Below are positions 1 through 64,000 of a stretch of DNA of 64,000 nt, piece after piece. The DNA is taken from assembly GCA_913775095.1 (NCBI GenBank), contig CAJYIW010000008.1, forward strand, positions 62,001 through 126,000, written 5' to 3'. The DNA comes from an uncultured Siphonobacter sp. (GTDB lineage: Bacteria > Bacteroidota > Bacteroidia > Cytophagales > Spirosomataceae). The position numbers and the translations under genes are program-made. Numbering within the stretch: position 1 is the first letter of the stretch; each line of letters opens with the position of its first letter. The notes under the pieces were generated by a model. The model searched no databases, was not told where the DNA came from, and was given only the letters and a program-made list of their open reading frames with translations.

Positions 1-358
1 TGAAGGTATATCGAATGACCCACCAGAGGTTCATTACTTCCAGCGTGGGTTCATTGCGTTCTTCGTATCCCCGGGCGGGCGTCAATAACCTCAGAATACC
101 CGGACGGGCAAAGGCCAGAAAAACCGTACAGGCCGCGTGCAAACCCAGGGTATTATAAAAGAAATCAACAAAAAAGCCGGACACAAAAGCCAGTAGCAGC
201 ACCCAGGTTCTGGGCGTATCGAAGGGTAAGGAAAGAACGCTGGCGATGTAGATAAAGCAAAAGGCATGATCGAAGAGAATCATGCTTCTGAAAAAAAAGA
301 CCTGAAGCAACAAGTAAAGAACTACCCAAAAGGCAATACCTAATATATTTCGATTCAT
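1..358 (-). CDS. mreD: Rod shape-determining protein MreD (partial)
   Basis: Reading leftward from the ATG at 358, an open frame of 119 codons runs off the left edge of the window. It is strongly hydrophobic, with several membrane segments (for example an LYLLLQVFFF stretch near residues 14-23 and WVLLLAFVSGFFVDFFY near 55-71), as expected for MreD, the membrane partner of MreC in the elongasome that organises peptidoglycan synthesis along the cell. The call relies heavily on position: it follows mreB and mreC on the same strand, the usual mreBCD order. The C-terminus is outside the window. MreD is poorly conserved in sequence, so context carries much of the weight. Confidence 0.8.
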   Translation of the reverse strand, partial: MNRNILGIAFWVVLYLLLQVFFFRSMILFDHAFCFIYIASVLSLPFDTPRTWVLLLAFVSGFFVDFFYNTLGLHAACTVFLAFARPGILRLLTPARGYEERNEPTLEVMNLWWVIRYTF

Positions 359-370
359 GGGGTTAAACAC

Positions 371-450
371 GGTTTGGGTTTAGGGTTTTTCTGTTTGGAG
401 TTTGGAGTTCGTTGTTAACTCTAAACCCTAAACTCAAAACACCAAACTCT
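371..450. repeat. Intergenic inverted repeat, G/T arm and A/C arm
   Basis: Between mreC and mreD lies a G/T-rich arm (371-410, with GGTTTGGGTTTAGGG) followed by an A/C-rich arm (418-450, with AAACCCTAAACTC). The arms are imperfectly complementary and could fold back. The same composition recurs in other intergenic gaps of this window (19583-19636, 21139-21262, 35938-35996, 37508-37590). It lies inside an operon, so a terminator role is doubtful. Confidence 0.6.
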
Positions 451-451
451 T

Positions 452-1288
452 TTACTTGACGGTGCTTTCGAGTTGTTCCTGTTCTTTCTGAAGGCGATTG
501 TTAATGATATACACGTAAGACAGGTTACGGAAATCAGTGGCGAGTTTCACGTCAATATCCCAGAAGGTTTGATCCGAACTAATGCCCAGTTTTTTAACGG
601 TACCGACCATAATTCCCGCCGGGAAGACGGAGTTAAAATGCGAGGTAACGATGGTATCTCCCATTTTCACCGACTTGTAACGCGAGACGTCAAACATTTT
701 GACCACCTCCGTATTCTGACCTTCCCAGCGACTGGATCCAATTTCGCCGCTTCTTCGTACCTCCGAAGAAACCCGCATGGGCGGATCAATGTGCAGCATG
801 GATGTTACCAGTGAAAAGTGTTCGGAACAGCCCTTGACGATTCCCACAATTCCCGTGGGAGAGATCACGCCCATGCCGGGCTTAATGCCATCAGCAGTGC
901 CTTTGTCAAGGGTGATGTAGTTATTCTGAGCCACGACGATTGAATTCTTCACCACTTTAGCTACCAGTGGCTGGAATCGCGTCGCTACGATCGAATCCGC
1001 CTTGTAGTTGATACTCGTAGGCACCTGCTTGTTCTGAAGTTTATTCAACTCCGCATTCAGGCGGGCGTTCTCAGCCACCAGACCCGCGTTTACCTGCCCC
1101 AGGTTCAAATATTGCGTGATGGAAGCCTGCAATTGCAGACTTTTCGCCACGTAATAATTGGACGTGTGGAAATAAATCGAGCTGGGATAGTTGTTAAACT
1201 TGAAGTAAAACCACAAGCTTAACACTTCAAGCAGGACAAATAAAATAAAGGCCCGCTGCCGGGCTATAAAAGCAAAAAGCGAATTCAT
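452..1288 (-). CDS. mreC: Rod shape-determining protein MreC
   Basis: 278 residues, normal for MreC. An N-terminal membrane anchor (about residues 14-30) is followed by a coiled-coil stretch (about 65-88) and the two-lobed beta-domain typical of MreC (about 105-260, with the family-like DKGTADGIKPGMGVISPTG segment). MreC is a periplasmic-side scaffold that links MreB filaments to the peptidoglycan synthases. It lies 77 bases downstream of mreB on the same strand and before mreD, so the three probably form one operon. The A/C-rich inverted repeat begins almost at its stop codon. Family assignment is firm from order, topology and motif. Confidence 0.93.
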   Translation of the reverse strand: MNSLFAFIARQRAFILFVLLEVLSLWFYFKFNNYPSSIYFHTSNYYVAKSLQLQASITQYLNLGQVNAGLVAENARLNAELNKLQNKQVPTSINYKADSIVATRFQPLVAKVVKNSIVVAQNNYITLDKGTADGIKPGMGVISPTGIVGIVKGCSEHFSLVTSMLHIDPPMRVSSEVRRSGEIGSSRWEGQNTEVVKMFDVSRYKSVKMGDTIVTSHFNSVFPAGIMVGTVKKLGISSDQTFWDIDVKLATDFRNLSYVYIINNRLQKEQEQLESTVK

Positions 1289-1365
1289 GCGACGGAAAGC
1301 AAAGAGAGTAACGCGGGTAAAGAATCTGATTAGATACTTTACCCGCGTTTTACGCTGTCCATTAC

Positions 1366-2397
1366 TTAACTAATAAGAACGGCCTTAAATTTATCCAGAT
1401 CCTTCAGCACCTCACCCGTTCCACGCACGACGGCCCGCAGGGGATCATCGGCAATGTGAATCGGAAGTTTGGTTTTTGCACCCAGACGTTTATCCAGACC
1501 GTGCAGCAGGGCACCGCCACCCGTCAGGTGAATACCGTTGTGATAAATATCCGCCGAAAGCTCTGGAGGGGATGTTTCAAGGGCTTTCATGGTGGCTTCT
1601 TCAATTTTCGAGATCGACTTATCCAGAGCATACGCAATTTCTGAATACGTCACCTTGATTTCCTTGGGAATACCCGTCATCAAATCCCGACCCCGAATTT
1701 CAAAATCAGCCGGTGGATTTTCCAGCTCAGGTAAAGCAGCCCCTACTTCAATTTTGATCATCTCCGCCGAACGCTCCCCAATAAGAAGGTTGTGTTCGCG
1801 ACGCATATAATCTACGATATCACGGGTAAATACATCTCCGGCAATCCGAACGGATGCTTCACAAACAATACCCGAAAGAGCGATGACCGCAATCTCGGTG
1901 GTTCCCCCTCCGATATCCACAATCATGGAACCGTTGGGTTGCTGAATATCGATGCCAATCCCTAAAGCGGCTGCAATAGGTTCATGAACCATGTAAACCT
2001 CCTTCGCACCGGCGTGCTCGCACGAATCTTTTACGGCTCGTTTCTCCACTTCGGTAATACCGGAGGGAATGCAGACCACCATGCGGTGTGAAGGGGTGAA
2101 GAAACGCATACCTTTGCGTTCGTCAATCATTTTGATCATCCCGCGAATCATCAGCTCGGCTGCCGTAAAGTCAGCAATAACGCCATCTTTCAGGGGGCGT
2201 ATCGTTTTGATGTTTTCGTTGGTTTTTTCGTGCATTTGCATGGCTCGATGACCAATGGCGAGTACTTTGCCACTGGTTTTGTCGAGGGCGATAATAGATG
2301 GTTCGTCAACTACTATTCTGCCTTTATGAATAATGAGCGTGTTGGCCGTGCCCAAATCGATCGCTATGTCGCTGGTTAGGAAATCGAATAATGCCAT
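1366..2397 (-). CDS. mreB: Rod shape-determining protein MreB
   Basis: 343 residues, full length for this bacterial actin. Actin-fold nucleotide-binding motifs are intact: DLGTANTLI near residues 14-22 (phosphate 1), HEPIAAALGIGID near 139, VDIGGGTTEIAVI near 160-172 (phosphate 2) and the adenosine motif GGGALLHGL near 293. MreB polymerises under the inner membrane and directs lateral cell-wall synthesis with MreC, MreD, PBP2 and RodA. It is the first gene of the leftward mre operon and divergent from rnr, with a plausible Bacteroidota promoter (TAATTTTG) upstream at 2446-2453. Nothing unusual is seen. Confidence 0.97.
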   Translation of the reverse strand: MALFDFLTSDIAIDLGTANTLIIHKGRIVVDEPSIIALDKTSGKVLAIGHRAMQMHEKTNENIKTIRPLKDGVIADFTAAELMIRGMIKMIDERKGMRFFTPSHRMVVCIPSGITEVEKRAVKDSCEHAGAKEVYMVHEPIAAALGIGIDIQQPNGSMIVDIGGGTTEIAVIALSGIVCEASVRIAGDVFTRDIVDYMRREHNLLIGERSAEMIKIEVGAALPELENPPADFEIRGRDLMTGIPKEIKVTYSEIAYALDKSISKIEEATMKALETSPPELSADIYHNGIHLTGGGALLHGLDKRLGAKTKLPIHIADDPLRAVVRGTGEVLKDLDKFKAVLIS

Positions 2398-2445
2398 TGG
2401 AAGCCTCTGAGCGTCAGTTTTTTTGGTTCAATTCTTAGGAATGTG

Positions 2446-2453
2446 CAAAATTA
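2446..2453 (-). promoter_or_regulatory. Candidate -7 promoter element for mreB
   Basis: Read on the minus strand this is TAATTTTG, matching the Bacteroidota -7 consensus TAnnTTTG, 49 bases upstream of the mreB start. No clean TTG is visible at the -33 position (TTC instead), so the call is tentative. Confidence 0.35.
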
Positions 2454-2620
2454 GACAATCTATCGAAGAATCACCTCCGAAAGATTTTTAAAATCTCACA
2501 ACTTTAATTTAGTCGTTATTTGCTACGAGTATAGGTATTTCCAAGCCGTCCTTGATAGATTTCAACGCAGAACCAATTCACTCAACCATCTGTTTATCAA
2601 TACGTAACGATATAATTTAC

Positions 2621-5014
2621 ATGAAAAAGAATTCAAAAGAAAATCATACAATCACGAAAGAAGAACGTTTTGTTAATCAACTTAAAGCCGAAATTCACTC
2701 TTTTTTTGATATTAATTACAAAGAAGCCTTCACTATTTCGGAGTTATGCGATCAAATGGATGTACGGGGAAAGTCCCTTCGGGAGATTTATCGCCTCATG
2801 ATTGAAGAACTTCAGGAAGAAGGAAAGTTAACTTTCCAGAATGGTAAGTATCAGGTGGATACGGGCTTACGCTACCGTACGGGCCGGGTAGAACACACCA
2901 ACAAAAATTTTGCATTTATTATTCTGGACGATGCCAAACCCGAAGAAGGAGACGTATATGTCCCTTCGGAAAATCTGAATTCCGCCATGGATGGCGATCA
3001 GGTGCGGGTGTCTATCTGGAAAGGCAGCAAGCGTTCAGGGTATCGACCCGAAGGGGAAGTACTCGAAATTCTGCACCGCACCCGACAGGAAGTGGTGGGA
3101 ACGTTCGAGCAGATGAGTCCGAAATACGGATTTGTCTATCCCGACAATCGCCGCATCTACACGAACTTCTACGTAGGCAGTGAGGGTTTCAATCAGGCCG
3201 AAGATGGACAGAAGGTCATTCTGGAAATCACCAAATTCCCGGTGGAGGGCCAGCGGGCGGAAGGGAAAGTTAAACTCGTATTAGGAAATGCCGGTGATAA
3301 CAACACCGAAATGCACGCCATCCTGGCGGAGTTTGGTTTACCCAATGAGTTTCCCGAGCACATCACGGCGGCCGCTGAAGCCATTCCGGAGAAAATTACA
3401 CCCAAGGAAATTAAGAAGCGTCGGGACTTCCGTTCCATTACTACGTTCACCATCGACCCCGCCGATGCCAAGGATTTTGACGACGCTCTTTCCATTGAGT
3501 ATCTCGAAAATGGCAACATCCGCGTGGGCGTTCACATTGCGGACGTAACGCATTACATCCAGCCGGGTACGGAACTGGAAAAAGAAGCTTACGCCCGGGC
3601 TACCTCGGTATATCTCGTGGATCGAACGGTACCGATGTTACCCGAGAAGCTCTCCAACAATTTGTGTTCTCTGCGTCCCCATGAAGATAAGCTGACGTTT
3701 TCGGCTGTATTCGAACTGGACGAGAAGGCACGGATTATTAATGAATGGTTCGGACGGACGATTATCCACTCCGATAAACGCTTTAGTTACGAGGAAGCTC
3801 AGGAATTACTGGAAGCAGAATTAGCCGAAAGTGAAGCCACTCCTACTCCCGACCCGGCTGAAAAGCCTAAAGGCCGGAAGCGGAAGGTAGAAGATAGCTT
3901 TAACTTCCAGAAGGATTTACATATTCTGAATGACCTGGCGAAAACCTTACGGGCCGAACGCTTCCGCAAAGGGGCGGTTAATTTTGAAACCGCTGAGGTT
4001 AAATTTCGTCTCGATGAAAACGGCAAACCACTGGATGTCTACCAGAAAGTGCGGAAGGACGCCCACAAACTGATTGAAGAGTTCATGCTACTGGCCAACA
4101 AGCGGGTGGCGGAATTCGTCTTTAATCTCAAGAAAGAAGAGCCCCGGAATACCATGGTCTACCGGATTCACGAAGCTCCGGATAAAGATCGTCTGAAAAC
4201 CTTTTCGGATTTTGCCCTTCGTTTCGGATATCAGGTTAACGTAGAGGGAAACATTGCCAGCTCCCTCAATAAGATGATGACCGCCGTTGAAGGAAAACCC
4301 GAACAGAATCTGATTGAGAACCTGGCCGTACGAACCATGGCCAAAGCCCGCTATTCAACCGAAGAGATTGGTCACTTCGGTTTGGCCTTTGCTCATTACT
4401 CGCACTTCACCTCTCCCATTCGCCGTTATCCGGATATGATGGCTCACCGTTTGCTTCAGCATTACCTGGATGGTGGCAATTCGGAAAATCGAAATGAATA
4501 CGAAGGTCGCTGCAAGCACAGCTCCGAACGCGAGAAGATGGCTGCCGAAGCCGAACGGGCCAGCATTAAATACAAGCAGGTAGAATTTATGCAATCGCGG
4601 GAAGGCGAAGTTTTCAACGGTATGGTTTCGGGAGTTACCGAGTTTGGTTTATTCGTGGAGATTAAAGAAACCGCCAGCGAAGGCATGGTTCGGCTCAGTG
4701 ATCTGAAAGACGACTATTACCACCTGGACGCTCCCAACTTCCGACTCGTCGGTGAGCGATCGGGCCGGATTATTAACTTTGGTGATAACGTTCGGGTTAA
4801 GGTAAAGGAAGCCAACTTAAGCCGCCGAATTATTGATCTGGAATTATTAGGCATTAGTACCACGGGTGAATCTCCCCGGATCAAGCCCCTGCCAACCTCA
4901 ACTAATCGAGGTGGTAACCGGGGCGGAGGTGGTCGAAGCCGGAAATCGTCGGGTTCATCGAATTCTTCCCCCCGGGATAAAAAACGAAATACCCCTTCCA
5001 AGAAAAGAAGATAA
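2621..5014 (+). CDS. rnr: Ribonuclease R (RNB-family 3'-5' exoribonuclease)
   Basis: About 797 residues from the ATG at 2621. I prefer this start to an in-frame ATG at 2552 because the extra residues are unlike the family and MKKNSKENHTITKEERF begins the usual N-terminal region. Domains in order: winged-helix segment (about 25-80), cold-shock OB domains (about 85-240), catalytic RNB domain with the acidic cluster TIDPADAKDFDDAL near 277-290 and HFTSPIRRYPDMMAHRL near 588, an S1 domain (GMVSGVTEFGLFVEI near 664), and a Gly/Arg/Ser/Lys-rich tail. RNase R degrades structured RNA processively from the 3' end, with roles in rRNA quality control and mRNA decay. A 35-residue charged insert (Glu/Pro/Lys-rich) sits inside the RNB domain. 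Monocistronic; a terminator follows directly. Confidence 0.96.
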   Translation: MKKNSKENHTITKEERFVNQLKAEIHSFFDINYKEAFTISELCDQMDVRGKSLREIYRLMIEELQEEGKLTFQNGKYQVDTGLRYRTGRVEHTNKNFAFIILDDAKPEEGDVYVPSENLNSAMDGDQVRVSIWKGSKRSGYRPEGEVLEILHRTRQEVVGTFEQMSPKYGFVYPDNRRIYTNFYVGSEGFNQAEDGQKVILEITKFPVEGQRAEGKVKLVLGNAGDNNTEMHAILAEFGLPNEFPEHITAAAEAIPEKITPKEIKKRRDFRSITTFTIDPADAKDFDDALSIEYLENGNIRVGVHIADVTHYIQPGTELEKEAYARATSVYLVDRTVPMLPEKLSNNLCSLRPHEDKLTFSAVFELDEKARIINEWFGRTIIHSDKRFSYEEAQELLEAELAESEATPTPDPAEKPKGRKRKVEDSFNFQKDLHILNDLAKTLRAERFRKGAVNFETAEVKFRLDENGKPLDVYQKVRKDAHKLIEEFMLLANKRVAEFVFNLKKEEPRNTMVYRIHEAPDKDRLKTFSDFALRFGYQVNVEGNIASSLNKMMTAVEGKPEQNLIENLAVRTMAKARYSTEEIGHFGLAFAHYSHFTSPIRRYPDMMAHRLLQHYLDGGNSENRNEYEGRCKHSSEREKMAAEAERASIKYKQVEFMQSREGEVFNGMVSGVTEFGLFVEIKETASEGMVRLSDLKDDYYHLDAPNFRLVGERSGRIINFGDNVRVKVKEANLSRRIIDLELLGISTTGESPRIKPLPTSTNRGGNRGGGGRSRKSSGSSNSSPRDKKRNTPSKKRR

Positions 5015-5021
5015 TCTGGTG

Positions 5022-5054
5022 AAAAGAACCGAGTCATAAAGGCTCGGTTCTTTT
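5022..5054 (+). terminator. Rho-independent terminator after rnr
   Basis: Arms AAAAGAACCGAG and CTCGGTTCTTTT pair perfectly around a 9-base loop, starting 7 bases after the rnr stop and ending in a T run. Confidence 0.85.
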
Positions 5055-5171
5055 GCTTAATCAGGGTAAATAGCGTAACGATTATAGAAATAATTACTTC
5101 GCAGTCAGCAAAGGCTTTACGGGTTATTGACAAATTTTTTGTAACTTAAATCGTTTATGAGATGCGACTGA

Positions 5172-5189
5172 CGTATACCTCCGTATACG
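5172..5189. other. Short hairpin upstream of the DUF4175 gene
   Basis: CGTATAC, loop CTCC, GTATACG: a perfect 7-base-pair stem 37 bases before the next start codon. It could be a protein-binding palindrome or a 5' UTR hairpin; no function can be read from it. Confidence 0.3.
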
Positions 5190-5225
5190 CTCCGGACAGC
5201 ATTTACTGTTAGGCCTCTGTACGCT

Positions 5226-8200
5226 ATGCAACAATCTCCGATCTCTACTTTACTTGATCAGCTGGATGAATACAAACGCAAGTTCTATACCAACTTGCTC
5301 CTGAAGGGGATTCTCTTTTCGGCGGCCGTCGTACTTTCGGCGTATTTACTTTTCAATACCCTGGAATACTTCGGGCATTTCGGCTCACTTTTCCGGACTG
5401 CTCTCTTCTTTAGCTTTGTAGCCGTTTTTGTCTTTTCGGTGGTCTTCTGGGTTATCAAGCCCCTGATTTACCTGTACGGGAAACAAAAGCCTCTTTCCAA
5501 CGAACAGGCGGCTCAGCAGATCGGACGGTTCTTCCCGGAGGTGGGCGATAGACTGCTGAATACGCTTCAACTCGTGGGGCTGAATCATAACCAGAATGAA
5601 TTGATTTTAGCTTCCATCGAACAGAAATCGCAGCAGCTGACGCTGGTGAAATTTGCCGATGCCGTAAAGCTGAATGAGAATAAAAAGTACATCAAGTACG
5701 TAGCCATTCCGGCTTTGGCTATTATCGCCATTCTGTTGGCCTGGCCTCAGTTCTTCACTAAGTCGACTACCCGGATTGTTTATTTCACCAATGAGTTCGC
5801 GGAGGAAGCTCCCTTTACGTTCCTATTGGAGAACAAGGAACTGCGGGCATTCAGGAATGAAGACTATACGGTACAACTACACCTTCGCGGAGATGCCATT
5901 CCAGAAGCCGTTTACCTGATGTATGAAGGAAGGCGTTTCAAGATGGAATCTACCGATCAGCGGCACTACCACTACACCTTCCGTAAGGTTCAACAGGATA
6001 TTGATTTCAAGTTTGAAGCGGCCGGTTATTCCTCCAGTCCATATGAAATCGAACTTATCGCCCGTCCGAACCTCACCGGTTTTGCCGTAACGCTCAACTA
6101 TCCGGCTTACCTTAATAAACCCAATGAATCCGTAGAAAACACGGGTAACCTTTCCGTCCCCGAAGGTACCCGCATTGAATGGGCCTTTGACGCTTCTGAA
6201 ACGGACGCGGTTCATCTGGCTTTTGAGGGAGAAGCCGAACAGCAAACCGCCAAGAAAGCCTTGATCGGAGGCTTTTCTTTTGCTAAACAGGCCCGCAAAT
6301 CCGGCGAGTATCAGGTTCTGCTGAAGAACAAGTACGCCAGCAATCGCGAGCCGGTTAGCTTTTTCCTGAACGTGATTCCCGATAAGTACCCCAGTATTTC
6401 GCTGGAACAATACCGCGACTCGACCTTGTATAATTATCTGGTGCTGGGTGGTAACATCGGCGATGATTACGGGGTATCAAATCTGAAACTCTTCTACCGC
6501 ATTCAACGGGAAGGAAGTCCTGAACCCAAAGCGTATGCATCTCTGGGTATTCCCTTCTCCAAAGGTCAGACGATCCAGAGCTTTTATTACCAGTGGGCCA
6601 CCGATAGCCTGAAACTGGCTCCGGGGGACAAGATTGAATACTTCGTTCAGGTGTGGGATAATGACGGCGTCAACGGGGCGAAATCGGCCAAGACGGGCGT
6701 GATGAATTATGCCATCCCTTCTAAGAAAGCCATCGATCAGGAAATTGATCAGGCCGTCGACAAGACCGTAAGCCAGATGGACCGCTCCCTGAGTAAAGCC
6801 CAGCAGCTGAAGAAAGAGCTGGAAGCTCTGGAAACCCGACTCCGTAATAAACGCGATCTGGATTATCAGGACAAAAAGCAGGTAGAAGAACTACTGAAAA
6901 AGCGTCAGGAACTACAGGACGAAATCCGGCAGTTACAGGAACTGAACCAGAGTCTGACGGAAAAACAACAACGGTTCAGTGAGCAGAAGCCGGAGTTAGC
7001 CAGGAAGTTCGAGCAATTACAGAAGCTAATGAACGAGCTGATGAAAAACGATTCGGATAAGCTCTACGAACAGCTTAAACAGATGCTGGAAAAAAACCAG
7101 GATGAACGCATGCTGGATATGCTGGATCGCCTGAAATCAAAAGAGCGTAATGCCGAGAAAGATCTGGATCGGGCCATGCAGTTATTCAAACGCCTGCAAC
7201 GGGAACAAAAGCTGGATAAGACGATTGAGGAATTAAAAAAACTGGCTGAAAACCAGGATCAGCTGGCTCAGAAAACGGATCAGAATAAAGATCAGAAATC
7301 AGATAAAAATCAAGCTAATGATTCGAAGAATAAGGATTCAAAGGATGCCAGGAAGAATGAGGCTGATTCCCTGAAAAATCAGAACGCTGCACAGAAAGAT
7401 CAGGATTCCCAGGAGAAGTCTGACCAGAATGCCTCTCCTCTTCAACAGGAGCAGCAGAAACTTCAGAAAGACATGAAAGAGGTCAAGGAAGAACTGAAAC
7501 AGGTGGAAGAGCTGAATAAGGAACTCAAGGACATGGAAAACATGGATATGGGCCAGCAGGAGCAGGAAGACATTTCCAAACAGCAGGAACAGAGCATGCA
7601 GGACATGAAAAAGGGAGATCAGAAGTCAGCCGCTAAAAAACAGAAGCAGGCGGCCCAGCAGATGCAGAAACTGGCTCAGAAACTTTCGGATATGAAACAG
7701 GAAGCCGAGATGGAAGAAAACCAGGAAAACATGGATCACCTGCGGGACATTCTGGAAAACCTGGTTCACCTCAGTTTTGATCAGGAACGCTTGATGAAAG
7801 AATTCCGGGGTATTCAGCTCGCCGATCCCCGCTTCGTAAAACTGGCTCAGGAGCAGATTAAAATGCAGGATGACGCCAGGATCATTGAAGACAGCCTGTA
7901 CTCACTGGCCAAGCGTGTCATGCAAATTGAAGCCTTTGTGACGCGTGAAGTAGGCAGCATGAAGAAGAATATGGATGACGCCGCCAAGTCCATTCGCGAA
8001 CGGAAACTTTCGCAGGCAACCTCTCGTCAGCAATTCGCCATGACGAATATGAATAACCTGGCTTTGATGCTTTCCGATGTCTTAAAACAGATGCAGGAAA
8101 ACGCCATGAACATGATGGCCTCCGGTAAAGGAAAGGGTAAAAAGCAAAAGGGTAACTCTCCGGGCATGAGCAAGCAACAGGAGCAGATGAATCAGCAGAT

Positions 8201-8669
8201 GCAACAGATGCAGCAGGGCGGAACTAAGCAGGGAAGGCAATTCTCGGAGCAGATGGCTCAAATGGCGGCTCAGCAGGCCGCTATTCGTAAGCAGCTTCAG
8301 GAAGCTATGGAGCGATTGAAAGGAACCGAAGCGGGTAAAAAGCTGGGGAATGAGGCAAATGATCTTATGAAAAAAATGGATCAGACGGAAGAAGATTTGG
8401 TCAACAAGCGGCTTACCCCGAATACTATCAATCGCAACAAAGACATCCTTACTCGCTTGCTGGAATCAGAAAAGGCCATTCAGCAACAGGAAGAAGAAGA
8501 GAAGCGAAAATCGGAAACAGCCAAACCTTTACCTCCCAAAGTACCTCCTGCCTTTGAGCAATACGTGAAGGAGAAACAGAAGCAGACGGAGTTACTCCGA
8601 ACGGTGCCGCCCTCTCTGGCTCCGTTTTATAAGAAAGAAGTGGATCAGTACTTTAAGAAATTGCGTTAA
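5226..8669 (+). CDS. DUF4175 family membrane coiled-coil protein
   Basis: 1147 residues. Two N-terminal membrane segments (about 27-46 and 58-79) and a third (about 157-173) precede a long beta-rich extracytoplasmic region (about 180-500). A highly charged, Gln/Lys/Glu-rich coiled-coil region runs from about 510 to 1100, with dense QQ, KDQ and MQ tracts. This layout matches the DUF4175 proteins found across Bacteroidota, whose function is not established; a cell-envelope role is plausible from topology. It stands alone with its own terminator. The Gln-rich stretches look repetitive at DNA level but show no clean tandem unit. Confidence 0.82.
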   Translation: MQQSPISTLLDQLDEYKRKFYTNLLLKGILFSAAVVLSAYLLFNTLEYFGHFGSLFRTALFFSFVAVFVFSVVFWVIKPLIYLYGKQKPLSNEQAAQQIGRFFPEVGDRLLNTLQLVGLNHNQNELILASIEQKSQQLTLVKFADAVKLNENKKYIKYVAIPALAIIAILLAWPQFFTKSTTRIVYFTNEFAEEAPFTFLLENKELRAFRNEDYTVQLHLRGDAIPEAVYLMYEGRRFKMESTDQRHYHYTFRKVQQDIDFKFEAAGYSSSPYEIELIARPNLTGFAVTLNYPAYLNKPNESVENTGNLSVPEGTRIEWAFDASETDAVHLAFEGEAEQQTAKKALIGGFSFAKQARKSGEYQVLLKNKYASNREPVSFFLNVIPDKYPSISLEQYRDSTLYNYLVLGGNIGDDYGVSNLKLFYRIQREGSPEPKAYASLGIPFSKGQTIQSFYYQWATDSLKLAPGDKIEYFVQVWDNDGVNGAKSAKTGVMNYAIPSKKAIDQEIDQAVDKTVSQMDRSLSKAQQLKKELEALETRLRNKRDLDYQDKKQVEELLKKRQELQDEIRQLQELNQSLTEKQQRFSEQKPELARKFEQLQKLMNELMKNDSDKLYEQLKQMLEKNQDERMLDMLDRLKSKERNAEKDLDRAMQLFKRLQREQKLDKTIEELKKLAENQDQLAQKTDQNKDQKSDKNQANDSKNKDSKDARKNEADSLKNQNAAQKDQDSQEKSDQNASPLQQEQQKLQKDMKEVKEELKQVEELNKELKDMENMDMGQQEQEDISKQQEQSMQDMKKGDQKSAAKKQKQAAQQMQKLAQKLSDMKQEAEMEENQENMDHLRDILENLVHLSFDQERLMKEFRGIQLADPRFVKLAQEQIKMQDDARIIEDSLYSLAKRVMQIEAFVTREVGSMKKNMDDAAKSIRERKLSQATSRQQFAMTNMNNLALMLSDVLKQMQENAMNMMASGKGKGKKQKGNSPGMSKQQEQMNQQMQQMQQGGTKQGRQFSEQMAQMAAQQAAIRKQLQEAMERLKGTEAGKKLGNEANDLMKKMDQTEEDLVNKRLTPNTINRNKDILTRLLESEKAIQQQEEEEKRKSETAKPLPPKVPPAFEQYVKEKQKQTELLRTVPPSLAPFYKKEVDQYFKKLR

Positions 8670-8677
8670 CAGTAACG

Positions 8678-8705
8678 AAAGCTGAATCGAGAGGTTCAGC
8701 TTTTT
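8678..8705 (+). terminator. Rho-independent terminator
   Basis: AAAGCTGAA, an 8-base loop and TTCAGCTTTTT, beginning 8 bases after the DUF4175 stop codon. Confidence 0.85.
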
Positions 8706-8858
8706 GTTTGTCAGTTTCTGGTTTATTAAGCGTAGTTATCACAACGAGGGAGGTCTTCGTAATTCATCCTCTTAATTGTTCAGGGGATTATTCAAGAGGT
8801 TATCCACAGCAGTCTCCCGCCTTTCGCAACACTCCTTCGATCCTACCCGATTTAGTCT

Positions 8859-8866
8859 TATCTTTG
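8859..8866 (+). promoter_or_regulatory. Candidate -7 promoter element for ybeY
   Basis: TATCTTTG matches the Bacteroidota -7 consensus TAnnTTTG and lies 22 bases before the ybeY start. The -33 position carries TTC rather than TTG. Confidence 0.4.
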
Positions 8867-8888
8867 TGATTCTCAATTTGTTTTTTGG

Positions 8889-9305
8889 ATGATTCGCTAT
8901 TTCATAGAGGACGTAGAATTTAAAGTCCCATTTCCGCAAAAGATTCGTCGCTGGCTTAACTCGGTTGCTGTAGCCGAAGGATATAAAATTCAGGAGCTTA
9001 GTTATGTCTTCTGCTCAGACGAGTATTTGCACAAGATCAATGTCGAGTACCTGGACCATGATACGTATACTGACATTATTACGTTCGATAACTCTGAATC
9101 CGATGATTTATTAAGTGGAGATATTTTCGTGAGCGTGGAACGAGTTGAAGACAATGCCCGTTCACTCCATACTCTTTTCTACGATGAACTCTGCCGGGTA
9201 CTGGTTCATGGGGTTCTGCACCTGTCGGGTTACCTGGATGAAACGGACGAAGAAGAAGCCGAAATGCGTCGCTTAGAGTCTCATTATCTGGCCTTAAGAC
9301 CTTAA
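8889..9305 (+). CDS. ybeY: Endoribonuclease YbeY (rRNA maturation factor)
   Basis: 138 residues, close to normal length. YbeY is a metal-dependent RNase for 16S rRNA 3'-end maturation and ribosome quality control. The DHDTYTDIITFD segment (56-67) and the metal site HGVLHLSGY (His107, His111) identify it. The third zinc-binding His of the H-x3-H-x5-H motif is Asp117 here; as I recall, Bacteroidota YbeY proteins commonly have Asp at that place, so this looks lineage-typical rather than defective. It lies just upstream of the parS-like pair and mnmG, and a promoter motif precedes it. Confidence 0.93.
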   Translation: MIRYFIEDVEFKVPFPQKIRRWLNSVAVAEGYKIQELSYVFCSDEYLHKINVEYLDHDTYTDIITFDNSESDDLLSGDIFVSVERVEDNARSLHTLFYDELCRVLVHGVLHLSGYLDETDEEEAEMRRLESHYLALRP

Positions 9306-9306
9306 T

Positions 9307-9322
9307 ATTTTCACGTGAAACA
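9307..9322 (+). other. parS-like site 1 (ParB/Spo0J binding)
   Basis: ATTTTCACGTGAAACA agrees with the bacterial parS consensus TGTTTCACGTGAAACA at 14 of 16 positions, and TTTCACGTGAAA is a perfect 12-base palindrome. It sits in the 138-base gap between ybeY and mnmG. ParB spreads from parS to organise the newly replicated origin region. Confidence 0.7.
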
Positions 9323-9344
9323 TTATATTTTTATAAAAAAATTT

Positions 9345-9360
9345 GTTTCCACGTGAAACA
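9345..9360 (+). other. parS-like site 2 (ParB/Spo0J binding)
   Basis: GTTTCCACGTGAAACA differs from the Bacillus-type parS TGTTCCACGTGAAACA only at the first two bases (14 of 16). It has the same orientation as site 1, with centres 38 bases apart and an A/T-only stretch between them. Confidence 0.68.
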
Positions 9361-9443
9361 TTCAAAAAATATAAAAATTTATCCAGTCCTAAAGATTTCT
9401 CATCTCAAGCTTTAAGTGCTGAAAATGAGTAACATACAACAAG

Positions 9444-11306
9444 ATGTTTAACGAGTATGATGTCATAGTGGTGGGAGCCGGTCATGCCGGATGTGAAGCA
9501 GCTCACGCCGCTGCCCAAATGGGATCGAAGGTATTGCTCATTACGATGAACATGAATACCATCGCCCAGATGTCCTGTAACCCGGCCATGGGTGGCGTAG
9601 CCAAAGGTCAGATCGTACGCGAAGTTGATGCCCTGGGCGGCATGTCGGGTATCATCTCCGATAAGACCATGATTCAGTTCCGTATGCTGAACCGCTCGAA
9701 AGGTCCAGCCATGTGGTCGCCCCGATGTCAGTCTGACCGGATGAGATTTGCTGAAGAATGGCGTCTGGCTCTGGAACAAAATCTGAACGTTGATTTCTGG
9801 CAGGAGACGGTTACCGGACTTTTGGTAGAAGAAGGAAAAGTAACAGGCGTACGGACTCAACTGGGCCTGGAAATCAAATCCAGATCCGTGGTATTAACCA
9901 ATGGAACCTTTCTGAACGGATTAATTCACATTGGTGAAAAGCAGTTTGGCGGCGGACGTACGGCCGAACGGGCGGCCACGGGAATCACCGAGCAGCTGGT
10001 ACAGTTAGGCTTTGAAGCCGGGCGAATGAAAACCGGCACGCCGCCAAGGGTAGATGCCCGCAGTCTGGATTATTCCAAAATGGAAGAACAGTTGGGGGAT
10101 GAGGTACCCAGTAAATTTTCTTACCTGGATACTCCCACGCTGAAGGAACAACGCAGTTGCTGGATCACTTATACGAATCACGAAGTTCACGAAATCCTGC
10201 GAACGGGATTTGAAAAATCACCCATGTTCGCGGGCAGGATCAAGGGTTTAGGACCCCGCTATTGCCCCTCGGTGGAAGATAAAATCAACCGCTTTGCGGA
10301 CAAAGATCGTCATCAGATCTTCGTAGAACCCGAAGGGTGGAATACCGTGGAAGTGTACGTAAATGGATTTTCAACGTCTCTTCCTGAAGATGTTCAATAC
10401 GCAGCTTTGAAGAAAATTCCGGGTTTTGAGAATGTACGGATGTTCCGTCCGGGTTATGCCATTGAGTATGACTTCTTCCCGCCGACCCAGTTAAAGTCTA
10501 CGCTGGAGACTCAACTCGTGCAGGGATTATTCTTCGCCGGGCAGATCAATGGAACAACGGGATATGAGGAAGCAGCCTGTCAGGGACTCATGGCGGGAAT
10601 CAATGCTCACAACCAGGTGCACGGAAAAGAGCCTTTTGTTTTGCATCGCTCAGAAGCTTATATCGGCGTTTTGATTGATGACCTGATTAATAAAGGTACC
10701 GAAGAACCCTACCGGATGTTTACCTCCCGGGCCGAATACCGAACCCTGCTTCGTCAGGATAATGCCGATCTTCGCTTAACCGAAAAAGGGTATCAATTAG
10801 GTCTGGCTTCGGAAGAACGGTACCGGAAGGTACAGTTGAAGCGGGAAATGACGGCTCGATTGATCGAAGACCTTAAGAAAATGAAGGTTAGTCCCGAAGA
10901 AGCAAATGCGGGTCTGGAGCGTCAGAACTCGGCTTTACTACGGGAAAAGACCAATTTATACCAGCTTTTAAAGCGTCCAGAATTGGATATTCACGGACTG
11001 ACTGACCTAAGCACTGCTACAGCGGAACTACGGAGCCTGTATTCGGAAGAAATTCTGGAGCAGGCCGAGATCAATGTGAAGTACGAAGACTATATGGAAC
11101 GGGAGCGGAGTCAGGTAGAAAAACTGAGTCGACTCGAAAATCTGGTCATCCATCCTAACTTTGATTACAGTAAACTGAAAGCCTTATCGATTGAAAGTCG
11201 GCAGAAGCTAACCCGGATTCGTCCCGAAACTTTAGGGCAGGCTTCCCGGATCAGCGGCGTATCGCCCTCGGATATTTCGATACTGATGGTCCATCTGGGC
11301 CGATAA
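9444..11306 (+). CDS. mnmG: tRNA uridine-5-carboxymethylaminomethyl(34) synthesis enzyme MnmG
   Basis: 620 residues, full length for MnmG (GidA). It uses FAD, and with MnmE modifies U34 in the wobble position of several tRNAs. The N-terminal dinucleotide-binding motif [12 protein letters not shown] (residues 10-21), the [17 protein letters not shown] signature (about 45-61), the second motif near [16 protein letters not shown], and the C-terminal helical tRNA/MnmE-binding domain are all present. MnmG commonly lies beside oriC in bacteria, and here parS-like sites occur directly upstream and DnaA boxes on both sides. MnmE is not in the window. Own terminator downstream. Confidence 0.97.
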
Positions 11307-11328
11307 ATTCTTTCGACTGCTGAGTCTG

Positions 11329-11356
11329 AAACCCCTTCCCGGCGAAGGGGTTTTTT
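11329..11356 (+). terminator. Rho-independent terminator after mnmG
   Basis: AAACCCCTTC, loop CCGGC, GAAGGGGTTTTTT: a strong stem with a T run 22 bases after the stop. Confidence 0.88.
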
Positions 11357-11431
11357 ATTACCCTTAAGGATATTTAACGAACTCATGAAAGATGCTGGAT
11401 CGATAAGATCAGGGAATCAAATCTCATCGGC

Positions 11432-11439
11432 TATTTTTG
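11432..11439 (+). promoter_or_regulatory. -7-like element abutting the methyltransferase start
   Basis: TATTTTTG fits TAnnTTTG and ends only 4 bases before the ATG at 11444. If used, transcription would begin at or beside the start codon, giving a leaderless message. No clear TTG is seen at -33. Confidence 0.35.
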
Positions 11440-11443
11440 AAGT

Positions 11444-12334
11444 ATGAAAATGGAAACCCTCAGTTGCTGTCCGGTGTGTAAGGGAGAGCAACGTACCCCC
11501 TACCTGGTTTGCAAAGATTATACCGTTAGTCAGGAAGATTTTACACTGGAGCAATGTCAGTCCTGTGGTTTCGTTTTTACGAATCCGCGTCCTACAGAAA
11601 ATGCTATTGGAGCCTATTACCAATCCACCGATTACATTTCCCACAGTAACACTAAGCAGGGATTAGTCGCCAAAGCCTATCACAGCGTTCGGAAAATTAC
11701 GCTTCAGAGCAAGCTTAAACTGGTGAATGAATTAAGTCCGAAGAAAGGTCGGTTGCTGGATGTCGGTTGCGGCACGGGCATGTTCCTGTCGGTATGCAAA
11801 GAAGGGGGCTGGCAGATTTCAGGAATCGAACCAGATCCGGGAGCTCGTCAGATTGCCGTCGAACAAACGGCTGAAAATATCCAGTCATCCATTCTCGAAA
11901 GTTATGCCGGAGAGACCTTCCAGGTTATTACCATGTGGCACGTACTCGAGCACATTCACCAGCTCGAGGCCACGCTGAACTGGCTGAAAGAGCGGGTGGC
12001 CGATCAAGGTCATCTGGTCATTGCCGTTCCTAACTTACAGTCTTTCGATGCTCAGGCCTACGGAAAACACTGGGCGGCTTATGACGTGCCCCGTCACCTG
12101 TATCACTTTTCACAGAAGGCCATTCAGCAGCTAATTACAGAAAAAGGATTTACCCTGACCCAAACCTTACCGATGCCTTTCGATTCTTTCTATGTCAGTA
12201 TGCTCAGTACAAAGTATCGGGATGGTAACATCAATTATGTAGAAGCCATTCGGAAAGGACTACAGTCGAATCAGTGGGCGAAAAGCCATCAGAACAATTA
12301 CTCCAGCCTTATTTATGTATTCAAAAAAGCATAG
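11444..12334 (+). CDS. Class I SAM-dependent methyltransferase with zinc ribbon
   Basis: 296 residues. An N-terminal zinc ribbon (Cys9, Cys12, Cys38, Cys41) precedes a class I methyltransferase fold with motif I LLDVGCGTG at 104-112 and a following acidic residue in GIEPD. The pattern WHVLEHIHQ near 166 resembles the methyltransferases acting on small molecules or cell-surface precursors, but the substrate cannot be read from sequence. Its 3' end overlaps the next gene by 20 bases, so the two are probably cotranscribed. A second ATG two codons later (11450) could be the true start given the promoter-like motif beside it. Confidence 0.88.
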   Translation: MKMETLSCCPVCKGEQRTPYLVCKDYTVSQEDFTLEQCQSCGFVFTNPRPTENAIGAYYQSTDYISHSNTKQGLVAKAYHSVRKITLQSKLKLVNELSPKKGRLLDVGCGTGMFLSVCKEGGWQISGIEPDPGARQIAVEQTAENIQSSILESYAGETFQVITMWHVLEHIHQLEATLNWLKERVADQGHLVIAVPNLQSFDAQAYGKHWAAYDVPRHLYHFSQKAIQQLITEKGFTLTQTLPMPFDSFYVSMLSTKYRDGNINYVEAIRKGLQSNQWAKSHQNNYSSLIYVFKKA

Positions 12335-13937
12335 CCATTTTCCAGCGTTCATCTGGGCTCTTCTACTGGTAGCGGGGTTGGCGGGTTGTGCCCAGCAGAG
12401 TTCGCCAACGGGTGGAGAAAAAGATACAACCCCACCGAAAGTCATTCGCCAGGTACCCGAAAATCTCACCACCAACTTTAAAGGAAAAGTTGTGGAACTG
12501 GATTTTGACGAGTATATCAACATTGATAACCTCAATCAGCAGTTACTCATTACCCCCGCTATTGAAGGTACGTTTGATTTCAAAACGTTTCCCAAAGGGG
12601 TACGCATTACCTTCGACCAGGACTTCAAACCCAATACTACCTACACGCTGAATTTCCGGAATGCTTTTAAAGATGTGACCGAACGGAATCCCGCCCGGAA
12701 TGTCAAACTGGTGTTTAGTACGGGCCCTCAACTCGACTCACTGCGAATGCAGGGAACGGTTAAGGAACTCCTCACCGATCGTCCGGTGTACGATGCACTG
12801 GTCGGATTGTATCAGTTGAGCGATACGCTGAAGTTCTCCAAAAACAAGCCCTACTACTTAACGAAGACCGACAGCTCCGGCCGGTTTGATCTGGAAAATA
12901 TGTCTCCGGGAAGGTATCGTCTGGCAGCTTTGAAAGATGGGAACAACAACCTTTTATATAATACTGAAAAAGAAGCCATCGCTTTTCACCCCAATCCCAT
13001 TACCCTGCCCGGCTTTACTGATTCGCCCGTTCTTAAAATTGTAAATGCGGATCAGTCGCCGCAGCGAACACCCAAAACGCTGGCAACTGCCCGGACCTTT
13101 TCATTGATCTATCCCAAAGGAATTTCTGCTGCTCAGGTCAAATTTACGGGTGATAGTCTACCGTATGCTTTGATGGAATCCAATCAGCTGCGTTTTTACA
13201 ATACCATTAATTCTACCGACACGCTGCGGGCCAGCGTCACCGTTCAGGATTCTTTGGGTCGCAGTTTTACCAGTGAGCAGAAAATCCGTTTTCGTGAAAA
13301 AGGAAAACGCGATGCGGATACCCGCGAACCGATGGAAGTAAAGCAAACGCCCAAAAGTGGTGAAGACGTGGATGAGGTATTCAAAATGAAAATGGTTTTC
13401 AATAAACCCATCACCCGCTTCAATCCCTTGTTGGTCCGTATTCAGGAAGACACCATCCGCGACGTCAATCTGACCGCTAATGATTTTGAATGGAATGCCT
13501 ATCGAACGGAATTGACCATCGAAAAAGAGCTGAAGTTTCGACGCGACGTTCGAAGTCTTTTTCCCAAGGGCACTTTTATCTCCATTGAAGAAGACACCGT
13601 CCAGGCCGTAAGAAATCTGAATCCTCTGCGTGATCCTGAAAAGTACGGTACCATCAGCGGGGAAATTCGAAACGTCCAGTCCGATTATATCGTAGAGTTA
13701 CTGAGTGCTGCCGATTTTAAAGTGGTCCGCAGCATTCCCAATAAAAGTCCTTACACCTTTACCGCAGTCCCACCGGGAACGTATAAGTTAAGGCTGATCC
13801 TAGATCTGAATAAAAATGGAAAGTGGGACGCCGGGAATCCCGATGAGTTCATTCCTCCCGAACCAGTAATTGTATTTCCGAATGACATCAAGCTAAAGGC
13901 CAACTTTGAACTGTTAGGAAACGACTTCTCCTTATAG
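12315..13937 (+). CDS. Lipoprotein with bacterial Ig-like domain
   Basis: 540 residues. A signal peptide ends in the lipobox LAGC (Cys25). The following segment TPPKVIRQVPEN... with FDEYI, TYTLNFRNAF and LVFSTGP is the SbsA-type Ig-like domain (about 38-135) seen in a widespread Bacteroidota lipoprotein family. A carboxypeptidase-regulatory-like beta-sandwich (about 140-230, with DSSGRFDLENMSPGRYRLAAL) and a C-terminal beta domain ending in a Ca-binding-like DLNKNGKWDAGN follow. The likely place is the outer membrane or cell surface. Function unknown. It overlaps the methyltransferase by 20 bases in another frame. A terminator follows before the origin-like region. Confidence 0.82.
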   Translation: MYSKKHSHFPAFIWALLLVAGLAGCAQQSSPTGGEKDTTPPKVIRQVPENLTTNFKGKVVELDFDEYINIDNLNQQLLITPAIEGTFDFKTFPKGVRITFDQDFKPNTTYTLNFRNAFKDVTERNPARNVKLVFSTGPQLDSLRMQGTVKELLTDRPVYDALVGLYQLSDTLKFSKNKPYYLTKTDSSGRFDLENMSPGRYRLAALKDGNNNLLYNTEKEAIAFHPNPITLPGFTDSPVLKIVNADQSPQRTPKTLATARTFSLIYPKGISAAQVKFTGDSLPYALMESNQLRFYNTINSTDTLRASVTVQDSLGRSFTSEQKIRFREKGKRDADTREPMEVKQTPKSGEDVDEVFKMKMVFNKPITRFNPLLVRIQEDTIRDVNLTANDFEWNAYRTELTIEKELKFRRDVRSLFPKGTFISIEEDTVQAVRNLNPLRDPEKYGTISGEIRNVQSDYIVELLSAADFKVVRSIPNKSPYTFTAVPPGTYKLRLILDLNKNGKWDAGNPDEFIPPEPVIVFPNDIKLKANFELLGNDFSL

Positions 13938-14518
13938 CTTTTAGAGCCTGTGAAGATTAAAAGCCCGTCCAGATTTGGATGGGCTTTTTCATGTCTGAAA
14001 GACCATTCCGGCCTGTGGAAAACTCTGGTGGAAAACGTCCGTTTAAGGCTCAATCAGCGGCACAACGGAAAAGCTACATTCTAAATTAAAAATATCCAAA
14101 ATCTTTGTGGATAAGAACGTTGATAAATGGCCTTCGGCGTGTGGAAACTGGGGATAAAGCCTGTGGACTATTTTTGAGCTATCCACAAAAAGTCGGTCAG
14201 ACACTGAAAAGCGAAGGGCTTCGTTGAAAACTCGGGAGTAATCCCCCGAATGATACACGAGTTATTAACCGTTTTTCCAGCGGTAAAAATTATCCACTTT
14301 TCCACGGTGCATAACTCTTCAAAATGTGAATAATTAGGTTTTGATTGTAAATCAGTATATTAGATGTGTACAAGGATGTGGGTAAGTGTGGACAAGCGGG
14401 GATTTAATCAACGATGATTCGATCAAGTGTTTTGGAAAAAAAATTTATTCACTTTTCCACTGGCCTAATAACAACCATTAAAAAAAGATTTAAAAAGAAG
14501 ATATTGTTAATAAATGTA
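13938..14518. other. Candidate chromosomal replication origin (oriC)
   Basis: A 581-base intergenic region with a dense set of DnaA-box-like sequences: exact TGTGGATAA at 14106; one mismatch at 14014 (TGTGGAAAA), 14179 (CTATCCACA), 14290 (TTATCCACT), 14325 (TGTGAATAA) and 14387 (TGTGGACAA); weaker copies at 14140, 14162, 14447 and 14453. The right end (about 14430-14518) is extremely A/T-rich (AAAAAAAATTTATT, AAAAAAAGATTTAAAAAG, GATATTGTTAATAAA) and could be the unwinding element. Apart from the terminator at its left end no gene is seen. It lies 2.6 kb from mnmG and 4.6 kb from the parS-like pair. dnaA itself is not in the window. Orientation and exact limits are inferred. Confidence 0.65.
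13959..13989 (+). terminator. Rho-independent terminator at the left end of the candidate oriC
   Basis: AAAAGCCCGTCC, loop AGATTT, GGATGGGCTTTTT: 12 base pairs with one G-T, 22 bases after the Ig-like lipoprotein stop. Confidence 0.85.
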
Positions 14519-16354
14519 ATGGTGAAGCAACTGTTCAGACTGTTCTTTTGCGGAGCTCTCTTTCTTTCGGGAAGTGTGCAGGCTCAGCTTATGCCCGCTC
14601 AGACGGAAACGCCGGAGGTTCAACTGGGGAAAGAATACCTCCGTAATGGGGAATATGAAAAAGCCCGTGCTACCCTGGAAAAACTGGTGAAGGATAAAAG
14701 CCTGCTGACGGAAGTCTACGAGCCCTACCTTGAAAGTCTCGTGAAACTGAAGGAATGGAATCAGGCTGAAAAATTTCTGAAGAAGCAGATCAAGGAAGAA
14801 CCGGAGAATCCCTTCTATTCGCTGGACTACGCTCGCCTGCTCGAAAACCAGGGAAAAGCAAAAGAAGCAGACAAATGGTATAACGAGGCCCTGGCGAAAG
14901 GTCTGCGTAACGAAGAATGGACCTATCGGCTTGGAAAGAACCTGGCGGATAAAGATCAGCTGGATTGGGCCCTAAAACTCTTCCAGGAAGCTCGAAAAGC
15001 TCAGAAGGATCAATCCCGCTATTCGTCGCAGATCGCCCGTCTGTATCGACTTCTGGGCCAAACAGAGGCCATGATTGAAGAATACCTCGTCTTCGGAACG
15101 AATGAGAATAATACTGATCTGGTGCAGGGTATTCTTCAGGATGAGATGAAAGACGAGAAAATAGTCCTCGCTCTGGAGAAAACTTTATACCGGAAAGTTC
15201 AGGAATTGCCCAACGAAAAATACTACGGAGAAATGCTGGTCTGGTACCTCCTCCAGCAGAAAGAATTCGGAAAAGCGTTCATTCAGGCCCGTGCTCTGGA
15301 CCGCCGGCTGAAGCAGGAAGGTCAGAAGGTAACCGAGATTGGCTTCCTGGCCATGCAGAATAAGGACTACGAAGCCGCGGGGAAAGTTTTTGAGTATCTG
15401 GTGAAAGAATACCCCAAAAGTACCAACTACCCCGTATTCCGCCGCCTGTTGATCAATGCGAAAGAAGAAGTCGTAAAAACGACCTATCCTGTAAAGCAGG
15501 AAGACATTCGGGTATTGATCAATGAATATGGCCGCTTGTTAACGGAGCTGGGTGAAAACCCCCGCACGCTGGAAGCTCTGCGTAACTCGGCTCACCTGTA
15601 CGCGTTTTACCTGAATGAAAAAGATACGGCAGCGGCCATTCTTCAGAAAGCGATTCAGGTGGGCGGTATGGATCAGGACTTTGTGAATAAGTGCAAGCTG
15701 GAGTTGGGCGATGTGTTCCTGTTAAAAGGTGAACCCTGGGAATCCACACTCCTCTATTCTCAGGTGGAAAAGTCGGCCAAAGACAGTCCAATGGGTTATG
15801 ATGCTAAACTCAAGAACGCGAAGCTGTCGTATTACAAAGGCGACTTTGAGCTGGCGAAGGATGTGCTGGATATTCTTAAGAAGGCCACTACCCGCGAAAT
15901 CTCCAACGATGCCATTGAGTTAAGTCTGTTGATTCAGGACAATACAGGTATGGATACCACCGAAACCGCCATGAAAGCTTACGCGGCGGTGGATTTACTC
16001 CTTTTTCAGAACCGGACGGACGAAGCTCTGGCTTCACTGAATGATTTGTATCAGAAATACAAAGACCATTCGCTGGCCGATGAGATCCTCTGGCGGAGAG
16101 CGAATACCCTGATCAAAGAAAACCGCCCGGACGAAGCTCTGGAAGACCTGGATAAAATCGTTAAAACGCATCCCCAGGACATTCTGGGCGACGATGCTCT
16201 GTTTCTGATGGCCAAGCTCCAGCAGGAGCATAAAAACGACAGGGAGACGGCTATGAAGCTCTATCAGGAAATCCTGACGAAGTATCCGGGCAGCATCTAC
16301 ACCGCTGAAGCCCGTAAACGTTTCAGAAATCTGCGGGGCGACGCAATAAATTAA
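14519..16354 (+). CDS. Tetratricopeptide repeat protein, secreted
   Basis: 611 residues from the ATG at 14519. An in-frame ATG at 14414 would add a Lys-rich stretch translated from the A/T-rich origin-like DNA, so I reject it; from 14519 a clear signal peptide appears (hydrophobic core, then SVQAQ near 20-25). The rest is helical with many TPR-like units (for example KEYLRNGEYEKARATLEKL, YARLLENQGKAKEADKWYN, and C-terminal units near 500-600). TPR proteins are periplasmic or outer-membrane-associated scaffolds; the partner is unknown. It lies directly right of the candidate oriC. Confidence 0.85.
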   Translation: MVKQLFRLFFCGALFLSGSVQAQLMPAQTETPEVQLGKEYLRNGEYEKARATLEKLVKDKSLLTEVYEPYLESLVKLKEWNQAEKFLKKQIKEEPENPFYSLDYARLLENQGKAKEADKWYNEALAKGLRNEEWTYRLGKNLADKDQLDWALKLFQEARKAQKDQSRYSSQIARLYRLLGQTEAMIEEYLVFGTNENNTDLVQGILQDEMKDEKIVLALEKTLYRKVQELPNEKYYGEMLVWYLLQQKEFGKAFIQARALDRRLKQEGQKVTEIGFLAMQNKDYEAAGKVFEYLVKEYPKSTNYPVFRRLLINAKEEVVKTTYPVKQEDIRVLINEYGRLLTELGENPRTLEALRNSAHLYAFYLNEKDTAAAILQKAIQVGGMDQDFVNKCKLELGDVFLLKGEPWESTLLYSQVEKSAKDSPMGYDAKLKNAKLSYYKGDFELAKDVLDILKKATTREISNDAIELSLLIQDNTGMDTTETAMKAYAAVDLLLFQNRTDEALASLNDLYQKYKDHSLADEILWRRANTLIKENRPDEALEDLDKIVKTHPQDILGDDALFLMAKLQQEHKNDRETAMKLYQEILTKYPGSIYTAEARKRFRNLRGDAIN

Positions 16355-16378
16355 GCGTTTTTTCGATTGTAAAGGTAG

Positions 16379-16444
16379 AGTTCGTGGCTCGTGGAAAAGT
16401 CGTTGAAAAACGCAGGTGGGCCGCAATTGGATGAGCCACGAACT
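16379..16444. repeat. Intergenic inverted repeat
   Basis: AGTTCGTGGCTC and GAGCCACGAACT are perfect 12-base arms separated by 42 bases, just after the TPR gene. The loop is too long for a standard terminator and no T run follows. Confidence 0.5.
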
Positions 16445-16509
16445 TCTATTCCCCTCTTTTCGTTGTGGAGAAGTCATCCCTATTGTTAATAACTCAACAA
16501 GTTATCCAC

Positions 16510-17640
16510 ATGCCTACCCTAAGCCGTCTTGTAAAGCAAGGACTTTTCTACGGTTTGCTGTTTCTATGCGGACCCGCTTTTTGTCAGGAAACATCTGAAA
16601 ATCAGGAAGATAAATTTCCAGTTTGGAGTTATGGAGCCCAGAAATTGCAGAAAGGGCCTTGTGACGTATATCTGTTCAAGTCAAATCAACACGCCGAAGG
16701 AGTTGTGGATAACATTCTCAGGTCAGCGGGCATGGGTTTTGGGAAGCGAAACTTCCAGGTCGTTGAATGCCCTAATACGGATAACTGTTACGCCACGATC
16801 ATTAATGGGGTTCGCTATGTTGTCTATGACAATGCCTTCCTGAAACAGGTGGAAAACCGTACGCGAACCGACTGGTCGGCCACCAGTATCATGGCCCACG
16901 AAATTGGTCACCACATTCTGGGACACACCTCGGATGGTACGGGCAGTCGTCCGGACAAAGAACTACAGGCCGATTATTTCTCCGGCTTTGTTATCCACAA
17001 TTTGGGCGGAACGCTGGAAAATGCCCAGATCGCCATTCAGCTTTTGCAGAATGATGAAGGAGACGCCACACACCCTGCTAAACGGGATCGATTATCCGCA
17101 ATTGAAAAAGGATGGCGTGAAGCGGATAATTTTTACCCACGTATAGCCAATAAGGTTCCAAATTCCTCCCCTACCCCACCGGCCCCGGTAGCCGTCGCTC
17201 CCGTTGAAACCAAAGCTCCGGTAGTGGTGGCAGAGTCCCCTGCCCGCACGGGTTGCCTGACCGGAAACTGTGAGGAAGGTACCGGAGCGTATGTCAATCG
17301 GAAGACGATGGAGAAATACGAAGGCCAGTGGAAAAACAACAGACCCAACGGCGTCGGTACGCAATTTTACGCCGATGGCAGGAAGAAATACGAAGGTGAT
17401 TTCTTAAATGGTCGCTTTGAAGGGAAAGGAACGCTCTGGTACACCAACGGAGCCATCTATTCCGGAGACTTCTACGCGGGTGCCTGCCAGGGAGTAGGAA
17501 TGCTGAGATTTAAAAATGGCGATCGTTATATTGGAGAGTTCAAAAATGGCTACCGGCATGGTCGGGGGAAATACGTATACGCCAGTGGATATGAGGAAGT
17601 TCTGTACTATATCAAAGACACCCGACAGGACAAAAAATAA
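16510..17640 (+). CDS. Secreted zinc metalloprotease (M48-like) fused to MORN repeats
   Basis: 376 residues from the ATG at 16510, which gives a clean signal peptide (cut near Cys25-Gln26); an in-frame ATG at 16465 lies further upstream and lacks this. The HEXXH zinc motif AHEIGHHILGH is at 129-139 (His130, Glu131, His134), followed by KELQADYFSG whose Glu151 is a likely third ligand, as in M48-type peptidases. A Pro/Ala/Val linker (about 215-250) leads to four to five MORN repeats (about 260-365: YEGQWKNNRPNGVG, YEGDFLNGRFEGKG, YSGDFYAGACQGVG, YIGEFKNGYRHGRG). MORN repeats often bind lipid or act as spacers. The substrate is unknown. A DnaA box (16502-16510) overlaps the first base of the start codon. 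Confidence 0.82.
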   Translation: MPTLSRLVKQGLFYGLLFLCGPAFCQETSENQEDKFPVWSYGAQKLQKGPCDVYLFKSNQHAEGVVDNILRSAGMGFGKRNFQVVECPNTDNCYATIINGVRYVVYDNAFLKQVENRTRTDWSATSIMAHEIGHHILGHTSDGTGSRPDKELQADYFSGFVIHNLGGTLENAQIAIQLLQNDEGDATHPAKRDRLSAIEKGWREADNFYPRIANKVPNSSPTPPAPVAVAPVETKAPVVVAESPARTGCLTGNCEEGTGAYVNRKTMEKYEGQWKNNRPNGVGTQFYADGRKKYEGDFLNGRFEGKGTLWYTNGAIYSGDFYAGACQGVGMLRFKNGDRYIGEFKNGYRHGRGKYVYASGYEEVLYYIKDTRQDKK

Positions 17641-17656
17641 CCACGTAATTCAACCA

Positions 17657-17683
17657 GAAAGGCCGGCATCCCGGCCTTTTTTT
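17657..17683 (+). terminator. Rho-independent terminator
   Basis: AAAGGCCGG, loop CATC, CCGGCC and a run of seven T, 17 bases after the metalloprotease stop. Confidence 0.88.
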
Positions 17684-17773
17684 GTTTATACTCGTAACTA
17701 TTTTCTGAGTATTCTTCATTTGATCTAACTTAGACTTGAAATAAGCATACTCCCAGGCACAAACCACACTGAA

Positions 17774-19576
17774 ATGCAATTGATAACCTCGTCATTCCCA
17801 CGTGAGACAACGCAGTATCCTTATACACGAGTCTTTGAAATACTGACCCGATTCGTTCAGGAAACGAATAGTCAGGAAGCTCTGGCTTCGAAAATAGACG
17901 GCGTATGGAAGAAAATACCAGCGGCGGAATTCCTGCGTCAGGCTAATCTGGTGAGTTTGGCCTTACTGAAGGCAGGGATTCGGAAAGATGATAAAATTGC
18001 GATTGTATCCAATAACCGTCCGGAATGGCATTTCATTGATTTTGGAATTCAGCAGATCGGGGCGGTATCGGTGCCTTTATACCCTACTATAACGGTTGAG
18101 GATTATCGGTATATCCTGAATGATGCCGGCGTAAAAATCGTATTTGTCTCGAATGAATCGCTGCACGGCAAGGTATCCGAAGCGGTTCAGAGTCTTTCCG
18201 ATGTCCCTCAGATCTATTCCATTGATCCCGTAGTAGGGGTTAAAAACTGGCGGGAGTTAACGGATTTGGCCAATGAAGCGGAGATTTCATCCCTGGAAGT
18301 CATCCGGGAAACGGTCCAGCCTGACGATTTGCTCACCTTGATTTATACCTCTGGCACTACCGGAAGGCCTAAAGGAGTAATGTTAACGCATCGGAATGTC
18401 ATTTCCAACATTGAAGGCGTGAAGCCCTACATGCCCATGCAACCCCATGAACGAGGCCTGAGTTTCCTGCCTTTGAGTCACGTATACGAGCGTACGATTC
18501 TCTACGTGTACATGCGATACGGGGTATCCGTCTTTTATGCGGAAAGCATGGAGACCATTGCGGATAACCTGAAGGAAGTCAAACCAACGGTATTCACCAC
18601 GGTCCCTCGTTTACTGGAAAAAGTGTACGATAAGATTGTAGCGAAAGGCTACGAGCTAACGGGAATTAAAAAGCAGTTATTCTTCTGGGCATTAAAACTG
18701 GGCTTGCGGTACGATCCCGCCGTGGATCAGGGCTTTTGGTACAACACGCAGATGAAACTGGCTCGGAAACTGATTTTTAGCAAATGGAAAGAAGCCCTGG
18801 GAGGTAACATTAAAATCGTTTGTACGGGATCGGCGGCCTTGCAGCCCCGGTTATCCCGCGTATTCTGGGCGGCAGAAATTCCCGTAGCTGAAGGATACGG
18901 ACTTACCGAAACTTCGCCTGTAGTGTCGGTAGGCCGGGTGAATCCGCCTGACTTACGAGTGGGCTGTGTTGGTAGCATTTTACCCGAAGTAACCGTCAAA
19001 ATCGCAGAGGATGGTGAAATTCTGGTGAAAGGTCCGAACATCATGAAGGGCTATTATAATCAACCGGAGCTAACGGCTCAGGCCATTGACGCGGAAGGCT
19101 GGTTTCATACCGGTGACATTGGCGAAGCCGTCGAAGGACGTTTTCTGAAGATTACGGATCGCAAAAAGGAGATGTTCAAAACCTCCGGTGGGAAGTACGT
19201 AGCTCCGCAGTTGCTTGAAAACAAGCTCAAAGAATCGAAGTACATTGAGCAAATCATCGTCGTGGGTGAAGGTCAGAAATTTCCATCGGCCCTTATTGTT
19301 CCCAACTTCGAGGCCCTGAAGGTGTATTGTAATCTTAACCAGATTGAATACACTACGCCCGAAAAGATGGTAAAAAATGAGAAGGTAGTGGAAAAACTAC
19401 ATTCGGAAATTGAACGACTCAATGAAAGCTTTGCCCAGTTTGAACGGGTGAAGAAGTACACTTTACTCAGCAAGCTCTTTACCATCGAGGCGGGTGAACT
19501 CACCCCAACCCTAAAAATCAAGCGTAAAGTAGTCGTTCAGAAATATAAGGACTTGATCGAAAGCATGTATAGTTAG
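17774..19576 (+). CDS. Long-chain fatty-acid--CoA ligase (acyl-CoA synthetase)
   Basis: 600 residues. ANL-superfamily adenylating enzyme: activates long-chain fatty acids to acyl-AMP and then acyl-CoA for beta-oxidation or lipid synthesis. The AMP-binding P-loop LIYTSGTTGRPKGVMLTH lies near 189-206, GYGLTETSPVVSV near 375, and the hinge/signature GWFHTGDIG and DRKKEMFKTSGGKYV near 440-475. Length and motifs match the FAA1-type (AMP-dependent synthetase) group common in Bacteroidota. It stands alone on the plus strand and converges on the permease gene across an inverted repeat. Confidence 0.93.
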   Translation: MQLITSSFPRETTQYPYTRVFEILTRFVQETNSQEALASKIDGVWKKIPAAEFLRQANLVSLALLKAGIRKDDKIAIVSNNRPEWHFIDFGIQQIGAVSVPLYPTITVEDYRYILNDAGVKIVFVSNESLHGKVSEAVQSLSDVPQIYSIDPVVGVKNWRELTDLANEAEISSLEVIRETVQPDDLLTLIYTSGTTGRPKGVMLTHRNVISNIEGVKPYMPMQPHERGLSFLPLSHVYERTILYVYMRYGVSVFYAESMETIADNLKEVKPTVFTTVPRLLEKVYDKIVAKGYELTGIKKQLFFWALKLGLRYDPAVDQGFWYNTQMKLARKLIFSKWKEALGGNIKIVCTGSAALQPRLSRVFWAAEIPVAEGYGLTETSPVVSVGRVNPPDLRVGCVGSILPEVTVKIAEDGEILVKGPNIMKGYYNQPELTAQAIDAEGWFHTGDIGEAVEGRFLKITDRKKEMFKTSGGKYVAPQLLENKLKESKYIEQIIVVGEGQKFPSALIVPNFEALKVYCNLNQIEYTTPEKMVKNEKVVEKLHSEIERLNESFAQFERVKKYTLLSKLFTIEAGELTPTLKIKRKVVVQKYKDLIESMYS

Positions 19577-19582
19577 TTGATG

Positions 19583-19636
19583 GTTGTTGGTTATTCGTTG
19601 TTAGATAGAAAAGACAAACAACGAATAACCAACAAC
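19583..19636. repeat. Intergenic inverted repeat, perfect 20-base arms
   Basis: GTTGTTGGTTATTCGTTGTT (19583-19602) is exactly complementary to 19617-19636, with a 14-base loop. It lies between two convergent genes where a terminator would be expected, but the stem is A/T-rich. One arm is almost free of C and A, the other almost free of G and T, as in the other repeats of this family here. Confidence 0.75.
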
Positions 19637-19645
19637 AAATAACTA

Positions 19646-21055
19646 TTAAACCGTTGCCCGCTTTCGCCAGACGGCGTAGAAGGGTAAACCCGTGGCCATC
19701 AATAATAACCCAATCAAGGCTTCAGTCGTGCGGTTGAAAAGTGTGTTGATCACTAACAACGCACAGAAAATCAGGAACAGAGCCGGTACCACCGGATACC
19801 CAATGACTTTATAGGGACGATTCACATTCGGCATTTTCCGACGTAAAATGAATACACCCAGCGTCGTGGCTCCGTAGAATATGAACGAAGCAAAAATGAG
19901 CATATCGGTTAACTGATCAAACGTACCCGATAAAATAAGGACGGACGACCAGGCCCCCTGCATCCACAAGGCTTTAGACGGTGTGTTGAAAACGGGGTGA
20001 ATGTAATTCGCTGATTTAAAGAATAAGCCGTCTTTCGCCATGGCGTAGAACAAACGAGAGGCCATAAGAATGGTACTGCTGGTGCAGTTAAAGGTAGTAA
20101 CCAGAATCAGCAAGGAAATGGCTAATCCACCGCCCGCTCCCAGAAAATGCTTCACGGCCACTACCGCCGCAATACCATTCTGGGACTTATGCACATTTAT
20201 AATTTCGTCAATGGGCAGTACGTAGAAATACACGAAGTTCATCAGCAGGTAAATCGTCATGATGATCAGCGTACCGATGGTTAAAGCCCAGGGCAGATTC
20301 CGCTGTGGATTCTCAATTTCTCCCCCGATGTACCCCAGGTTATTCCAGCCTTCGTAGGCCCAGAAAGCACTTAAACAGGCCAGAGCTAAAGCACTGACAA
20401 GTGCTCCGCCCGTCATGGTTTCGGCGTTAAAATCAATCGAAGGCTGCTGAATATTAGCCCAGCTGCCCGTGGATGACGTAAGCCCCAGTATGATAATGAC
20501 GAGCATGGTGGTAATCATCGTCACTGTCAGAATCCGGCTGATGGTTTCGCCCATTTTTAATCCCCTGGCATTCAGAAAAGTAAGAGCTAGTACGAGTCCA
20601 ATAGCAATGGCTTTCACACTCAGGTTATCCAGTGGATGCAATCCCAGTAGAGTAACCTTCGCCAGTGAAGCGGGCGTAGCCGGTAAGGTAACGAGTGAAC
20701 CTAACGATTGAGCGAATACGTAAGCGATCGAGGCAATCGAAGCCGTCCGAATCACGGCAAAGTTGGTCCAGCCGAGCAGAAAGGCAAAAAAGCGGTTATA
20801 GATGGTTCGGAAATAGACGTATTCCCCGCCCGAATCCACGAGCATACTGGCCACTTCCGCATTACTCAGCGTTCCGGCCAGACTGATAAGACCCGCCAAT
20901 AACCAGGCCGCCAGCACCAGTCCCGGCGATTGCAGCTCCGCTGACATGGGAGCCACTTTCTTAAAAACGCCCGTCCCGATCACGGCACTAATGACAAACA
21001 CAATCCCGGAGACCAGTCCAATAGACCGGCGAAGATGACCCTGTGATTCAGGCAT
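19646..21055 (-). CDS. APC-family amino acid permease
   Basis: 469 residues with about twelve hydrophobic membrane segments. The first segment carries the APC family motif (VSGIVFVISAVIGTGVFKK near 15-33), and FWAYEGWNNLGYIGGEIENPQRNLP near 225-249 resembles the L-type amino acid transporter group. It would import or exchange amino acids across the inner membrane; the substrate cannot be told. It is a single gene, convergent with the acyl-CoA synthetase and divergent from purB. Confidence 0.9.
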   Translation of the reverse strand: MPESQGHLRRSIGLVSGIVFVISAVIGTGVFKKVAPMSAELQSPGLVLAAWLLAGLISLAGTLSNAEVASMLVDSGGEYVYFRTIYNRFFAFLLGWTNFAVIRTASIASIAYVFAQSLGSLVTLPATPASLAKVTLLGLHPLDNLSVKAIAIGLVLALTFLNARGLKMGETISRILTVTMITTMLVIIILGLTSSTGSWANIQQPSIDFNAETMTGGALVSALALACLSAFWAYEGWNNLGYIGGEIENPQRNLPWALTIGTLIIMTIYLLMNFVYFYVLPIDEIINVHKSQNGIAAVVAVKHFLGAGGGLAISLLILVTTFNCTSSTILMASRLFYAMAKDGLFFKSANYIHPVFNTPSKALWMQGAWSSVLILSGTFDQLTDMLIFASFIFYGATTLGVFILRRKMPNVNRPYKVIGYPVVPALFLIFCALLVINTLFNRTTEALIGLLLMATGLPFYAVWRKRATV

Positions 21056-21138
21056 AAGAATAGTTTAGGTAGGTAATTTGATGAAAGATGAAAGCAAATT
21101 CGGAAAAAATAGGCATTAGTAGGTATTTGTTTGGAAAA

Positions 21139-21262
21139 CTTTTGAGTTTCGAGTTTAGGGTTTAGCGTTTTGAGAGGATGCATGAGTGTTAATAAAATCC
21201 TTAACCTGTTTGATCCTAATTGACCCTCTGAGAACCCTAAACTCAAAACTCAAAACTCAAAA
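21139..21262. repeat. Intergenic inverted repeat, GAGTTTAGGG / CCCTAAACTC type
   Basis: A left arm (about 21139-21177, with GAGTTTCGAGTTTAGGGTTT) and a right arm (about 21223-21262, with AACCCTAAACTC then repeated AAAACTC) pair imperfectly across a 45-base centre. It lies in the divergent gap between the permease and purB and strongly resembles the repeat at 371-450. Confidence 0.65.
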
Positions 21263-21297
21263 CCCCCACTCTATCGCTATTCTTCACAAAATCAGGG

Positions 21298-21305
21298 TAA
21301 CTTTG
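21298..21305 (+). promoter_or_regulatory. Candidate -7 promoter element for purB
   Basis: TAACTTTG matches TAnnTTTG and lies 21 bases before the purB start. No TTG is seen at -33. Confidence 0.35.
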
Positions 21306-21326
21306 TCTTTTACGAAGCAAATTAGT

Positions 21327-22673
21327 ATGGCTCTCACTACCCTAACCGCTATCTCTCCCGTAGATGGCCGCTATCGCCGGGCGACGGAATCCCTGGCTCC
21401 TTTTTTCTCAGAGTTTGGGTTAATTCATTATCGGGTTCGGATTGAAATCGAATACTTTATTGCCCTTTGCGAATTACCGCTTCCCCAGCTGGCTCAGTTT
21501 GATACGGCTCTCTTTGGAAAGTTACGCTCCATTTACACGGAGTTTTCGGAAGCGGATGCTCTGCGAATCAAGGAAATTGAAAAGACGACCAATCACGACG
21601 TGAAGGCCGTTGAATACTTTATCAAGGAAAAACTCAAAGATCTGGACATTGAACAGTATCTGGAGTTTATCCACTTTGGCTTAACGTCTCAGGATGTGAA
21701 CAATACCGCCATTCCTCTGTCGCTGAAAGAAGCGATGGACGCGGTCATCACTCCTGCGTTTGAAGAAGTTATCCACAAGTTAACCGACCGGGCTGAAAGC
21801 TGGAAAGACGTGGCTCTGCTGGCTCGTACGCACGGTCAACCCGCTTCACCGACCCGTTTGGGCAAGGAAATTCTGGTGTTTATTGAGCGTCTGAAACAAC
21901 AGCAGATGTTATTAACGGCCATTCCACACGCGGCTAAATTCGGCGGAGCAACGGGTAACTTCAACGCTCACTGGGTGGCTTACCCCGCCTTCAACTGGCC
22001 AGAGTTTGGGAATACCTTTGTGGATAACTTAGGCCTGACCCGCAGTAAATACACTACTCAGATTGAGCACTACGATCATCTGGCGGCTTTACTGGATACG
22101 CTGAAACGGGTCAATACCATCCTCATTGATTTTTCCCGGGATGTATGGACGTACGTTTCCATGAATTACTTCAAGCAAAAAATCAAAGCGGGAGAAGTGG
22201 GTTCCTCAGCCATGCCTCACAAGGTCAATCCCATTGATTTTGAAAATGCGGAAGGAAACTTCGGAGTAGCCAATGCTTTATACGAACACCTGTCGGCGAA
22301 GTTACCCATCTCTCGCCTCCAGCGTGATTTGACGGATTCGACCGTACTACGGAATCTGGGTATGCCGCTGGCTCACACCCTGATCGCCCTGAAGTCATTA
22401 CTTCGCGGGATTGATAAACTGGAATTAAACAAAGCGGCTATTGACGCAGACCTCGAAGCGAACTGGGCGGTTGTAGCGGAAGCAATTCAGACGGTATTGC
22501 GTCGTGAAAGTTATCCACAACCTTACGAAGCTCTCAAGGCCCTCACCCGGAAGAACGAAGCCATCACTGAAAAGACGATTGCGGAGTTTATTGAGACTTT
22601 AGAGGTATCGGAAGCCATCAAAGCCGAATTAAGAGCTATTTCGCCCTTCAATTACCTCGGTGTGCTCGAATAG
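21327..22673 (+). CDS. purB: Adenylosuccinate lyase
   Basis: 448 residues from the ATG at 21327. An upstream in-frame ATG (21186) would translate the intergenic repeat and is rejected; MALTTLTAISPVDGRYRR is the typical N-terminus. The fumarase/aspartase-superfamily signature GSSAMPHKVNP lies near 292-302 and the SQD/TRTHGQPASPT region near 155-190. PurB catalyses two steps of purine synthesis, cleavage of SAICAR and of adenylosuccinate, each releasing fumarate. It has a promoter-like TAACTTTG just upstream and a terminator downstream. Two TTATCCACA boxes lie within the gene. Confidence 0.96.
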   Translation: MALTTLTAISPVDGRYRRATESLAPFFSEFGLIHYRVRIEIEYFIALCELPLPQLAQFDTALFGKLRSIYTEFSEADALRIKEIEKTTNHDVKAVEYFIKEKLKDLDIEQYLEFIHFGLTSQDVNNTAIPLSLKEAMDAVITPAFEEVIHKLTDRAESWKDVALLARTHGQPASPTRLGKEILVFIERLKQQQMLLTAIPHAAKFGGATGNFNAHWVAYPAFNWPEFGNTFVDNLGLTRSKYTTQIEHYDHLAALLDTLKRVNTILIDFSRDVWTYVSMNYFKQKIKAGEVGSSAMPHKVNPIDFENAEGNFGVANALYEHLSAKLPISRLQRDLTDSTVLRNLGMPLAHTLIALKSLLRGIDKLELNKAAIDADLEANWAVVAEAIQTVLRRESYPQPYEALKALTRKNEAITEKTIAEFIETLEVSEAIKAELRAISPFNYLGVLE

Positions 22674-22718
22674 GTCTAAAAATCGGGTTTCGTTCGATTT
22701 GTGCACAACGTTTTCAGA

Positions 22719-22771
22719 TGTGGAAAAAAGTGTGGATAACTTATTGATTTTCAAAAATTAATGGTGGATAA
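22719..22771. other. Intergenic DnaA-box cluster between purB and sbcD
   Basis: Three box-like sequences in 53 bases, all in minus orientation: TGTGGAAAA (22719), exact TGTGGATAA (22731) and GGTGGATAA (22763), with an A/T-rich stretch (TTATTGATTTTCAAAAATTAA) partly between. It is a weaker second candidate for an origin element. Confidence 0.45.
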
Positions 22772-22885
22772 AGTCCTGCTCTTAAGGCCCTGAGAATTGA
22801 ATAAAAATCTGGAGACGGGCAGTGGAGCGTGCGTATCGCATTCTCAGCGACCCATTTTTCCACCGACTCATAAGATTTTGAAAGC

Positions 22886-22920
22886 ATCCCCGTTTGGTAG
22901 CTGTACCATTCGGGGATTTT
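22886..22920 (+). terminator. Terminator-like hairpin before sbcD
   Basis: ATCCCCG and CGGGGAT form the outer stem and TGGTA/TACCA an inner one; TTTT follows. It lies 212 bases after purB, so the purB message would be long. Confidence 0.6.
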
Positions 22921-22936
22921 CTCTAAGCGATTGTTT

Positions 22937-22944
22937 TATTTTTG
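22937..22944 (+). promoter_or_regulatory. -7-like element abutting the sbcD start
   Basis: TATTTTTG fits TAnnTTTG and ends 4 bases before the sbcD ATG, the same arrangement as at the methyltransferase gene (11432). It suggests a leaderless message if active. Confidence 0.35.
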
Positions 22945-22948
22945 AAGA

Positions 22949-24157
22949 ATGAAGATTTTGCACACGGCCGACTGGCATTTAGGAAAGAGACTCTATCAAA
23001 CGGACTTGCTCGAAGACAGCCGTCGGTTTGTGGACTGGTTGTTGCAGACCATCGAAGAACGGCAGATTGAGGTCTTACTCGTTGCGGGTGATATTTTCGA
23101 CACGGCCAACCCTTCGACGGAAGCTATGCAGGTGTATTACGATTTTCTCAAAAAGTTGGTACACCTGAAATGTCGTTTGATCATCACGGGTGGTAACCAT
23201 GACTCGGCGGCGGTGCTGAATGGGCCCCGCGAGCTGCTGGCCTTGCTGGATGTTCACGTCATTGGCGGAGCCTGTGAGGACTGTCATCAGGAGGTACTTC
23301 CCCTACTCGACCGTCGTGGCAATCTTCAGGCTGCCGTCGCGGCCGTTCCTTTCCTGCGGGATCGGGATTTGAAGCGTTCCGTCGAAGGGGAAACGTTTGA
23401 GGATCGCCGCATGGCCGTTCGGACGGGAATCCAGCGACGCTACGATCAGGTGCACGCCCACGGGCGGAAAACCTACGCGGATGTGCCGCTGCTGGGCATG
23501 GGGCATTTGTTTGTAAATGGCTCGGCCACGTCCGATAATGACGAGAAACTGCACAGCATCGGTACACTCGATCTCTTCGAAGTAAGTCTTTTCCCAGCCT
23601 TCGATTACCTGGCCTTGGGACATATCCACAGACCTCAGATGCTGGGGAAAATGGAGTACGTTCGTTACTCCGGCTCGCCCACGGCCCTGAGTTTTAGCGA
23701 ACGACTGGACGAAAAAGTAGTTATCCACATTGAGATAGTTAATAATAAAGTTGCTGATATTCAGGAAATTAAAGTTCCTAAATTTCGTCAGTTACGCCGC
23801 TTCAGTGGATCATTTACCGAGATAGAAACGTTGTTAACCAGTTATCAACATTCTGACGAGTTATCCACATTAGCGGAAATAGAAATCCACGAGGAGCATC
23901 GGGACCCCGCCCTGATTGATCAGGCGAAAGCTTATTTTATGAAGCTGAATCATTCCCATCTGTCGGTGCTGAACTGGCGATTCAGGTTTCAGCAACAGCT
24001 TAAAACCACCGATGAACTATTCGGTGAAACGACGGCGTTACCCGAGTTGGCTCCCACTCAGGTATTTGAACAATGGCTGCAGGAAAACGCCAGTTCTGAT
24101 GAATCCAAAGTCTTATTAACGGAAGCTTTCCACGAGTTAATGAATTCGGTGCAGTAA
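22949..24157 (+). CDS. sbcD: Exonuclease SbcCD subunit D
   Basis: 402 residues, the Mre11-type nuclease subunit. Calcineurin-like phosphoesterase motifs are intact: HTADWHLGKRL (5-15), AGDIFDTANPS near 48-58, GNHDS near 85-89 and LALGHIHRPQ near 223-232. With SbcC it cleaves hairpins and DNA ends, processing palindromes and stalled forks. It lies 35 bases before sbcC in the same direction, as usual. Two exact DnaA boxes lie in the 3' half of the gene, in TTATCCACATT contexts. Confidence 0.95.
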   Translation: MKILHTADWHLGKRLYQTDLLEDSRRFVDWLLQTIEERQIEVLLVAGDIFDTANPSTEAMQVYYDFLKKLVHLKCRLIITGGNHDSAAVLNGPRELLALLDVHVIGGACEDCHQEVLPLLDRRGNLQAAVAAVPFLRDRDLKRSVEGETFEDRRMAVRTGIQRRYDQVHAHGRKTYADVPLLGMGHLFVNGSATSDNDEKLHSIGTLDLFEVSLFPAFDYLALGHIHRPQMLGKMEYVRYSGSPTALSFSERLDEKVVIHIEIVNNKVADIQEIKVPKFRQLRRFSGSFTEIETLLTSYQHSDELSTLAEIEIHEEHRDPALIDQAKAYFMKLNHSHLSVLNWRFRFQQQLKTTDELFGETTALPELAPTQVFEQWLQENASSDESKVLLTEAFHELMNSVQ

Positions 24158-24192
24158 GTTCCTGATTCATTCGCTGATGATCCAACATCCGA

Positions 24193-27100
24193 ATGCGTAT
24201 TTTAAAAGTTAGTTTCGAGAATATTAACTCCTTACGGGGTCAGCATACCATTGATTTTCAGAACGAAGCTGCGTTTCGCAACTCCAATCTTTTTGCCATT
24301 ACCGGACCTACGGGAGCGGGCAAAACCACGATTCTTGACGTTATTACCCTGGCCCTGTATCACCGGACGCCCCGACTGGGAGAAGTAAACAGTAACCTGC
24401 TGGAAAAACTGGGCGGCATTCTTACCCGGGATACCAGTCAGGCCTATGCGGAAGTTAGTTTCACCACGCCACGGGGTTCGTACCGGGCGAAATGGACCTT
24501 ACAACGGGAAATCATCAGCCGGGGAGCCAATAAAGGACAATCCCGATTGGACGAATACGCAGAAATAGCGGATTTGGAAAGTAATACCATCCTGGCTTCG
24601 AAGAAAAAAAAGGAAGTACAGGAAGAAATCCGGAAGCGGGTTGGGCTGGATTACGAACAATTCGTGAAAGCCATTTTGCTTTCGCAGGGCGATTTTGCGG
24701 CCTTTCTGAAAGCCAGACGCGAAGAGCGGGCCGAGCTGCTCGAACGCATTACGGGAACGGAAATCTACCGCAAACTCGGGATGGAGGCGTTCTCCCGCTG
24801 GCACGATCATTACAAGAAAGAAATCGAAAGCAAACAGCAAAGCATTGATCTTCAGAAACTTCTTTCGGAAGAGGAGATCAAAACATTGCGGGAAGACATA
24901 GAAAAACACGAGGAATTATGCCGGATTTCGGAGGTAAACCGGAAATCTCTGGAAGTACAGGTGCAACGCAAAAACCGGATTCGGGAAGTACAGTCGTCCC
25001 TTGAGGTACTTCAGCAAAGGGACTATCCACGCTGGAATGTGGATAAACAAACCTTCGATAGCCAGTACGCTCCGGCTCTGGAACGGCACGAACGGGTGCA
25101 GCAGTTTTCGGAGGCTCTCACCCGCTATCAGTTGCAGGAACAAAACCTGAAAAATGCTCAGCTTCAGTGGGAGCGAATCACGAAAGAACACCGCCAGTCT
25201 CAACAGAATCAGCAGCAATTGCTGTCGGATATTTCACGGCTGGTCAATGAGCTGGTAACGGATCAGTCGGCTCAGCGAAGTATTGAGCTGTTCCGTGACA
25301 AAGTCAGTCAGCGTTATACGAATCAGCAACTGGCCAGTCAGAATTGGATAACGGCTAAAAATCAGGCTTTTGAATTATTAACAAAAACCAATTCTCCCGA
25401 AATTCAGTCCTTCTGGAATCGGGAATCCTACGCCGATTGCCTCAGCGTTTCCCGCGAATCCTGGCAGGAAATTCATAACCGGAAAACGGAGCTTCATCAG
25501 CTCTACCAGCTCGAAAAAGATACAAACGTTCCTGAACTTCGAAAGGAGTCCATGGAACGGCGGGAGGCCTATCAGCAACTCGAAATTCAGGTTCGGCAGT
25601 ATGAAAATCTTCGGAAACGATTGACGGATTATGACCGGCAAATCGAAGAGCAACGGAAGTTAATCCACGAGCAATCGCCAGTTATCCACAAATCTACGCA
25701 GGAGGTAACAGAGGCTAAAAACCTATTGCAAATCGCTCAGGAAGAACAACTTAACTTTATTAGGGAAACATCAATTCCGAGGTTACGCACAGAGTTATCC
25801 ACAGACCTGCCCTGTCCGGTGTGTGGATCCACTCATCATCCGGTTTTGTTGAAAACGGGGGATGAAGATCACTTTAGTGTGGACAAGTATCTTCAGGAGC
25901 TTGAAAGCCTGAAAGCCCGTTTTGAGGCTCGGGAAAGAAACCTGGCTATGCAGGAAACCCGCCTGCGTCAGCTGGAAAAAGAGAAGAAAGGCATTGAAGT
26001 AAAAATTCAGACGCTGGAAACGGAAAAGACGAATGCCCAGACGGATCTTCAGCCTATTATCAACGCCGTTGGTTCGTGGAAAACGCGTCTGAATATTGAT
26101 AAAATAGGTAAATCAGAAGAAGTAAAAGCCTGGTTACAGGCCGAAACCACAAAATTCCAGCATCTGGAGGAGTTACTGAAAATTCAGGAAAGAAGTGAAA
26201 GCCTGGCTCAGTTTGGTCGTCACCTGAAAGAAGGTCTGGCGTATTTTCAGAAACATCAGGAGCTGAACGAAGAGCTGAAAAAGCTCTACGCCAAAGACAT
26301 TAAATTCCTGGCAGGCGAATGTGACGGTTTACTTCAGAAACTGGTGCATAAGTCTTATTCACCGGAACAGTATAAACAGGAACTACTCGAAAGCCAGCAG
26401 AGTTATACACAGGCAGAAGCCGATTATAAAGTTCTGAAAGATAAGTTATTAACAGAGTTATCCACATTCGGTTTTAACTCGGTGGAAGAAGCGAAAGCCG
26501 CTTTCCTTTCACCGGATAAACATCGGAGCATAACGGCAACAAAAGAGCAGCTGATTCAACTAAAAACACAGCTTGATACCAAACTAAATACCTTAACTCA
26601 GGAAATAAAGCTGCTTCAGGAACAGGATCAGGCAGAGGTTGATAGGGCTGCTTTAGTCGCTGAAATTACCAGCCATACGAATGCGGAACGGGACTATCAG
26701 CAAAGAATAGGCGGCTGGAAGCAGTCGCTCAAGGACAACGAAGCGAGCCGGGCCGAACACGCCAAACGCCTGGAAGAAATAGCGGAGCTGGAACTGCGGT
26801 ATAAAAAATGGCGGCTACTGTCGGAAGGACTGGGCGACCGCGAAGGGAAAAAATTCAACCAGTTTGCTCAGAAATTAACGCTGGCTAATCTGGCCCGTTC
26901 GGCGAATAGTCGCCTGAAAGATTTATCGGATCGATACCTGCTCCTGCCGCCCGAGGGCGACGAGGAAAACCTCTGGGTGCTGGACCGTAACTTCGACGAA
27001 CGGCGATCGGTAGCCACGTTGTCGGGCGGGGAAACTTTTCTGGTCAGTCTGGCCTTGGCTTTAGGATTGAGTGATATGGTGTCGAAAAACGTTCGCATTG

Positions 27101-27306
27101 AAAGTTTGTTCATTGACGAAGGCTTTGGTACCCTGGATCCGGATACGCTGGAAATTGCCCTGGGAACGCTGGAAAAACTGCAGGCAGAATCGAACCGCAT
27201 GATTGGAATTATCTCGCACGTAGAAGCCCTGAAAGAGCGAATTACGACGCAGATTCAGCTGCGGAAACAGGCCAGCGGATTCAGTGAGATGGAAATCGTG
27301 GGATAA
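24193..27306 (+). CDS. sbcC: Exonuclease SbcCD subunit C (SMC-like ATPase)
   Basis: 1037 residues, the Rad50-type partner of SbcD. Walker A GPTGAGKTT lies near 37-45; two long coiled coils (about 190-520 and 560-860) flank the zinc-hook CPVCG near 540-544 (seen as LPCPVCGSTHHP); the ABC signature TLSGGE lies near 941-946 and Walker B SLFIDEGFGTLD near 970. ATP-driven head engagement and the hook control nuclease access to DNA ends. Four exact DnaA boxes occur in the gene (25038, 25682, 25795, 26458), more than in any other gene here. Confidence 0.96.
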   Translation: MRILKVSFENINSLRGQHTIDFQNEAAFRNSNLFAITGPTGAGKTTILDVITLALYHRTPRLGEVNSNLLEKLGGILTRDTSQAYAEVSFTTPRGSYRAKWTLQREIISRGANKGQSRLDEYAEIADLESNTILASKKKKEVQEEIRKRVGLDYEQFVKAILLSQGDFAAFLKARREERAELLERITGTEIYRKLGMEAFSRWHDHYKKEIESKQQSIDLQKLLSEEEIKTLREDIEKHEELCRISEVNRKSLEVQVQRKNRIREVQSSLEVLQQRDYPRWNVDKQTFDSQYAPALERHERVQQFSEALTRYQLQEQNLKNAQLQWERITKEHRQSQQNQQQLLSDISRLVNELVTDQSAQRSIELFRDKVSQRYTNQQLASQNWITAKNQAFELLTKTNSPEIQSFWNRESYADCLSVSRESWQEIHNRKTELHQLYQLEKDTNVPELRKESMERREAYQQLEIQVRQYENLRKRLTDYDRQIEEQRKLIHEQSPVIHKSTQEVTEAKNLLQIAQEEQLNFIRETSIPRLRTELSTDLPCPVCGSTHHPVLLKTGDEDHFSVDKYLQELESLKARFEARERNLAMQETRLRQLEKEKKGIEVKIQTLETEKTNAQTDLQPIINAVGSWKTRLNIDKIGKSEEVKAWLQAETTKFQHLEELLKIQERSESLAQFGRHLKEGLAYFQKHQELNEELKKLYAKDIKFLAGECDGLLQKLVHKSYSPEQYKQELLESQQSYTQAEADYKVLKDKLLTELSTFGFNSVEEAKAAFLSPDKHRSITATKEQLIQLKTQLDTKLNTLTQEIKLLQEQDQAEVDRAALVAEITSHTNAERDYQQRIGGWKQSLKDNEASRAEHAKRLEEIAELELRYKKWRLLSEGLGDREGKKFNQFAQKLTLANLARSANSRLKDLSDRYLLLPPEGDEENLWVLDRNFDERRSVATLSGGETFLVSLALALGLSDMVSKNVRIESLFIDEGFGTLDPDTLEIALGTLEKLQAESNRMIGIISHVEALKERITTQIQLRKQASGFSEMEIVG

Positions 27307-27361
27307 ACTAAAAGCGTTAAGCTGAGGTTGTTAAGAAATAGGATTGTAAATTAATACTGAT

Positions 27362-28126
27362 ATGTCAATCACATCGCAGGCCGAACTGGCCGGAATGAAA
27401 GAGGTAAGTCAGGCCGTGGCCCTTACTTTGAAGGAAATGCGGGCATACGCAAAACCGGGCATGACGACCAAGGAACTGGATAATTTTGGGGGAAAAATTC
27501 TGAAAGAACTGGGCGCCAAATCAGCTCCCCGGTCTTCGTATGGGTTCCCCGGCTGGACGTGTATCAGTGTGAATAATGAAGTAGCTCACGGGATTCCTTC
27601 GGCGAAAAAAATACTTCGCGAAGGCGATCTGGTGAACGTGGATGTCTCCGCCGAACTGAATGGGTTCTGGGCCGACAACGGCGGTTCATTTGTACTGGGG
27701 CATGATGCTAAAAATCACCAGCGACTGGTGGATACTTCGAAGCAGATTCTTCACAAAGCCATCCATCAGATTAAAACCGGCGTTCGGATTGCGGATATTG
27801 GATTACTGATTGAAACGGAAGCCAAGCGGGCGGGATACCGGGTGATTAAAAATCTGGCCGGCCATGGCATCGGACGGAAGTTACACGAAGAACCCAGTGA
27901 GATTCTGAATTGCTATAATCCCCACAACAAAGCCAAATTTAAGAAAAACGCAGTAGTGGCTATCGAGACATTCATCTCCACGCATTCTATCTACGCGGAT
28001 GAGACCGGAGACGGCTGGACCTTACTTGGCAACAAAGGGGGCTATGTGGCTCAGCACGAACATACGATTATCGTTACTGACGATCAGCCCGTGATTCTGA
28101 CGGAAGCCAATGAGATCTGGAGCTAG
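27362..28126 (+). CDS. map: Type I methionine aminopeptidase
   Basis: 254 residues, normal for type Ia MetAP. It removes the initiator Met from new proteins and uses two metal ions. The usual landmarks are seen: NNEVAHGIPS (His near 80), the metal Asp in VNVDVSAELNGFWADNG (about 94-110), NLAGHGIGRKLHEEP (His near 171) and VAIETFIS (Glu near 200), with the last Glu in QHEHTIIV. The first metal segment is VDVSAELNGFWADNGGSF rather than the common VDVGVxxxGYxxDxxRTF, so this is a divergent member; metal ligands appear conserved. It may be one of several MetAP paralogues in the genome. Confidence 0.88.
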   Translation: MSITSQAELAGMKEVSQAVALTLKEMRAYAKPGMTTKELDNFGGKILKELGAKSAPRSSYGFPGWTCISVNNEVAHGIPSAKKILREGDLVNVDVSAELNGFWADNGGSFVLGHDAKNHQRLVDTSKQILHKAIHQIKTGVRIADIGLLIETEAKRAGYRVIKNLAGHGIGRKLHEEPSEILNCYNPHNKAKFKKNAVVAIETFISTHSIYADETGDGWTLLGNKGGYVAQHEHTIIVTDDQPVILTEANEIWS

Positions 28127-28152
28127 TGGATCTCAGCAAAAAAGCTTTTTCA

Positions 28153-28189
28153 CTAACATCCCGAAAGTTCTCAACTTTCGGGATGTTAG
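28153..28189. terminator. Bidirectional terminator between map and the next gene
   Basis: CTAACATCCCGAAAGTT, loop CTC, then the exact 17-base complement. It lies between convergent genes and can serve both. Confidence 0.75.
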
Positions 28190-28211
28190 GTTTTGCACCC
28201 ATCTTTCACAG

Positions 28212-28703
28212 TTAATGACGTTTCAATAACGCTTTTTGCAAGTGGTCGATGGAAAAAGTAGTAACTGCGTCCGCCTTTCCTTTCTTGCCTGAAGTTACTT
28301 CAAAAATCAGTTCTTCTCTCCGCAGTTCATAGCTCGACGTCAGCGTGATTCCTTCGGTTTCAAAAATGCTGACTAGTTTATTATCAAAACGATAATGAGG
28401 TAATACAGTACCCTCCCCTTCGTCAATGGCATAGTGGCCTTTACTTGCATCGATTAATTTCAGAGTATAATCTTTAACGGCAGGATGTTGGGTGGACAGG
28501 TATTCCGTTTTCCACACCCATACCTTCGGATCCGGCGTTTCTGCTACGGTCAGCTGAATCCTGACGCTATCTTTTAGCTGGCCTTTCTGATATATATTCA
28601 TGATCCCTTCCCACTTTCCAAGACAAGCTTTCCCCATTGAAACCTGAGCGTTTACTGATGGTATGGAGATGATAACCAAGAAAAGTAGAAGTCTGATTTT
28701 CAT
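28212..28703 (-). CDS. Secreted protein of unknown function
   Basis: 163 residues with a clear signal peptide (hydrophobic core 4-14, cut near NAQ at 18-20). The mature part is beta-rich (alternating hydrophobic strands such as VRIQLTVAE, VWVWKTEYL, YTLKLIDAS, YELRREELIFEV) and would fit a small beta-barrel or lipocalin-like fold, but I do not recognise the family. The context (between map and tsaC) gives no functional hint. An exact DnaA box lies just upstream of its start (28754). Confidence 0.75.
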   Translation of the reverse strand: MKIRLLLFLVIISIPSVNAQVSMGKACLGKWEGIMNIYQKGQLKDSVRIQLTVAETPDPKVWVWKTEYLSTQHPAVKDYTLKLIDASKGHYAIDEGEGTVLPHYRFDNKLVSIFETEGITLTSSYELRREELIFEVTSGKKGKADAVTTFSIDHLQKALLKRH

Positions 28704-28802
28704 ACAGCAAGTTATGTAACTCTGCGTAAAGACGCCCCAGCGATAAGATACAATGTGGATAAGTAGAAAATGCCTTTTACGCAGACGCGATCCATTGCGT
28801 CT

Positions 28803-29738
28803 TTACCGAGCCGCAGCCCGCCGAATGCGGTCATTTATGGCTACGCCCAGATCCCGTTCGGGTAATAATTCGGCGTAAATGTGATCCAGGTCCAGTGCGT
28901 CGAGTCTTCGCATGGCGGCAAATAACTGACGGGCGGCTTCGGCGTAATTACCCGTATGCGAAAGAATTTCCTGATGGCTAAAGCCATAATCCGTCTGAAA
29001 ACTCAGAACCCCAATCCGATTGGACGGAGATAACTGTCTTATTTCGGTGCCAATCGAAAGCGGCGTGCGGGGGGCGTAATGACTTTTCAACATGCCGGGA
29101 GCCTGGGGATTGGAGCTGGAATGCGACCTTACTTCGACGGGACCGATTAGACGCTCAATCGCTTCAATGGGCGTTCCTCCCTTTCGATAGACAATCACCT
29201 GATCGCCCTCAAAGCCGATGATGGTGGACTCCACCCCCACTTCACAGGGGCCGCCGTCGAGGATGTAGGGAATTTTATCACCCAACTGCTGCTCCACGTG
29301 TTCGGCCGTCGTTGGACTGATGTAGCCAAAAGGATTCGCACTTGGGGCGGCCAAGGGAAACGGCAATTGCTGAAGCAACGAACGGGTAAGCTCATGCTGG
29401 GGAATGCGAACGGCGACTGTATCCAGTCCACTCGTGACCAGATCCGGAATTTGCGGAGCTTTCGGTAAAAGAAGGGTAAGCGGACCGGGGGTTAGTTTTT
29501 CAGCAACCAGTAACGCTTTCCCGGGTACCTCACGAACGAACTCCCGCAAACGTTCAAACGAATCGGTGTGGATAATGAGCGGATCGAAAGCCGGACGGTT
29601 CTTGACCCGGAAAATGGAAAGCACCGCTTCTTCATTCAGGGCATTACCCGCCAGTCCGTAAACCGTTTCGGTGGGAATTCCCACCAGTTCTCCCGCTTCC
29701 AGAAGTTCTTTCGCTCGTTGTAAATCCGTCCCGATCAT
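28803..29738 (-). CDS. L-threonylcarbamoyladenylate synthase (Sua5/YwlC type)
   Basis: 311 residues: an N-terminal YrdC/TsaC domain (about 1-200, with GIPTETVYGLAGNA near 20-33, KNRPAFDPLIIH near 46-57 and SANPFGYISPTTAEHV near 133-148) plus the extra C-terminal Sua5 domain (about 215-311, with QAPGMLKSHYAPRTP). It makes threonylcarbamoyl-AMP from Thr, bicarbonate and ATP, the precursor of t6A37 in ANN-decoding tRNAs. The two-domain length separates it from the short TsaC form. It is on the minus strand with a probably separate message; the next gene (SIMPL) is upstream. Confidence 0.93.
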   Translation of the reverse strand: MIGTDLQRAKELLEAGELVGIPTETVYGLAGNALNEEAVLSIFRVKNRPAFDPLIIHTDSFERLREFVREVPGKALLVAEKLTPGPLTLLLPKAPQIPDLVTSGLDTVAVRIPQHELTRSLLQQLPFPLAAPSANPFGYISPTTAEHVEQQLGDKIPYILDGGPCEVGVESTIIGFEGDQVIVYRKGGTPIEAIERLIGPVEVRSHSSSNPQAPGMLKSHYAPRTPLSIGTEIRQLSPSNRIGVLSFQTDYGFSHQEILSHTGNYAEAARQLFAAMRRLDALDLDHIYAELLPERDLGVAINDRIRRAAAR

Positions 29739-29844
29739 TTTCTCAGTGTACTGTTTTCAGTTTTGGGTTGACAGTTTCAGGCTGTTTTCCCGAGTAGCCA
29801 GTGCAAAAATACGGCAAAGCGTTTTCATTTAGGGTATAAAATAA

Positions 29845-29872
29845 AAACGGTCTACTCGAAAGCAGACCGTTT
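29845..29872 (-). terminator. Terminator after the SIMPL-domain gene
   Basis: AAACGGTCT, a 10-base loop and AGACCGTTT, 22 bases beyond the stop of the leftward SIMPL gene. Read leftward, a T run follows (AAAA before the left arm on the plus strand). Confidence 0.75.
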
Positions 29873-29893
29873 AAGTACTTAAGTAAATCCGTA

Positions 29894-30613
29894 TTATTTA
29901 ATGCGGAAGACCACCTGAATACGAGAGGTGAATTTCACTTTTTGATATTCCAGCGTGCTTTCTGCTACGTCGGCAGCTTCAGCGTCCGCTTTCATCATGG
30001 CCATACGGGGCATGGCCATGTATTGTGGATAAATATCACCCTCTTCAATTTCAGTGATGCTTAATACTTCACCCAGTTTTCCGCCCAACGCTTCTACCAT
30101 GTAGGTTGCTTTTTCGCGGGCATTTTGCAAAGCTTTGATTTTATTATCCTTGCGTAACTGATCTTTCTTTGAGTAATCCACCCGGCTGATGCGGGTACTG
30201 CTTACGCCGCGGGAATCCACTTTGGAAAGTAAGTTATCCACATTGTAAAGCTTCGAAAGTTTCAGCTGATACTGCTTGCTTTCCAGAAACTGAGCCGGAT
30301 TTTTCTTCTTACCTACGCTGTTCTGGTATCCGGAAATCCCCTGAATGCTTAAGGCTTCTTTGGGCAGACCTGCCGCCTGAACGGATTGAGCCAACTGTTT
30401 CTCAAGAATGTCAATGGTTACCTTATCTTTCTGATTTTTTTCATCGTTGTAGTATTCTTTCAGACTGATGGTGAGATAAAATTCATCGGGGTCTACTTCG
30501 ACTTCGGAAGTACCCGTGATCTCAATTTTACGAACGGGTTCTTTATCCACATTTTGAGCGAAAAGGGTGGTGCTGAATAATAAGGTTCCGGCCAGCAAAA
30601 GAATGTTTTTCAT
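29894..30613 (-). CDS. SIMPL domain-containing protein (DUF541)
   Basis: 239 residues with a signal peptide (cut near FAQ at 18-20). The mature chain matches the SIMPL/DUF541 family: RKIEITGTSEVEVDPDEFYLTISLKEY at the N-terminus, alternating strands and helices, and ARE KATYMVEALGGKLGEVLSI-type segment near 180-200. These periplasmic proteins have been linked to oxidative and envelope stress but have no defined reaction. It has a terminator downstream and three exact DnaA boxes in or at the gene (30024, 30234, 30545). Confidence 0.88.
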   Translation of the reverse strand: MKNILLLAGTLLFSTTLFAQNVDKEPVRKIEITGTSEVEVDPDEFYLTISLKEYYNDEKNQKDKVTIDILEKQLAQSVQAAGLPKEALSIQGISGYQNSVGKKKNPAQFLESKQYQLKLSKLYNVDNLLSKVDSRGVSSTRISRVDYSKKDQLRKDNKIKALQNAREKATYMVEALGGKLGEVLSITEIEEGDIYPQYMAMPRMAMMKADAEAADVAESTLEYQKVKFTSRIQVVFRIK

Positions 30614-30752
30614 GACTTTGTGTAATTATTGGTTTTTGAATCTTTTCACCCTTTGGATGCAGGCGATTCAAAAATTCCATAAAAGAAGGTTGTTAATGAA
30701 AGTTAATAAAAATAAACTACTGATAATCAGAAGTATAATCCTGAAAATATTT

Positions 30753-31250
30753 TTAAACTCGGTTAACCACAGAGTTATCCACACACTGACTGAGTAATTC
30801 CTGCTGGATCATGCCGAGTGAAGGGTGAATGAAATCCGGAGCTATTTCCGCGAGCGGAGCCAGCGTGAATCTTCGATCAGGGATATAGGGATGTGGTACT
30901 TTCAGTTGAGGGAAGTCTAAAATTTCTGAGCCATAATACAGCAAATCAATATCCAGCAGGCGGGCTCCCCATTTTTCCTTACGAACCCGACCCAGCTCCA
31001 TTTCAATGGCCTGCGTCTGGACCAGCAGATCCAGCGGTGGTAGTTCCGTCGAAACTGATAAGACCTGATTCAGAAAATTAGGCTGATCAGTTAAGCCCCA
31101 GGCCGCCGTTTCCCACAGACTGGATTGTAAAGTGATTGTTCCAACCCGCTCGGAAAGCAGCTCAATAGCCCGCTGAAAAGTTGCCTGACGATCGCCCAGG
31201 TTAGCTCCTAAAAGCAAAAAAACATCCAAAGTGACAGATTTTAGAATCAA
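30753..31250 (-). CDS. folK: 2-amino-4-hydroxy-6-hydroxymethyldihydropteridine pyrophosphokinase
   Basis: 165 residues, normal for HPPK. It transfers pyrophosphate from ATP to hydroxymethyldihydropterin in folate synthesis. The family signature is clear: FLLLGANLGDR near 11-21, SLWETAAWG near 42-50, PNFLNQVL near 55-62, and the metal-binding RLLDIDLLYYG with VPHPYIPDRRFTLAPL near 95-135. It is on the minus strand, followed upstream by the comM-like gene after 39 bases. A DnaA box lies within its last codons (30775). Confidence 0.94.
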   Translation of the reverse strand: MILKSVTLDVFLLLGANLGDRQATFQRAIELLSERVGTITLQSSLWETAAWGLTDQPNFLNQVLSVSTELPPLDLLVQTQAIEMELGRVRKEKWGARLLDIDLLYYGSEILDFPQLKVPHPYIPDRRFTLAPLAEIAPDFIHPSLGMIQQELLSQCVDNSVVNRV

Positions 31251-31289
31251 CGATAACTTAAAACGAACAACCCAAAACTCCCAACTTTT

Positions 31290-32828
31290 CTAGCTTCCCC
31301 AGTTCTCCCGATCCAGACTTCGGTACTGAATGGCTTCGGCCAGGTGTTCAATTTTTATTTCTTCAGAACCCGCTAAATCCGCAATGGTTCGCGAAACGCG
31401 AAGAATTCGGTCGTAAGCCCGGGCGGAAAGCTGTAATTTATTCATGGCCGTTTTTAGTAACATTTTTCCGGCTTCACTTAAGACGCATACCTGCCGAACC
31501 ATTTCGGAAGACATCATGGCATTGCAGTAGATACCGGGGTTGTCTTTGAAACGCTCGGTCTGAATGTCGCGGGCGGTGATCACTCGTTCCCGAATCTGAG
31601 CACTGGGTTCCGATTTTCGGGTAGAGGAAAGCTGGTCGAAATTGACAGGCGTTACCTCCACGTGTAAGTCGATCCGGTCCAGCAAGGGCCCTGAGATTTT
31701 ACTTAAATACTTACCCACACTGCCGGGTGGACACGTACAATCTTTTTCAGGATGATTATAATAACCGCAGGGGCAGGGATTCATGCTGGCAATGAGCATG
31801 AAGTTAGCCGGAAACTCGACGGCCCAGCGAGCTCTGGAGATACTTACGGTACGTTCTTCCAGCGGCTGTCGCATCACCTCCAGAGCCGAGCGTTTGAACT
31901 CGGGTAACTCATCCAGGAATAAAACACCATTATGAGCCAGCGAAATTTCGCCGGGTTGTGGCATGCCACCGCCCCCCACTAAAGCCGCGTCAGAGATCGT
32001 ATGGTGAGGATTACGGTAAGGTCTTCGGGCAATGAGGGTAGCTTTGGTGCCCAGTTTTCCCGCAACGGAATGAATCTTGGTCGTTTCCAGAGCTTCCTGT
32101 AAGGACAGGGGTGGCAGGATACTCGGCAGACGCTTGGCCAGCATGGTTTTTCCGGCTCCCGGCGGGCCGATCATGATGACGTTATGCCCACCAGCCGCCG
32201 CAATTTCCAGCGAACGTTTGATGTTTTCCTGACCCTGCACGTCGGCAAAATCCGTTTCGTATTCGTTCAGCGTACTCAGAAAAATATCCCGCGTATCCGA
32301 AACCGTCGGCTCAATCTCCAGCGTGCCTTTGAGAAAATCCACGGCTTCCTGAAGGGTAGTAACACCAATCACATCAAGGTTATTTACAATCGATGCTTCC
32401 GAGGCGTTCTCTTTCGGTAAAATAAGTCCCTTGAATTTATTTTTACGGGCTTCGATGGCAATGGGTAATACGCCTTTGATGGGCCGAAGTTTTCCATCCA
32501 GCGACAATTCACCCATGATCATGTATTCCTCAAGCTTTTTGAGATTGCCCTGTTCGGACGAATGAAGAACACACAAGGCAATGGGCAAGTCATAAGCGGA
32601 ACCTTCTTTGCGGACATCTGCCGGAGCAAGGTTAATAACCGTTTTAGTACGGGGATAAAAGTAATTGTGGTATTTAATGGCTGCCTCTACCCGTTGTACG
32701 CTTTCCTTCACCGCACTGTCGGGCAGGCCCACCAGAAAAGTGTTATTACCCTGTCCTACGGTTACTTCGATGGTAATCATCGTTGCGTTTACTCCAAAAA
32801 TGGCCGCTCCGTACGTTTTTGCCAGCAT
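31290..32828 (-). CDS. YifB/ComM-like Mg-chelatase-related AAA+ protein
   Basis: 512 residues from the ATG at 32828 (MLAKTYGAAIFGVNATMI, the typical family N-terminus); an in-frame ATG nine codons upstream is less likely. An N-terminal Lon-protease-like fold (about 1-170) is followed by the AAA+ core with Walker A GPPGAGKTML, Walker B VLFLDELPEF and a C-terminal Mg-chelatase lid with four Cys in the insert CPCGYYNHPEKDCTCPPGS. ComM proteins are hexameric helicases promoting branch migration in natural transformation; many non-competent bacteria also carry it, so the role here is inferred. It is upstream of folK, possibly in one operon. Confidence 0.92.
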   Translation of the reverse strand: MLAKTYGAAIFGVNATMITIEVTVGQGNNTFLVGLPDSAVKESVQRVEAAIKYHNYFYPRTKTVINLAPADVRKEGSAYDLPIALCVLHSSEQGNLKKLEEYMIMGELSLDGKLRPIKGVLPIAIEARKNKFKGLILPKENASEASIVNNLDVIGVTTLQEAVDFLKGTLEIEPTVSDTRDIFLSTLNEYETDFADVQGQENIKRSLEIAAAGGHNVIMIGPPGAGKTMLAKRLPSILPPLSLQEALETTKIHSVAGKLGTKATLIARRPYRNPHHTISDAALVGGGGMPQPGEISLAHNGVLFLDELPEFKRSALEVMRQPLEERTVSISRARWAVEFPANFMLIASMNPCPCGYYNHPEKDCTCPPGSVGKYLSKISGPLLDRIDLHVEVTPVNFDQLSSTRKSEPSAQIRERVITARDIQTERFKDNPGIYCNAMMSSEMVRQVCVLSEAGKMLLKTAMNKLQLSARAYDRILRVSRTIADLAGSEEIKIEHLAEAIQYRSLDRENWGS

Positions 32829-32909
32829 ATGTCGTCCTTGAAAAATAAAGAGCAAACATAAGGTCTTTCAGAATAGAAAATAATGCCGATCAGTAGTTTT
32901 GCTCTCATA

Positions 32910-32957
32910 CATACGAAAACCTGCGACAGGTCTGAATCTGCCGCAGGTTTTCGTATG
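32910..32957. terminator. Inverted repeat/terminator between comM-like and topoisomerase genes
   Basis: CATACGAAAACCTGCG and its exact 16-base complement flank a 16-base centre. It lies 13 bases beyond the topoisomerase stop codon and upstream of the comM-like gene. Confidence 0.75.
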
Positions 32958-32970
32958 ATATAGAAACAAC

Positions 32971-34074
32971 TTAAAAACTAGCTTCCAGTAATTCCTTTAC
33001 TTTTAATTCCAGTGGTGATAAGGCCGTAGCATCGTTGGTATTGGTAATGGGTACTTCCAGACCATCACAGTATTTCCAAAGTTTCGTCGACTCATAAGCC
33101 GAGATAATTTTGGGATGAACGTAATACTTCTTACTCACCGCCCGCGTGTTTCCCAGGGCTTCTGCCACCAGATCATAACAACGATTGATATTCTTTTTAC
33201 AGGCCGCCGCCGAATCAAAAAGGCCTAATACCTGAAAAGCCTCGAATGCTCCCAGTGTGCCACGCCAGGTTCTGAAATCTTTGGCCGTAAATTCTTCGCC
33301 CGTGATGTTTTTCAGGTAGGCATTAATATCACCGGAGCCTACACTTTTGTGGTTACCGTTGTCATCGATGTACTGAAAAAGCTCTTCGCCGGGTACATCC
33401 TTGCAACGCTGAACCAGTTTGGCCAGACGGCGGTCCTTAAGACTGATTTCGTGGAAAACCCCTTTCTTGCCCTTGAATCGAAACGTTACTTTCGATCCCT
33501 CAATGTCGGCGTGTTTATCCTGCATGGTCGTAAGACCATACGAGCCATTCTGTTTTTTGTATTCTTCATTACCCACCCGAATGCTGGTTTTTTCCATCAG
33601 CTGTACGATCAGGGCCAGCACTTTTTCGTAAGGCAGACCCGGACGGCGTAAGTCGTGTTTCACCTGCTCACGAATTTTGGGCAGTAGTTCCGCAAAGTGA
33701 ATGATGCGGGAAAATTTAGTTTCGTTCCGCACCTCATTCCAGTCCGGGTGATACCGGTATTGTTTCCGACCCTTCGTATCGTAGCCCGTGGCCTGCAAAT
33801 GACCGTTTTCGAGTGGACTTATCCACACTTTCTCCCAGGCGGGCGGAATAACCAGTGAACGGATTCGGCGTAAGGTTTCTACATCACGGACGGGCTTCTT
33901 TTCAGCGTCTACGTAACGAAAGGATTTGCTGTGGCGTAAACGATTGATACCCGGCTGATCGTCAGTAGTATAGATCAGACCCGCAACTTTGGCCGAACGC
34001 TTGGGATCCTTGGACCACAAACGGGTTCGCCGCCGCCGCTGGGTTCTTGGCATGGAAAGGGGTGAAACACTCAT
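32971..34074 (-). CDS. DNA topoisomerase IB
   Basis: 367 residues, a bacterial poxvirus-like type IB topoisomerase. It relaxes supercoils by nicking one strand through a 3'-phosphotyrosine, without ATP. The N-terminal DNA-binding lobe (about 25-110, GYDTKGRKQYRYHPDW) leads to the catalytic lobe with IRVGNEEY (Arg near 165), the KGKKG loop (Lys near 200), FRTWRGT (Arg near 268) and the active-site Tyr in SKKYYVHP (about 315-322). An Arg-rich N-terminal tail precedes it. It sits in the leftward block after the small protein at 34131 with 56 bases between them. Confidence 0.93.
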   Translation of the reverse strand: MSVSPLSMPRTQRRRRTRLWSKDPKRSAKVAGLIYTTDDQPGINRLRHSKSFRYVDAEKKPVRDVETLRRIRSLVIPPAWEKVWISPLENGHLQATGYDTKGRKQYRYHPDWNEVRNETKFSRIIHFAELLPKIREQVKHDLRRPGLPYEKVLALIVQLMEKTSIRVGNEEYKKQNGSYGLTTMQDKHADIEGSKVTFRFKGKKGVFHEISLKDRRLAKLVQRCKDVPGEELFQYIDDNGNHKSVGSGDINAYLKNITGEEFTAKDFRTWRGTLGAFEAFQVLGLFDSAAACKKNINRCYDLVAEALGNTRAVSKKYYVHPKIISAYESTKLWKYCDGLEVPITNTNDATALSPLELKVKELLEASF

Positions 34075-34130
34075 ACGTTTTACATTTGGGTTGGTTCAGA
34101 ACAATACTTCTCTCATGAATTCATGAGGCA

Positions 34131-34409
34131 CTAATTAGAGTGGTCTGGTTCTGGCCCTTCGTTATGTTCCCGATGACGGGCATCGTCGGCCTGGTGGCGA
34201 TCGGCCCGGTCAATGTTACCCTTTTCCCGGTGGCTGGGTTCCGTTTCGATATCCGTTCGGTCAAACTCTCCTTTCTCTTCCTCGAACGACTGCTCGTAAT
34301 TCTCGAATCCAGCGTCTGCGTTTGCTTCGAGTTCGGATGGATTGAGTCCTACATATAACCGATTAGGTTCTTTTTTATCGCTATTCTCAGCATTAGGTGT
34401 TGTTTTCAT
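34131..34409 (-). CDS. Small acidic hydrophilic protein, unknown
   Basis: 92 residues with no hydrophobic segment and very high Glu, Asp, Asn, Arg and His content; the C-terminal half is a low-complexity run (EREK-, DRADRHQADDARHREHN-like). It is probably disordered. I do not recognise the family. It lies 56 bases upstream of the topoisomerase IB gene in the same direction, so the two may be cotranscribed, but no functional link can be read. The lack of pseudogene signs and the ATG start near the neighbouring gene support a real gene. Confidence 0.6.
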   Translation of the reverse strand: MKTTPNAENSDKKEPNRLYVGLNPSELEANADAGFENYEQSFEEEKGEFDRTDIETEPSHREKGNIDRADRHQADDARHREHNEGPEPDHSN

Positions 34410-34542
34410 GGCTTCTCTGGTTTAATAGAGAAGTATCTGAAAAAACAGTTCCCCCGGTTTATCCTGAGCTATTGTAGAAAATATTGCCTAACTCACGGCA
34501 GGAGCGGCATAGCCTTGATGAGAATACGTATTTAAGTAAATA

Positions 34543-35331
34543 CTACTTGAAGTCTAAGGGATTGGAGTATGAAAAGTGGTAAGACAAAACACGCTGAATT
34601 TTTTCGCTGGAAATGATTTTATAGGAAAGAGGTTGCGGAGGATTAACGAACGTGGGAGCCTGCCAGCCATGATCCTGAGCATTGCGTTCGTACACCGCCT
34701 TACGCCGGGGGTGTTCGGGAGCTACTACGTTAAAAATCTCATCCCAAGCCTGTTGCTTAAGAATACGCTCAATGATTGAAATGACGTCGTCCCGGTGCAC
34801 AAAATTGACGGGCACCTCGCCCGTTTCTACGGTCTTGCCAATGAAGTACTTTCCCGCAATCCGGTCATACCCCATCAGTCCGCCGCAGCGGAGAATGGTC
34901 ACAGGAATAGCACTTTGCTGAAGTAACGCTTCGGCTTCCAGAAGCGGATGATCCGACAGAACCGGCCCTTCTTCACTGATCACGCTATTCGTATCGGGAT
35001 AGACCGAAGTGGAAGAAATGTAGAGGATCTTTCCGGGAAAGTTGCTTAAGCTTTTAAGTAAATACTTAATTTGCTGCGGATGAAAATCATTGCCCTGTTT
35101 ACCGGCCCTTGGGGGAATACTGATGATTAGTACGTCAGAATTCAGCAGCGTAGAAACATCTCCATCTGCTTCGGGCCTGAAATTCAGCAAAATGGGTTGG
35201 ATATCGGCATTCTGAAGCAGTTCGATTTTCTCCGGTGAAGTGGTTGTTCCCCAGACTTCGTAGTCCTTGGAAGCAAGATAGGAGCCCAGGGGTAATCCCA
35301 GCCACCCACAACCCAGGATGCTGATTTTCAT
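34543..35331 (-). CDS. NAD(P)-binding SDR/epimerase-like protein
   Basis: 262 residues. A Rossmann fold starts at once: MKISILGCGWLGLPLG carries the GxGWLG nucleotide-binding motif of the YeeZ-like atypical short-chain dehydrogenase group. YISSTSVYPDT near 105 and RCGGLMGYDR near 150 match the active-site region, although the usual YxxxK Tyr/Lys pair is not obvious. The substrate is unknown. It ends in the leftward block 30 bases from nadD, so it is probably translated from the same message. Confidence 0.85.
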   Translation of the reverse strand: MKISILGCGWLGLPLGSYLASKDYEVWGTTTSPEKIELLQNADIQPILLNFRPEADGDVSTLLNSDVLIISIPPRAGKQGNDFHPQQIKYLLKSLSNFPGKILYISSTSVYPDTNSVISEEGPVLSDHPLLEAEALLQQSAIPVTILRCGGLMGYDRIAGKYFIGKTVETGEVPVNFVHRDDVISIIERILKQQAWDEIFNVVAPEHPRRKAVYERNAQDHGWQAPTFVNPPQPLSYKIISSEKIQRVLSYHFSYSNPLDFK

Positions 35332-35361
35332 AGTGTTGATGTTGAGTAAATAAGTAAGTAC

Positions 35362-35934
35362 TTATAAATAGAATTTTTTCCAGCGAATGTAGGTTTCCAC
35401 TTCTTCCGGCACCATGTACCGAATAGTTCGCTCGGCTTTGATCTGAGCCCGGATGAACGTAGCTGAAATGTCCAGTAAGGGAGCCTCAACCATCCGGACG
35501 TTGGGATGCTGTTTCAGGGCACTGGGTTCGGCATTGGGCCGGGGATACACGTACAGGCCAAAGTCACTCAGGATTTTTTCGTGTTCCTTCCAGTTGGGAA
35601 ACTGTCCGAGGTTATCGCCACCAATGATTAAGCGAAAGACGTGCTGCGGGAATTTCTCCTGAAGTTTCAGCAAGGTATCGATGGTGTAACTAGGCCGGGG
35701 CATGGAAAACTCCACATCCGTTACCCGAAGTTTAGAGTTATTCTGAATCGCCAGTTCCACGAGCTTGTAGCGGTCCTCTTCGTGCAGGAGCTGCTTGTTT
35801 TTTTTGAATGGATTCTGGGGAGAAACCACAAACCAGACCTGATCCAGATCGGTAGTTTCAGCCATCACATTCGCTACGATCAGATGCCCGAGGTGAATGG
35901 GATTAAAGGAACCAAAAAAAAGACCAATATTCAT
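35362..35934 (-). CDS. nadD: Nicotinate-nucleotide adenylyltransferase
   Basis: 190 residues from the ATG at 35934. An in-frame ATG 16 codons upstream would start inside the intergenic repeat and is rejected; MNIGLFFGSFNPIHLGH is the standard N-terminus. The nucleotidyltransferase motif GSFNPIHLGH (8-17) and the C-terminal ISATFIRAQI (ISxTxxR) are intact. NadD joins ATP and nicotinate mononucleotide to deamido-NAD in NAD synthesis. It is followed by the epimerase-like gene after 30 bases. The window holds no other NAD gene. Confidence 0.95.
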   Translation of the reverse strand: MNIGLFFGSFNPIHLGHLIVANVMAETTDLDQVWFVVSPQNPFKKNKQLLHEEDRYKLVELAIQNNSKLRVTDVEFSMPRPSYTIDTLLKLQEKFPQHVFRLIIGGDNLGQFPNWKEHEKILSDFGLYVYPRPNAEPSALKQHPNVRMVEAPLLDISATFIRAQIKAERTIRYMVPEEVETYIRWKKFYL

Positions 35935-35937
35935 ACT

Positions 35938-35996
35938 GTTGTTAGTTTTAGTTGTTAGTGGGTAGTCAAATAAAACCAACAACTAACAACAAACAA
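35938..35996. repeat. Intergenic inverted repeat, GTTGTTAGT / ACTAACAAC type
   Basis: A G/T-rich arm (35938-35960, GTTGTTAGTTTTAGTTGTTA) and an A/C-rich arm (35975-35996, with CCAACAACTAACAACAAAC) lie in the gap between rmuC and nadD. It is imperfect and resembles the repeat at 19583-19636. Confidence 0.6.
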
Positions 35997-36009
35997 CCCT
36001 TAACTAATT

Positions 36010-37272
36010 TTACTCTTCGGCCTGATCCATCCAGGATTTGGGGATTTCTTTGGTGGCACGGGCTCCCAGGGTCCGAATTTTTTCGGCCGTCCGAAGCATG
36101 TTCCCTTTTCCTTCAGCGAGCTTCTTGATGGCTTCGTCGTAGGCGTTCTGGGAAGATTTCAGGGTGTCTCCCACCTTCTGTAAATCCCGGATGAACCCTT
36201 CGAATTTATCGTATAGTTCTCCGCTGAGGCGGGCAATCTCTAGGGAGTTTTTACTCTGCTTTTCGAATTTCCAGATGCTGGAAACCGTTCGGAGCGTGGC
36301 CAGTAAGGTCGTGGGGCTGACCAGTACAATGCGTCGTTCCCAGGCAAAATTGAATAACTCGGCATCTGATTGAATAGCCAGACTGAAGGCCGGTTCGATG
36401 GGCATGAACAGCAATACAAAATCAGGAGTCAGTAACCCCTGAGCCGTTTCGTATTTCTTTTCCGCCAGAAGCCGAATGTGACTTCGTACTGAACTCAGGT
36501 GAGCCGTCAGGTATCGGCTTCGTTCCAGGTCATCATCGCAGCCCATGCAGCGTTCGTACGCCAGCAGGGAGACTTTCGCATCGACGATGAGGTGCTTGTT
36601 GTCGGGCAAGTAGATCACCACGTCCGGGCGAATCAGGGCGTTATCCACATTCTGGGTTAAGACCTGCGTGTGATATTCAGCTCCTTTAACCAGTCCTGAA
36701 CGTTCCAATACTTTTTCCAGAATCACCTCGCCCCAGTTGCCCTGCTGTTTGGTGTCGCCTTTCAGAGCTTTGGCGAGGTTATCGGCATCCTGACTAAGCC
36801 GTTGACTCAGGTCATGCAGCTTCCGAACTTCGGCCAGCAGACTTACTTTATCCCGAAGTTCTTCTTTATAATTTTCCTCAATCTTTCGTTCAAAAGCCTG
36901 AATTTTCTCCCCCAGCGGATGCAAAAGCTGATTCAGGTTAAGCTGGTTCTGCTCGGTAAAACGCCGGGATTTTTCTTCGAGTAAGTCGTTGGCTAAATGC
37001 CGGAATTGAGAGGAAAGCTCTTCCTGCTGAAAGTGGAGCTTATCCTCCAGGTTTCGGTAATCGGCTTCCAGAGCCGCGAGCTGCCGATTTAAATCCAGGG
37101 TATGCTGACGCTCTTTTTCCAGGGTTAAGCGAAGCTGACCAGCTTCGTTCTGAAGCGACTGAAAGGAATGTTCAGCCATTTGGAGCTGCGAGCCTTTCTG
37201 GCCTTTGGTCGCCATCCAGGTTGCCAAAGCTCCGATGAGCAAGCCGGTAATGAGAAAGAGAAAATCGCTCAA
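36010..37272 (-). CDS. rmuC: DNA recombination protein RmuC
   Basis: 420 residues. One N-terminal membrane segment (about 3-22) is followed by a coiled coil (about 30-160) and the conserved RmuC nuclease-like domain (about 165-370: KQQGNWGEVILEKVLERSGL, RPDVVIYLPDNKHLIVDAKVSL, and LLFMPIEPAFSLAI). RmuC limits recombination between short inverted repeats and is thought to be a nuclease. It is a member of the leftward block between nadD and a small gene 19 bases upstream. Confidence 0.94.
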   Translation of the reverse strand: MSDFLFLITGLLIGALATWMATKGQKGSQLQMAEHSFQSLQNEAGQLRLTLEKERQHTLDLNRQLAALEADYRNLEDKLHFQQEELSSQFRHLANDLLEEKSRRFTEQNQLNLNQLLHPLGEKIQAFERKIEENYKEELRDKVSLLAEVRKLHDLSQRLSQDADNLAKALKGDTKQQGNWGEVILEKVLERSGLVKGAEYHTQVLTQNVDNALIRPDVVIYLPDNKHLIVDAKVSLLAYERCMGCDDDLERSRYLTAHLSSVRSHIRLLAEKKYETAQGLLTPDFVLLFMPIEPAFSLAIQSDAELFNFAWERRIVLVSPTTLLATLRTVSSIWKFEKQSKNSLEIARLSGELYDKFEGFIRDLQKVGDTLKSSQNAYDEAIKKLAEGKGNMLRTAEKIRTLGARATKEIPKSWMDQAEE

Positions 37273-37291
37273 GAATGGAAGGATTAAAAAC

Positions 37292-37495
37292 TCAGTTCAT
37301 ACGCTGATCCAGAATGTTCGATACGCGAACATTGGCTTCTTCTTTCAGAATGGGAAAAGCATTCAGTAACTCTGCAGAGGTAGCCGCCGGATACTGGGTT
37401 TGTTCCATTTCCAGGGTCGTAACAAAAGCGAAACGATCCAGTAACTGTTTCATAAAAACAGCCTGATCGTCAGGAATTTCAATCGTAATTTTCAT
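37292..37495 (-). CDS. Small protein of unknown function
   Basis: 67 residues from the ATG at 37495 (MKITIEIPDDQAVFMKQLLD). An upstream in-frame ATG would translate the A/C- and G/T-rich repeat and is rejected. An N-terminal beta strand plus helix resembles the small DNA-binding or antitoxin-like proteins, but no toxin gene is adjacent and I make no functional claim. It lies 19 bases before rmuC. Confidence 0.6.
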   Translation of the reverse strand: MKITIEIPDDQAVFMKQLLDRFAFVTTLEMEQTQYPAATSAELLNAFPILKEEANVRVSNILDQRMN

Positions 37496-37507
37496 GACTT
37501 TTAATAG

Positions 37508-37590
37508 AGTTTGGGGAAGTTTGAAAGGGTAAGAATGGTTTGAAGTTTGAGTTATATTTTCAAACCCCAAACCCGATCCACCCTTTAAAC
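37508..37590. repeat. Intergenic inverted repeat, AGTTTGAAAGGGT / ACCCTTTAAACT type
   Basis: A G/T-rich arm (about 37508-37550) and an A/C-rich arm (about 37560-37590) pair imperfectly. It sits between prfA and the small gene, in the same direction as both, so it lies within a possible transcript. Confidence 0.55.
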
Positions 37591-37617
37591 TAATTTCCAT
37601 CAACTAACAACTCCTTA

Positions 37618-38688
37618 CTAAACGGCTCCTTCTTTCAGACGCTCGGCGTTTTCAGCGATGCGTAACTGTTCAATGAAATCGCCGATGTCCCCATCCATAA
37701 CGGCAGGAAGGTTATGAACCGTATGGCCAATACGGTGATCGGTTACCCGCGATTGTGGATAATTATAAGTCCGGATCTTATCGGAACGGTCTCCCGAGCC
37801 AACCATGCTCTTGCGGGCACCGGAAATCTCGGCCTGTTGCTTCGCTAACTCCATTTCGTAGATCCGGGAGCGAAGTACGGTCATGGCCTTTTCAAAGTTC
37901 TTAATCTGCGAACGTTCGTCCTGACACTGGACCACTAAGCCCGTGGGTAAGTGCGTAACCCGCACGGCGGAGTAGGTGGTGTTTACGGACTGTCCACCGG
38001 CACCGGACGAACAGAAGGTATCTTTCCGAATGTCGTTCATATTAATCTGAACGTCCACTTCTTCGGCTTCGGGTAAAACGGCTACCGAGGCGGCGGAGGT
38101 GTGAATGCGGCCCTGCGTTTCCGTGGCCGGAACGCGTTGTACGCGGTGAACGCCCGATTCAAACTTCAGTTTTCCGTACACGTCTTCTCCCTGCACGGAA
38201 GCAATGATCTCTTTAAAACCACCCGAACTACCTTCGGTCTGGTCCATAATCTGGAACTGCCAGCCCTGATTCTGGGCAAACCGCTGATACATGCGGAAGA
38301 TGTCTCCGGCAAAAATGGCGGCTTCGTCACCACCCGTACCTCCGCGAACTTCCAGAATGATGTTACGGCTGTCGTTAGGATCTTTCGGAATTAGTAACTC
38401 TTTCAGCTCCTGTTCCACTTCTTCCTGTTGTGGTTCGAGTTCGTCGAGTTCGGCTTTGGCCATTTCGCGGAAGTCCTCGTCTTTTTCCGTGGTCAGCACT
38501 TCTTTCGCGGAAGCAATCTGTCCGAGCAGCAGTTCGTATTCCTCGTACTTCTTGACGATTTTTTCCAGATCTTTATATTCTTTACTAAGGGCTTTATATC
38601 GCTTTACATCGCTGGCCACCTCGGGCTGTACGATTTGTTGAGATACTTCCTGAAAGCGTTCGCGTATGGCTTCTAATTGCTCAAGCAT
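37618..38688 (-). CDS. prfA: Peptide chain release factor 1
   Basis: 356 residues, full length. RF1 reads UAA and UAG and triggers peptide release. The tripeptide anticodon PAT is at 187-189 (VQRVPATETQGR) and the catalytic GGQ at 231-233 (SSGAGGQSVN), so both decoding and hydrolysis elements are intact. The N-terminal helical domain (1-110) and C-terminal domain are present. It is the first gene of the leftward block and lies opposite a small secreted-protein gene on the plus strand. Confidence 0.97.
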   Translation of the reverse strand: MLEQLEAIRERFQEVSQQIVQPEVASDVKRYKALSKEYKDLEKIVKKYEEYELLLGQIASAKEVLTTEKDEDFREMAKAELDELEPQQEEVEQELKELLIPKDPNDSRNIILEVRGGTGGDEAAIFAGDIFRMYQRFAQNQGWQFQIMDQTEGSSGGFKEIIASVQGEDVYGKLKFESGVHRVQRVPATETQGRIHTSAASVAVLPEAEEVDVQINMNDIRKDTFCSSGAGGQSVNTTYSAVRVTHLPTGLVVQCQDERSQIKNFEKAMTVLRSRIYEMELAKQQAEISGARKSMVGSGDRSDKIRTYNYPQSRVTDHRIGHTVHNLPAVMDGDIGDFIEQLRIAENAERLKEGAV

Positions 38689-38866
38689 GGTCGTGAGAAT
38701 GGATCATTTTCCCTCGGTTATATTTTTCGAGGGATAAAATTTATGCAAAGATAATTATTATAAGAGGTTCATACGAAAGAACCTAAAGCAAAGCATTGAT
38801 GTTCCTGAACCTACAAGATTTACTGACTGGTGATCCAAATCCCTAAACCCTACGTATTTTTACTAC

Positions 38867-39238
38867 GTGAAAGGCATCCAACTCTTCATACTTTCTCTCC
38901 TGACGCTGGCCAGCATTAGTGCTGAAGCCATCGATATTCCTTTGTTCGGTAAAACCCGCAAAGCCGTCATCAACGGGCAGGTGGTCCGGGTGAAACGCTC
39001 CACGATTACGTTAAAAGTAAGCCCTGACATTCGTCTTTCTGCGTTTAATACGCCCTGGGGCCGTCGTCAGTTCGATCGGCTGAGTGAGACCTTCAATTTC
39101 GATTTTCTGCGGGCCGAACGCGTTTTTGCTCCCCCTACCTATCTGCGAATTAAAAGTGCTGCCTTACCTTCGCCTGCAATCAATCGGACTGAGGCAGGAT
39201 TGGTCTTTACCTCCAGCGTAAGTCTGGCTACCCTTTAA
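38867..39238 (+). CDS. Small secreted protein, unknown
   Basis: 123 residues from a GTG start at 38867. A signal peptide (hydrophobic core 4-16, cut near AEA at 20-22) leads to a basic mature chain with beta-rich segments (QVVRVKRSTITLKV). I recognise no family. It lies 10 bases before a lipoprotein gene in the same direction, which suggests a joint message and an envelope role. The non-ATG start was chosen because no ATG gives the signal peptide. Confidence 0.65.
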   Translation: MKGIQLFILSLLTLASISAEAIDIPLFGKTRKAVINGQVVRVKRSTITLKVSPDIRLSAFNTPWGRRQFDRLSETFNFDFLRAERVFAPPTYLRIKSAALPSPAINRTEAGLVFTSSVSLATL

Positions 39239-39248
39239 CAGAAATTTT

Positions 39249-39830
39249 ATGAAAATACAGGGATGCATCCTTTTCCTGGGTATGCTGGCATTGAACGCCT
39301 GCGAATTTAAGCGAATGGATACGGCGAAAATGAAGCAGGACATGGAAAATCAGCAGATCAAGCACGTCACCCGTTCCCAGCTTTCCACGCTGGCCAGTGA
39401 AAAAGGCGACGAAATTGGCCGGGCTTTACAGCAGCAGCCAATCCGCGTCTTAAGCACGCCCGCGGTGGTGGATTCTCTGGCTCAGGCTTCGGCTTCGCGG
39501 ATTGTTTTCGTACCGGCGAAGGCGTTAAACGAGCCACAAACCGATGCTAAAATTAAAGAGGTATTTGCGGCTTACCAGTACAGTGCAGAAAAGCACTTAC
39601 CCCTGGAAACGAATATCCAGCAGATTGGTGACGGCAGCGAGTGGGTATACACGGTTCCGGTAATCATGACTAAAGAGGTAAATGCTGCTCTTGTAAACAA
39701 AAAGATCACTAATCCAGTCATTGAATCAGTACCCGAGAATGATTTGCTGGGTTTGTGGACGGTTTACCTGAGCCGCAAAGAACTGATTCGGCAGGTGGAT
39801 CCTAAAAAACTGGAAAAAAAGAAATTATAA
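39249..39830 (+). CDS. Lipoprotein of unknown function
   Basis: 193 residues. A signal peptide ends in the lipobox LNAC (Cys18), so it is probably a membrane lipoprotein. The mature chain is helical at first (KMKQDMENQQIKHVTRSQLS) and carries a C-terminal GLWTVYLSRKELIRQV segment that recalls the DUF3365 (Tll0287-like) group, but the heme-binding CxxCH of that group is absent. The family link is weak. It lies between the small secreted protein and the S41 protease (56 bases upstream of the latter). Confidence 0.7.
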   Translation: MKIQGCILFLGMLALNACEFKRMDTAKMKQDMENQQIKHVTRSQLSTLASEKGDEIGRALQQQPIRVLSTPAVVDSLAQASASRIVFVPAKALNEPQTDAKIKEVFAAYQYSAEKHLPLETNIQQIGDGSEWVYTVPVIMTKEVNAALVNKKITNPVIESVPENDLLGLWTVYLSRKELIRQVDPKKLEKKKL

Positions 39831-39886
39831 GCACAGCGAGCGGACTTTTACCTTGCTGATTTACCGAGTCTATCACACGGAACCCT

Positions 39887-41545
39887 ATGGAAAATCATTC
39901 AGATAAGAATATCCGTAATAGTCCTTCGATCATTCGATTACCACTGTTACTGGCTATCACGATGGCCGGTGGAATCCTGATTGGAGCCACGTTCTTTGGC
40001 GGACGGCCCAAGTATTCGGGTGATCTGGTGCGTAACCTTAATAAGTTCAGGGAAGTAATTTCCTGGATTGACAATGCTTACGTTGACTCGGTTAATACCG
40101 ATACGCTGGTGGATTACGGTCTGGAAAAAATGATGACCCGGCTGGATCCGCACAGTGTTTACATTCCCAAAAAAGAAGTAGCCGCGGCCAAGGCCCAGCT
40201 CGAATCGGGTTTTGATGGCATTGGCGTTGAGTTTAATATTTTCAACGATACCGTTTTTGTGATCAATGCCATTCCCGGGGGACCAGCTGCTAAAGCGGGT
40301 TTACGTTCGGGTGATCGCATGATTAAAGCGGATGGCACTTTGCTCACGGGAAAAAAGATTGATAATCAGACCATCTTTAGTAAGCTACGGGGCCAGGGCG
40401 GTACTCCGGTGAAACTGGAAATTCAGCGTCGCGGGGAAAAAAATCTCCTCCCCTTTACCGTGACCCGAGATCGAATACCCACGTATTCGATCTCGGCTGC
40501 CTATATGATTGATCCTCAGACGGGATACATCAAGATTGACCGCTTCGCCGAATCTACTTATGCCGAATTTCGAAATACACTAGCGTCTCTCAAAAAGGAG
40601 GGAATGACTCGTCTCATGCTGGATCTACGCGGGAATGGCGGTGGATTCAAGGATCGGGCTACGAATATCGTAGATGAATTATTAGGTGGTAATAAACTGA
40701 TCGTCAAGACCAACGGAAAAAGTCCTCAGTTTGACGAGGAAACGTTTGCCAGCAAAGAAGGTCTTTTCGAAAAAGGAGCCGTTGTTCTGTTGATTGATGA
40801 AAATTCGGCTTCGGCCTCCGAGATTGTAGCCGGAGCCTTACAGGATCATGACCGGGCATTACTGGTGGGTCGCCGTACGTTTGGCAAAGGCCTGGTACAA
40901 ACGCCTATTGATCTGTCGGACGGTTCACAAATCCGCATTACCGTTTCACGATATTATACTCCCAGCGGCCGCTGTATTCAGAAACCCTATGCCATTTATG
41001 AATCCGATGACCGCTATAAAGACGGGGAATTATTCGTCGCTGACAGCGTAAAATTCGATAAGAAGCAGGCTTTTAAAACCGATCATGGCCGTCCGGTGTA
41101 CGGCGGTGGGGGTATCATTCCTGACGTTTTCGTTCCGATTGATACGACGTACCGGACGCGATACCTGTACCAGTTAGCGGGTAAAAACGTGATTGCCGAA
41201 TATGCGTTTCGTTACGCCCTGGATCATAAAGCCCAGCTGAGCGGCCAATCATTTAAAGAATACCTTCAGAAATTCAGCGTAACTGATGCCATGTTAAACG
41301 AAGTGGTAGCGATGGCGGCGGCCTCGGGGATCAAACGGAATGAATCGGAGTTTAATCGCTCGAAAGGCTACGTTCGGGATCAGATTAAGGCCCTGGTAGC
41401 GAGTTACGTCTGGGAAAAACGGGCCACTACGGCCGGACTGCGTAATGAGCTGTATCAGGTTCTGAATGCCAATGATCCGCTGTATAAAAAGGCTTTGGGC
41501 GGTTTTCCGCAGGCGGACCAGATGGCTATACATCAGATCAAATAA
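39887..41545 (+). CDS. S41 family C-terminal processing peptidase
   Basis: 552 residues. An N-terminal membrane anchor (about 19-37) is followed by a PDZ domain (about 95-185, FDGIGVEFNIFNDT and GGPAAKAGLRSGDRM) and the S41 catalytic core: Ser in ENSASASEIVAGAL near 310 and Lys in RRTFGKGLVQTP near 335, the Ser-Lys dyad of CtpA/Tsp proteases. It degrades or trims proteins in the periplasm, with substrates unknown. A C-terminal helical region (about 440-550) is normal for Bacteroidota members. It converges on a small barrel gene. Confidence 0.93.
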   Translation: MENHSDKNIRNSPSIIRLPLLLAITMAGGILIGATFFGGRPKYSGDLVRNLNKFREVISWIDNAYVDSVNTDTLVDYGLEKMMTRLDPHSVYIPKKEVAAAKAQLESGFDGIGVEFNIFNDTVFVINAIPGGPAAKAGLRSGDRMIKADGTLLTGKKIDNQTIFSKLRGQGGTPVKLEIQRRGEKNLLPFTVTRDRIPTYSISAAYMIDPQTGYIKIDRFAESTYAEFRNTLASLKKEGMTRLMLDLRGNGGGFKDRATNIVDELLGGNKLIVKTNGKSPQFDEETFASKEGLFEKGAVVLLIDENSASASEIVAGALQDHDRALLVGRRTFGKGLVQTPIDLSDGSQIRITVSRYYTPSGRCIQKPYAIYESDDRYKDGELFVADSVKFDKKQAFKTDHGRPVYGGGGIIPDVFVPIDTTYRTRYLYQLAGKNVIAEYAFRYALDHKAQLSGQSFKEYLQKFSVTDAMLNEVVAMAAASGIKRNESEFNRSKGYVRDQIKALVASYVWEKRATTAGLRNELYQVLNANDPLYKKALGGFPQADQMAIHQIK

Positions 41546-41563
41546 TCGTATGGATGAATTATT

Positions 41564-41597
41564 GAAAGGTGAATGGAAGCGGTTCTATTCACCTTTC
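41564..41597. terminator. Bidirectional hairpin between convergent genes
   Basis: GAAAGGTGAAT and ATTCACCTTTC are perfect 11-base arms. On the right the structure covers the last codons and stop of the minus-strand gene. Confidence 0.6.
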
Positions 41598-42061
41598 TCT
41601 TTTTCCTTCGTTTTTTTCAGTTGCCAGGAAACGCCCAGCCAGGTGCGGAAGTTACCCGACTTGAAATCCTGACGGGAATAAGGTGTAATCTCAAAAGCAA
41701 TGCCCAGCTGAGGGACTTTCTTCAGCGGATAGACACGCGTACCCACGCTCAAGAGGTATCCCTGAATCAGACGACTGCGGGAATCAACGATTTTACCGAC
41801 GATACCCATGTTCGCTCCTACTCCCGCATAAAACAAATGCTGCGGCTTCCGCACAAAAGTGACCATCGGCACTACTTCCGTATTCAGGGAGGAGAAAATG
41901 GAGTTCGTCTGGAAACGGGCATCTACCCAGATTCTGTTTTTGGGATTGCTGCTTACGTTCAGAATGCTGTTAAAGGGATAATATCCTACCGCGACCTGAG
42001 CGAAAAGAGAGGGAGCCGCCGCAGTGAAAAAGAAAAAAAACAGGGAGTAAAAGAATTTCAT
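41585..42061 (-). CDS. Small outer-membrane beta-barrel-like protein
   Basis: 158 residues with a signal peptide (hydrophobic core 3-17, cut near FAQ at 20-22). The mature chain alternates amphipathic strands ending in FRTWLGVSWQL, consistent with a small outer-membrane barrel. Repeated aromatic-terminated strands (LLSVGTRVYPL, LGIAFEITPYS) support this. The family is not recognised. It is convergent with the S41 protease and divergent from the flippase gene. Confidence 0.7.
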   Translation of the reverse strand: MKFFYSLFFFFFTAAAPSLFAQVAVGYYPFNSILNVSSNPKNRIWVDARFQTNSIFSSLNTEVVPMVTFVRKPQHLFYAGVGANMGIVGKIVDSRSRLIQGYLLSVGTRVYPLKKVPQLGIAFEITPYSRQDFKSGNFRTWLGVSWQLKKTKEKEKGE

Positions 42062-42139
42062 GGGAGAAAGTTTTACTCAAAAGTACGATTCTCCGGCTCT
42101 CATTGATTCCCACGTTGGTAATTTGCCTGTTCGCTGCTA

Positions 42140-42147
42140 TACCTTTG
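42140..42147 (+). promoter_or_regulatory. Candidate promoter for the flippase gene
   Basis: TACCTTTG fits TAnnTTTG; a TTG lies 22 bases upstream (42115-42117), slightly longer than the usual 19-20. The start codon is 61 bases downstream. Confidence 0.35.
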
Positions 42148-42207
42148 CGACGAAGTTGCTGCCTCTCTTATTGATCAGACGTTTCGCAACGGGCGTACAT
42201 TTTGCAT

Positions 42208-43743
42208 ATGGGTGCTTTAAAGAAATTAGCCAGTGACACGGCTCTCTATGGTGTCAGCAGTATTTTAGGACGGGTCATTGGGTACCTGCTGGTTCCTTTG
42301 CACACGGCCGTTTTCGGACCTGGACCGCTGGCCGAGCAGGTTACTTACTTTCTTTGGGTTGCCTTACTGAACGTGATTTATGTGTTTGGCATGGAAACTA
42401 CGTTCTTTCGCTTCGCTTCGCGGGAGAAAGAACGTTTTCAGGAATTTTACAACCTTTCCATCACCGCCATTCTGACCGTAAGTGCGATTGGATCGGGCTT
42501 AATCATTCTCTGTTCCTCGTCTATTGCCGAATCGTTTGGGTATCCCGGTCGGGGGCAATTGGTGAGCTGGCTGGCCATTATTATGGTCATCGATGCCCTG
42601 GTAGCCATTCCTTACGCCCGAATCCGGCTGGAAAAACGACCCCGCAAGTTTGTCGCCATTCGCGTATCCAACATCGTACTCAACGTAGGTCTGAACTTTT
42701 ACTTTCTCTGGTTTTGTAAAGGCATTCACGACGGCCACTTCCTGGCTTCTCTGCGGGGAACCTGGTTATTTAATTACAACCCTGAGCTGGGCGTGGGGTA
42801 CATCGTTTTTGCCAACCTGATTGCCAATGTGGCCACCATACCGATGCTCTGGGCTGAATTTCGGGATTTCCGTTTTCGCTGGGACTGGAATGCCTTTAAA
42901 CCCATGTGGGTCTACGCCTATCCGATTCTGATTTTAGGACTGGCGGGAAACTTTAATCAACTCTTTGACCGCCTCGTCCTGGAACGCTGGTTACCCGAGG
43001 GATTCTATCCCGGCCGTACGTCCAAAGAAGCTCTGGGGATTTACGGAAATGTTTACAAACTTTCCATCTTCATGAGTCTGGTTATTCAGTCATTCCGCTA
43101 CGCGGCCGAACCATTCTTCTTTTCGAAGGCGGAGGATAAAAATGCTCCCGGCGTATTTGCTGACGTCATGAAATGGTTCGTGATCGTTTCGGTACTGATC
43201 TGGGTTGCCGTTTCCATTAACCTGGATTTAGTAGCTCAGTTGTTCCTGCGTCGCAAAGAATACTGGGAAGGTTTGCCCGTCGTTCCGATTCTGCTGCTGG
43301 CCAATCTGTTCCTGGGAATTTATTATAACCTGACGGTCTGGTTCAAGCTTTCAGACAAGACTCAGTACGGTACCCTATTGACGTTTATTGGAGCAGCCGT
43401 GACGCTGGTAGCCAACTTTATCCTCATTCCTTTCCTGGGGTACCTGGGCTGTGCCATTGCATTTGCGATCTCCTGTCTGGTGATGATGATTACCTGTTAT
43501 GCGTTAGGTGAAAAGTATTATCCCATTCCTTATCACGTTTCTTCGGCCGTGGGCTATTTGCTGGCCGGCGGCGGGTTAATCCTTGTTTCTTCCTTCATCA
43601 GGATTGAGACCCTCTGGTTATCCGTTCTGGTGCATGGAGTGATTCTGCTGGGCTTTCTCCTGGGTATATTGTTGAAAGAGCAAAATTCGTTACCGCAGGC
43701 ATTGCGGAGAAAAATGGGTAGTTTTCTTCCAAAAAATAAATAA
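42208..43743 (+). CDS. Polysaccharide flippase / oligosaccharide translocase (MOP superfamily)
   Basis: 511 residues from the ATG at 42208 (an in-frame ATG two codons upstream is possible). About fourteen membrane segments in the order and spacing of Wzx-type flippases; the N-terminal ASDTALYGVSSILGRVIGYLLVP is the common first helix of this family. It would flip lipid-linked oligosaccharide or another lipid precursor across the inner membrane. No glycosyltransferase genes are adjacent, so the substrate is unknown. Confidence 0.88.
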   Translation: MGALKKLASDTALYGVSSILGRVIGYLLVPLHTAVFGPGPLAEQVTYFLWVALLNVIYVFGMETTFFRFASREKERFQEFYNLSITAILTVSAIGSGLIILCSSSIAESFGYPGRGQLVSWLAIIMVIDALVAIPYARIRLEKRPRKFVAIRVSNIVLNVGLNFYFLWFCKGIHDGHFLASLRGTWLFNYNPELGVGYIVFANLIANVATIPMLWAEFRDFRFRWDWNAFKPMWVYAYPILILGLAGNFNQLFDRLVLERWLPEGFYPGRTSKEALGIYGNVYKLSIFMSLVIQSFRYAAEPFFFSKAEDKNAPGVFADVMKWFVIVSVLIWVAVSINLDLVAQLFLRRKEYWEGLPVVPILLLANLFLGIYYNLTVWFKLSDKTQYGTLLTFIGAAVTLVANFILIPFLGYLGCAIAFAISCLVMMITCYALGEKYYPIPYHVSSAVGYLLAGGGLILVSSFIRIETLWLSVLVHGVILLGFLLGILLKEQNSLPQALRRKMGSFLPKNK

Positions 43744-44038
43744 AAGTCTATATAATGGATTTATTATACTATTTTTGTGATTCTTCACAATAAGATAATA
43801 GTAGTGGAAATTCTACTTTCTTCAAAACATCATTCGGTGAAGCGTGGTTAAACCACTTAAACTTACGGTATACTTGTTAAAATCTGTTAAATGTTCGGTT
43901 TAACACACGGGATTTAACGGAAGCCGTTTGCGAATTTGCAGCAACAGATTAATTTTGATTATTACAATTCTCAAAAAAAACTACGGATAGGAGATACTAC
44001 ATGCAGCACTGCTCTACGTTAACTAAACTGGAAAGTAA
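43744..44038. promoter_or_regulatory. Regulatory gap upstream of the ECF sigma gene
   Basis: 295 bases without a gene. It holds a candidate -7 element TATTTTTG (43770-43777), a palindrome GTGGTTAAACCAC (43844-43856), and five GTTAAA/TTTAAC hexamers (43847, 43876, 43886, 43899, 43913) that may be operator half-sites. An ATG at 44001, preceded by a purine-rich AGGAG, opens a 38-codon frame that overlaps the sigma gene start; it may be a leader peptide or chance. Confidence 0.45.
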
Positions 44039-44638
44039 ATGGCAAAAGTCCAATTTAGCGACAGTGAGCTGGTTTCGCTATATATCCGTGGTAATGAGCG
44101 TGCCTTTGAGCATTTAGTCAATCGATATAAATCAAAGGTTTACACGACTATTTACCTCATCGTTAAGGATTCTTTCGTTGCAGAAGATTTAACTCAGGAC
44201 ACCTTCATCAAGGCTGTCGATACGCTGCAATCGGGTCGTTACAACGAGGAAGGTAAATTTCTTCCCTGGATCGTACGAATCGCTCACAACCTCGCAATTG
44301 ATTTTTTCCGCCGAGAGAAACGCTACCCCGAAGTGGTGTTCGAAGACGGAAGCAATGTGTTCAATACGCTCGAATTTGCGGATGACTCCATCGAGGAGAC
44401 TACCATCAAAAACGAGACTTATGAACACCTGAAAGAGCTCATTACCCGACTGCCCGAGCCGCAACGTGAAGTGCTGGTCATGCGGCATTACGAAGACATG
44501 AGCTTCCAGGAAATTGCTGATGCTACGGGCGTTAGTATCAACACCGCCTTAGGACGTATGCGTTATGCTCTCATCAATTTACGGAAGATGATGAGTAAAA
44601 ACGTACGTACGCATGATACAAACCTTTACACAAAATGA
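44039..44638 (+). CDS. ECF RNA polymerase sigma factor
   Basis: 199 residues. Region 2 (about 24-95: RAFEHLVNRYKSKVYTTIYL, DLTQDTFIKA, WIVRIAHNLAIDFFRREKR) and region 4 (about 135-185: LPEPQREVLVMRHYEDMS, the helix-turn-helix SFQEIADATGVSINTALGRMRYA) are typical of ECF sigma factors. It directs RNA polymerase to a set of promoters. It overlaps an 83-residue gene by 26 bases, so the two are translationally coupled. Putative operator half-sites lie upstream. Confidence 0.92.
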   Translation: MAKVQFSDSELVSLYIRGNERAFEHLVNRYKSKVYTTIYLIVKDSFVAEDLTQDTFIKAVDTLQSGRYNEEGKFLPWIVRIAHNLAIDFFRREKRYPEVVFEDGSNVFNTLEFADDSIEETTIKNETYEHLKELITRLPEPQREVLVMRHYEDMSFQEIADATGVSINTALGRMRYALINLRKMMSKNVRTHDTNLYTK

Positions 44639-44864
44639 CATTCTTCGTTACGCTTACGAAGAAACCACCACGGAAGAAAACCAGCAGATCGAAGAACTGC
44701 TCATGCACGACCATGAGTTACTGTTGTTCTACCTCGACGTTCTGGATTTGAAAGCTGGTCTGAATAAAGTTGAGCTGGAGCCATCCACCCGCGTGATCGA
44801 TACTATTCTGAGCTACTCGAAAGAGAAGCGTCAGCAAAGCCAGTCCCGTCAGCAGTATCACTGA
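44613..44864 (+). CDS. Small protein coupled to the ECF sigma factor
   Basis: 83 residues, overlapping the sigma gene by 26 bases in another frame. It is acidic and helical, without a membrane segment or zinc-binding His/Cys motif (ILRYAYEETTTEENQQIEELLMHD, and FYLDVLDLKAGL). The overlap with the sigma gene suggests a regulator such as a soluble anti-sigma factor or a zinc-finger-less remnant of one, but no known anti-sigma motif is seen. Treat the role as inference. Confidence 0.7.
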   Translation: MIQTFTQNDILRYAYEETTTEENQQIEELLMHDHELLLFYLDVLDLKAGLNKVELEPSTRVIDTILSYSKEKRQQSQSRQQYH

Positions 44865-44895
44865 AACGGGATTGGTTTTTTGTTTATATTCGCGT

Positions 44896-44927
44896 ACCCC
44901 TCTCCAGCAGTGAGACGGGGTTTTTTT
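44896..44927 (+). terminator. Terminator between the sigma-linked gene and nth
   Basis: ACCCC-TCTC, a 7-base loop and GAGA-C-GGGGT followed by seven T. It ends 4 bases before the nth start, so nth should have its own promoter or be read through. Confidence 0.65.
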
Positions 44928-44931
44928 GCTT

Positions 44932-45609
44932 ATGACTAAGAAAGAACGTTACGCAGGCCTGATTGCCTATTTTACGGAGCATTTCCCCGAACCCGAAACG
45001 GAGCTGAAGTATCGAAATCCTTACGAGTTACTGGTTTCTGTCATTTTATCGGCTCAATGCACCGATAAGCGGGTGAATATGATCACGCCGAAATTGTTTG
45101 AACGCTTTCCAACGCCGGAATTGTTGCAAATCGCTACATCGGATGAAGTCTTTGAGTACATTCGCTCCATTTCCTATCCTAACAATAAGGCCAAGCATCT
45201 GGTAGGAATGGCAAAAATTCTGGTGAATGAATTCGGATCGGAAGTACCCGCCAAAGTGGACGACTTGCAAAAGATGCCTGGCGTAGGCCGAAAAACGGCG
45301 AATGTCATTGCTTCGGTAATTTATAACCAGCCCACCATGGCAGTCGATACGCACGTGTTTCGCGTATCGCACCGCATCGGGCTGGTCAGTAAAACGGCGA
45401 CTACGCCGCTGGCGGTAGAGAAAGAGTTGATGAAATACATTCCGGAGGAACTGGTTCCCCGGGCTCACCACTGGCTGATTTTGCACGGCCGGTACATTTG
45501 TCTGGCCCGCTCGCCGAAGTGTCAGGAATGCCCATTAACCGAATTTTGTCAGTACTGGCAGAAAAATTTAATACCTATTCCTCCGAAAAAAGAGCGGAAA
45601 AGTCTGTAA
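44932..45609 (+). CDS. nth: Endonuclease III
   Basis: 225 residues from the ATG at 44932. A TTG two codons upstream would also be possible but lies in the terminator. Nth is a bifunctional base-excision DNA glycosylase/AP lyase for oxidised pyrimidines. The HhH-GPD fold is intact: catalytic Lys121 (PGVGRKTANV), Asp139 (VDTHVFR), and the C-terminal iron-sulfur loop Cys190, Cys197, Cys200, Cys206. It is followed by two rhomboid genes in the same direction. Confidence 0.96.
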   Translation: MTKKERYAGLIAYFTEHFPEPETELKYRNPYELLVSVILSAQCTDKRVNMITPKLFERFPTPELLQIATSDEVFEYIRSISYPNNKAKHLVGMAKILVNEFGSEVPAKVDDLQKMPGVGRKTANVIASVIYNQPTMAVDTHVFRVSHRIGLVSKTATTPLAVEKELMKYIPEELVPRAHHWLILHGRYICLARSPKCQECPLTEFCQYWQKNLIPIPPKKERKSL

Positions 45610-45636
45610 CACCCGTTTCCTAACGTTTAACCTGAT

Positions 45637-46425
45637 ATGTTCAATCTTACACCTGCGGTTCGAATTATACTGATTATTAATGTGGCGGTGTATGCCGTTC
45701 AGCGACTGATTTTTCCCGACCTGATTAATTTACTGGCCCTGCATAATTTCAATTCCAGTCTGTTTAGTCCCGTCCAGTTCATCAGTTACATGTTTCTACA
45801 CTCCACTCAGGATTTCGGGCATATTTTCAGTAACATGTTCGCTCTGATCATTTTCGGGCCTAATCTGGAAAATCTCTGGGGAACCAAACGGTTTACTTTT
45901 TTCTATCTGTTCACTGGGGTGGGAGCTGGATTACTGTATTCAGGAATCAGTTACTATGAATACAGTCAGCTATATGAGTCGGCCATGACGTTCATCAAAG
46001 ACCCTGATGCCACAAATTTCGTAGGTTTCATCAATGACCACGCCCCTTTTCTGGAATCGGAGCCTTTAGTAGCCAGGTATCTGAGAAACCCGGACAATGT
46101 GTTTTTGCAGAACCAGTGCGTAGTTCTGGCTAAGGAATACCTTCAGATCGTAGTCGATTCACCCATGGTTGGAGCCTCGGGAGCCATTTTCGGGTTGCTG
46201 ATGGCATTTGGAATGTTATTCCCTAATACTGAGCTGTTTTTGTTATTCATTCCGTTTCCCATTAAGGCTAAATATTTCGTAGCTTTATATGGTATATTCG
46301 AGTTATATTCTGGTTTACACCGCAATCCGGGAGATAACGTGGCACACTTTGCCCACATTGGTGGGATGCTGTTTGCGTATATTTTAATCAGATACTGGTC
46401 CCGGCAACGGAAAAATTTTTATTAA
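45637..46425 (+). CDS. Rhomboid family intramembrane serine protease (1)
   Basis: 262 residues with about six membrane segments. The catalytic Ser is in VGASGAIFG (Ser181) and the His in VAHFAHIGG (His240). A loop of about 70 residues between segments 2-3 and the catalytic Ser helix is longer than in most rhomboids. The enzyme cleaves substrate helices within the membrane; substrates are unknown. It is followed by a second rhomboid after 101 bases, a common pair in Bacteroidota. Confidence 0.93.
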   Translation: MFNLTPAVRIILIINVAVYAVQRLIFPDLINLLALHNFNSSLFSPVQFISYMFLHSTQDFGHIFSNMFALIIFGPNLENLWGTKRFTFFYLFTGVGAGLLYSGISYYEYSQLYESAMTFIKDPDATNFVGFINDHAPFLESEPLVARYLRNPDNVFLQNQCVVLAKEYLQIVVDSPMVGASGAIFGLLMAFGMLFPNTELFLLFIPFPIKAKYFVALYGIFELYSGLHRNPGDNVAHFAHIGGMLFAYILIRYWSRQRKNFY

Positions 46426-46526
46426 TCAGGCACTATTTTTTTAGAACCCAAACGTAGCCGTACCCGTTATACTTGCAGAGTTAAGCGTATGGTCATTATG
46501 GGCAATATCAACATTATAATCGGGTT

Positions 46527-47435
46527 ATGAGCGGCTTTGTAGACGACATAAAGGAGGCTTTTTCCAGAAGAGACAATGGGTTGATTCAGTTAATTCTGAT
46601 CAACGTATTTGTGTTTCTGTTACTTCTGGTGCTTCAGGTAAGTTTTAGTCTTTCCGGTAAATCCGGTATCTATGACCTGATTCTGAATCAGGTAGCATTA
46701 AAGTCGAATCTGGCCCACGTGCTTTACAAACCCTGGACTTTATTGACCTATTGTTTCGTTCACCAGAACGTCCTGCATATTCTTTTCAATATGCTTTTTT
46801 TATTCTGGTTCGGGCAACTGGTTCAGGAATACCTGGGTAGCCGGCGTCTGGTAAGCATCTATCTGCTGGGAGGAATTTTTGGCGGCATCGTTTTTATTGC
46901 TCTCTATAACCTGGTGCCTTTGTACCGAAGTCAGCTGGATGTCCTGAATCTGGGAGCTTCGGGAGCCGTTTACGCCGTTATGCTGGGAGCCGCTACACTG
47001 CTGCCTAATTATACGTTTCACGTACTGATTATTGGCCCGGTTCGAATCAAATACATCGCGGCTTTCTGGGTTATTGTTTCATTCGCCCAGATTCCGGGAA
47101 CGAATGCCGGCGGAAACATTGCTCACTTAAGCGGAGCTTTGTTCGGGTATATGTACATCCGTATGTTACGCCGTGGCATTGATCTGGGCCAGCCCGTAGA
47201 AGCTGTTCTGGATTTTTTCAAACGCCTGTTTGCCAAACAGCCCCGGCCTACGATGCAGGTAAAATATCGTTCACAGACCCGCACTACGTATTCTACCTAT
47301 AGTACTGCTTCCGCAGAAGACTATCCCGGAGACGAAGAAATCGACGCTATTCTTGATAAAATTTCCAAATCCGGTTACGAAAGCCTCACGCGGGAAGAAA
47401 AACAGAAGCTTTATAAAGCCAGTCAGAAAAACTAA
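46527..47435 (+). CDS. Rhomboid family intramembrane serine protease (2), with C-terminal DUF6576-like tail
   Basis: 302 residues. Six membrane segments, catalytic Ser145 in LGASGAVYAVM and His in GNIAHLSGALFGY near 200. The C-terminus (about 225-302) is soluble and carries the DEEIDAILDKISKSGYESL segment typical of the DUF6576 extension often fused to Bacteroidota rhomboids. It may act together with the preceding rhomboid. A terminator follows the stop. Confidence 0.93.
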   Translation: MSGFVDDIKEAFSRRDNGLIQLILINVFVFLLLLVLQVSFSLSGKSGIYDLILNQVALKSNLAHVLYKPWTLLTYCFVHQNVLHILFNMLFLFWFGQLVQEYLGSRRLVSIYLLGGIFGGIVFIALYNLVPLYRSQLDVLNLGASGAVYAVMLGAATLLPNYTFHVLIIGPVRIKYIAAFWVIVSFAQIPGTNAGGNIAHLSGALFGYMYIRMLRRGIDLGQPVEAVLDFFKRLFAKQPRPTMQVKYRSQTRTTYSTYSTASAEDYPGDEEIDAILDKISKSGYESLTREEKQKLYKASQKN

Positions 47436-47442
47436 ACGAACG

Positions 47443-47467
47443 GCCCCTCGATCTTCGAGGGGCTTTT
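47443..47467 (+). terminator. Terminator after the second rhomboid
   Basis: GCCCCTCGA, loop TCT, TCGAGGGGC followed by TTTTCT, 7 bases after the stop. Confidence 0.85.
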
Positions 47468-47515
47468 CTGTGGGCCCCATCTGGAATTAATCCATACGCG
47501 TAAAAATTTTTGCTG

Positions 47516-47523
47516 TAACTTTG
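47516..47523 (+). promoter_or_regulatory. Candidate -7 promoter element for dxs
   Basis: TAACTTTG matches TAnnTTTG, about 130 bases upstream of the dxs start. No -33 TTG is clear. Confidence 0.3.
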
Positions 47524-47654
47524 TGCCTCATTTTTTGAATGCTAATCTGAAAGATCGAAACATTTCATGACTTTCAGCTGTTTAGGATAAACTACGACTA
47601 ACTGACGGAGTACCTTACAACGAGCCGCTCATTCAGTTTTGAATCCCTTATGCA

Positions 47655-49586
47655 ATGCTTATTACGCCTGGTCCTTTGCTAGCCCAAATTGACACCCCTT
47701 ACGAGCTGCGAAAATTTGATAAAACGCAGTTAGTTCAGGTCTGCCAGGAGTTACGCCAGTTTATCATAGATAATGTCTCGGTATACGGCGGGCATTTCGG
47801 AGCTAGTTTGGGAGTGGTTGAACTTACCGTAGCTCTCCATTACGTCTTAAATACCCCGGAAGATCAGATCGTTTTTGACGTGGGCCACCAGGCTTACGGT
47901 CATAAAATTCTCACGGGTCGCCGGAACCGTTTTCATACCAACCGCTTTTATGGGGGCCTTTCGGGCTTTCCCAAGCGAAAGGAAAGTCCTTACGATGCCT
48001 TTGGGGTAGGTCACTCTTCCACCTCCATTTCGGCTGCTTTGGGCATGTCGGTGGGTGCCTTGCATAAAGGGAATACCACTCAACAGCACGTAGCCATTAT
48101 TGGCGACGGAGCTTTAACGGGTGGGATGGCCTTCGAAGCCATGAATCATGCGGGTTCGTTGAAAGACAGCAATTTGCTGATCGTTCTGAACGATAACTGC
48201 ATGAGTATTGACCCGAACGTAGGTGCCCTGAAGGATTACCTGACGGACATCACCACTTCTCATACGTACAACCGGGTGAAGGACGAAGTCTGGAACCTGC
48301 TGGGCAAGATGAGTAACTTCGGGCGGACCGCTCAGGAAATCGTCTCTAAAATTGAGAACGGACTGAAAGCAACCTTACTGCACCAGAGTAACCTATTTGA
48401 ATCCCTCAATCTGCGTTATTTCGGTCCCGTGGATGGTCATGATATTGATCATCTGGTTGAAATTTTCTCCGATCTGAAAGATATTCCTGGTCCTAAAATT
48501 CTGCACTGCGTTACCGTTAAAGGAAAAGGATACGCTCCCGCCGAGAAGGATCAGACGAAGTGGCACGCTCCTGGGAAATTTGATAAAATTACCGGCGAGA
48601 TTTTCAAGAAAGTTTACGACAAACCCCAGCCTCCCAAGTATCAGGAAGTGTTTGGAAATACGCTGGTTGAACTGGCGGAACAGAATGCCAGTATTGTAGG
48701 CGTCACGCCTGCCATGCCGAGCGGCTCATCTATGAATATCATGATGAAAGCCATGCCGGACCGGGCTTTTGATGTGGGCATTGCCGAGCAACACGCGGTA
48801 ACGTTCTCGGCCGGAATGGCAACCCAGGGCTTAACGGTGTTCTGTAACATCTACAGTACCTTCATGCAAAGAGCCTATGATCAGGTGGTGCATGACGTGT
48901 GTATTCAGGAGTTGCCCGTTGTGTTCTGTCTAGATCGGGCCGGTTTTGCCGGAGCCGATGGTCCTACGCACCACGGTGCGTATGACATTGCTTTTATGCG
49001 ATGCATTCCGAACATGGTGGTGGCCTCTCCGATGGACGAACGTGAGTTACGTAATCTGATGTACACGGCTCAAAGCAAGACCTTTCAGGCGGGTACGCAG
49101 TCCATGACGATTCGTTACCCCCGGGGCGAAGGAATGATGCCCGAATGGCGTACACCCTTTGAGTTACTGGAAATTGGCAAAGGACGGAAAATTCAGGATG
49201 GTGAAGAAGTAGCGATTCTGACGATTGGTCACATTGGAAACTACGTTCCTAAAGCCTGTGAGTTACTGGAAAAAGAAGGACTGAAGCCTGCTCATTACGA
49301 CCTGCGGTTTGTTAAGCCCTTGGACGAAGCATTACTGCACGAGGTTTTCCAGAAATTTGATAAAGTGATTACCGTTGAAGACGGCTGTCTGATGGGGGGA
49401 ATGGGCTCGGCAGTGGTAGAGTTCATGACCGAACACGGCTACACGGCTAAAGTCAAACGCCTGGGCATTCCGGACCGGATTGTCGAACACGGCGAACAGA
49501 TTGATCTGCACCGCGAATGTGGATTTGATCCTGAAGGCATTGCCCGGACGGTTCGCGAACTGGCGGAGGTTACGCTGGTTTCCTAG
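47655..49586 (+). CDS. dxs: 1-deoxy-D-xylulose-5-phosphate synthase
   Basis: 643 residues. It condenses pyruvate and glyceraldehyde 3-phosphate, with thiamine diphosphate, to start the MEP isoprenoid pathway. The ThDP/metal motif GDGALTGGMAFEAMNHAG near 152-169, the SIDPNVGAL segment, and the pyrimidine-binding domain with EQHAVTFSAGMA and DRAGFAGADGPTHHG near 430-445 are intact. No other MEP gene is in the window. It has its own terminator. Confidence 0.97.
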   Translation: MLITPGPLLAQIDTPYELRKFDKTQLVQVCQELRQFIIDNVSVYGGHFGASLGVVELTVALHYVLNTPEDQIVFDVGHQAYGHKILTGRRNRFHTNRFYGGLSGFPKRKESPYDAFGVGHSSTSISAALGMSVGALHKGNTTQQHVAIIGDGALTGGMAFEAMNHAGSLKDSNLLIVLNDNCMSIDPNVGALKDYLTDITTSHTYNRVKDEVWNLLGKMSNFGRTAQEIVSKIENGLKATLLHQSNLFESLNLRYFGPVDGHDIDHLVEIFSDLKDIPGPKILHCVTVKGKGYAPAEKDQTKWHAPGKFDKITGEIFKKVYDKPQPPKYQEVFGNTLVELAEQNASIVGVTPAMPSGSSMNIMMKAMPDRAFDVGIAEQHAVTFSAGMATQGLTVFCNIYSTFMQRAYDQVVHDVCIQELPVVFCLDRAGFAGADGPTHHGAYDIAFMRCIPNMVVASPMDERELRNLMYTAQSKTFQAGTQSMTIRYPRGEGMMPEWRTPFELLEIGKGRKIQDGEEVAILTIGHIGNYVPKACELLEKEGLKPAHYDLRFVKPLDEALLHEVFQKFDKVITVEDGCLMGGMGSAVVEFMTEHGYTAKVKRLGIPDRIVEHGEQIDLHRECGFDPEGIARTVRELAEVTLVS

Positions 49587-49612
49587 GTTCTGATCAAGAA
49601 ATGATAGATACC

Positions 49613-49643
49613 AAAGCTCATCCATGAATGGATGGGCTTTTTT
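49613..49643 (+). terminator. Terminator after dxs
   Basis: AAAGCTCATCCAT, loop GA, ATGGATGGGCTTTTTT, with one G-T pair, 27 bases after the stop. Confidence 0.83.
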
Positions 49644-49735
49644 CTTGAAAAAGCATGCAGGAATGGATCCATTAGGCACGATTCTACTGCTGGAATCGTT
49701 GAAGAGAAGCTATATTTGATTAAAACTCAAGAAGC

Positions 49736-50434
49736 ATGGAATCAACTTCAGATGATAAACTGAACCGGATTATTGAAGCTCGAATGAAGCTCAAAGATCG
49801 GTTTGAAGAACGCATGAAAGGCACGCCTTCCATGGCCGATGAAGCCCCTCAGGGCAAAGGCCCCGCCAATCGCCATGGAATGCCGCAGACCCCCGTGGGC
49901 CAAACCCTGACTCAGAAATGGCCCGTGCTGGACCTGGGTTATCATCCTAACGTTTCGCTGGATCGCTGGCGGTTAACGATTGATGGCGAAGTCGAAAATC
50001 CGGTTATCCTGAAATGGGATGACTTCATGAATCTGCCTCAGGTAGAAGACGTTTCGGATTTTCACTGCGTAACCACCTGGTCCAAGCTGGATATGGTTTG
50101 GAAAGGCGTGCGATTAATGGATCTGGCGGCTTTGGTTCAGCCCAAAGAAACGGCGACTCACCTCATGTGTTACGGCTACGATACCTACAGTACCAACGTT
50201 TCACTGGAAGAAGCCCTGAAACCCGACGTCTTGTTGGCCCATACCATTTACGACGAACCTCTACCCCTTGAACACGGCGGTCCGGTTCGCATGATTACGC
50301 CTCAGCTGTATGCCTGGAAAGGCTCCAAATGGATCAAACGCATTCAGTTCCTGCCTGAAAATAAACTGGGCTTCTGGGAAGAAAGAGGCTATTCCAATAC
50401 CGCCTATCCCTGGCGGAATGATCGATATAGCTGA
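49736..50434 (+). CDS. Sulfite oxidase-like molybdopterin oxidoreductase
   Basis: 232 residues. The single-domain oxidoreductase molybdopterin fold with the molybdenum-coordinating Cys111 in DFHCVTTWSKLDM, plus GVRLMDLAAL near 124 and LEHGGPVRMITPQLYAWKGSKW near 181-202. No signal peptide, so cytoplasmic or exported by an unknown route. The substrate (sulfite, sulfoxide or other) is not evident. The coding end overlaps the next small gene by one base (TGATG), which indicates coupled translation. Confidence 0.85.
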   Translation: MESTSDDKLNRIIEARMKLKDRFEERMKGTPSMADEAPQGKGPANRHGMPQTPVGQTLTQKWPVLDLGYHPNVSLDRWRLTIDGEVENPVILKWDDFMNLPQVEDVSDFHCVTTWSKLDMVWKGVRLMDLAALVQPKETATHLMCYGYDTYSTNVSLEEALKPDVLLAHTIYDEPLPLEHGGPVRMITPQLYAWKGSKWIKRIQFLPENKLGFWEERGYSNTAYPWRNDRYS

Positions 50435-50757
50435 TGAATGTACTGGTATTGTTCTTAACCAGCCTCTTGCTGAAGCTAGGCCCCGTTCAGAAGCCAGCTA
50501 AACTCATCATTAGCGAAGGCAAAAGTCGGGAAATTTGTTTGGGGCAGAAGGAGGAAAAGAAAAACTGGCAATCCGTCCTGAGCGATTCCAGCGTGGTAAG
50601 CATTCGCAGCCTCTACCAGAAACCTTTACGATCGGATCTGATCGGAGAACGGATTTATACAGTAACAGGCATAAAAAAAGGCAGTACCCTCTGGATTTTA
50701 ACGGATCATTCTGTAAAACCCGCCCGGGTGGTACAGTATCTGCTGGTGGTTCGGTAA
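50434..50757 (+). CDS. Small hypothetical secreted protein coupled to the sulfite-oxidase-like gene
   Basis: 107 residues beginning inside the stop of the previous gene. The N-terminus has a short hydrophobic stretch (LVLFLTSLLLKL) that could be a signal peptide or anchor. The rest is beta-rich; the segment GERIYTVTGIKKGSTLWILTD loosely recalls chagasin-type (I42) protease inhibitors, but the diagnostic loops are not seen. No firm family. The overlap ties it to the oxidoreductase in expression. Confidence 0.6.
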   Translation: MNVLVLFLTSLLLKLGPVQKPAKLIISEGKSREICLGQKEEKKNWQSVLSDSSVVSIRSLYQKPLRSDLIGERIYTVTGIKKGSTLWILTDHSVKPARVVQYLLVVR

Positions 50758-50796
50758 GGGCGTAGTTACGCCCGCGAGCTATTTTTTTCGTACCTT

Positions 50797-50829
50797 GCGG
50801 CCTCGATGCCTATACCAGGCATCTACCGC
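50797..50829 (+). other. 5' UTR hairpin of psd
   Basis: GCGG-CCTC-GATGCCT, loop ATACC, AGGCATC-TA-CCGC: a 4-pair and a 7-pair stem with an internal loop, starting near the predicted transcription start (a TACCTTG -7-like motif is at 50791-50797). It could be a regulatory leader. Confidence 0.4.
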
Positions 50830-50890
50830 ATTGACGATCAGTAGATCTGCAACATTCTTTAACACACACCGATCGCGAACATTTTATTTT

Positions 50891-51550
50891 ATGACCATCC
50901 ACCGAGAAGGTATTGCTACGTTGTCCCTGGCACTGGCCATTCTGCTGGCGATTAATGCTACGATTGCCTACGTCTTTCCTGAACAAACCCTGGTCAGGCA
51001 ACTGGCTATTGTAGGCAGTATCATTATTTACCTGATTATCCTTCAGTTTTTCAGAAACCCCCGCCGCAAAACGGTACAGCACCCCAAACAGATTATCGCT
51101 CCGGCCGATGGTAAAGTGGTGGTGATTGAAGAAGTGGTGGAAACGGAATATTTCAACAGTCCCCGTCGGCAGGTAAGTATCTTTATGTCGCCGGTCAATG
51201 TGCACATCAACCGAAACCCTTTATCCGGAGTGGTTTCATTCTTCAAATATCATCCGGGAAAATACCTGGTAGCCTGGCATCCTAAGTCTTCGACCGAAAA
51301 TGAGCGTACAACCATTGTCGTTCGTCACGATTCAGGTGTGGAAGTCATGTTCCGTCAGATTGCCGGAGCACTGGCCCGCCGGATTTGCTGGTACGTGAAA
51401 GAAGGCGATGCGGTCAATCAGGGAGAAGAGTTCGGGTTCATCAAATTTGGTAGCCGCGTAGATATTTTCTTACCACTGGACGCAAAAATTCTGGTGAATC
51501 TGGGCGATAAACCCGTTTCCGGAAAAACAGTCATTGCGGAATTAGCGTAA
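50891..51550 (+). CDS. psd: Phosphatidylserine decarboxylase family protein
   Basis: 219 residues from the ATG at 50891; the upstream in-frame ATG (50795) would translate the leader hairpin. It decarboxylates phosphatidylserine to phosphatidylethanolamine. Two N-terminal membrane segments (about 9-27 and 36-53) precede the catalytic part: APADGKVV (70-77), the conserved HINRNPLSG (105-113) and HPGKY, and the self-cleavage site IKFGSRVDIF where Gly187-Ser188 yields the pyruvoyl group. Short, archaeal-type form common in Bacteroidota. It has a leader hairpin and terminators downstream. Confidence 0.94.
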   Translation: MTIHREGIATLSLALAILLAINATIAYVFPEQTLVRQLAIVGSIIIYLIILQFFRNPRRKTVQHPKQIIAPADGKVVVIEEVVETEYFNSPRRQVSIFMSPVNVHINRNPLSGVVSFFKYHPGKYLVAWHPKSSTENERTTIVVRHDSGVEVMFRQIAGALARRICWYVKEGDAVNQGEEFGFIKFGSRVDIFLPLDAKILVNLGDKPVSGKTVIAELA

Positions 51551-51953
51551 GTCTATTTCTGCGTTTAAATGCCAGGGCAGAGTCTCAGAAGGGCTCTGCT
51601 ATATACAAAGCCTGTTTCAGGGATACCCATGAGTATCTTTCTGAAATAGGCTTTTTCTTTCATGCATCAGATTCACGCCCCACTGTTCCAATTGTTAAGC
51701 CTGAAAGGCATTCCATGCTGGGCCTCACTTGGAACAATGATGCGTGTCAGTCTGTGACTGAAGGCAGTTGCAAACTGCTTTTCATCGTTCGTTCCAAGGG
51801 ACGTCCTTTGGACGAACACCTGGAACAGTTGAAGTGTATAGACATTAACGATTTTTAACGCGGGCGTTTTTTGAAAAAATTAGTTTCTCTTTCCAACTTT
51901 CTGACTTTCAACCGTGTCATTTCAATAGTCTTTCCTGTAAAAGCTCAACATAT
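51551..51953. other. 403-base gap with terminators and a chain of hairpins
   Basis: The first 110 bases hold the psd terminator (below) and a GCAGAG/CTCTGC hairpin. From 51684 to about 51830 there is a chain of hairpins: TGTTCCAA/TTGGAACA (51684-51736) enclosing GCCT-GAA-AGGC and GCAT-TCC-ATGC; TCAGTC-TGT-GACTGA (51747-51761); GGCAGTT-GCA-AACTGCT (51763-51779); and GTTCGTTCCAAGG/CCTTTGGACGAAC with one mismatch (51787-51817). TGGAACA recurs at 51821 and could pair with the first arm. No open frame of note. It may be a structured RNA or a degenerate mobile repeat. Confidence 0.55.
51608..51656 (+). terminator. Terminator after psd
   Basis: AAAGCCTGTTTCAG and CTGAAATAGGCTTTTT pair (one G-T) around an inner stem GATACCCATGAGTATC; T-rich tail. 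Confidence 0.75.
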
Positions 51954-52328
51954 ATGAAACGTATCCTCGCTCTGGGAAGCTTATTGATGTTTTTGGTGGC
52001 CTGCGAAAAAGAAAAAGTAATCGTAGGGGACTCGGAGCGGCTACGCTTCATGGAGCAGGAAATCCTGGCCATGATTCAGGATAAATCCTGTCAGGGTGAA
52101 CGCATTTGTGGAACCATTGCCTTCGGTAGCAAGCCCTGCGGCGGTCCCTGGAAATACCTGATTTATTCCCTTACCCCTGCCGAAGTAGAAGTGCTGAGGG
52201 AAAAAGTGGAAGATTATAACGTGCTGGAGGCCGAAGTAAACCACCGGGAGGGTAAGATTTCGGATTGTTTCATGGTTTCGCCTCCGCCGGTTACTTGTCT
52301 GGATGGCAAGTGTGGGTCGATAGAGTAA
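51954..52328 (+). CDS. Small lipoprotein
   Basis: 124 residues. Signal peptide with lipobox LVAC (Cys17) shows a membrane lipoprotein. The mature chain is rich in Cys (6 after the lipid Cys), suggesting disulfides, and ends in VTCLDGKCGSIE. The family is not known to me. It lies 132 bases before the LVIVD gene in the same direction and is the first of four envelope genes. Confidence 0.7.
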   Translation: MKRILALGSLLMFLVACEKEKVIVGDSERLRFMEQEILAMIQDKSCQGERICGTIAFGSKPCGGPWKYLIYSLTPAEVEVLREKVEDYNVLEAEVNHREGKISDCFMVSPPPVTCLDGKCGSIE

Positions 52329-52460
52329 GGTTTTGAGTTAAACATTTCTTCTCGTTTCAAAGACGTTTTCAAGTGGATTTGTACGGGGTATGCAGGGCAT
52401 ACCTCCCGGCCCTGTTTTGCATTTTTTCACGAAAAGACCTTTATACCAAACACCTGTTTT

Positions 52461-53789
52461 ATGAAAACAACTCTACTGCTGTTGGCTCTGGCACTGCTGG
52501 GGCTTACTTCCTGTCAGGATCAATGCCAGCAAACTACTGTAAGGCGGAATTACGTGGCCCGTCAGATTTCTACTGCCGAGTTGCGTAATTCCGGGGTCTC
52601 CATCGCGGGAGCGTCTGCTCTGGAAAAACCAGGTAAAATTTACGTGAAAGGTAACTATCTCTTCATCAATGAAATCAAAAAGGGTATCCACATCATTGAC
52701 AACAGCGATCCCGCAAATCCTAAAAATCTTTCTTTCCTGAAGATTCTGGGGAACGCGGATATGGCCGTGAAGGGTAATATGCTTTACGCCGACAGCTATA
52801 CCGATTTTCTGGTTTTTGACCTTACCAATCCCACGCAACCGAAGCTGATCAGACGTATTGAAAATGCGTTTCCCAGCGGTATGGTCGAAGGAGTCACGTG
52901 GATGAGTAATGCCAGTGCAACGGGAGTAAATTCGCTGCCTACCGTGATTACGGATTATGACATCGAATTGGTAACCAGCGTGGTAGAAACGGATTGTGAA
53001 GGCAATCTAAATCCATGGACTAACCCCTGGGTAGTATTCGATAGTTTTTTTAATGCTTCGGCTTCCTTTTCTTCTTCGTCCAAGGCTTCCAGTTCGTCCC
53101 CTACTCAGGGCAGCGGTACGGGCGGCTCCATGGCCCGGTTTGCGATTGTTAATAATACGCTTTATGCCGTTACGAACCAGAACATGCAGCTCTTTGACAT
53201 CAGTCAGCCGCAAAATCCGCAGAAGGGTAATGTCGTAACGCTGGGCTGGGGCATTGAAACCATTTTTCCTTATCAGGACCGGCTGTACGTAGGCTCTACG
53301 ACGGGCGTTCATATTCTTTCCAATAAAGATCCGAATAACCCCGTTCGGGTCGCAACGCTGAGTCACGTGCGAGCCTGTGATCCGGTGGTCGTACACGAAA
53401 ACCACGCCTATGTTACCCTGCGTCAGCAAACGGTTTGTGGAGGTTCGCCCAGTAACCAGCTCGATCTGATTGATGTAAGCGATATGTACGCTCCCAAGCT
53501 TCTGAAATCTTTTCCGATGGAAGGACCATACGGGTTAGGGATCGATCATCCAACCCTGTTCGTGTGTGAGGGAAATCAGGGTTTGAAAATGTTTGATGTA
53601 AGTAATCCCCTGGAACTGGACAAGCACCTGCTCCATCATTTCCGGAATATGAATGCGTACGATGTGATTCCGCTGAGCACCAAACTGCTACTACTCATCG
53701 GAACCGACGGGTTTTATCAATACGATTATACCGACCGGAATAGCCCCCGATTACTCAGTCGAATTCCCGTTAAACGTCCTGAAGCATAA
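52461..53789 (+). CDS. LVIVD repeat lipoprotein (beta-propeller-like)
   Basis: 442 residues. Signal peptide with lipobox LTSC (Cys18). The mature protein has repeated propeller-type blades of the LVIVD family (for example IKKGIHIIDNSDPANPKNLS, FLVFDLTNPTQPKL, MQLFDISQPQNPQK, LDLIDVSDMYAPKLL, LKMFDVSNPLEL), with a Ser-rich segment (about 198-215) between two blocks. Such proteins are secreted or surface-bound beta-propellers of unknown ligand. It is the second of four consecutive genes for envelope proteins (51954-54773) and is spaced 3 bases from the next. Confidence 0.86.
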   Translation: MKTTLLLLALALLGLTSCQDQCQQTTVRRNYVARQISTAELRNSGVSIAGASALEKPGKIYVKGNYLFINEIKKGIHIIDNSDPANPKNLSFLKILGNADMAVKGNMLYADSYTDFLVFDLTNPTQPKLIRRIENAFPSGMVEGVTWMSNASATGVNSLPTVITDYDIELVTSVVETDCEGNLNPWTNPWVVFDSFFNASASFSSSSKASSSSPTQGSGTGGSMARFAIVNNTLYAVTNQNMQLFDISQPQNPQKGNVVTLGWGIETIFPYQDRLYVGSTTGVHILSNKDPNNPVRVATLSHVRACDPVVVHENHAYVTLRQQTVCGGSPSNQLDLIDVSDMYAPKLLKSFPMEGPYGLGIDHPTLFVCEGNQGLKMFDVSNPLELDKHLLHHFRNMNAYDVIPLSTKLLLLIGTDGFYQYDYTDRNSPRLLSRIPVKRPEA

Positions 53790-53792
53790 CGT

Positions 53793-54350
53793 ATGAAGGT
53801 TTTTTTAGTAACAACAATGTTGCTGCTGAATCTGGTCGGCTATGGTCAGGTAAACCAGCAGCGGGGATATGCTAACGATAGCCAGATGGGCGTTTTGCTG
53901 GGACAGGTCAGTGTCAACAATAACTCACCCATGAGTAAAACCAGTTTTACGGCTTCCAGCTTCAACGGATATCGGTTTACTCCTGCTCTGGCCACGGGTC
54001 TAACCGTGGGCCTGGATAGTTACCGGGGAAATCTCATTCTTCCGATCTCCCTGGGCTTGCGGGGGGATTTTCTGAAAAATAAAAAGGTAACGCCCTATTA
54101 CGCTCTGGACCTTGGAAAAGGAATGACCTGGCTGGCCAGGGATAACAGTCTGGATGACAAGAAAGGAGGCCTGCATCTAAATCCCGCCCTGGGGTTGCGT
54201 TTTGCTACCGGTAGCGGAGCCGCCATTACCTGGAGCGTAGGATACAAGCGACAAATTTTAAGCAGTGGCCTCGCACTTAACGAACAAGAAGGTGTATATT
54301 ACGATTATACCTATAATCGGATATCCATTCGAATGGGAATAAGCTTCTAA
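53793..54350 (+). CDS. Outer-membrane beta-barrel-like protein
   Basis: 185 residues with a signal peptide (cut near GYGQ at 16-19). The mature chain shows alternating strands ending in ISIRMGISF, where the last Phe is typical of outer-membrane barrels. Family not recognised. It begins 3 bases after the LVIVD stop and 3 bases before the next gene, so these three genes are tightly packed and probably cotranscribed. Confidence 0.78.
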   Translation: MKVFLVTTMLLLNLVGYGQVNQQRGYANDSQMGVLLGQVSVNNNSPMSKTSFTASSFNGYRFTPALATGLTVGLDSYRGNLILPISLGLRGDFLKNKKVTPYYALDLGKGMTWLARDNSLDDKKGGLHLNPALGLRFATGSGAAITWSVGYKRQILSSGLALNEQEGVYYDYTYNRISIRMGISF

Positions 54351-54353
54351 GCC

Positions 54354-54773
54354 ATGACTACACAACTGATTAAACTGATAGCCTTGTGCTTTGTACTGAC
54401 GGCCTGCCAGAAAGAAGAGAAAGTTATTCAAACCCAGGCCCGTTCATTAATTCAGAACGAAGAACCTCCAGTGGTGGGTTCTGAGGATTTCTACATAAAT
54501 TCCGTACAGCGAGAGGGGGATTTACTGAAAGTTCAGGTCAAGCACAGCGGAGCCTGCTCACCCAATCCTCAATTTGAGTTGTACGAAGTAGGTGGATACG
54601 ATCCCTGCTCGATGCCGGTAACCTTACAGGTAGTATTCAAGAATCCGGCGGAAGAATGCGAGCAGGAGGCGGAATCAGAGTTATACTTCGATATTTCGGC
54701 CCTTAAGAAAAATACGGCCAACTGTCAGGATAAACTCCAGATTCTGGGTTACGAAGAATGGGTGGATTTATAG
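54354..54773 (+). CDS. Lipoprotein of unknown function
   Basis: 139 residues. Signal peptide with lipobox LTAC (Cys18). The mature part is acidic with four Cys that may form disulfides and beta-rich segments (VTLQVVFKN, SELYFDISAL). Family unknown. It closes the tight three-gene run that starts with the LVIVD protein, and a long hairpin terminator follows. Confidence 0.72.
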   Translation: MTTQLIKLIALCFVLTACQKEEKVIQTQARSLIQNEEPPVVGSEDFYINSVQREGDLLKVQVKHSGACSPNPQFELYEVGGYDPCSMPVTLQVVFKNPAEECEQEAESELYFDISALKKNTANCQDKLQILGYEEWVDL

Positions 54774-54781
54774 ACAATATC

Positions 54782-54832
54782 CTTACCAAAAGAAGGGGCT
54801 TTTCCAACAGAAAAGCCCCTTCTTTTGGTAAG
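54782..54832. terminator. Bidirectional terminator with 22-base arms
   Basis: CTTACCAAAAGAAGGGGCTT begins the left arm (54782-54803), exactly complementary to 54811-54832 around loop CCAACAG. It lies between convergent genes and ends at the stop of the M28 peptidase. Confidence 0.88.
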
Positions 54833-56284
54833 TTACCAGTGCCAGTCATTCCCTAAGACGAGAGCTTCTTTCAACCCCTGTTTAATAAGGAAATCCCTGG
54901 TCTGATCGTTACTTAATCGCCTGGTGGGTAATTCCGGGGCATCTGCCAGGGCGTATAGCATCATACTGGTGTAGCGAACGGTATTGCGTAAGCCTTCCTT
55001 ATTAACCTTATCAAAGGTATCCAGGTTGGTGTGATAGGTCATTCCAATGGTAGGCGGCAAATGCCCCAGCGGGGTAAGGGTAGGAATTCCGGCCAGCATA
55101 AACGGCTGATGATCGGAGTGAAGCCCCGCCCGGTTCATGATGGCATTCTTATAATTGGGATCAACGGCTTGCATCTGACTGCCCACTTTCTGAAAAAATT
55201 CTTCCATCTGGTCCCAGCCTGAAATATTAACTCCGGAAGGCTGATTAGTCATATCCAGATTAATCATATACTTGATTCTGTTCAACGATTTCTGGTTCTG
55301 CTGAATGTAGGCCTTCGAACCTAGCAAGCCCTGCTCCTCGCCCATGAAAAGCACAAACTCGATCGTACGTCTGGGTTTAAGTCCCAGTTTCTGAAACGTT
55401 CGGGCAATGTCCATTACCGCAAAAGAACCCAGGCCGTTATCAATGGCTCCGGTAGCCAGGTCCCAGCTGTCCAGGTGAGCTCCAATAACGATTTTGTCTT
55501 TACTTCTACCTTTAATGGTAGCAATGACGTTCCGGCTGGTTGATTTTTTACTGGTATTATGCATATCGACCAGAGCCATGAGTTTTTCTTCGGCCATCCA
55601 TTCCCGAATTCGCTGACCGCTTTCCAGAGAAACGCAAACCGCTGGAATATCAATCAGCGAGCCTGTTACGGAAGCCGTGCCCGTTAGAAGGACGTTGCCG
55701 GGAACGGTATTCACCATGATGATACCCGAGGCTCCGTATTTTATAGCCAGTGCCGTCTTCTCGGAACGGTGTAAATTTTTGGCTCCGGCGGGTGCCGCCA
55801 GCAGACCGATATTGGCCAGAACCATGCGGCCCTTGACTTTGTCTTTCTGAGCTTCGAAGTCAGTTTCGAGCCCGTTCCCCACATCCACCAGATCGGCACT
55901 GACGTTAGCTTCCAGGGGAGAATGAGCCAGAGCTACTACTGGAATATCCTGAAAATTATCGCTTTTTCGCGGAGCAATGGCCAGAGTAACGGTATCGCGG
56001 GCCCATGTTTCTACGGGAAAAGGTTGATAAGTTACCTCGCGAATTCCGTAACTTTTGAGCAGATGGTAGGCATAGGTCTCCGCTTTTTCTCCATTGGGAC
56101 TGCCGGTAAGCCGGTGACCAATGGTACGCGTCGCTTCGCCAAGCGTTTCGTAAGCCTGCGAATTTTGCTGGACTTCAGAAGAAATACGGGAGAAAACACT
56201 AGCCAGCTCTTCAGTGACGACAGAAGAAGTCAAAGCAACCAAAACCACTACCAGACAGGCGTAGCGGTATACTATGAATTTCAT
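54833..56284 (-). CDS. M28 family zinc aminopeptidase, secreted
   Basis: 483 residues from the ATG at 56284; the upstream in-frame ATG six codons earlier gives a less typical signal peptide. A signal peptide (hydrophobic core 9-22) is followed by a PA-like domain (about 130-240) and the M28 zinc core: VIGAHLDSWD near 271-280 (His, Asp), the shared metal Asp in GAIDNGLGSFAV, GEEQGLLGS near 317-325 (catalytic and metal Glu), NLDMTNQP, and HSDHQPF near 394-400. It probably digests peptides in the periplasm or outside. It converges on the lipoprotein gene and is divergent from the tRNA. Confidence 0.92.
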   Translation of the reverse strand: MKFIVYRYACLVVVLVALTSSVVTEELASVFSRISSEVQQNSQAYETLGEATRTIGHRLTGSPNGEKAETYAYHLLKSYGIREVTYQPFPVETWARDTVTLAIAPRKSDNFQDIPVVALAHSPLEANVSADLVDVGNGLETDFEAQKDKVKGRMVLANIGLLAAPAGAKNLHRSEKTALAIKYGASGIIMVNTVPGNVLLTGTASVTGSLIDIPAVCVSLESGQRIREWMAEEKLMALVDMHNTSKKSTSRNVIATIKGRSKDKIVIGAHLDSWDLATGAIDNGLGSFAVMDIARTFQKLGLKPRRTIEFVLFMGEEQGLLGSKAYIQQNQKSLNRIKYMINLDMTNQPSGVNISGWDQMEEFFQKVGSQMQAVDPNYKNAIMNRAGLHSDHQPFMLAGIPTLTPLGHLPPTIGMTYHTNLDTFDKVNKEGLRNTVRYTSMMLYALADAPELPTRRLSNDQTRDFLIKQGLKEALVLGNDWHW

Positions 56285-56469
56285 TGTGGGTGTAAAGTTC
56301 AATCGTTAGAAAGGATGGCTTGGTAGAAAAAACCGTACTTCGTCTTAAAACCAGCTACTTAAATGGCTCATTTACTAAAACTAGGGACAAAAATACACAA
56401 ACGCTTAGGTTATTAACGAACCGTTCGTCCATTTATCTGAAGACAATTTTCTAAAAAAATAAAAAAAAC

Positions 56470-56499
56470 CTTGACAAGGGCTGTTTTTTGACTACTTTT
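56470..56499 (+). promoter_or_regulatory. Promoter of the tRNA-Leu gene
   Basis: TTGACA (56470-56475) and TACTTTTG (56492-56499) form a complete Bacteroidota promoter: TTG, 19 bases, TAnnTTTG. It is the clearest promoter in the window and lies 30 bases upstream of the tRNA. Confidence 0.65.
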
Positions 56500-56528
56500 G
56501 CAATCCCAAACGGGAAGTTCTACAGTAG

Positions 56529-56612
56529 ACCGAAGTGGTGGAATTGGTAGACACGCACGTTTCAGGGGCGTGTGTCTTCACGGACATGCGGGTTCGAGTC
56601 CCGCCTTCGGTA
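56529..56612 (+). tRNA. tRNA-Leu (anticodon CAG)
   Basis: 84 bases, CCA not encoded. The acceptor stem ACCGAAG pairs with CTTCGGT (discriminator A). Anticodon stem CACGT/GCGTG holds loop TTCAGGG, giving anticodon CAG for CUG codons. The long variable arm TGTC-TTCA-CGGACA is typical of a class II tRNA such as Leu. T arm GCGGG-TTCGAGT-CCCGC is perfect. A TTGACA-N16-TACTTTTG promoter precedes it and a hairpin follows. Confidence 0.96.
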
Positions 56613-56620
56613 CAGTACTT

Positions 56621-56647
56621 CAAAAGCCTGCTCAAAGCAGGCTTTTG
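56621..56647 (+). terminator. Terminator after tRNA-Leu
   Basis: CAAAAGCCTGCT, loop CAA, AGCAGGCTTTTG, 8 bases beyond the tRNA. Confidence 0.82.
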
Positions 56648-56665
56648 TCGTTAATAAGCCAGTTA

Positions 56666-56710
56666 AGACAACAAAAAAGCTCCTGATCGTCAGGAGCTTT
56701 TTTGTTGTCT
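56666..56710. terminator. Perfect 45-base palindromic terminator
   Basis: Twenty-one-base arms (starting AGACAACAAAAAAGCTCCTG) are exactly complementary around TCG. It lies 3 bases before the mqo stop codon and serves as terminator for both directions. Confidence 0.85.
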
Positions 56711-56713
56711 TAA

Positions 56714-58228
56714 TTATTCAGCGTTAACCGTAGCCAGTTTCAATACCCGGCTGGTCCAGGTTCTTGACTTTTCCACCAGCTGAGGTTCTTTCGATAAAGG
56801 TTTACCGTACGAAGGAATCATTTGCTGAAGCTTGTTTTTCCAGGCCTCTGATTTGGATTTTTCGGCGAAGCAACGTTTCAGTAAATCCAGCATAATCGCC
56901 ACGGAGGTGGAGGCTCCGGGCGAGGCTCCCAACAGAGCCGCGATTGATCCGTCCGAAGCACTTACTACTTCGGTACCGAATTCCAGAATACCTCCTTTTT
57001 TCGGATCTTTTTTAATGACCTGAACCCGCTGTCCGGCGATTTCCAGTTTCCAGTCTTCCAGCTGAGCCGTGGGCATGTATTCTTTCAGGGCTTCCAGACG
57101 ATCCTGAGGCGACTGACGTACCTGATCAATCAGGTATTTAGTCAAGGGAATGTTCTGAATGCCTGCCGCCATCATAGGCCCGATATTATTGAGCTTGATG
57201 GACTTCGGTAAGTCCATGAACGATCCGTTTTTCAGGAATTTCGTAGTAAAACCAGCGTAGGGTCCGAAAAGCAGAGCTTTCTTTCCGTCAATGATCCGGG
57301 TATCAAGGTGAGGAACGGACATTGGTGGTGAGCCTACCGATGCTTTGCCGTACACTTTCGCCTGATGACGTTCGATGATTTCAGGCTTGGTACAGACCAG
57401 CCACTGGCCACTAACCGGGAAGCCCCCAAACCCTTTTCCTTCTTTGATGCCTGATTTTTCGAGTAGCGGTAAAGAACCTCCCCCCGCTCCAATGAAAATG
57501 AAAGGAGTTACCAGCTCACGTTTCTTGCCGCTTTTGCGGTTCTTCACTTCCAGTTTCCAGCGACCATCTTTCTGACGGTCAATGTCACGTACTTCGTGGT
57601 TCAGGTGCAGATTAACTCCGGGCAGGGATTTCATATGATCGAAAATCCGGCGGGTTAATTCCCCAAAGTTTACATCCGTGCCAATATTCATCCGGGTAGC
57701 CGCCACTTTTTCAGAAGGATCGCGGCCATCGGTAATGAGCGGAGCCCATTCCTGAATTTGCCTGAGATCTTCGGAGTATTGCATGCCCTTGAACAAATGG
57801 TTCTTTGTCAGGGCCGTGTGACGTTTCTTCAGATAGTCCACATTATCATTACCCCAGACAAAACTCATGTGAGGCGTGTCAACAATGAATTCTTCGGGAT
57901 TGGTAATGATTTTATTTTCAACCAGATAAGCCCAGAATTCCCGCGAGAGCTCGAAAGACTCCGCGATTTTAATGGCTTTGTTAATCTCAACCGAACCGTC
58001 GGCTTTCTGGGGCGTATAGTTTAATTCGCAAAAGGCCGAGTGTCCCGTGCCCGCATTATTCCAGGCGTCCGAGCTTTCAGCCGTTACCACATCCAGTCGC
58101 TCGAAAATTTCGATGGTCAGATCCGGCTGCAGTTCCTTGAGCATCATCCCCAGGGTAGCACTCATAATTCCGGCACCGATCAAAACAACGTCAGGGTCTT
58201 CCTTTACAGATTTTTTACTGGTATTCAT
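56714..58228 (-). CDS. mqo: Malate:quinone oxidoreductase
   Basis: 504 residues. FAD enzyme of the membrane periphery that oxidises malate to oxaloacetate and passes electrons to quinone, replacing or assisting malate dehydrogenase in the TCA cycle. The Rossmann motif DVVLIGAGIMSATLGMML (about 13-30), ESSDAWNNAGTGHSAFCELNYT near 50-71 and LLGASPGASTSVAIMLDL near 435-452 are characteristic. It is on the minus strand alone and faces the tRNA region. Confidence 0.95.
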   Translation of the reverse strand: MNTSKKSVKEDPDVVLIGAGIMSATLGMMLKELQPDLTIEIFERLDVVTAESSDAWNNAGTGHSAFCELNYTPQKADGSVEINKAIKIAESFELSREFWAYLVENKIITNPEEFIVDTPHMSFVWGNDNVDYLKKRHTALTKNHLFKGMQYSEDLRQIQEWAPLITDGRDPSEKVAATRMNIGTDVNFGELTRRIFDHMKSLPGVNLHLNHEVRDIDRQKDGRWKLEVKNRKSGKKRELVTPFIFIGAGGGSLPLLEKSGIKEGKGFGGFPVSGQWLVCTKPEIIERHQAKVYGKASVGSPPMSVPHLDTRIIDGKKALLFGPYAGFTTKFLKNGSFMDLPKSIKLNNIGPMMAAGIQNIPLTKYLIDQVRQSPQDRLEALKEYMPTAQLEDWKLEIAGQRVQVIKKDPKKGGILEFGTEVVSASDGSIAALLGASPGASTSVAIMLDLLKRCFAEKSKSEAWKNKLQQMIPSYGKPLSKEPQLVEKSRTWTSRVLKLATVNAE

Positions 58229-58735
58229 AAGGAAAAAGATTACTTAACAACGAATGAAGTGCGGGACCTGGGTTAATGCTACTTCGTAAACCCAACCACA
58301 GATGAATGATCTGCGAGGAGCCCACCCGGGGTATGAATCAATAAATTACCGGGCCACCTTTTGCACTTGAAATGGGTGTTCAAAAATAGTGGGTTATCAA
58401 GAGAACTTTAATTCTTTCACCACAGGATGTTGGTATTTTATTATAGGTTCCCATAGAAAACCTACTCTTATCGAGTATTTGTCAATATAAGACACTGGTT
58501 TTCTGGAAAAGATAAGCCTTTATACAAACCAGGGAAACGGAGTTCTGGTTTTCATCCCGCAGCGAAAAGCCTTAGTAAGACGTTCTTTCTTATCAAAACA
58601 CCCTAAGTATCACAATTTCAGGGGCGGGAAAGTTCCGCACGAGGACCTACATTTTAGGACGGATATATACACAAAAACTCCCTTCCAGGAAACCTTCCGG
58701 AAGGGAGTTTTTATATCTTCAAGGATCAGAAAGTC
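58229..58735. other. 507-base gap between mqo and lpdA
   Basis: Contains a fragment (58318-58358) with CCACCCGGGG and AATAAATTACCGGG that matches part of the GC-rich repeat at 60365-60500, a hairpin AAACCAG/CTGGTTT (58526-58551) and, near the right end, the lpdA terminator. The rest is A/T-rich and shows no gene; the mqo promoter should lie near 58229-58300 but no clear TAnnTTTG was found. Confidence 0.5.
58673..58712. terminator. Terminator downstream of lpdA (bidirectional form)
   Basis: AAAAACTCCCTTCC and GGAAGGGAGTTTTT are exact 14-base arms around a 12-base loop, 23 bases beyond the stop of the leftward lpdA. Confidence 0.85.
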
Positions 58736-60139
58736 CTATAAGTCGATGGCTTCGCCATAAGCGGCTTCCGTAGCCCCTTTCACCGCCTCAGACATCGTCG
58801 GGTGAGGGTGAACGGTACGCAGGATTTCGTGAGCCGTCGTTTCCAGTTTACGGGCCGCTACTACTTCAGCGATCATTTCCGTTACGTTGAAACCGATCAT
58901 GTGAGCTCCTAACCACTCGCCGTATTTCGCGTCGTAGATTACTTTCACGAAACCATCACGAGCACCGGCCGCCGTGGCTTTACCCGATGCCGCGAAGGGG
59001 AATTTACCCACTTTCACGTCGTAACCCATTTCTTTCGCTTTTTTCTCAGTCAGACCGACAGAAGCGATTTCAGGAGAACAGTACGTACAACCAGGGATGT
59101 TACCGTAATCCAGAGCTTCGGTATGGTGGCCCGCAATGTGCTCGGCACAGATGATACCTTCCGCCGTAGCCACGTGAGCCAGAGCCTGACCCGGTACGCA
59201 GTCACCGATGGCGTAGAAACCAGCCACGTTGGTTTCATACCACTGGTTAACCACAATCTTACCGCGATCCGTAGCGATCCCTACGTCTTCCAGACCGATG
59301 TTTTCGATGTTGGCAACCACACCTGCTGCGGACAATACTACGTCCACGTCAAAGCTTTTCTCTCCGTCCGGAGTTTTTACTTTCACTTTGCAGCCTTCAC
59401 CACTCGTATCTACGGATTCAACCGAAGAGTTGGTGAAGATGTCGATGCCTAATTTTTTGTATTGTTTCGCCAGTTCTTTCGAAACGTCTTCGTCCTCAAC
59501 GGGAACGACGTTCGGCATGAACTCAATGATGGTTACTTTCGTACCCATGCTGGCGTACACATAAGCAAACTCAACGCCGATGGCACCTGAACCAATCACT
59601 AACAGTGACTTAGGCTGCTTTTCGAGCGACATGGCTTTGCGGTATTCAATTACCTTTTCGCCATCGATTTTGATGTTGGGCAATTCGCGAGCCCGGCCAC
59701 CCGTAGCGATCACTACACCTTTGGTTGCCGTATAATCCGTTTTGGCTCCGTCAGCTGCGGTTACTTCAACGGTTTTGTTCGCTTTTACTTTACCGTAACC
59801 CATGATGACGTCGATTTTATTCTTCTTCATCAGGAACGCTACGCCTTTGCTCATGGAGGTAGCTACTCCGCGTGAACGGCCAATAACGGCACTGAAATCC
59901 GCGTTGTAAGCACCATCCTGGATAGTAATACCGTAATCCTTAGCGTGTTTGATATATTCAAAAACCTGAGCTGATTTTAAAAGGGCTTTCGTCGGAATAC
60001 ATCCCCAGTTGAGGCAGATACCTCCGAGGCTTTCTTTCTCGACAATTGCGACTTTCATGCCCAGCTGGGAAGCACGTATGGCAGTAGGATAACCACCGGG
60101 GCCGCTTCCTACTACGATCAAATCATACTGTTGAGCCAT
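58736..60139 (-). CDS. lpdA: Dihydrolipoyl dehydrogenase (E3)
   Basis: 467 residues. FAD/NAD-dependent E3 subunit of pyruvate and 2-oxoglutarate dehydrogenase complexes, reoxidising dihydrolipoamide. FAD motif IVVGSGPGGYPTAIRA (8-23), redox disulfide Cys42/Cys47 in GGICLNWGCIPTK, NAD motif VIGSGAIGVEFAYVY near 180, and the active His-Glu in TVHPHPTMSE near 443-452 are all intact. No E1 or E2 gene is adjacent, so it may serve several complexes. Confidence 0.96.
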   Translation of the reverse strand: MAQQYDLIVVGSGPGGYPTAIRASQLGMKVAIVEKESLGGICLNWGCIPTKALLKSAQVFEYIKHAKDYGITIQDGAYNADFSAVIGRSRGVATSMSKGVAFLMKKNKIDVIMGYGKVKANKTVEVTAADGAKTDYTATKGVVIATGGRARELPNIKIDGEKVIEYRKAMSLEKQPKSLLVIGSGAIGVEFAYVYASMGTKVTIIEFMPNVVPVEDEDVSKELAKQYKKLGIDIFTNSSVESVDTSGEGCKVKVKTPDGEKSFDVDVVLSAAGVVANIENIGLEDVGIATDRGKIVVNQWYETNVAGFYAIGDCVPGQALAHVATAEGIICAEHIAGHHTEALDYGNIPGCTYCSPEIASVGLTEKKAKEMGYDVKVGKFPFAASGKATAAGARDGFVKVIYDAKYGEWLGAHMIGFNVTEMIAEVVAARKLETTAHEILRTVHPHPTMSEAVKGATEAAYGEAIDL

Positions 60140-60364
60140 TGTTGCGAAATCTTTTTAAATGGTTTGGGCCGAAGCCACACAAAAATAGAAGAAAACCCGC
60201 TGGAAAGAGAACTTCCGGTTTGAAGTTTCCGATTAGAGGTGGGTTACGTTCACTAAATAGAGGAAATTTCCGTTGGATGAACCCTATTTAATACGCAGAA
60301 AGTCAACAAGTAACGGGTATGAAAAGGTTTCCTTACTAGGCGTAGTTGACTGCTTTTAAAGTCT

Positions 60365-60485
60365 CCCCTGAATTGTCCGGGGTTATCAAAGGCTTTAATA
60401 CCGCTGGGGTTGAAAAAAGAAATGACTATACCCCTGGAGGGATTTACTAGGAATAGCCCCGGAGGCAACCCGGACGGGTAGAGAA
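60365..60485. repeat. GC-rich intergenic repeat, copy 1
   Basis: Contains CCGCTGGGGTTGAAAAA, TACCCCTGGAGGGAT, TAGCCCCGGAGGCAACCCGG: the motif order matches copy 2 (60500-60625). The segments are self-complementary and could form hairpins. Its open frames read as NPSRG/NPSG-type peptides, a known translation artefact of such repeats. Confidence 0.65.
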
Positions 60486-60499
60486 TAAATTACCGGACT

Positions 60500-60625
60500 C
60501 CCTCCGGATTATCATCCAGTGTTATTAAAAAGTTTAACCCCGCTGGGGTTGAAAAAGATGAAATGACGCTAACCCCGGAGGGGTTGAATGGGGGTAGCTC
60601 CGGGTGCAATCTGGGGAAACGGGGA
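60500..60625. repeat. GC-rich intergenic repeat, copy 2
   Basis: Contains AACCCCGCTGGGGTTGAAAA, AACCCCGGAGGGGTTGAA (a hairpin) and GGGGGTAGCTCCGGGTGCAA in the same order as copy 1, with roughly 70 percent identity by eye. It borders the 3' end of the PorP/SprF gene. Confidence 0.65.
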
Positions 60626-60628
60626 AAG

Positions 60629-61663
60629 TTAAAACTTGGGACAGGCCAACTCTCTTTTGCGTTTGCGGGGGTAAGGCTTGGGATCGAAAAGGGCTTCCAG
60701 CGTGTAGGAAATGGATAACTCATGAGCCCCGCCGGAGGCCATGCTTAGCGTCGAAATGGTGGCATCGTAGCTATACCCAATGGAAAAATTATCCTGACGA
60801 TAGCCCACCAGAAAAACCAGGGCATCGTGGTTATTGAGGCCACGATCGTATTGCTTGATGGGAATACCCCGATACCAGATCCCGAGGGTCAGGGGGTCGT
60901 AGGTCATGTAAAGGCCTAAGTCCAGCTGATCGAATTTTCCCTGTTTTTTGTAAAGAATGGCGGGCGAAAGGCTGCGTTCGCGACCCATGTCTCCGCCTAG
61001 CCCATTACCCAGCTCCCAGCCCATGAGCGGAATTTTGAACCCACCCTGTAGGCTGATTCGCATGGGTAAGCGTTCGGGATTCGCCGAAAAAGACTGATCG
61101 GGACGGTTCAGGTGATGGACCGAAACCCCGGCCCAGAACTGATCAGAATAGGTTAATAAGCCTCCGGAAAAATCCAGATAATTGATTTTCGGCCCGGCAT
61201 TGGCTACGGGATCATCGTAAATCGGCCTTACCGCCCCTGGGTTAGACGCGTCATACCCGAAAACCAGATCATAATAATTCACACTTCGACTCACGTAAGA
61301 GGCCTGAATGCCTGCTCTCAGATGCACCTGCTCGCTCAATCGGGCCTGATAGGCGTATTGAAGTCCTACGTCCAGCGTACGAAGATTGCTGAACTGAGCA
61401 TCATTCATGACCATTAAGCCCACGCCCGAATTAATTTTATCGAGGTAGGTGTCAACGCTGGCGATGGTTGTGACGTAATTAGCATTAAGAGCCGGCCACT
61501 GATTGCGGTAGTTCAGCGTAGCCCGGGGAGCCAGAGCCGAACCGGCAAAGGCCGGATTCAGGTACAGAGGAGCGGCATAAAACTGCGAAAGCTGCGGATC
61601 CTGAGCCCGGAGGTCAAAGCCCATACACAGCAAAGCAGTCAGAATAAGTAAATGTTTTAGCAT
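60629..61663 (-). CDS. PorP/SprF family type IX secretion system membrane protein
   Basis: 344 residues from the ATG at 61663. A signal peptide (hydrophobic core 4-14, cut near LRAQ at 18-21) leads into QDPQLSQFYAAPLYLNPAFAG, the diagnostic start of PorP/SprF proteins. The remainder is an outer-membrane barrel of about 14 strands. Family members work with large secreted adhesins in gliding and the type IX system. Its neighbour on the other strand is a PKD/propeller secreted protein, the expected partner type, with 367 bases between. Confidence 0.93.
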   Translation of the reverse strand: MLKHLLILTALLCMGFDLRAQDPQLSQFYAAPLYLNPAFAGSALAPRATLNYRNQWPALNANYVTTIASVDTYLDKINSGVGLMVMNDAQFSNLRTLDVGLQYAYQARLSEQVHLRAGIQASYVSRSVNYYDLVFGYDASNPGAVRPIYDDPVANAGPKINYLDFSGGLLTYSDQFWAGVSVHHLNRPDQSFSANPERLPMRISLQGGFKIPLMGWELGNGLGGDMGRERSLSPAILYKKQGKFDQLDLGLYMTYDPLTLGIWYRGIPIKQYDRGLNNHDALVFLVGYRQDNFSIGYSYDATISTLSMASGGAHELSISYTLEALFDPKPYPRKRKRELACPKF

Positions 61664-62030
61664 GGCAAACAACCAGAAACCGGATTCATGTGTTAAGCGG
61701 TAAATGCCTGAATCGGGTTAAGCATAAAATTCCTTTTGAACCTAATTTCCAGAAATATATCCGTTCCACCGGGATTTTTGCGAAAGTTCGGCAAGTTGCA
61801 TAAACCTTGACAAAATTTGTAGCCCAAGTTTCCGTTAATTTTCAGGAAATTGACCACGCCTGCCTGTCAGCGTTCGAACTACTTAAGGTTCGGCGGTGTC
61901 TAGTGAAGCGGGACGTTTGTAATCGCAAAGTATACAACGCACTGATTTCGTGATTCGTCTTTGAACTCGTCCGCCTCAAAGACTTTTCCCGACCTACGTC
62001 GTCTAAAACGTACAAAGAGGTACATCGGGT
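61664..62030. other. 367-base divergent gap
   Basis: Promoter region for the PorP/SprF gene and the PKD gene. A TTGACA occurs at 61807-61812, but no TAnnTTTG lies at the right distance. Nothing else definite is seen. Confidence 0.4.
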
Positions 62031-64000
62031 ATGATTCAAAAGATTTATTTTACTTTACTTTTCTGGATGGCCTGCTGGGGAATCGCCGAAGCCCAAACGA
62101 TTAAAGTGACGGGCCGGAAATGCGAACCGGAGCAGGGCTGTAGCGGAGATTCCACCCGGTTTGAGCTGGTAGGGGTCACCGCAAGCAGCTGGAACTGGAC
62201 CTTTGAAGATCCCAATTCTCCCGATCCACAGGCCAATCGTTCGACGAAGGCCAGGCCTGCTCATTTATATCTGCAACCGGGCTCCTATCGGGTTTCAGTG
62301 ACTGGTAACCTAAGGACTGGTGGAACCTACACCAAAGACACGACCATCCGGATTTCTACGTTACCGCCCACGTTCGAGTTTTTTCAGGGAAAGGAAGACA
62401 CCACCATTTGTAAAGGAAGTGAACTCGTACTGGATCCCTACGACTCAAGGTTTTTTAAAGGCACACCCCCCGCTGAAGGTACTGTTAAATATTTGTGGTA
62501 TCCGACCGGAGACACCACGCGAACGCTGACGGTTACGGAAAAAGGGTGTTATTCCGTCGAAATCAGCAATGCGGATAGCTGTTCCGTTACGGACCGGATT
62601 AACGTGAAGATATGCGGAGAGTCCGATCAGCAGGCGTCCAAATGGTATTTCGGATCCAACGCAGGGATCGATTTTCAGGGGGGGCAGCCGACCGCCATTA
62701 CCGATGGTAAAATCAATACGCCGGAAGGAACGTCTTCGATTTCTAACCGAAAAGGAGATTTACTTTTTTATACCGACGGCATTACCATCTACGACTCCGA
62801 AGGGAACCCCATGCCCTCCCGGGATCCTTCCGACACCACGAGTCTGAACGGAAGCCGGGGCTCCACGCAGGCGGCTTTGATTGTGCCGCAACCGAGTTGC
62901 CGGGGCTGCGAAACCATCTATTACGTCTTTACGACTCGTGATGTCAATGATTCCATTCGGTGCCTGGAATATACGCGAGTTGACATGCGTGGAAATGGCG
63001 GAAAAGGGATTATTCTCGATAAAAACATCTCAACGGGTGAGTGTGATGTCAGTGAGCGGTTAACCTCCATTCAAAATCCCGCAGATTCTTCGTACTGGGT
63101 CCTGAGTCATGAAAATGGAACCAATAAATTCATTCTTAAACGACTAACCCAAAGTGGCTTGGAAGATGCCAATTCACCCGAAATTGGTCTTCCTCACACT
63201 ACCAAATATCAGGGTGAAGGCCAGATCAAGTTTGCCACTTCAGGTGGAAAAATGGGGGTAGTAATCCCCGGTCCGGACCGAAATTACGTTGAAATCTATA
63301 ACTTCAACGATTCTACGGGAGCCATTACTCCGCCTCCCATTACCCTCGATTTAGGCCCGGCTCCACCCTCCGCGTATGGCCTTGAATTCTCCCCCGATGG
63401 TGAAAAGGTCTATGTTAGTTTGCGGGGGAACGATAGTACGGAATCCGTTCTTTATCAGTATGACATCACGGGTACCGACTCAACTACGATTGCCTCGACC
63501 CGTATCGAAGTAGCCCGTTCCGAGAAAGAATTTGGTGCCTTGCAGTACGCTCCAGATGGCAAAATTTACATGGCCGTCAAAGACAGCGAGTATCTGGGAG
63601 TAATTACGCCTTCCAGCGGTGATTCGACAGAAGTTGATTTTCAGTTGGACGGATTTAATCTGGGCGGCAAACGCAGTCAGTTGGGCTTACCTAACTTTGT
63701 ACAAAGTATCATTGAACCCCCTTCCGGCCCGGGCATTAGTGCGGAAGATGTCTGCTTTGGAGAGCCCATGGAGTTATCTACCGGACCGATTTGTGATCCG
63801 CTGGAAGATAAATATGAATGGGATTTCGGGGACGGTTCCGCTAAAGGAACCAAACAATCCGAGACGCACCTCTATGCTGCCCCGGGCAAGTATACCGTTA
63901 CGTTAAGACAGTACAATGCCTGCAAGGATACGACCATGACTCAGCAGGTAACTGTTAATCCTCAGCCCATTGCCAATCTGGGCGAGGATCTGAATGTCTG
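62031..64000 (+). CDS. Large secreted PKD-domain protein (partial)
   Basis: An open frame of 656 codons from the ATG at 62031 runs off the right edge. A signal peptide (cut near AEAQ at 20-23) is followed by an Ig/PKD-like region (about 25-200, with paired Cys), then KWYFGSNAGIDFQGG near 203-217, EGTSSISNRKGDLLFYTDG near 230-250 and FSPDGEKVYVS near 460-470. That is a propeller block found in many Bacteroidota surface proteins. A PKD domain (YEWDFGDGS near 594-602) comes last. Such proteins usually end in a type IX secretion signal and glide or adhere; the C-terminus is outside the window. It is divergent from the PorP/SprF gene. Confidence 0.85.
   Translation, partial: MIQKIYFTLLFWMACWGIAEAQTIKVTGRKCEPEQGCSGDSTRFELVGVTASSWNWTFEDPNSPDPQANRSTKARPAHLYLQPGSYRVSVTGNLRTGGTYTKDTTIRISTLPPTFEFFQGKEDTTICKGSELVLDPYDSRFFKGTPPAEGTVKYLWYPTGDTTRTLTVTEKGCYSVEISNADSCSVTDRINVKICGESDQQASKWYFGSNAGIDFQGGQPTAITDGKINTPEGTSSISNRKGDLLFYTDGITIYDSEGNPMPSRDPSDTTSLNGSRGSTQAALIVPQPSCRGCETIYYVFTTRDVNDSIRCLEYTRVDMRGNGGKGIILDKNISTGECDVSERLTSIQNPADSSYWVLSHENGTNKFILKRLTQSGLEDANSPEIGLPHTTKYQGEGQIKFATSGGKMGVVIPGPDRNYVEIYNFNDSTGAITPPPITLDLGPAPPSAYGLEFSPDGEKVYVSLRGNDSTESVLYQYDITGTDSTTIASTRIEVARSEKEFGALQYAPDGKIYMAVKDSEYLGVITPSSGDSTEVDFQLDGFNLGGKRSQLGLPNFVQSIIEPPSGPGISAEDVCFGEPMELSTGPICDPLEDKYEWDFGDGSAKGTKQSETHLYAAPGKYTVTLRQYNACKDTTMTQQVTVNPQPIANLGEDLNV

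Follow-up and report, generated by a model that had tools for sequence, protein, structure and literature searches.

A probable replication origin in Siphonobacter sp. and a neighbouring one-sided array of consensus DnaA boxes that may titrate the initiator

Where does chromosome replication start in Siphonobacter sp., and what surrounds the start site? The question is raised by an intergenic gap in a 64,000-nucleotide stretch of contig C8 (C8:62001-126000; this whole stretch is called the window here, and positions are those of the window unless a contig is named) from a Siphonobacter sp. source genome (G000) of 5.65 Mb in 27 contigs. We rejected dnaA as the origin neighbour: it sits on another contig (C26), where one exact DnaA box (C26:72926) falls within the dnaA frame and no second box with at most one mismatch was found in C26 71.0-75.5 kb. 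With a single exact box around it, dnaA is therefore not an apparent origin neighbour in G000. A preliminary description had proposed the gap on C8 as oriC. This is still the best reading of the gap, but it was incomplete, since a neighbouring array of strong boxes had been overlooked. The gap and its surroundings contain the following features.

9307..9360, no strand assigned: two parS-like palindromes directly upstream of mnmG
9444..11306, plus strand: mnmG (gidA), syntenic marker (TIGR00136, 850.6 bits)
12315..13937, plus strand: Big_5/Ig-like ORF at the left edge of the gap
13938..14518, no strand assigned: candidate oriC, 581 bases between the Big_5/Ig-like ORF and the TPR ORF
14014..14395: main box cluster, with boxes at 14014 (minus), 14106 (minus), 14149 (minus), 14179 (plus), 14290 (plus), 14306 (minus), 14325 (minus), 14365 (minus), 14377 (minus) and 14387 (minus); the list of gap boxes with at most one mismatch to TTATNCACA is completed by 14445 and 14505
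14431..14515, no strand assigned: A/T-rich segment, candidate duplex unwinding element, 78.8% A+T, the best 85-mer of the gap
14445..14461, plus strand: candidate basal unwinding element, an abutting box-like pair TTATTCAC-TTTTCCAC, then GGCC and TAATAA
14519..16354, plus strand: TPR-repeat protein, syntenic marker at the right edge of the gap

The gap holds 12 exact or near DnaA boxes, compared with ∼0.41 expected per 581 bases (by arithmetic from a shuffle mean of 44.78 matches per 64 kb). Two of them are exact, at 14106 (TTATCCACA) and 14325 (TTATTCACA), and the remaining ten have one mismatch to TTATNCACA. When the stricter word TTATCCACA was allowed up to one mismatch, eight matches fell in the gap, the top 450-bp count of the window, with a best count elsewhere of 4. 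The cluster, first put at about ten boxes, is thus real and the densest 450 bp of the window. The 85-base A/T-rich stretch described beside it was likewise recovered, and just 0.12% of the 85-mers in the window equal or exceed its A/T-richness. In the window, TAATAA follows the box pair, and trio-like runs occur in some relatives, as judged by eye and not by statistics. The gap had also been described as free of genes, whereas in the ORF list the TPR ORF begins at 14414, inside it. Between 14414 and 14519, four sister genomes differ by one-base changes in length, which speak against the start at 14414, and their frames are stop-free only from the ATG aligned to 14519. The start at 14519 is therefore likelier, and the gap keeps its full length.

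The neighbourhood agrees with what had been described, with mnmG 2.6 kb from the gap and two parS-like sites, at 9307 and 9345, ∼4.6 kb from it. These sites have 2 and 3 mismatches, respectively, to the parS consensus. With up to 3 mismatches allowed, such sites precede mnmG in 14 of 16 genomes scanned, mostly within 140 bases of its start, and none was found there in G006 and G008. Both mnmG and the TPR gene are on one contig, with starts 3.4-5.4 kb apart, in 15 of 19 genomes; in G015 the TPR gene is cut by the contig end, and in G009, G010 and G017 (all from other families) the two genes are on separate contigs. At gathering thresholds, the sole Rfam match in the window is a tRNA (56529-56612). 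Many contigs of the family stop at a similar point, ∼3.4 kb beyond where the TPR gene ends, and masked N stretches occupy this region on some long contigs; we suspect an rRNA operon close to oriC there.

Loss of the boxes in close relatives had been named as an observation that would speak against an origin. No such loss was seen: the 960-base interval around the TPR start contains 3 or more near-boxes (range 3-21) in 34 of 36 genomes, compared with a mean of 0.33 and a maximum of 3 in letter shuffles of the window's own stretch, so that G038, with exactly 3, is marginal. The survey was non-random, consisting of 16 of the first 19 genomes (G009, G010 and G017, with mnmG and the TPR gene on different contigs, were left out) and 20 others, chosen by hand to favour long contigs and a spread of genera among the 57 (of 61) that gave a match. 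The two genomes with fewer than 3 near-boxes, G011 (0) and G018 (2), belong to other families in the order, as does G016, which has 13. The A/T-rich end of the gap is also present in relatives, and many of 14 aligned gap ends show two abutting boxes, a few G/C bases, a TAATAA-like run and then the A/T-rich part. The anchor of this alignment was a CCAC-type site ahead of the A/T-rich part, and therefore only the remaining features are informative. Like known bacterial origins, the gap combines an intergenic box cluster, an A/T-rich end, a proximal box pair and a G/C-rich spacer; by eye, its end, with TAATAA, resembles the DnaA-trio arrangement described for bacterial origins (PMC5295017). Unlike them, it is away from dnaA and its boxes are mostly imperfect. 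Judged from these sequence features, oriC of Siphonobacter sp. very likely lies at the gap locus.

Exact boxes stand out more beyond the gap than inside it: window 8800-37754 contains 24 of them, most in a one-sided array to the right of the gap.

8800..8808, plus strand: exact box left of mnmG, intergenic
16502..37762, both strands: one-sided array of 22 exact TTATCCACA boxes
Array boxes 1-8: 16502 (plus), 16704 (minus), 16991 (plus), 21769 (plus), 22019 (minus), 22511 (plus), 22731 (minus), 23721 (plus)
Array boxes 9-16: 23861 (plus), 25038 (minus), 25682 (plus), 25795 (plus), 26458 (plus), 28754 (minus), 29567 (minus), 30024 (minus)
Array boxes 17-22: 30234 (plus), 30543 (plus), 30775 (plus), 33819 (plus), 36641 (plus), 37754 (minus)
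22699..22771, no strand assigned: intergenic sub-cluster between purB and sbcD, with a TTGTGCACAA palindrome and boxes at 22719 (minus), 22731 (minus) and 22763 (minus)

Genome-wide, G000 has 75 exact copies of TTATCCACA and 15 of the reversed control word. The 29 kb between 8800 and 37754 (∼0.5% of the genome) hold 24 of the 75, with 0.26 expected, a density roughly 90-fold that of the remainder. The array itself places 22 exact boxes 2.2-23.5 kb right of the gap, compared with 0.23 expected per 25 kb (Poisson P = 5e-36, with the expectation taken from the rest of the genome and the limits picked after inspection of the data). Five permuted-letter control words each occur 0-1 times in the array stretch. 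Twenty of the 24 exact boxes are inside ORFs (≥100 aa), and synonymous-codon shuffles gave a mean of 1.57 and a maximum of 5 in 300; the four intergenic boxes are at 8800, 14106, 22731 and 28754. The boxes occur in both orientations and in five reading registers, and a common peptide therefore cannot account for the array. They are carried by genes for an M48/MORN peptidase-like protein, purB, sbcD, sbcC, a Sua5-type protein, a SIMPL protein, folK (HPPK), topoisomerase IB, rmuC and a peptide release factor, with spacings mostly of about 100 bp to 5 kb.

Elsewhere in G000, four exact boxes are packed into 262 bases inside a carbon-nitrogen hydrolase ORF (C21:112210-112471), possibly a DnaA-regulating locus away from the origin. 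An alpha-L-fucosidase ORF contains a perfect double DnaA box with a 3-bp spacer (C12:11276-11296), and G002 and G005 each contain one identical copy of this 21-mer. Another repeated word, ACGCTGGAAAA, was rejected as origin-linked, as just 4 of its 36 places in the genome are on C8.

The array is sharply bounded. Its last box is 23.5 kb (G000), 24.3 kb (G002), 23.5 kb (G005) and 25.9 kb (G001) from the gap reference point, and beyond it no exact box was found up to 40 kb in these four profiled Siphonobacter genomes. On the other side, C8 43934-46104 (30-32 kb left of the gap and outside the window) has 4 exact boxes, and G002, G005 and G001 also have a left-hand group of 3-4 boxes at a similar distance. 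Some array boxes have partners: within the genus, the best offset of a second box is 12 bp, in the same orientation and on either side (doublets counted twice), and 7 of the 24 exact boxes in the window have a weaker partner (≥6 of 9 letters) 12 bp away. The best offset shifts to 11 bp in six other genomes, where the signal is weak. In vivo, E. coli DnaA is described as preferring box pairs with 2 or 3 bp between them, which includes the 12-bp box-to-box distance, and the E. coli purH site given there (TTACGCACAgagTTATCCACA) is letter-identical to window 25783-25803 (PMC11317965).

Comparison with relatives pointed to selection on these boxes. Two sister genomes, G005 and G002, share 83.6% and 82.9% identity with G000 over the aligned region, and 19 of 22 alignable boxes (two of the 24 are beyond the aligned ends) are intact in both, compared with 15.4% expected from 9-mers of equal G+C and 12.2% from all 9-mers (P = 4e-13). 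Third codon positions within boxes are identical at 57 of 57 sites in each sister, compared with 62.6% and 61.4% outside. By these alignments, selection on the array boxes is demonstrated within the sister clade. In a second clade (G001 and G003; 72% identity), 8 of 22 boxes are intact in both genomes, with 6.7% expected (P = 6e-5), and third codon positions in the window's boxes match at 31 of 54 in G001 compared with 47.7% (P = 0.099, non-significant). G001 has 14 boxes in the equivalent 25 kb, of which several occupy new places and some form doublets 10-13 bp apart; positions were replaced while the count stayed high, which fits a dose-type function. The 12-bp pair 22719/22731 also occurs in G001, and the aligned place of box 8800 has two exact boxes in G001 and G003 and one in G004 (at or adjoining it). 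Overall, the array is present in five of six Siphonobacter genomes, and two of the three lineages share it in part, with its sites largely turned over in the second clade. In the sixth genome, S. aquaeclarae (G004), the 2-25 kb stretch is free of exact boxes; 3 occur near the locus, 2 of which fall within the gap. We are confident that the array has been under selection as DnaA sites, as its conservation pattern suggests.

Array and gap also differ in the kind of box they carry. In the five array genomes, exact boxes make up 4 of 47 near-boxes at the gap, compared with 77 of 277 in 28 genomes outside Siphonobacter with a box-rich gap (Fisher P = 0.003), and thus strong sites flank a weak-box origin. 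Outside the genus, exact boxes in the 2-25 kb stretch number at most 4 in each of 30 genomes; 18 of these genomes cover at least 16 kb of it, 8 cover all 23 kb, parts of it are masked and G015 covers none. Compact groups do occur. In G006, 17 exact boxes are found at 3-12 kb from the start of mnmG, 11 of them in ORFs (shuffle mean 0.93), and G014 has 11 at 4.7-7.0 kb, 6 of them in ORFs (shuffle mean 0.90). Because of these compact forms, the Siphonobacter array may be an extended version of a more widespread feature. In G006, which belongs to another genus, a compact exact-box cluster spans the TPR gene and both its flanks (C6:3737446-3742417).

What might such an array do? Turnover of sites with a high number retained close to oriC fits titration of DnaA. 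We propose that DnaA would bind the mostly imperfect boxes of the gap, and that the abutting pair at 14445 would direct opening of the A/T-rich end. The strong array sites would fill ahead of the weak oriC sites, and oriC would fire once the array was saturated. Given its place beside oriC, the array would be duplicated by the forks soon after initiation, within about a minute at bacterial fork speeds. The duplicated array would then draw off free DnaA, and a second start would be blocked. As a whole, it is probable that the gap is oriC and that selection keeps the right-hand array, most likely as an origin-linked titration sink. For titration as the function of the array, the balance tilts modestly in favour; DnaA binding there and the exact unwinding site are likewise inferred. 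In E. coli, only 13 of 32 exact single boxes were within a region bound in ChIP-seq (PMC11317965).

A stronger form of the titration model is more tentative, and we hold it at somewhat below even chances: the array could be a one-armed, gene-embedded DnaA sponge, selected on number over place, that acts as the main brake on re-initiation. Approximately 22 perfect boxes would then occupy the 25 kb that one fork copies first as it leaves a weak-box oriC, in a lineage without detected E. coli-type Hda, YabA or (in G000 only) SeqA. The E. coli-type Hda model exceeded its cut-off in 0 of 6 genomes, matching DnaA and a weak second protein (∼22 bits, below the cut-off), but it did so in just 1 of 14 control genomes, so other Hda-like proteins may escape it. 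YabA exceeded its cut-off in 0 of 6 genomes, with a single sub-threshold match that contains stops, and SeqA was not found in G000, the sole genome searched for it. S. aquaeclarae, of the same genus, apparently manages without the array, which counts against titration, as does the one-sidedness, which plain titration does not call for.

That one-sidedness, together with the sharp end of the array and the parS-like sites close by, could instead point to an architectural role, in which DnaA spread over 25 kb would fold, tether or position the origin arm, or feed oriC. The 12-bp partners of some boxes could seed DnaA oligomers for such a role. However, array boxes at their usual spacing are far apart for this, and we know of no DnaA function of the folding, tethering or feeding kind. 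We regard an architectural array as unlikely.

If oriC is as proposed, the array boxes might also tune transcription of the genes nearby with the cell cycle. DnaA is described as a transcription factor (PMC8203912), four of the exact boxes are intergenic, and several of the box-bearing genes act in DNA repair or nucleotide metabolism. Nevertheless, with most of the boxes within ORFs and in both orientations, with a number that has stayed high despite positional turnover between clades, and with boxes that track nearness to the gap and no evident common gene function, local regulation is an improbable explanation.

A further alternative concerns the origin itself, which might lie elsewhere within ∼20 kb on the mnmG side and leave the gap as an accessory DnaA site. 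GC skew, proposed earlier as a check on the origin, bears on this with a divided outcome. All four genomes profiled (G000, G006, G012 and S. aquaeclarae) show a local minimum of cumulative skew no more than 20 kb from the gap, but this minimum is in the gap's own 5-kb bin in only one, S. aquaeclarae. In the other three it is displaced 12-20 kb toward the mnmG side (in 5-kb bins, 12-18 kb in G012 and 14-20 kb in G006); on C8, cumulative skew drops until 64 kb and rises after, and the gap is at 75.9-76.5 kb. Third-codon-position skew on C8 splits best at 65-67 kb. On a larger scale, sampled along long contigs, skew was compared across the locus in G012 (one 7.03-Mb contig) and G006 (a 5.43-Mb contig): most samples from one flank of the locus are negative and most from the other positive, apart from a single near-zero value in each genome. 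The reverse change is found roughly half a genome away in G012 and some 1.5-1.9 Mb from the locus in G006. In G000 only C8 was profiled whole, and samples from other contigs, which cannot be ordered, gave +0.019/+0.041 (C2), +0.034 (C26) and +0.044/-0.015 (C19), so a second skew minimum may exist elsewhere in its 27 contigs. The neighbourhood is therefore origin-like by skew, yet the gap itself is not singled out, and the displaced minima in three of four genomes make the exact origin site less firm than the neighbourhood.

Those minima and the third-position split favour an origin elsewhere, as do box 8800 and the parS-like pair, which stand on the mnmG side. On the other hand, C8 47-70 kb contains one exact box (59073), near-boxes are sparse in window 1-8000, the box-rich place that recurs in relatives is the gap, and the minimum in S. 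aquaeclarae coincides with the gap's bin. Skew minima are often displaced from origins by distances of the 12-20 kb type. We consider an origin outside the gap very improbable.

Finally, the idea that the array was never selected as DnaA sites and reflects chance, codon bias or a protein motif, to which the location of most boxes in ORFs and the lack of significant third-position conservation in G001 might lend weight, has next to no chance of being right, since permuted words contradict chance from base composition, and synonymous shuffles, mixed registers and the fully conserved third positions in each sister contradict codon bias or a protein motif.

How does oriC with a titrating array, the reading we prefer, compare with known systems? 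Titration in E. coli is entangled with datA, DARS and RIDA. Additional DnaA boxes beyond oriC are shared with B. subtilis, where deleting six DnaA-box clusters outside the origin together leads to early initiation (PMC5295017, on Okumura et al. 2012), although the same review elsewhere plays down their role. Those are six discrete clusters, whereas the 22 perfect boxes of Siphonobacter are mostly single and spread through genes over 25 kb on one side. As in Siphonobacter, boxes gather toward oriC in E. coli, where degenerate motifs are over-represented between centisomes 98 and 5, an enrichment argued to favour titration because of early replication (Olivi et al. 2025, PMC12371093). The E. coli excess is one of degenerate motifs, in contrast to the perfect consensus boxes confined with sharp edges to ∼0.5% of the Siphonobacter genome. 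The datA and DARS loci of E. coli also bind DnaA away from oriC and influence how much of it is free or active, and 12-bp double boxes occur there too; they are described as compact non-coding loci with few boxes that alter the DnaA nucleotide state (PMC12371093, PMC5295017), a form unmatched by an array with 20 of 24 boxes in ORFs over 29 kb. No description of a comparable array turned up in searches of open-access PMC papers. If the titration reading is right, the array would be of the same functional kind as known sites, but dense, one-sided, sharply bounded, built of perfect boxes and mostly in genes.

The initiator-titration model, reviewed in PMC5835720, is decades old and is said to have long been without experimental evidence (PMC12371093). 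Here, sequence alone indicates strong, compact, origin-linked consensus boxes under selection. The titration model is directly testable in Siphonobacter, because synonymous removal of the in-gene boxes would alter titration and leave the proteins the same, and S. aquaeclarae offers a natural array-less relative for comparison. For the family, the gap next to the TPR gene provides a likely oriC where dnaA, at least in G000, is no guide.
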